DNA of 20,309 bases from Isohypsibius dastychi. Taxonomy: Eukaryota; Tardigrada; Eutardigrada; Parachela; Isohypsibiidae. Positions 1-20,309 of this stretch are shown here, piece after piece (the first letter of the stretch is position 1; each line of letters starts with the position of its first letter). The stretch covers positions 1 to 20,309 of the forward strand of contig JAQIWT010000439.1 in NCBI GenBank assembly GCA_034696485.1, read 5' to 3'. Position numbers and translations under genes: made by a program. The notes beneath the pieces were generated by a model. It was not told the origin of the DNA, did not search any database, and saw only the letters and a list, made by a program, of their open reading frames with translations.

Positions 1-2166
1 GAACTGTCGCTCAGAATCCGCCGATGATGCGCAAACTGACAAGTAATCTCGCGCCATTTTGGCACAAACTGGGAATTCGGAAGACATTCTTCTCCAGACT
101 ACCAAAACTTCCTCAAACGATTCTTTGCCCACCGAGAAATACAAATCAACTTCTGTCTTCACAGGGTCATCAGATTGTGGAGTAAGGTTCGAAGTAGCCA
201 ACAGCTCTCGCGCGGACATTGAGTCGGCATTCTTTGCAAGGGCAGGGACAGAATGGGCCGAACTGTTCAATGGGCAGTACAGGCGCGCGATCCGAAGGAA
301 CGCTTTTTTGGATGCTTCACGTTTAGTTTCTGGAATACCATCAAGTTTCACGCACGGGTCAAGAAGACTTGCCAACATTGCGGCTTCTGAATCCAGCCAC
401 GTTTCACCAAAACATTCCCTCAATTCGATGTGCATCAGATTCCCCATTTCACGAACCCAGGCTTCCTGTAAAAATATTTAAAATTCAGAATAGTGACGAA
501 CAACCAAATTCCCGCTTGGAAAAATAATTAAATCCCTCTAGTTCGCCAGTTGATTTATAATTATTTATTGATTGTAAAAATGCGGATAGATTTCCAAAAA
601 AGTCAATCAGACTTACATCGTGAGCAGCAGTGTAAGTTTCAAAATGCCCGAGAAGATGATTCACATTAGGATATCCGAGATGATGAGTCGCGTCGCTGCT
701 CTCAAGCTCTTTGGACACACTTTCAGGTTTCTGGAGCAAACGCATGATTTCGCTCAAATCTAACCATTCTTCCTCGGTCAAGTTCTCCAATTTCCCAAGC
801 GCTTTCTTATTTGATTCCAAATAACTGGTCAACTGATCTCGCTGATTGAGGGCGTCACGAACCATGTAGAAAGTACTGTTCCATCTATTTACGACGTCAC
901 GGGACAAAACAAGGGAAGTCTTTCCGGTGAATTCAAGATACTTCGACTTTGCCAGCGGATAATGTAGAGCAATGACGATTGCTCGCAGTTTTCGGATACA
1001 GTCCACTTTATGCTCTAGACCATACTGCACAGCTGTGTTGATGCATTGGCACATGCATCAAATGCGAATTTCTTTCACTAGAAAACAAAATTTGCAGAAA
1101 TTTACAAAAAAAATGTCATCACTTTAAAAACTTTCCATTGACGGCTTTTTTTGCGTTGCGTTCAGCTGCGAGTTGAGGCGCCATTAACTTTATCGCTTTC
1201 TGCATATTTGGTCCCCCATCCGCCGTGAAACCGAGCATTTTGTGCTGTACTCCATAATCCTTCAACACTTTCAAAACCATCACTGATATGTATTCCGCAG
1301 TTTGATGATCAGTAATTTGAAGAAATTCCAACACTGCGCAACACCGCTCAAACTTTCCGGATATCCAATGAACAGTCAGAACAATATAGTGATCTTGAGA
1401 ACAAGAGCTCCATCCATCAAAAGTCATCGATAACTTCCCCGGAACATTTCCCAGAATCTGCGAAGACAAGAATTTGAATGTTTAATCGAAAAATGACGAA
1501 ACATTTCAAAAACAACAAATCAGGAAAAATGTTTGCAAAATGGCACAATTCGAATCTGCTTACCACTTTCAGCTTTTCCCTGGTCTGTTCGAAGTCTTTC
1601 AAAATATCCGTTTTCAGAGTATTGCGACTTGGTAGAACGAAAGACGAGTTGAGAGAATGACAGAACTCAATAAATTCCCGGTTTTCGACGATTGTAAATG
1701 GCAGCGCGCAAATAATGATGAGTCGGCGAAGATTTGCATACATGTTTCCTTTCACACGAAGTCGAGGTTTAAAAGCGTCTGGCAATTCCGGTTTCTTCTC
1801 ATCCACTGGAGTTTTCTTGGATTTCAAAGGACCAAATGTTACGGAATGCATTTTTTCGTAATGCTTCTCCAAATTATCCGTGGCAGTTGTCAAACTGTAC
1901 GATTTCGAGCAATGGTCGCAGACAACTTTCTTTTCCCCTCTTTTGAAATGGTTTCAGATAGGAGCAATCACTCCTCTCTTCTTCTTCACCATCTGCGAGT
2001 CATCTTTGGAGCTGGTTTCTCTTTCAGACGTTGTTGGCAATAATCCATTTTCCGCTCGTTCCTGCTCGCGTTCCCGGTCAATCTCCGCGCAGCGCTCAGC
2101 ATAGTCTCTGACCTCCTGATCATCTTCAAATTGTTTCCGCTTTCTACTCTCGTTAAAAGCCGCCAT
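1..2166 (-). pseudogene. hAT-family transposase pseudogene (BED finger, hAT dimerisation domain), truncated by window edge
   Basis: Cut-and-paste hAT transposase read right to left from an ATG at 2164-2166. A charged N-terminus leads into a BED zinc finger (C-x2-C at about 1910-1900, H-x5-H near 1862), then a catalytic-core segment with a TFDGWSS motif near 1420, and a C-terminal dimerisation segment at 1-100 with MARDYLSV and ASSADSER, typical of hAT. Likely introns are 1458-1563 and 466-616, both with good nematode splice sites and in phase. A third lies near 1078-1120 with an unclear donor. TGA at 1954-1956 sits where the first BED residue (the Trp of a W-x-H-F pattern) belongs, and another TGA at 1058-1060 lies just upstream of a C-x-C-I-N-T-A-V segment, so the copy is probably dead. 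The 3' end of the gene lies outside the window. The family call is solid; exon 2/3 borders are not. Confidence 0.85.
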
Positions 2167-2766
2167 GAGTTATCGGCAGAACAGAAGCAAACAAGAAGAC
2201 ATTCACAATCGAAAAATTCTCGAAGTGAGTGACTGCGTCAACCCCAGTATGTATACAGCCGATATTATGTACGCGCAGGGCCAACGCAGATACATACTGC
2301 GAAGACTTAACGTATAGCTCCTTGTCACTACGTCATTGCACTGCGATCCGGTAATTTTCAATTTTCAAAAATAATTTGTTTTACGTTCCAGGATTTAAGG
2401 TAATTACCTAAACGGCTGGCCTAAGGATTCCAGAATCCTGGAATTTTTCGCCTCGCGGCTTGTGATTTTAGGCGAATGCCTCGCGCCTCGCGGCTGACCT
2501 GGCGCCTAAGGGGCGGATTTGCCATCTTTATTCACAATCGAATCACGATTTAAGTTAACGAGTTTCGTTGTAAGAATTTGTATTTTAGGATGTTGATATC
2601 TCATCCTAAAGACGACAAAAAAAATGATAACTTAGTAAAACGATGATTTAGGTACCTCAGATGCCGGAACCGGTCCGGAGGTTGGTTCTTACAACGTCAA
2701 AAGGCCTGAAGAAAACATTGGTGTCTACCGCTTCGCATTACTCTCGATTTGCAGAAAGATGGTTTT
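2167..2766. other. Gene-free stretch with GC-rich patch and short direct repeat
   Basis: No credible coding region on either strand. A GC-rich patch at about 2410-2520 carries a 12-base direct repeat (CGCCTCGCGGCT at 2449-2460 and 2484-2495) and CCTAAGG at its two borders. It may be terminal or subterminal sequence of the adjacent hAT element, since the transposase begins at 2166, but no matching opposite end lies in the window. Confidence 0.4.
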
Positions 2767-3522
2767 CTACGGGATGTTGTAGTCTGAATACTGTTTAAAT
2801 AAGTTTTCAGATTGTACACAGAGATAAAATTTCTGGTTCTTGATCAGTGGCAGCCGCGAACTAAACGTTGAGCCCAGAATTCTGTTGGTATTTAGCAGCT
2901 GAACCTGAAAAGTGGCACTATTTTGCAGAAATCGGACATCGCGCACTTCCAGGAAGTATGAGTTGGTTTTGGCATAGAATGAGTTTGAAACGCGTAAAAA
3001 CAAGAAGAAGGCAGTCAAACACGCAGAATTAAAGACCTGCCGCATTTCGGGCAGCACTTTGTGCGAACCAGCAAACAAATAAGCGATATGATCCGGCAAC
3101 AGGAGAAGATTTTTATGCGGCAATCGGAACGATCTCTTTTGACCCCAGCTAGGCATTGTTTTTGCTTCAGTGTGACAAATCAGAAGCAGGCATGCTATTG
3201 TAAAGTAAAGTCTTCGGGAACGTAGTTGTTTATCGATGAAAAGTGTAGAGTTAAGAGTCCGGCAACTTTGTTGTTTATGGACGAAAACTGCAATCTCCGA
3301 GACAAGGAGAGCAATATGGAGATAAAATCGATCCTCACTGGCGAGGAAATATTTCAAAATAGAATGACGACAAAACTCGAAGTGACAGCCAGTTTGGGCT
3401 TTCCTCCACTCCACAGTAAGAATCGAAGAAAACCTCAGCTGCTTGATTGTTCGGTGCAGGTTCAGCCGCTCCGTACATGGCAAAAAAGTCGGTTGGAACA
3501 GTCGATGATTCCGGTAATTCAC
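2767..3522 (-). pseudogene. Probable tyrosine recombinase remnant
   Basis: An open stretch of 251 codons at the downstream end of the retroelement. Near its C-terminal third, a FFLFLRVS segment resembles the first catalytic-Arg box of tyrosine recombinases (usually LR-x-S/G-E), followed by a strand pattern ending in LPLIKNQKFYLC. The later H-x-R and Tyr boxes are not seen, so the domain is incomplete. Its last part is duplicated in inverted orientation at 4519-4632. The identification depends partly on position downstream of RT/RNase H. Confidence 0.4.
2821..2934 (+). repeat. Left arm of 114-bp inverted repeat flanking the YR retroelement
   Basis: Reverse-complementary to 4519-4632 over 114 bases with about ten mismatches and no gaps (about 91% identity by hand). 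The arm overlaps the recombinase-like coding stretch, so one arm is probably a fragment of a second element copy joined in opposite orientation. Confidence 0.85.
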
Positions 3523-3632
3523 AATAATCTTCTAGAAGTGATGCTTCTGCCGAATCAGTGATACAGATCCAACCAAGAGCATCGGGGAAGATATTGTTCA
3601 TATCGAGGACACGGGTGCATCAATATAGATAC

Positions 3633-3935
3633 TTAACCGGCATGAGCAATAAAGAACACCAACTTCAACCAACGCAAAGCATCCAGATTTCTTGTCGTCC
3701 CCCGACTCAGAAGATATACTGTGGAAGAGTTGTCAGACCACAATAAAACCAAGTTCCCTCGAAAGATCGAGGCCCAGATCAAAAGCGGAAAACAACCCTC
3801 AATAGGTTCCAAGTAATTTATATTACCATCTAACGAGGTGTAGACGAATCGGGGCGGGATCCAGTTTTTTAAAATACAACCAGTTTTTGGAGATTTACCA
3901 AGGCACCAGGTACCGGCGAGACAGTTAGTTACCAT
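3633..3935 (-). pseudogene. RNase H fragment of the YR retroelement
   Basis: In the same frame as the RT fragment. A NYLEPIEG-like segment (element RNases H usually have the active-site Glu here) precedes LLWSDNSSTV, the Asp-containing strand of retroelement RNase H, then SRGTTRNLDALRWL. The order matches the RT-proximal RNase H of DIRS-order elements. No intact start or full domain remains. Confidence 0.5.
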
Positions 3936-4118
3936 TGGTAAGCCAAGACCTCACGAAGTGTACGAGGAACGTGAAGGCAAAGCCCATTAAAACAGGGGTG
4001 AATGCTCACCAACCAACACTGCAATTCATAGTTCAACAAGTTATTTATCCGTATTCGAAGATTGTCTTTTCAAAAATTAATAATTGCTTCAACAAATGTC
4101 TCCGTAGACGAGCGAGCT

Positions 4119-4454
4119 TCATGAATACCAGGAGCAGAAAAAGTAAGGTGCCCAACCAGAGTCTGGAGTTAATTTTGAGTCAACCTTGAACTGTTTGCAA
4201 AAGCGGAAGGCAATCAGTCTTTCCATCTTATCTGACAGACATTCAACGCGCTGTCTTACCGAATCAATAATGTGACCCGGAAAAGCCACACATTGCGCTG
4301 GATAAACAACCCAGTCCCAGTTGATTAAAAATCCAAGTGATTCCAGCAACTGAATAAAATATTCGTGAGCGTAACAGCATAATGAAACAGTTTTGACAAT
4401 CAGCAAAAGGTCGTCAAGATATTGCACGATCATTGAAACTCTTCTCCGCGTCAT
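4119..4454 (-). pseudogene. DIRS-like reverse transcriptase fragment
   Basis: The open stretch contains the RT active-site box YLDDLLLI (near 4410), followed by LESLGFLINW and a P-x-Q-x-V-A-F-x-G-x-I-I-D-S pattern, the palm and post-palm spacing seen in DIRS-order RTs. It covers only the palm/thumb part; the fingers upstream are lost, because the inverted repeat begins about 65 bases away. A stop at 4119-4121 separates it from the RNase H fragment in the same frame. Confidence 0.65.
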
Positions 4455-4518
4455 TCTATAAGAACGTTCAAAATTCGATCAAAATCAGCAGGTGCGCAGG
4501 TTAAAAAATCGGCTATCA

Positions 4519-4632
4519 CGATTTCTGCAAAAAAGTGCCACTTTTCAGGTTCAGCTGCTAAATACCAACAGAATTCTGAGCTCAACGTTCGGCTTGCGGC
4601 TGCCACTGATTAAGAATCAGAATTTTTTTCTC
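4519..4632 (-). repeat. Right arm of 114-bp inverted repeat flanking the YR retroelement
   Basis: Inverted partner of 2821-2934. It lies just beyond the RT fragment (about 65 bases), where RT fingers coding would be expected, and so marks the breakpoint of the rearrangement that truncated the RT. Confidence 0.85.
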
Positions 4633-5262
4633 TTTTCATGACTGATTCGCCTAAAGAGCACTTATATCAACTACGCTTGAGCATGATGGATATTATTTCT
4701 CAATTCAGCAAGTGTGATCAACTAACCGCCGTGAACGTATTACATCTGTCATTCCATTTTGCATCAGGACCAGTATTTGTTTTACATGAAAAACTAGTGA
4801 ATGCTAGTTTGGCTAAGAAGAATAAGCGACAAGGGGGAGTGACTAGGTAGCGATTTAACGCAATGTCACACTTGCACCCAACCATCTCAATAGCAATCTC
4901 AAGTTCTACATGGTTGAATTTTTTTTTGCCTTGCCTGATAAAGGCCTGTGCTGCTCTAGAACTGCAAAGTATTCGCACACGGGGAATTATCCAGAGATTA
5001 TTCTTCTCAAAACCAACTTAGATCAGAAAGCACGAAATCCCGGCGACTTGATTCCGCGGGAATAATCCTGACGTACCCCAAGTTCTCCCTCCCTCATTCG
5101 GTCGACTGAACCCTCTGATATGACAACAAAATCAATGACGTCACTCAATCAAATGCTTTGACCTAACTGGGAGATGGTCACGCATTTTAGAAACTGCATC
5201 TTCCTTAAATTTCTCATTTTTTTCTGCCCTTTCTAGTGACTATTGAAACTCGCTCTTTTCAG
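4633..5262. other. No recognised gene
   Basis: A 70-codon plus-strand open stretch at 4638-4850 begins with ATG after a pyrimidine-rich tract, and there is a shorter unlabelled open stretch near 4930-5065, but neither resembles a known domain and no splice structure joins them convincingly. They could be exons of the gene that owned the HTH fragment at 5263-5368. Confidence 0.3.
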
Positions 5263-5368
5263 ACATTTCAGTAGATTCAGTTCTGAGGTCCGTTTTTGAG
5301 GCTGAGACGCCAGTCAATACGGCGGCAGATATGTTCGGCATTCCACCTTCAACTCTGAGACGTCGTCT
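5263..5368 (+). pseudogene. Exon-like fragment with a pipsqueak/CENP-B-type helix-turn-helix
   Basis: Preceded by a strong acceptor (CTCTTTTCAG ending at 5262) and followed by a GTAGGT donor at 5369, this 106-nt block reads without stops. It encodes AADMFGIPPSTLRRRL, the classic psq-type HTH signature (A-A-x-x-F-G-I-P-x-S-T-L-R-R-R-L) used by chromosomal regulators and by pogo/Tigger-type transposases. No neighbouring exon was recognised, so it may be one exon of a broken gene or a transposase remnant. Splicing is predicted, not shown. Confidence 0.5.
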
Positions 5369-6240
5369 GTAGGTTTTCGGGATTGCCAGGTTCCAATAAT
5401 TTTATGGAATTTGCGATTGATGTTGTCATAAAGGAGCAGTCATGCACCGGAGACCCCGATTGAACGGGTACAAATAGCGCGGCTGTGGTACTGCACCATA
5501 TATCACACTCAATCAAATTTTCCTGCCCCGTTACATGCCTGTCTCAGTTCAAAAGTTTCTGAGTCATAATTTGCTCTCCTGGAATTCCTTACGTTTTTGA
5601 TCGATCTCCCACATCGCTGTTGTTCCCACTTCTGCTCGCGAAATGAAGATGTTTCTGTTGCTTTTGAGCCTCGCGTTCGTCAGCTAGAGCTTCTGTGTGG
5701 TAGAAAAAGATTGCGATGAAAGTTGTGTTTGCGATTCTGAAGAACCATACCGAATGGATTGCTCTTCTCACGGATATTCCATCTCGCCATATACTTCGAG
5801 CGGAATTTTCAGTAAGATCACTGTTCTAGACCTTTAGATGAACAGAATTTCATCCAACCCGACATATGACATCGAAGATGTTTTTCCAACCATGCAAATC
5901 TTGATATTGTTCGAAAGTACATTTCCATGCGAAATTCTGCCTTCGATCAAGTTTCAAGGGAGAATTCAGACTCATGAATGTATCGCATGTGAGCACTCAA
6001 ATGTCCAGCTTCAGAAATAATTTCATGATTAAGCGATAAAATGTTGTAGTGACATCGGAAGCTCCGATTTAAACAAAGGAGTGACGCGTTGAACCGGATA
6101 CTCCAGCAACAGGTTTGTTTTCGTGACTGTTTTGTTTCTGCGTTTGATTAACCATATGTTAGGGCTTAACAGTTTCTGTGGAGAAGATGACTACAGCGTT
6201 CTATCCAACAACGACTTCCCAACCGGAAAGAAGAGAACAT
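5369..6240. other. No recognised gene
   Basis: AT-rich sequence with only short open stretches on either strand (for example 5838-6020 plus, 5589-5771 minus), none with a recognisable motif. No tRNA-like fold or repeat array was noticed. Confidence 0.4.
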
Positions 6241-6304
6241 GGTAGTCTGGCAGAACATTAGAGGGGGTATGGCCATACCCCCTCTAATGTTCTGCCAGAC
6301 CACC
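6241..6304. repeat. 64-bp near-perfect palindrome (foldback/cruciform)
   Basis: The inner 56 bases (6245-6300) are a perfect palindrome with no spacer, centred on GGCC at 6271-6274; three more pairs extend it to 6241-6304 with one mismatch at 6244/6301. Either strand can form a 32-bp hairpin. Possible origins are a foldback element, two head-to-head transposon termini, or an inverted duplication. Confidence 0.95.
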
Positions 6305-6754
6305 TATAGGTAGGCCCGCCCTCGATTGATACAGGGACGCCGATTCCGCCATTTTGTTTTGCCTCCCTTCCCCTATCCCTCTTCCGCCACCTTCAAATAT
6401 TTTGTTCTTATCTCCTACCCCTTCCCCTGTCCCCTTTCTCTCGCAATTCGTAACCCCCGGTGCATGTAAACCCCCGACGCCATTTTGCTTTTGAGGACGC
6501 CGAGTTCCGCCATTTTGTTTTCTGCAAGTTCTTGCTGAAGCCTCGTGGTCTAAACCTCTTAGATCGCAGAACCCCCGACATACAACGATCTTTGTGTGGG
6601 TAAGAAAGTGGGCGGGGCCAAGTTTTGTGACGTCATTTTACTAAAATAGGCGTGGCCATTTCTCTGCTTTTCATTGCCTGAATAATCTCGACGCAATACT
6701 TCTTGGGTGAGTGTCAACCAAAAACGACGTGTCGACTTTGTACTGCAAGAAGGC
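6305..6754. repeat. Non-coding stretch with dispersed GACGCC...GCCATTTTG repeats
   Basis: A GACGCCGATTCCGCCATTTTG unit near 6333-6356 recurs with one extra base near 6499-6521 and in shortened form near 6476-6490. A C-rich AACCCCCG motif appears near 6451, 6469 and 6571, and pyrimidine-rich tracts fill 6360-6440. A GGGCGGGGCC block and a TGACGTCA palindrome lie near 6612-6635. No coding region. This is probably interspersed repeat DNA and may include the unrecognised left end of the Maverick. Confidence 0.6.
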
Positions 6755-7027
6755 TTAATCGAAACATTTTTTTATCACGCTGTTAGTACCTGCAACTGGT
6801 ATAGTGTTCATCGAACCACATTTTGCACATCGGCGTATTTTGTACAGAAATATTTCAATCTTTTCGTTAAGGCGGTTTTCAGAGAATCTGCCAGACAAAA
6901 AATATCTGTCAAACTTGCGCAGCGGCTCGCAGTCGAGCTCACTTGCCATGAATGAATGTAAACAGACAGGTTCACATTTCAAAGCTTTACTCACTTTTTC
7001 TAAGTTTAAGAGGAGAGTCTTGTTCAT
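6755..7027 (-). CDS. eIF2-beta C-terminal-domain-like protein (eIF5/eIF2B family)
   Basis: A 90-residue protein that lines up along its whole length with the C-terminal domain of translation factor eIF2-beta: TLLLNLEKVSKAL (residues 4-16), a P-x2-L-x2-F-x3-E-L pattern at 20-31, GRF at 46-48, an amphipathic helix at 49-64, then CAKCGSMNTI starting a zinc ribbon (Cys67, Cys70). The third ligand, Cys88, is present, but the stop codon falls exactly where the fourth Cys (residue 91) is expected. In the cell eIF2-beta helps deliver initiator tRNA and binds eIF5 and eIF2B. A short version carried by a virus-like element could be decoy or substitute; that role is inference. The start chosen (7027) lies one base after the stop of the upstream ORF (TGA-G-ATG). 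An upstream in-frame ATG at 7057 would overlap that ORF by 29 bases and add residues with no family match. Confidence 0.75.
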   Translation of the reverse strand: MNKTLLLNLEKVSKALKCEPVCLHSFMASELDCEPLRKFDRYFLSGRFSENRLNEKIEIFLYKIRRCAKCGSMNTIPVAGTNSVIKKCFD

Positions 7028-7028
7028 C

Positions 7029-7235
7029 TCATAGCGGCATAATAATTGCGGAATCATTTCGCAGCAGAGTCTTGATTAAAGAGTCCAACGGTAGAGTCCG
7101 CTCAGATACAGTACAATTTTTTTGTAGGATTTTAAATTGAAGTATTGTCTCTGTGATAAAAAATACCACGCTTGTCAAAACAAGAATGATCCAGGTTACT
7201 AAGGAGATTGTTTTCTGTACGGTTTGTTTATCCAT
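7029..7235 (-). CDS. Small single-pass membrane protein, unknown
   Basis: A 68-residue protein with one strongly hydrophobic segment at residues 11-33, preceded by a short polar N-terminus and followed by a polar, mildly basic tail. It overlaps the protease stop by 8 bases and is followed after one base by the eIF2-beta-like start, so it belongs to the compact gene string. Function is not recognised. A one-helix protein beside virion genes could act in membrane association or egress, but nothing in the sequence shows this. Confidence 0.6.
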   Translation of the reverse strand: MDKQTVQKTISLVTWIILVLTSVVFFITETILQFKILQKNCTVSERTLPLDSLIKTLLRNDSAIIMPL

Positions 7236-7731
7236 ACTTTTTAAGCTGCTGAATCAAAAATTCTCGATCGTGGGTCGTTGTTCTTAAACGGAAATATTTA
7301 TTTATAAACTTGCAAACTAGCTTGTCATTCAAAACTTTGTTACCGCTTAATGCAGTCATGATCTCTTCATAAGTCACGCCGTGTGATCGCAGAAGAACAA
7401 AAAACATACAGTATTGACCACAAACCGTGGAGTCATCGGACTGCAATCTTTGGCACTGGACTCGGTTGTTTTCTGGTTCTAACCACTCTCTGATAAATGG
7501 TGAGTACTCGGCTGGGTTCTTGCCAAACGAGTCAAAGCTTTCGACTTTGTCTCCTGAACAAAAGAACGCCACCCAATGTTGTCCCGGTTCAGATGACTGG
7601 CTGGTGTTACAAATGTAAGCTCCAGGATATTCCTTGGTTTCTGGGAGGGTGTCCGCGGCAAAGACGCCAACAAAGACTTCATCGGCAATTCGATCTGTTC
7701 TCAAAGCTTTTTCGATCTGAAAGTTGTCCAT
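7228..7731 (-). CDS. Adenain-type cysteine protease (PRO), virion maturation protease
   Basis: A 167-residue C5/C48-fold cysteine protease. Predicted catalytic residues in adenain order are His52 (QHWVAFF), Asp67 (ESFDSFG), Gln97 (RLQS, oxyanion) and Cys104 (VCGQYC). Length is in the usual range for Maverick PRO. In Mavericks and adenovirus-like lineages this enzyme is thought to process capsid and core precursors during assembly. Its ATG overlaps the major-capsid stop as TAATG, and its own end overlaps the next ORF by 8 bases, so it is probably translated from the same transcript. All key residues are present, so it is likely active. Confidence 0.92.
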   Translation of the reverse strand: MDNFQIEKALRTDRIADEVFVGVFAADTLPETKEYPGAYICNTSQSSEPGQHWVAFFCSGDKVESFDSFGKNPAEYSPFIREWLEPENNRVQCQRLQSDDSTVCGQYCMFFVLLRSHGVTYEEIMTALSGNKVLNDKLVCKFINKYFRLRTTTHDREFLIQQLKKYG

Positions 7732-9092
7732 TATGGTGCAAAATCGAACACCGCCTGTCTGGCGTTGTTTATTGAAATCGTGGCGTCAAATACTAGATAA
7801 GCTACAACCACAATGGGTTTCGTGAGAGCTGTTGAAAACTTCATGTTGATGTTCAAATTTCCCTGCTTTATGAGCGTTAACGCACCCCGCGCTGTTCCAC
7901 TTGGCGTGAAGTCGAAGCCAAACATTGTAAAGCCTTTGTTGTACTCATACCGGTTGAATGGGAGTTCCCGATCGCCTCCGTTGAAGATTTCCAAAGACCG
8001 AAGTAGGCCTTCATATCCTCGTAGTGAGTAGTTGTTATCAAAATCAAACTGGTATCCACCAGACGGATAAATCTTACCATCAACTTCTGCACTCAGTGAT
8101 GCAAGGCTGAAATGTCCAAGTTCGAAAGGGTTCGAATCATGAGTTCCTGACAGCGCGTTTGATGCCACCATAGAAATTATCATGAACTTTGGAAGCTGCC
8201 CGCTGACCAGATTTGACCACTCTGCGAATGTCTGACCAGTATTGATTGTCATCTGTCTCATCTGAACTCTCTCAAAATGGTACAATGCCGGTGCGCTGAG
8301 TAACTTCTTTGCTAGAGCATTCATGTAAGTTGGCGATGGTTCAAATTTCCGAACAAATAGTTTTGGATTCCGGATCACGACTTTGGGTAGCTTATCAGCA
8401 GAAAGTGCCGTGTAAGCCATTGCTGCTCTCGAGCGTACGAATTTCAAAGACAACGCAACACCGGGGAGAAGCGGTTTGTCTTGCTGAAAGATATCACAGT
8501 GAATTTTTCCAGTTAGTTGAACCACTTTACTGCCTTTGATCATAGCTTGACGATCGATCTGATCTTGATTGTTAAATTTGCAATACGCATCTGCCCCTCC
8601 CACGACAGCAGGTACGACAGAACCTTGAACCAGAGTGTTATCGTAGCTCGAATCCAGAATGAAGCCCTCGCATGATAACTGACTGCGTTGGCTACTATAG
8701 GTATACCGGAGGAGATTTTCGAGATACGCTCTATAAAAATAAAGGTTGGAAGTGTCACTGATAGAACGACCACCGAGTTCGACAACAACGTTTTGGAAGA
8801 GAGAGCTCAACATGTTGTTGCACGGACAGACGCAGTCCTCGACTGTAATGTTTGTTCCATCACTCTTGTAAACGTACAGATCGCACTGAAACCGAATATC
8901 AGCTAGAGAAATAAGGTCTCCCGATGGTTGAATGTCGAATGTTATGTCGTTAGCCTCATCAAATGTTGCAGCACTTGGTCCGATGAGAGTGTCATGGGTT
9001 GCTACACGTTCTGTTAGTGTGGGTGGAACGTAGAAGAGCTGACTCTCCGTGAGCAGCGAAGGTTCTGAACCGGCGGTAATAAAGGTGCTCAT
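7731..9092 (-). CDS. Major capsid protein, double jelly-roll (MCP)
   Basis: A 453-residue protein in the standard Maverick position between the small basic protein and PRO. Early text such as ATHDTLIGPS, FDIQPSGD and LADIRFQCDLYVY, followed by ELGGRSISD and YRAYLENLL, fits the first jelly roll of nematode Maverick capsids. A later PSGGYQFDFDN and RGYEGLLRSLEIFNGG region fits the second. The protein would form pseudo-hexameric capsomers. It is on the short side for Maverick MCPs, yet open from end to end. Its ATG overlaps the preceding stop as ATGA (9089-9092). Confidence 0.88.
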   Translation of the reverse strand: MSTFITAGSEPSLLTESQLFYVPPTLTERVATHDTLIGPSAATFDEANDITFDIQPSGDLISLADIRFQCDLYVYKSDGTNITVEDCVCPCNNMLSSLFQNVVVELGGRSISDTSNLYFYRAYLENLLRYTYSSQRSQLSCEGFILDSSYDNTLVQGSVVPAVVGGADAYCKFNNQDQIDRQAMIKGSKVVQLTGKIHCDIFQQDKPLLPGVALSLKFVRSRAAMAYTALSADKLPKVVIRNPKLFVRKFEPSPTYMNALAKKLLSAPALYHFERVQMRQMTINTGQTFAEWSNLVSGQLPKFMIISMVASNALSGTHDSNPFELGHFSLASLSAEVDGKIYPSGGYQFDFDNNYSLRGYEGLLRSLEIFNGGDRELPFNRYEYNKGFTMFGFDFTPSGTARGALTLIKQGNLNINMKFSTALTKPIVVVAYLVFDATISINNARQAVFDFAP

Positions 9093-9457
9093 TTTATAGT
9101 TGATCCCTTAAGCGCTGGCAGTCGAATTCTACGAATTATTTTTGGTTTTATTGCTTTTCGTTTTCGGCCTTGACCTGTCTGAGTTCTTAATTTTGACGTG
9201 ACGTGCTGGACTGCTGAATCTATTGCTGAATCGACTGCTTTAGCTGTAGCGGATTTTACGTGTGGTTGAGCTTTAGCTATGAGGTTCGAAACAGTTGGGG
9301 CTGCCCTGCTATATAGACCTTTGGCAAAGCTCATTACTCTCCCCCAGAAACTCCCGCCGAGCATGGGACTCCCACGGTATCTTGGCATTCCATAGCCGGT
9401 CTGCTGGGAGAATGCAGCGGTGAAGAGTTCTTCGTTTTCAATATACGGAATTATCAT
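9089..9457 (-). CDS. Small basic virion/core protein (adenovirus pX/pVI-like, Maverick PX type)
   Basis: A 122-residue protein with a Gly/Arg-rich MPRYRGSPMLGGSFWGR segment (24-40), an amphipathic stretch FAKGLYSRAAPTVSNLIAKA (44-63), an Ala-rich helix (about 66-90) and a very basic tail (98-112). This layout matches small Maverick proteins compared with adenovirus core or membrane-lytic proteins. It sits between minor and major capsid genes with ATGA overlaps on both sides. It is a possible PRO substrate; no cleavage site was identified with certainty. Confidence 0.7.
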   Translation of the reverse strand: MIIPYIENEELFTAAFSQQTGYGMPRYRGSPMLGGSFWGRVMSFAKGLYSRAAPTVSNLIAKAQPHVKSATAKAVDSAIDSAVQHVTSKLRTQTGQGRKRKAIKPKIIRRIRLPALKGSTIK

Positions 9458-10200
9458 CGTTTTTTTGGTCGAAAATGTAATTTGACAAGAGAAAGGCCTT
9501 TGGAAAATTTGATTTCTTGTCCGAGATCGTTGAATATCTCGATGCTTATTTGGCTAAATCGACTCGATGCAACTGGAATGTAATGTGGGTTTTCAAATCT
9601 GAGGAAGATCGGCTTGTTCTCACCCGGAACGATTGGTATAGTACGCAAACATGGAGCTAGCGAATCACCCACGTGACTGAATTCTATAATATCGCAGTAA
9701 ACATAGATAAAGTACAATGTACCAGACCCACCAAATATCCGTGGTGCAACAAAATCCATCGACTTTTTTTCTCCCCCATTATATTCACCCGTTTTGAAAC
9801 CCATAAGGTTCGCGAGATCTTTGTTAGTTTGATCAAAAATGACCGTGCAGTTCTTGGAGACTGTCAACTGTATCTTTCGATCACGAACAGTGAATACAAA
9901 AGCAGGTTCACCCAAGCTGTTCAGTGGTGGTTCAGTGTCCTCTAGATCAGATATATTTGAGATATTAGCAGCCTCGATTGGATAGAAATTGACGACCGAT
10001 ATTCCTTTTTCTTTCCAGATTAGCGGCTGTGTAAAGTTGAGTGATTTTTTTGGAACTGGAATGACACATTCTGACAATCCAACTTCGTATTCCGTTTCAA
10101 GAACAACCTCGCGTGCCAGGTTAGTGATGTATGAGCCTATTCTGTTTGACGGAAACATATCGCGGGATGCATCGCATGGTAATGTCACGTAGAAGCTCAT
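9454..10200 (-). CDS. Minor capsid (penton-like) protein, single jelly-roll
   Basis: A 248-residue protein starting MSFYVTLPCDAS. The pattern FYVTLP...FPSN-R-I-x2-Y-x-T-x-L-A-R and EYEVGLSECVIP is the hallmark N-terminus of Maverick penton-type proteins, which form capsid vertices. The start at 10200 is chosen because it overlaps the integrase stop exactly as ATGA (10197-10200). A longer frame up to 10254 exists but reads inside the chromodomain coding sequence and adds no conserved residues. The stop overlaps the next ATG in the same way. Confidence 0.88.
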   Translation of the reverse strand: MSFYVTLPCDASRDMFPSNRIGSYITNLAREVVLETEYEVGLSECVIPVPKKSLNFTQPLIWKEKGISVVNFYPIEAANISNISDLEDTEPPLNSLGEPAFVFTVRDRKIQLTVSKNCTVIFDQTNKDLANLMGFKTGEYNGGEKKSMDFVAPRIFGGSGTLYFIYVYCDIIEFSHVGDSLAPCLRTIPIVPGENKPIFLRFENPHYIPVASSRFSQISIEIFNDLGQEIKFSKGLSLVKLHFRPKKR

Positions 10201-11269
10201 GACAAGTCGGTGTGTTTCTCCCAAGAGTCGAATGAGGATGGATAACCAGCCCACCTTACCAGGTATTCTTTTTGACCTTTGTGTGTTCGTTCACGTAAGA
10301 TTTTTGATATCTTGAAATGTTTAGGATTCTGCTGAACAATGACTTTTGATAACTCCTTGGCATAAAACCAACCGTCGACGTCATCGTTTGCTAAATCGGT
10401 TACTCTGTACTGGTGCAGCGCATGCGACTGACGCACCTCGACAATGCGGTAGATCTGTTCTGAATAGTTCGTCTCATATCCCTTCTCAAAAGCTAATTTC
10501 TCCTTTGATATCCGGACCGTGTCGCCAACATTGAACTGCGGCTTTTCCGGTTCTATTTCGGGGGCAGCCAATTTTTGAAGAATTTTAACAGCTTCTTTTT
10601 GTCCCACATTTATTGGAGCATAACCGGTAGTGGAATGTTCAGATTCGTTGTAGGATTTGAGGACGTAAGTACCTCAATATACCTGAAATTATTTTGTTCT
10701 GTCATGTAGACCCATAATCTCTCTTTTATTGTGCGATTGAGACGCTCAACATTGACTGCCTTGTCCTTGTTGCGGGATGTCCACTGCTGTACACCGACTT
10801 CTTTGAGAAAATCTCGAACATTTTTGGCCACAAATTCTTTTCCATTATCACTAAAAACCTTTAGAGGGAGCCCATATTCTTTGAAAACTTCAGCCAGTGC
10901 TGGGAGGATCGCTTTAGTCTCTTTCGTTTTGAGCGGGATGGCGAATCCATATTTTGAAAAACAGTCAACAACAGTAAGAATAAATCTGTAACCATCATTA
11001 AATTCGCTGAATTTCTGCATGTCTATGAGATCCATATGGTACACATCATTTATATCAACAGCTATAACTCTTCGTTTTCGGAATTTGCTCACGACAGGCC
11101 GGTGTTGCGTGTAAGCGTGTTGAGTCTGCAAGAATTCCACAACTTGTTCCCTTTTCAGACCCGGAATCTGGAGTTTCGCTACTTTGTAGAGTCTGTCTAT
11201 CCCACCAAGAGAACTCGGTTTGGACGGCGACAGATATAGTTTTTCTAGTTTCTCGCTCAGGTTCTCCAT
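10197..11269 (-). CDS. Maverick DDE integrase with C-terminal chromodomain, frameshifted near 10650
   Basis: Retroviral-type integrase that inserts the element DNA. The first frame (10610-11269, 219 codons) has an N-terminal segment with QTQHAYTQHRPV, then the catalytic triad Asp80 (MDLIDM), Asp141 (FSDNGKEF) and Glu175 (VERLNRT). Just after RYIEVL, frame continuity is lost: the expected SYNES...GYAPINVG segment is in the -1 frame, which runs on to 10197 and holds an SH3-like region and a chromodomain (YLVRWAGYPSSFDSWE). The interval is one or four bases shorter than family spacing would need. No canonical slippery heptamer is visible, so this looks like an indel or sequence error rather than programmed frameshifting. 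The start ATG at 11269 follows a 48-base gap. Confidence 0.9.
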
Positions 11270-11317
11270 TGCAACAAGAGCTCACACACACCAGGCGGAA
11301 ACTATCTAATAAGGAGC

Positions 11318-11785
11318 TCAGTGAGAAAATATCCATCCACGACCTTGCTGTTTACTTCCCTGAATCGACTTTTGTCTTGATGTACTAGGAACGATGTTGG
11401 ATTGATCGATATGTGACGGAAGCCTTGCCTCTTTTGTTGGCTTAATAGATTTTTTCCGTGAAGGTTGTTTCTTTTTTCGTGATTCACTTGTTGGTGATGA
11501 TGTCGGCTCTGCTAGTACTGGAACAACTTCAGGTGCTGTAATAATGGGCTGCGCTACTGGTTCAGCCATCGTTCGTTGTGGGGAAGCTATCTTTGTTGGA
11601 TTCGTTTTCGACTTGTTCAGAAATACGTTGAGTGCTGTGGTGAGTGCCTGAGCGCGTTGAAACTCATCCTCATACCGTTTATTCACCACTTTTTCCGTTT
11701 CTGTATCAAATGTTCTTTCCTTATCGGTTTCAGCTGACCCTTTTCTATCGTATGTCGAGACTGGAACTAGATAGTACGTGTTCAT
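11318..11785 (-). CDS. Conserved-type Maverick small protein, Pro/Lys-rich tail
   Basis: A 155-residue protein beginning MNTYYLVPVSTYD, the kind of YYLVP start seen in an uncharacterised protein family of Mavericks (PY/PW group; exact letter not certain). The rest is low complexity: a charged helix (about 20-60), a Pro/Ala/Val stretch (70-105) and a basic Lys/Ser tail with RKKKQPSRKKS. It looks largely disordered and could bind nucleic acid. Its ATG overlaps the upstream stop as ATGA (11782-11785). Confidence 0.6.
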   Translation of the reverse strand: MNTYYLVPVSTYDRKGSAETDKERTFDTETEKVVNKRYEDEFQRAQALTTALNVFLNKSKTNPTKIASPQRTMAEPVAQPIITAPEVVPVLAEPTSSPTSESRKKKQPSRKKSIKPTKEARLPSHIDQSNIVPSTSRQKSIQGSKQQGRGWIFSH

Positions 11786-12108
11786 TTTATAAACGATAAT
11801 GCAAGGGATGCAAGAACCGGAAGTATTGCGCCGATAAAACCCCCTCTCTGTCGTATGACTTTCCTCTTGTCAGTGTGTTTAACACTCTTACTCGCAATGA
11901 TATGGATTGGTCTTTTGTATTTTGATATGATTTTTTCCTGTTCATCAGTCATTGATTCACGATTGGTGGCTAAATTGAAACAAGCGACCTCAAAAATTTT
12001 CATTTGGGTTTTATTCAGTGTGTCCAAGAACGCGTTCAGTTGTCTTGGAGTCATTGTTTTGAGTGCTGTTACCATGTCGGCAACATTTTCTGGGCTTACT
12101 CCTCTCAT
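11782..12108 (-). CDS. Small Maverick protein with C-terminal hydrophobic helix
   Basis: A 108-residue protein with a helical N-terminal part (residues 5-65), a basic stretch ending KRKVIRQRGG and a hydrophobic tail FIGAILPVLASLALSFI (91-107). The basic-GG-hydrophobic ending recurs in a small uncharacterised Maverick protein found next to the ATPase, so it is probably element-conserved. It may insert in a membrane or in the capsid shell. It is joined by ATGA overlaps to the ATPase upstream and to the YYLVP protein downstream. Confidence 0.6.
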   Translation of the reverse strand: MRGVSPENVADMVTALKTMTPRQLNAFLDTLNKTQMKIFEVACFNLATNRESMTDEQEKIISKYKRPIHIIASKSVKHTDKRKVIRQRGGFIGAILPVLASLALSFIK

Positions 12109-12731
12109 GCTTTTGCGTAGACTTTACGTAAATCACCAAAGAGATCGGTCTGTAAGCGTATTGTTTCAGGGGTTCTGGGTTGTAAATTCACGATCAAATA
12201 TCCGTACGGTTGCTTAATAGCCTCCAGATATGCTTTCTCCAATTCCTTAATTCCCGTTTGATTGCTCAAAACTTTTATTTGCTGCACATCACGGGGTGAT
12301 TTGAACAGAATAATAACTTGACAATTCAGAGCAATATCGCGCATGATTTCACCCTGTTTGAACAAGTTTTGAACCAGGAAGAACACACTGACGTTTTTGT
12401 GATGCATATCACGTGTAAACAGTGTTGCCATCTCTTTCTTGTCTGCTATTTCGGACATAAGATCGTCGAGAACAAGCAAATTATTGACGTTTTTGTCAAA
12501 TTCAATCTCTGAGAGGCCGTCCAAACCTTTCACAAACTCAACCGCTGGCATTTCATCAAACAGCGGCTGCCATGATCCATAGGCGTAAACCATGCGATCA
12601 GGAACGGGGTTGAAGATTTGTACATTTCTCAACAATTGCGAAACAAAAAATGATTTACCACTCATGGTTGGTCCGGAAATCATACAACCGAAAGGACATG
12701 CAAAACGTAGGTCAGTTTTTATTTTTATCAT
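12105..12731 (-). CDS. FtsK/HerA-type genome-packaging ATPase (A32-like)
   Basis: A 208-residue P-loop ATPase. Walker A GPTMSGKS is at residues 20-27, Walker B NLLVLDDL at about 84-91, and the following VFFLVQNLFKQG segment (near 115-127) matches the sensor strand of A32-like packaging ATPases. It should translocate the element DNA into capsids. Length is typical for Maverick ATPases. The start at 12731 lies inside the 3' end of the TBP-like gene (20-base overlap), and the stop overlaps the next ATG as ATGA. Confidence 0.9.
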   Translation of the reverse strand: MIKIKTDLRFACPFGCMISGPTMSGKSFFVSQLLRNVQIFNPVPDRMVYAYGSWQPLFDEMPAVEFVKGLDGLSEIEFDKNVNNLLVLDDLMSEIADKKEMATLFTRDMHHKNVSVFFLVQNLFKQGEIMRDIALNCQVIILFKSPRDVQQIKVLSNQTGIKELEKAYLEAIKQPYGYLIVNLQPRTPETIRLQTDLFGDLRKVYAKA

Positions 12732-13410
12732 TGTAAAGTAGTATTTGCAGCTCTATTACAGCGTTGTAGATGTCCTCTGTGCTTTTAGCTCCCAATATGA
12801 CGCAAGTGCCAGTATGAAAGATATTGCACGTAATTTTCAAATGTTGGATTCGAAATCGCACTGCTGGAAACAACTCTGGTTCGAATTCTAGCGCTTTCTG
12901 CTTTGCTAAATCGTAGAGCTGAATTTTCTCGTGATGTCGATAAACAGCAACGATGTTTTGAATTTTATAATCTGTGTATTCACTCATCACCCCTAAATGA
13001 ATCAGCTGTTGCACGTACTGCTCGAAGACTGTTTTTGCCTCGTCGTCGCTCTTACCTCCGATAACGATGAGTCTCCCATTCTTGAAAACCTGGCAGACAG
13101 TGCTCGAATCGTTTTTGAGATTTGAAGAACCGAATGCTCCATTCTTGCGGCATTTACTTATCGCTGAGTATTTTCTTTCCAAAGTAACCAAATCAAAAGC
13201 AGAAGTAGCGCATGCGGTGACAACAAAATTACAAATTTCCATCGTACGCTTTTGTGGTTTTACGTTCAAGTAACCTTCAACTAGGATACCTGAATGGAAA
13301 ACCATAGAAGCAGAACGTTTGGTAGCTGCTCCTCGATTGCCTGAAAATTCTTCACGACACAATGTATAGTTTATTTTATCTAAGTATTTATTCAGAGATG
13401 AGTTCTTCAT
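12712..13410 (-). CDS. TATA-binding protein (TBP) homologue carried by the Maverick
   Basis: A 232-residue protein with the two-repeat saddle of TBP. Repeat 2 (about 149-226) is clear: YKIQNIVAV, then EFEPELFPAVRFRI, CNIFHTGTCVILGAKS and EDIYNAV match the DNA-binding strands and the G-A-K-x signature, with both DNA-intercalating Phe positions kept (Phe181, Phe198). Repeat 1 (about 57-141) is more diverged but has ICNFVVTA, a DL-x-x-L helix and VFKNGRLIVIGGKS. The N-terminal 55 residues have no match. TBP nucleates transcription at TATA promoters, so the protein probably drives the element's own TATA boxes at 13956 and 19513 or interferes with the host; both are inference. It overlaps ORF164 by 23 bases and the ATPase by 20, so it is embedded in the unit, not a host gene nearby. 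Confidence 0.86.
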   Translation of the reverse strand: MKNSSLNKYLDKINYTLCREEFSGNRGAATKRSASMVFHSGILVEGYLNVKPQKRTMEICNFVVTACATSAFDLVTLERKYSAISKCRKNGAFGSSNLKNDSSTVCQVFKNGRLIVIGGKSDDEAKTVFEQYVQQLIHLGVMSEYTDYKIQNIVAVYRHHEKIQLYDLAKQKALEFEPELFPAVRFRIQHLKITCNIFHTGTCVILGAKSTEDIYNAVIELQILLYNDKNKN

Positions 13411-13882
13411 AAATACACTGCTGTTTTGCGGGTTGATGAATGTCTACATACTCAATCCCGATCTTCGAACACAAGTCTCTAAAACGTCGGTAGGGAATTC
13501 CGATGAATCTGCAGTCTTGTTTGAAAGTTATAGACCGACCGAACATTGGATGGAACCCAATCAAGACAAATGTTTTTGGTGTTGTTTCATTGAGATAAAA
13601 CTTGATTTTTTCGGTCTTTCCAAGACAGTTAGCGAACAGCTGATCAAGTGAACCGTCCTCACAGATCATCTTCAGCAACTGAATTTCTTCAGATTGAAGT
13701 AGAAGACCTGTCTTTAACGCTTCTTTGAAACCTTCTGGAGTTGGGGCACAACCAAAACCAAACAAAACATTGGTGTTCTCCGGGCCATTATTTGTCCATG
13801 CACTTAGAATCTTGGTGACTGCATAACAAGTCCGATTTCCATCGGTATACCCTTTCATATAATCAGGATCGTTGCGATACAT
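13388..13882 (-). CDS. Orphan protein ORF164, first gene of the virion unit
   Basis: A 164-residue protein I do not recognise. It starts MYRNDPDYMKGYTDGNR and has a central segment with EIQLLKMICEDGSLDQLF, a beta-like stretch KTFVLIGFHPMF (about 110-121) and a C-terminal part with IPYRRFRDLCSKIGIEYVDI. It has no signal peptide or membrane segment and six scattered Cys without a zinc-ribbon spacing. It is the first ORF after the TATA box at 13956-13964, with a short AUG-free leader, and overlaps the TBP-like gene by 23 bases. By position it could be a partner of the TBP-like protein; that is only a guess. Confidence 0.75.
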   Translation of the reverse strand: MYRNDPDYMKGYTDGNRTCYAVTKILSAWTNNGPENTNVLFGFGCAPTPEGFKEALKTGLLLQSEEIQLLKMICEDGSLDQLFANCLGKTEKIKFYLNETTPKTFVLIGFHPMFGRSITFKQDCRFIGIPYRRFRDLCSKIGIEYVDIHQPAKQQCIYEELISE

Positions 13883-14420
13883 TGTGCAAGTTGTGAAATT
13901 TTTCGTGAAATTCGACTGAATTGTTCGTTGTGAGGAAGATCCTAGAAAATGTTTACTTATATACCATGTTTCTGGTGTTTTCTGATTGGTTGTGATCTTA
14001 AAGATGGGCGGAACAGAAACTTTCGCGTTCGAACATGATTCTTTTTTCGGAAAACAGGAATACCAATTGTCAGAAACGGAGCTTAAATCTAAAAATACAT
14101 GCTATGCAAATACAACGAAAATACAAAAACGACTCCTACAGTTCTTAACACCGGGTGCAAAATAAGAGACACAATCCAAAAAGGGGAGTTATTAATTCCG
14201 GAATGGAAGCCTAAAACATAAAAACACATGTTATATGAATGTGAGTCAGAATCAAGAAAAGAACAATATTACTCCCAAAAACTGACGTTATTGTGATGTA
14301 AGCAACAGTCTAACACTGCAGTACCCAACTCTCGCCGCGTGGAGGCCATCACATGAGAGTCAAAAAATTTGCCTTCGAGAAGGACTTTTACAACACAAGG
14401 GACAAAACAAGTTGTAGCAC
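13883..14420. other. 538-nt intergenic region between polymerase and virion unit
   Basis: No coding region. It should hold the 3' end of the polymerase transcript and the promoter of the second unit. No AATAAA was found on the minus strand here, so the polymerase poly(A) site is not obvious. Confidence 0.5.
13956..13964 (-). promoter_or_regulatory. TATA box of the ORF164-to-eIF2-beta-like unit
   Basis: On the minus strand GTATATAAG lies about 75 bases upstream of the ORF164 ATG. A start site 25-30 bases downstream (about 13930) would give a leader of some 45-50 bases without any AUG. This is the only clear TATA box in the 538-nt gap. Confidence 0.6.
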
Positions 14421-17400
14421 CTACTTGGTTCCAAAAGGCAAGGTAGTGAAATCATCCAAAAGAACTCGTTTATCATAAACAAGACGTAACGTTTTGGCTT
14501 GCGGGATATTGAAGATTTTTTGGTATTTTGGATCTTTTTTGATAAAATTTGGGTAGGTCACTTTCAAAGTCTTAGTCTTATCTCGTAAAAGTTCTTCTAA
14601 AGCTGGTTTATCGAGAGCTCTACCGGTTTGTTCAAAGCCCTTGTCACCATCGGATTCTAGAATGTTTTCAGTGTATCCATTCTGAGTGATCGATTTTAGT
14701 TTCATTTCGATGCGACCGGTTGGAAAGACCTCGTAGGAGTAGCTTTTCGGACCCAGAGAAACAAAACTAGAAATATGACTCTCCCCTGGCTCTAGTTGAT
14801 TATCCCACTCTCCTAAAACGCTGCCCAACTGCGGCTCCCAGTCACCTTCCCTAGAAACATAAATGACCGAATCCGTGTCATAATAAAGAATTCTGTCACC
14901 ACCCAGTTTTTTCAGCATAACCAGGAGTCGAAGTCGAGCGTATGACGTGGTGAAAGCCGCGATAGCCAAGTTGCTGGAGCTGTTTCCCTCATTGAAATCT
15001 TCTTCTGTTGAACTCGTTACCATAACGCACTGCTCCGTCACAATGTGGATATCATGAACATTGCGAACCTTGGACCTCAAAAGTTGGTAAAAATCTTTTG
15101 GCTGATGAAAGAACTGAGTCGAAGTCAAGTTGTCGCGCATTCCAAATTTGCCCCAAAAAGAATTTAACATAAGTTTTGCTACTGCCTTAAGACCTGGATT
15201 CGACACCATGGAATCTCTATCAAGAACGATGCCCTCCTTTCTCTCGACCTCCGCCAAGTATTCGTCCTTTGACTGCTCTGTCACACAATGCGCTGGCCAA
15301 CCGGAAGCTTCAGTTTTTATCTTGAGAAATTTGTCTACAAATTCCGCAAAAAACCTAGGTCGTCTCTCATTCCAAAGCCAAACTTCCTGTGTGCTCACTA
15401 TTTTGTAACCCTGATCGACTGCGTAATGAAGTTCCGGTGTGCACCACGTTCCATGCAAGTAGCGTTGTGGCGTCGAATGTGTGCAAGGATCCTGGTTACA
15501 AGCCTCTGCGCATTTCATACATAAAACAAACGAAAGCTTCCCGTTTATCGTAAGTGGTAAAGGCGGAAACATGTCTGAATCTGGAGTCTCAACAATACAC
15601 CTCACGATCCCAAAATAACAACTGATATCTTTAAAATTTGAAACTATGATATCCGGATGTCCCACTGGATAAATCTCATGCTTATTAGCGAAGGGATAGA
15701 GTGAGACCATATCAATATGATGAATTTTTTCGCCCTCCCTGACCTCATGAAAAAGCTTTGAAGCGTTAGTGCGACCCCCTTTGAAAGCATCTTTAGCAAC
15801 GATTGGTTTTTGAAGATCCATAGAAGAAATGAATTCAACAATATCAGGTTCCCTCTTCATCGCCTGCCACTGACAAGACCACATTACTTCTACAATAAAA
15901 CCAGAATTCTCCAAGAATGCCACCTTCGTCTCCGCGTATTCGTAAGCCTCCAACATTGTCATATTAGAAAATGGAACTCGATCTTCTTGATTCTGACAGC
16001 AAGGACAACCATGCCAGATTGCCCCGTTGTATTCGAAAACAGTGTTGGTTTCCTTATCGAAACCATCAACGAAATATTTTCCCACGGCTACTTCCTTGCT
16101 ATTTCTCCCATGCCTTATTCGCCCTTCGAATTCTAAGTTACGCCACTCTAACCATTCGGTTGCCTCGATGCTAGTCTTCCGGTTGGCCTGGTATCCATGA
16201 TCGGAAATCACTGCAATCTCATTCGGTTTCAGCAAGTAAGTCTTAAAATATTTCTGGCAAGCTGCGGCAATAGTAACTGACTTGAACGGATCAATGTTGC
16301 ACAATTTTATGAAATCTGCCCTAAACTTTAGCGCACAAAGACGGAGAACCGTAACGTCAAGAGAACAATATGAAGCCAACTGATCATGGACATCAAACTC
16401 ATCCCTACACTTCTCCCTTTCCTGTGCATGCCACTTTAAAAAAACTTCCCTATCAGCCCTAGAACGACTTTCGATCATGTAATCTCTTGGTTCGGGAAAC
16501 GGTATTATCTTATCCCAATTATCCGGAATATTAGCAAGATGCGGAAACTCTCCTTTGGAAATTAAATGTGAAAGACCAACAGTTTTCGGAAAATTCGACA
16601 GTTTTAAAGGGCAGAAATTTAGTGTGTCCCTAGCATTGATGTTGAGCGGACCATATCTCAGTTCTAATAACTGAGTACCACGTTTGATGACTTGTGGTTT
16701 CAAATTATTATCAAGCATGTATTTTAATATAAAATGACCATCATACGCTCGAAAATTGTGAGCTATAATAGTGACACCCCTATTCTCCTCAGTGAAAAGC
16801 CACTTCCCGAACACCGGACCAATATCCTCAGTCATAGGCTCCCCGTCTGCCGGAAATCTTATCTCAGTTCCATCGCTACGCTGACAAATAACCATATTCG
16901 GCACATGACCCAGCTCTGGGTGATTCCAAGTTTCAAAATCAAAAAACAGGTAGTTTGGCTCCTTGATGGGCTCCGGTTTCATCACTTTCATGTAACACTT
17001 GTGTGAAGCCTGATCTACAAACTCGGTACAGGTTTTGCAAAAAATCTCCCCACAAACATGTTTCTTATCGGCCCCCCTCCTTCTTGACATGTTTACGAAT
17101 TTTTTGCAGAATTTACAAACAAAAACATTATCACAAGTACAAAACGCCCCATTTCCAAGCCTGTGCATCTCAAAACATTTTTTATTCCTGAACGTACGAC
17201 AACACTTTGAACAAAAAGTCGGCTCAGTCAATTCACAGTCTTCATTATACCGCCCACACAAAGAACAAACTCCAAGACAGTTATGCTGATTTTTGTTACT
17301 GAAGGCAGTCTCGCATTTATCACAGTAGTAACTCCTGCCTAAAAACCCCTTGATTGATCGTAGAAGGTCAAAATGTTTATCACTATAATAGAGAATAATT

Positions 17401-19091
17401 TCCCTCATTTTAGGACGTTTAAAAGGAGGCGATCTTGAAATGACTGAATTACCGTGTCCCTGAGAAACCACTACGACTTGGAACTCAGCGAAAGCTCGTC
17501 TCTGCAAAACATCGATATCTTCTAGTCTCAGCATTTTTCCCACTTCAAACCCATGCTCTTCAAGAAGATGAGATGCTGCTGCCTCAAGGTGACCTGCCCC
17601 TCCCCTCTTGTCTAAATACAGCTTCCATGCATTATAATCTATACCACCAACTTTGGTGTCGTGTGTATGACGGAACTTACCAAGAAAAAGAGCGGCTGGC
17701 AAACACAAGTTTTTCTTAACATGCAAAAGTGAAACAAGGGAAGAAGATGTTCTCATTCTGTCGATAGAGCAATGAAGATTTTTGATTTTTCTTGGGGCGC
17801 CTCCTTTTATCGAAACAACTTTAGTGATGATTATTTTGAAAGAATCGTCGATCTTGAACTTTTTTGAAGAATTCAGCAGATTCATTTTTGCCATCAATAG
17901 ATCAACGCTAAAATCCTTAAACTGACGGACATGCAAATAAATGTTCGGACTCAGGTCTTTACAAGCTAGTTCGATCATGATGTAGTCATCGTCCTCGAAA
18001 GTTTCTGTACAAAGCCTGAAAATGGCCTCGAAAACCTTCGGCAAAAGTCTCATTGATGTTATGTTGTCGAATAGATCTGGGAGGGGAGCGATTTTAACTT
18101 TATGAACGTGGCGATAAATGCCATATTTTTTGCTGGTTTTCATAGTGACAGGTTCTAGCTCGAATAAATCGTCAAAATTTATCGGCGGCAAATCGGGCAC
18201 ATTTGCACCTCCTACTTGTCGTACGGGAGACTCGTAGACAGGACTAAAACTCAAACGCCTAGGAGTAATCAGTTTTTCGGCTTTTGGTCTAGTTCTTGCA
18301 GAAATTTCTGTAAAAAGGCAAATGGGTTTTTCTGTCGGAAACACAAAAGGATTTTCTGACACTGTTGCTGGATCATCGTGATAGATTTCGAAACTACATG
18401 GAGGTTGTGGTTGAATATTCAGTAAAGACAGTCTTTGACGAGCAGAAGTCAAACGAACTCCATTCACTCGATTTGCTAGCCCTGCTTTTTCAACATGAAC
18501 TGGAGGAAAAACATAAACCTCGGCGTAGTCAATCGGAGAAGGCTGTATTACTTGATTGAAATCAGGCGAAATAGGAGAAACAGGAGTGACAACAGGCGCC
18601 AGATTAAGCTGAGGTGAATGGGGACTTTGAGGTGAACCAAGGAAAATATCATGACAAGGAGAGGGAAAAACAGTTGCAGATCCAGAGTGATATCCACTAT
18701 CTTTAATGCCAATGAAAAAATTAGGAACTGGAGAAACGTGCAAATCAGGAAAATGAGGTAAGTTATCGTATGCGGGCAAATTGTTAACATGAAAAACAGA
18801 ACCAACTGGTGACCCCTGAACCAAAGAAACTTCATCAGAATCGAGAGCCTCAAAACCATTTGCCTGGATTGCCAACATCTGATCTTCTTCAACTGACTGG
18901 TACATCGCTGAGGTCAAACGACTAATTTCTTCACGAGCTCTCTCTCTACCATACAATTCCAACATGTAAACTAACTCAGGGTATGGAGGATTAACTTCGG
19001 TCGACCCGAAATGCAACTGATGCATGCTAATGAATTCTTTACGGTACCACATGACCAAATAGTAATCGGACAACCTAAAATTAGACTCCAT
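14421..19091 (-). CDS. Protein-primed family B DNA polymerase (pPolB) of the Maverick
   Basis: A 1556-residue replicative polymerase. From the N-terminus: a Ser/Pro-rich, probably disordered region (about 60-310), a region with LCLPAALFLGKF near 460 comparable to the cysteine box of the OTU-like part reported in related polymerases, and a Cys/His zinc-binding cluster (about 585-700). The 3'-5' exonuclease follows: Exo I FFDFETW near 715, Exo II AHNFRAYDGHF near 778 and Exo III YCSLDVTVL near 910. The palm has motif A DMVSLYPF near 1129, motif B KLMLNSFWGKFG near 1310, motif C YYDTDSV near 1405 and GPKSYSYEV after it. All catalytic residues are intact. The start is ATG at 19089-19091, the first AUG after the predicted spliced leader; six more codons upstream are open but lead back to an in-frame TGA without ATG. 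It uses a protein primer by family knowledge. Confidence 0.95.
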   Translation of the reverse strand: MESNFRLSDYYLVMWYRKEFISMHQLHFGSTEVNPPYPELVYMLELYGRERAREEISRLTSAMYQSVEEDQMLAIQANGFEALDSDEVSLVQGSPVGSVFHVNNLPAYDNLPHFPDLHVSPVPNFFIGIKDSGYHSGSATVFPSPCHDIFLGSPQSPHSPQLNLAPVVTPVSPISPDFNQVIQPSPIDYAEVYVFPPVHVEKAGLANRVNGVRLTSARQRLSLLNIQPQPPCSFEIYHDDPATVSENPFVFPTEKPICLFTEISARTRPKAEKLITPRRLSFSPVYESPVRQVGGANVPDLPPINFDDLFELEPVTMKTSKKYGIYRHVHKVKIAPLPDLFDNITSMRLLPKVFEAIFRLCTETFEDDDYIMIELACKDLSPNIYLHVRQFKDFSVDLLMAKMNLLNSSKKFKIDDSFKIIITKVVSIKGGAPRKIKNLHCSIDRMRTSSSLVSLLHVKKNLCLPAALFLGKFRHTHDTKVGGIDYNAWKLYLDKRGGAGHLEAAASHLLEEHGFEVGKMLRLEDIDVLQRRAFAEFQVVVVSQGHGNSVISRSPPFKRPKMREIILYYSDKHFDLLRSIKGFLGRSYYCDKCETAFSNKNQHNCLGVCSLCGRYNEDCELTEPTFCSKCCRTFRNKKCFEMHRLGNGAFCTCDNVFVCKFCKKFVNMSRRRGADKKHVCGEIFCKTCTEFVDQASHKCYMKVMKPEPIKEPNYLFFDFETWNHPELGHVPNMVICQRSDGTEIRFPADGEPMTEDIGPVFGKWLFTEENRGVTIIAHNFRAYDGHFILKYMLDNNLKPQVIKRGTQLLELRYGPLNINARDTLNFCPLKLSNFPKTVGLSHLISKGEFPHLANIPDNWDKIIPFPEPRDYMIESRSRADREVFLKWHAQEREKCRDEFDVHDQLASYCSLDVTVLRLCALKFRADFIKLCNIDPFKSVTIAAACQKYFKTYLLKPNEIAVISDHGYQANRKTSIEATEWLEWRNLEFEGRIRHGRNSKEVAVGKYFVDGFDKETNTVFEYNGAIWHGCPCCQNQEDRVPFSNMTMLEAYEYAETKVAFLENSGFIVEVMWSCQWQAMKREPDIVEFISSMDLQKPIVAKDAFKGGRTNASKLFHEVREGEKIHHIDMVSLYPFANKHEIYPVGHPDIIVSNFKDISCYFGIVRCIVETPDSDMFPPLPLTINGKLSFVLCMKCAEACNQDPCTHSTPQRYLHGTWCTPELHYAVDQGYKIVSTQEVWLWNERRPRFFAEFVDKFLKIKTEASGWPAHCVTEQSKDEYLAEVERKEGIVLDRDSMVSNPGLKAVAKLMLNSFWGKFGMRDNLTSTQFFHQPKDFYQLLRSKVRNVHDIHIVTEQCVMVTSSTEEDFNEGNSSSNLAIAAFTTSYARLRLLVMLKKLGGDRILYYDTDSVIYVSREGDWEPQLGSVLGEWDNQLEPGESHISSFVSLGPKSYSYEVFPTGRIEMKLKSITQNGYTENILESDGDKGFEQTGRALDKPALEELLRDKTKTLKVTYPNFIKKDPKYQKIFNIPQAKTLRLVYDKRVLLDDFTTLPFGTK

Positions 19092-19168
19092 TGTAATGGA
19101 GTAATACAACCTTGAACTCTGAGGAGGATCAAGAAGGATGGAACGAGATCACTGTAGCTCGACCGTTG

Positions 19169-19231
19169 CTAAAGGAAAGACAAACAACGTTTCACACCGA
19201 ACAAACCGCAATAAGAGATGAAAAGACTCAC
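19169..19231 (-). other. Predicted leader intron 2 of the polymerase gene (63 nt)
   Basis: Donor GTGAGT at 19231-19226 and acceptor TTTCCTTTAG ending at 19169. The donor G is the third base of an ATG (19233-19231), so splicing removes that AUG. The acceptor could instead serve as a trans-splice (SL) site for the polymerase mRNA, 77 bases before its ATG. Confidence 0.55.
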
Positions 19232-19326
19232 ATGATTTCTCGGAAAAGCGGGACGGAACGCGATCGTAGGAGTTCAATCCAAATGGATAACCTTGTAGAA
19301 GTTCACGGTAAGTTGACAAGTAATCA

Positions 19327-19389
19327 CTGTAAAAAGAAAAGATGTAAGCACACAGAACATCCAAGAAACAGAAACTAGGTGAAACTTAC
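19327..19389 (-). other. Predicted leader intron 1 of the polymerase gene (63 nt)
   Basis: Donor GTAAGTTT at 19389 downward and acceptor CTTTTTACAG ending at 19327, both near the nematode consensus. The donor again splits an ATG (19391-19389), and the intron contains one more AUG at 19360-19358. Confidence 0.6.
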
Positions 19390-19512
19390 ATGCTGTTCGT
19401 AACAGACTGTGAGACGCTGGAGCAGATTGGGCAAGTTCGAGCACAAGTTTCGGAAGTTTGATTCAAGAATCAAATGAAAACCGAAGAGGGCTTTTTACAG
19501 TGTGCTCATCCA

Positions 19513-19519
19513 TTATATA
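19513..19519 (-). promoter_or_regulatory. TATA box of the polymerase gene
   Basis: TATATAA on the minus strand about 420 bases upstream of the polymerase ATG. Start sites around 19487 would give a two-intron leader. Two ATGs overlap or follow the box closely but lie upstream of the expected start site. Confidence 0.5.
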
Positions 19520-19520
19520 G

Positions 19521-19992
19521 TCCAGTGATAAAACACACCTCTAAAAATTCAGCAAATAGAGATTCCAAGTTTCAGAATCTTCCAATAGCGTTAGGCCGCC
19601 CACATTCTGTCTGCCAGTCTGATCTTGAGTGACAGGAGCAATTAGACCCAGTGGTCATCGGAGCCCGCTCATGCATGCAAGCAGGTGATGAAACTTTTGA
19701 AAAATGATTAAAAACTCGAAATATATCGAAAGGTCGTGATATTTCAAAATGCATCTTTCACAAAACCAGCACATCCATAAAAAACATGGAAATCCACAGG
19801 TGCTCAAAATCAGTTTGAAAGAGTCATAAATCTCGAAACACGGCGGCTAGAATTCGTCGAAACTTTGATAATTTGATGTGAACCAAATTCTATTTTGTTG
19901 GAAAAACCAAACATTTCATCGGGAACACGGGAAAAAACTGAGCCATAATCTGTCAACAGTATACCCGTACAATTTCAAAAAACAACTGTCAG
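19521..19992. other. No recognised gene; probably the right end of the Maverick and/or flank
   Basis: AT-rich, only short open stretches. If the element ends here, its terminal inverted repeat should lie in this stretch, but no arm matching the left side (6300-6755) was found by eye. Confidence 0.4.
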
Positions 19993-20154
19993 TTGGAGCA
20001 GGTGGTGTGCGAGAAGGACGCCAACTTCTCCTTCCTCGCGTGTCCCGCTGCGAAGCTGTCAATCAAACTCTCCGATCTCGTTACGTTACAGCTTCACGTT
20101 GCGCGCATGAATGGTTCATTTTTTCAGTCTCACGGCAAAAAACTCATTCCGGAC
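19993..20154 (+). pseudogene. Exon-like fragment resembling the SURP region of SF3A1/PRP21
   Basis: A 54-codon open block, with GC-richer codons than its surroundings, lies between an acceptor (ACTGTCAG ending at 19992) and a GTATGT donor at 20155. It encodes NFSFLACP, then LSDLVTLQLHVARMNGSFFQS, which resembles the segment of splicing factor SF3A1/PRP21 leading into a SURP domain (D-L-x-x-L-T-x-x-F-V-A-R-N-G-x-x-F). The match is moderate and the exon is alone in the window; it could be part of a host gene to the right, or a duplicated fragment. Confidence 0.4.
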
Positions 20155-20300
20155 GTATGTTTTTTTGTATTTTAATAATGGAATTAGGTTTCTGCGAGCG
20201 AATCACTAGTAAAGCTGACGTCATTGCTTGTCGTGTCACTCGAGTGCTCATTCGGAATGTCCACTTCTTGGCTAAACAACACTAATCATCTGCATGATGA

Positions 20301-20309
20301 GGGGGGGGG
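20301..20309. repeat. Run of nine G at the window end
   Basis: The final nine bases are all G. This may be a contig edge or the beginning of a longer G tract. Confidence 0.9.

What the first reader, a model, noticed from the sequence alone, without database searches (positions are those of the whole stretch)
12712..13410. A TATA-binding protein homologue built into a Maverick/Polinton
The sequence shows both TBP repeats, repeat 2 being close to canonical (EPELFP...GAKS...EIY-type endings) with the intercalating Phe pair. The gene overlaps its neighbours on both sides by 20-23 bases, so it belongs to the element and is not host sequence. TBP-like proteins are known in some large DNA viruses; I know of none in Mavericks. 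A private TBP would let the element choose its own promoters independently of, or in competition with, the host factor.
Basis: partly seen in the sequence, partly recalled or inferred. Interest (0 to 1): 0.88.

Follow-up and report, generated by a model that had tools for sequence, protein, structure and literature searches.

The report
A virus-like transposon's own TBP
A virus-like mobile element (Maverick/Polinton) in a eukaryotic genome carries its own version of TBP, the protein that picks where genes are switched on; the version belongs to a separate old-looking lineage with changed DNA-reading residues, so the element may choose its own promoters.

The parts
12712..13410 (-). TBP homologue, 232 aa
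12715..13242 (-). TBP core from Met57; most aligned metagenome relatives start here
   Evidence: alignment A1; pLDDT 90 or more
13388..13882 (-). ORF164, unknown function, directly upstream of TBP, overlap 23 bases; matched before TBP in 5 of the 9 other loci with the order TBP-ATPase
   Evidence: single-sequence model failed (pLDDT 36)
13957..13963 (-). TATATAA (followed by G), starting 81 nt before the ORF164 ATG: candidate host-type promoter of the ORF164-TBP unit
12105..12731 (-). A32-like packaging ATPase, overlaps TBP by 20 bases
   Evidence: Pox_A32 0.0021 here, under the cut-off; 4.4e-6, over the cut-off, in relative L021
14421..19109 (-). family B DNA polymerase of the organellar/viral type
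   Evidence: PF03175 E=2.3e-46
11782..12108 (-). ORF108, conserved element gene
   Evidence: tblastn in relatives
11318..11785 (-). ORF155, conserved element gene
   Evidence: tblastn in relatives
10610..11269 (-). retroviral-type integrase
   Evidence: PF00665 E=2.7e-13
10197..10607 (-). chromodomain part beside the integrase
   Evidence: PF00385 E=9.6e-10
9454..10254 (-). presumed penton / minor capsid protein
   Evidence: position and conservation only; no Pfam hit
9089..9457 (-). ORF122, conserved element gene
7731..9092 (-). presumed major capsid protein
   Evidence: position, size and conservation; no significant Pfam or PDB match
7228..7731 (-). adenain-like cysteine protease
   Evidence: S273R 3e-4; Peptidase_C5 0.0073 here, under the cut-off; 2.3e-5, over it, in L020
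6755..7057 (-). eIF2-beta/eIF5-like domain gene (100 aa; shorter than the 128-aa relative on C1273)
   Evidence: PF01873 E=2.4e-12; 1nee (IF2 beta) 4.5e-6; C1273

Best explanation
An element-encoded TBP. SHOWN: it is a TBP by sequence and predicted fold; it is part of the Maverick; relatives are element-associated in this genome; the family is separate from the cellular TBPs sampled and looks to be under purifying selection. INFERRED: (1) the ORF164-TBP unit is first transcribed by host TBP and Pol II from a canonical TATATAAG; (2) the protein then binds and bends DNA through its conserved aromatic wedges, but at a sequence other than the canonical TATA box, because minor-groove contact residues differ; (3) it recruits host TFIIB and Pol II through the retained C-terminal stirrup (E188); (4) in type 1, with most of the basic residues of the TFIIA/TAF/Brf-facing side gone, it depends less on those host partners; (5) the genes so driven are most likely the structural genes, none of which (0 of 32 starts tested) has a TATAWAW box within 130 nt. 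This would be an early-to-late relay that works like the TATT-box TBP mimic of beta- and gamma-herpesviruses, but with a true TBP.
For: Identity. Element gene: 18 of 18 non-host TBP loci fetched (of 19 non-host contigs besides the window; C274 was not fetched) have other Maverick genes in the stretch, the host TBP locus none. Of contigs with an MCP match, 12 of 30 with best identity 35% or more and 0 of 12 below also hold a TBP match (my count). Separate branch: 34 element-type rows (7 from known elements) against 17 cellular rows, 100/98; T1 with the host TBP rejected, p-AU 7.6e-7; all element-type rows with two animal TBPs rejected, p 0.002. Selection: C394/C101 TBPs are 79% identical in protein and 71% in DNA, dN 0.15; dS could not be computed (returned -1) in any of 5 pairs, as when saturated. 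Kept residues, yeast numbering (35 T1, 50 T2): F99 35/35 and 50/50; position 116 Phe 35/35, Tyr 49 and Phe 1 of 50; F190 35/35 and 48/50; F207 35/35 and 49/50; N69 30/35 (3 gaps) and 49/50; N159 34/35 and 50/50; E188 35/35 and 50/50. Changed: L114Q 35/35 and 46/50 (cellular L 70/72); V203T 35/35 and 41/50; L205N 34/35, L205V 49/50 (cellular L 70/72); T124I 28/35, T124N 50/50; T215L 34/35 and 46/50; I194R 32/35 in T1. Table 1 of PMC2265533 (part 1 of section 8 read) lists F116Y, T124N, I194R, V203T and L205V among yeast TBP changes that abolished DNA binding; the window protein has I194R and V203T of these. TATAWAW upstream: 0 of 32 structural starts, 8 of 15 other starts, 4.5% of 5000 random windows. 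Two more initiation-type genes, PC4 and eIF2-beta/eIF5-like, occur in these elements.
Against: No k-mer is enriched upstream of structural genes: best p 1e-3, while shifted control sets reach 5.5e-7. The listed yeast changes abolished DNA binding, so they could mean loss of binding, not new specificity. V203T also occurs in 6 of 72 cellular rows. Structural genes are tightly packed, so they could be one polycistronic unit; their upstream sequence is mostly coding, which alone can lower TATA counts. 3 of 5 X-TBP units of type 2, and the window's PolB, have no TATAWAW box. Two of the 15 other starts are doubtful (one is a DDE transposase gene). E186, the other TFIIB contact, is kept in only 20 of 35 T1 and 24 of 50 T2. 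The loss of basic residues is partial: K133 is Lys or Arg in 30 of 35 T1, and in T2 positions 133, 137, 138 and 145 are still basic in a third to a half of rows. With the archaeal-type virus TBP L028 in the tree, it falls on the T1 side, on a long branch. Roles of single residues other than those in PMC2265533 are recalled. On re-checking the basic residues and V203T I lowered this confidence from 0.50 to 0.47.
Confidence: 0.47

Rival explanations
1. A decoy: the element TBP competes for TFIIB or blocks host promoters, to damp host transcription or silencing, without driving element genes itself.
For: E188 is kept in 85 of 85 sequences while DNA-contact residues are altered; such a protein could titrate TFIIB.
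Against: The four wedge positions stay aromatic in 35/35 T1 and 48-50 of 50 T2, and N159 stays in 84 of 85, which a pure titrator would not need.
Confidence: 0.18
2. A canonical TBP substitute: it binds ordinary TATA boxes and simply raises TBP dose for the element's TATATAA promoters.
For: TATAWAW boxes stand before ORF164 in the window, before X in 2 of 5 type-2 elements, and before several accessory genes; the fold is intact; V203T also occurs in 6 of 72 cellular rows.
Against: Near-fixed changes at L114, T124, L205 and T215 besides V203; five of the states seen are listed as abolishing DNA binding in yeast TBP, two of them present in the window protein.
Confidence: 0.15
3. Not a transcription factor any more: a DNA-bending architectural protein used in replication, packaging or integration.
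For: It keeps the DNA-bending residues, is followed by the packaging ATPase gene in 9 of 18 other loci and converges on PolB in 3.
Against: The TFIIB-facing E188 is kept in 85 of 85 sequences, which a purely architectural protein would not need.
Confidence: 0.12
4. A host TBP gene or pseudogene that the element carried off recently, without function.
For: Host and element TBPs are homologous; many element copies are broken.
Against: Grouping T1 with the host TBP is rejected, p-AU 7.6e-7; protein identity exceeds DNA identity between C394 and C101.
Confidence: 0.02

Closest known systems
Cellular TBP (TFIID subunit, PF00352)
   Same: Two-repeat saddle, four DNA-wedge aromatics, central Asn pair, EPELFP stirrup.
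   Different: 25-31% identity in VIA's 37 TBP rows; minor-groove contacts changed, basic residues partly lost; separate branch, 100/98.
TBPs of giant viruses and mirusviruses
   Same: Virus-borne TBP folds: Heterosigma akashiwo virus, Terrestrivirus and others in BFVD; mirusviruses, 59% of genomes (PMC10132985, passages).
   Different: Matches named TBP or TFIID have 9-18% identity. Many large viruses have their own RNA polymerase (recalled); none was seen among the 21 window ORFs that I scanned. Not placed in my tree.
Herpesvirus TATT-box TBP mimics (EBV BcRF1, MHV68 ORF24, CMV UL87)
   Same: Virus TBP-like factor for late promoters with a TATT box and host Pol II (PMC4893493, passages); a UL87-domain model is a weak Foldseek match, 4.9e-4.
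   Different: Around 10% identity to TBP (same paper) and five partner proteins; the Maverick protein is a clear TBP by sequence. No late box found here.
TBP genes in IMG/VR contigs L028, L035, L036
   Same: Virus contigs with their own TBP-like gene.
   Different: L028 has a phage-type terminase and portal; no Maverick gene matched in L035/L036, which I did not classify further.
TBP-related factors TRF1, TLF/TRF2, TRF3
   Same: Second TBP with changed promoter choice (recalled).
   Different: Host genes; TLF lacks some wedge Phe (recalled), here all kept. Not compared in a call.

Membership tests
TBP family (PF00352) | Profile match over the curated cut-off in both repeats | tested here: met
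   96.4 bits against 22.9, two stretches; in the genome scan repeat 2 has 71.4 bits and repeat 1 30.5 bits
TBP family (PF00352) | Two-repeat saddle fold | tested here: met
TBP family (PF00352) | Four DNA-intercalating Phe and central Asn pair | tested here: met
   All present in the window protein
TBP family (PF00352) | Binds and bends TATA DNA, nucleates a pre-initiation complex | not testable with these tools
   No binding data; contact residues altered
Maverick/Polinton | Protein-primed type family B DNA polymerase | tested here: met
   PF03175 (organellar and viral DNA polymerase type B) 2.3e-46
Maverick/Polinton | Retroviral-type integrase | tested here: met
   PF00665 2.7e-13; chromodomain 9.6e-10
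Maverick/Polinton | A32-type ATPase and adenain-like protease | tested here: met
   Under Pfam's cut-offs in the window itself (0.0021, 0.0073), over them in homologues L021 and L020; protease to S273R 3e-4
Maverick/Polinton | Double jelly-roll major and single jelly-roll minor capsid proteins | tested here: inconclusive
   No significant Pfam or PDB match; assigned by place, size and conservation; not folded
Maverick/Polinton | Long terminal inverted repeats and 6-bp target duplication | tested here: inconclusive
   Best exact inverted match between 3001-7400 and 18801-20309 is 12 nt; a 23-nt pair at 83% flanks the genes (5121-5143 and 20216-20238), which may be chance; the contig ends at 20309. 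Target duplication not tested
Herpesvirus-type late TBP mimic | Altered TATA-like box upstream of late genes | tested here: inconclusive
   No enriched k-mer upstream of 32 structural-gene starts; TATAWAW absent from them
Herpesvirus-type late TBP mimic | Partner late factors (BFRF2, BGLF3, BVLF1 and others) | not tested
   No such search made

The most novel reading that the evidence does not exclude
One branch of Mavericks in eukaryotic (probably animal) genomes carries its own small gene-expression kit: an old element lineage of TBP with changed DNA specificity that picks the element's late promoters with host TFIIB and Pol II, joined in some elements by a PC4 cofactor and in several by an eIF2-beta/eIF5-like factor that could favour its tightly overlapping reading frames. 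(Probability lowered from 0.35 to 0.33 on re-checking the partner-facing residues.)
Probability: 0.33. Interest if true: 0.9.

Novelty: new variant of a known kind. Interest (0 to 1): 0.75.

Why it matters
Mavericks are small virus-like elements generally thought to borrow host transcription (recalled). A conserved private TBP would mean that an element whose genes span about 12 kb of this window controls promoter choice itself. It could explain how such elements separate early from late expression, would give a natural example of a TBP with altered DNA specificity, and would add another viral solution beside herpesvirus TATT factors and giant-virus TBPs. It is directly testable with one purified protein. 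No TBP in a Maverick was seen in what the paper searches returned: 3 of 3 papers listed, two of them searched for passages; 0 papers; 30 of 219 listed; 12 of 1,328 listed. The library lacks most subscription papers, and two nematode Maverick papers looked up by DOI were not held.

Tried and rejected
Recent host capture of TBP: rejected by tree tests. Late-promoter motif by k-mer enrichment over 32 upstream stretches: nothing. Homology of ORF164 with gene X, which precedes TBP in type-2 elements: not shown (hhalign probability 0.2%). Structure of ORF164 from a single sequence: failed, pLDDT 36. Relatives of ORF164 in the protein database: none at E 0.001. IMG/VR relatives by the TBP alone, an MCP alignment or PolB: none; TBP alignments gave L028, L035 and L036, none with Maverick genes by what I saw. 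GTDB contigs by the TBP alignment: none. Long terminal inverted repeats: none found, one 23-nt pair at 83% noted. Element-borne TFIIB: the two PF00382 matches, C503 and C870, are on contigs without TBP or MCP matches. Altered-specificity papers by terms: none held; that V203T, L205V and I194F make the yeast TGTAAA-reading mutant of Strubin and Struhl is recalled (their 1992 title was seen only in a reference list). Host identity: SL1 0 matches, PF01484 0 matches without a positive control; the TBP on C792 scores highest among PDB chains with human TBP (323 bits), then Chaetomium-type and yeast (310) and Arabidopsis (299) (organism of chains partly recalled), so probably an animal or close kin.

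Rows dropped: from the residue counts, database proteins P0001-P0042 under 155 aa and P0044-P0093 under 160 aa; the tree was thinned to 52 rows, then HALOVIR (L028), which had fallen on the T1 side on a branch of 3.15, was left out of the tests. Labels T1, T2, T3 and cellular are mine; of five rows called archaeal only P0125 bears such a name. The window's penton start was skipped because the position tested was no start codon; one of the 32 stretches there is only 62 nt long. L018 and L024 were left out of the MCP alignment because one translation had a stop. Alignment A2 had a cut L018 row and was replaced by A3.

Full report

THE ELEMENT. The same strand carries a family B DNA polymerase (PF03175, 2.3e-46), a retroviral-type integrase and chromodomain, an A32-like ATPase and an adenain-like protease. 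The last two are under Pfam's cut-offs in the window, but their homologues in sister elements pass them, and the protease matches S273R at 3e-4. Capsid genes are assigned by place, size and conservation only. No long terminal inverted repeat was found between the stretches tested; a 23-nt pair at 83% flanks the genes. The window is a whole contig of 20309 bases. TBP overlaps ORF164 by 23 and the ATPase by 20 bases.

SAME GENE IN SISTER ELEMENTS. A search of the window's own assembly (30.4 Mb, 1648 contigs) gave 25 matches to the protein and 28 to PF00352. Besides the window these lie on 19 non-host contigs and on C792. I fetched 19 stretches of 6-10 kb (C274, a weak match, was not fetched). 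C792 holds what I take for the host TBP: canonical, 121 and 115 bits, no match to the window's element genes in the stretch. The other 18 of 18 have at least one more Maverick gene in the stretch; in two the link is thin (L013, ORF108 at 5e-5; L027, capsid and protease about 4 kb away). In 9 of 18 TBP is followed on the same strand by the ATPase, as in the window; in 5 of these ORF164 stands before it. In 4 TBP and ATPase are divergent; in 3 TBP converges on PolB; 2 are otherwise placed. Many copies are broken; C801, C157, C432, C131, C394 and C101 have TBP frames open from end to end. In the five type-2 elements looked at (L018-L021, L024) another small gene, X, overlaps the start of TBP. X is not recognisably related to ORF164. 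So a leading small gene plus TBP is a recurrent pair even where the pair has moved or turned. By my count, 12 of 30 contigs with a best MCP match of 35% identity or more, and 0 of 12 with a weaker one, also hold a TBP match: the gene marks a branch of Mavericks, and a more distant group in the same genome seems to lack it. Contigs are short and fragmentary, so these counts are rough.

A SEPARATE FAMILY. Database searches found 42 relatives of the window protein and one cellular-like protein, P0043, and with the type-2 profile 50 close proteins (P0044-P0093, E at most 2.7e-37) before a jump to 7e-31 and cellular TBPs (120 of 341 listed). In a tree of 51 rows, 34 element-type TBPs (7 of them from elements seen here) are one side of a branch against 12 eukaryotic and 5 archaeal TBPs (100/98); type 1 (96/94) and type 2 (98/96) are each one branch. 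Placing type 1 with the host TBP is rejected (p-AU 7.6e-7), and so is placing all with two animal TBPs (p 0.002). In an earlier tree with the virus TBP of L028 that row fell on the type-1 side, on a branch of 3.15. Long branches may exaggerate the distance to cellular TBPs; giant-virus and mirusvirus TBPs were not in the tree. Between the two closest open copies, C394 and C101, protein identity (79%) exceeds DNA identity (71%) and dN is 0.15; dS could not be computed for any of five pairs, as when saturated; dN of the other four is 0.40-0.57. This points to purifying selection.

WHAT THE RESIDUES SAY. In yeast numbering (35 type-1 and 50 type-2 sequences against 72 cellular), the wedge positions 99, 116, 190 and 207 are aromatic in 35/35 type 1 and in 50, 50, 48 and 50 of 50 type 2 (116 is Tyr in 49). 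N69 is kept in 30/35 (3 gaps) and 49/50, N159 in 34/35 and 50/50, E188 in 35/35 and 50/50; E186 in only 20/35 and 24/50. Near-fixed changes occur at contact positions: L114 to Gln, V203 to Thr, L205 to Asn (type 1) or Val (type 2), T124 to Ile or Asn, T215 to Leu, and in type 1 I194 to Arg. V203T is also seen in 6 of 72 cellular rows. Table 1 of PMC2265533 (part 1 of section 8 read) lists F116Y, T124N, I194R, V203T and L205V among yeast changes that abolished DNA binding; the window protein has two of them. I recall that V203T and L205V with I194F make the classic altered-specificity TBP; no held paper was found for that. On the TFIIA/TAF/Brf side (roles recalled) the window protein keeps K133 but not R107, R137, K138, R141 or K145; in type 1 K133 stays basic in 30 of 35 and K145 is Asp in 28; in type 2 the loss is only partial. 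The pattern, with wedge and one TFIIB contact kept and base-reading contacts changed, fits a promoter factor with another target sequence better than a canonical TBP; loss of DNA binding is not excluded.

PROMOTERS. TATAWAW occurs within 130 nt of 8 of 15 starts of ORF164, X, PolB and accessory genes, of 0 of 32 structural-gene starts, and in 4.5% of random windows. The two classes are my labels. In the window a TATATAAG starts 81 nt before ORF164. But three of five X-TBP units and the window's PolB lack such a box, two of the 15 starts are doubtful (one is a DDE transposase gene), and structural genes are so tightly packed that they may be one transcript. No k-mer is enriched before structural genes. 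The relay from host TBP to element TBP is therefore a hypothesis.

MORE INITIATION FACTORS. Unexpectedly, the window also holds, 170 bases after the protease, an eIF2-beta/eIF5-type domain gene (PF01873 2.4e-12; IF2-beta structure 1nee 4.5e-6). The assembly gave 8 such matches, on 7 contigs that all also have a match to a Maverick gene (MCP; protease for C1273). PC4 (PF02229) gave three matches in the assembly, all on contigs with type-2 capsid matches. These support the idea of elements that bring their own initiation factors, though each could do something else.

KNOWN KIND AND NOVELTY. Viral TBPs are known: giant viruses, mirusviruses (59% of genomes; PMC10132985, passages) and the TATT-binding mimics of herpesviruses (PMC4893493, passages). 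TATA-binding proteins are also mentioned among elements of putative mirusvirus origin in an alga (PMC10675990, passages). Searches combining TBP, TATA-binding or TFIID with Polinton, Maverick, adintovirus or virophage listed 3 of 3, 0, 30 of 219 and 12 of 1,328 papers; none of these is, by title and abstract start, about a TBP in a Maverick, but most were not opened. PMC4602308 (algal viruses of Yellowstone Lake, 'TATA-box binding' twice) and PMC7786948 were seen in the listing only. The main texts of PMC11071308 and PMC8097293 hold neither 'TATA' nor 'TBP'. The library is limited to open licences. I therefore rate it a new variant of a known kind.

Noticed in passing
window 6755-7057 (-); L032 1420-1806 (-); L030 1414-1857 (-); L033 1414-1860 (-); L031 1441-1827 (+): eIF2-beta/eIF5-like domain genes recurrent in Mavericks: after the protease, before PolB, or before the ATPase. 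The window's copy is shorter than the 128-aa one on C1273.
   Followed up: partly
L020 5402-6055 (+); L034 396-1394 (+); G000 C1246 1112-1255: PC4 (p15/Sub1) domain proteins; the three PC4 matches found in the assembly are all on contigs with type-2 Maverick capsid matches.
   Followed up: partly
L019 7257-7781, 8266-8832 and 8976-9557 (+): Three NADAR-domain genes close together beside one type-2 Maverick; two have a TATAWAW box 42-44 nt before the start.
   Followed up: no
L032 556-1350 (-): Fic-domain gene (PF02661 3.8e-13) next to the eIF-like gene; a protein with a similar HPF(S/A)NGNGR stretch lies in L031.
   Followed up: no
L028 7076-7672; L035 9977-10525; L036 9980-10537: TBP-like genes in three IMG/VR contigs; L028 also has a phage-type terminase and portal.
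   Followed up: partly
G000 C8, C220, C154, C450, C693, C1522, C265, C147, C276 and others: A more distant Maverick group (MCP 20-27% identity) in the same assembly, without TBP matches on the same contigs.
   Followed up: partly
L018-L021, L024: gene X before TBP: A 161-170 aa gene with a start like VVLDIDWF overlaps the start of TBP in 5 of 5 type-2 elements looked at; no Pfam match for the two scanned.
   Followed up: partly
window 1-1893 (-) and 3335-4454 (-): Broken ORFs that look like hAT transposase and reverse-transcriptase pieces (recalled resemblance; the ORFs of these stretches that I scanned gave no support).
   Followed up: no
window 6241-6304: A near-perfect palindrome of 32+32 bases (97% complementary, no spacer).
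   Followed up: no
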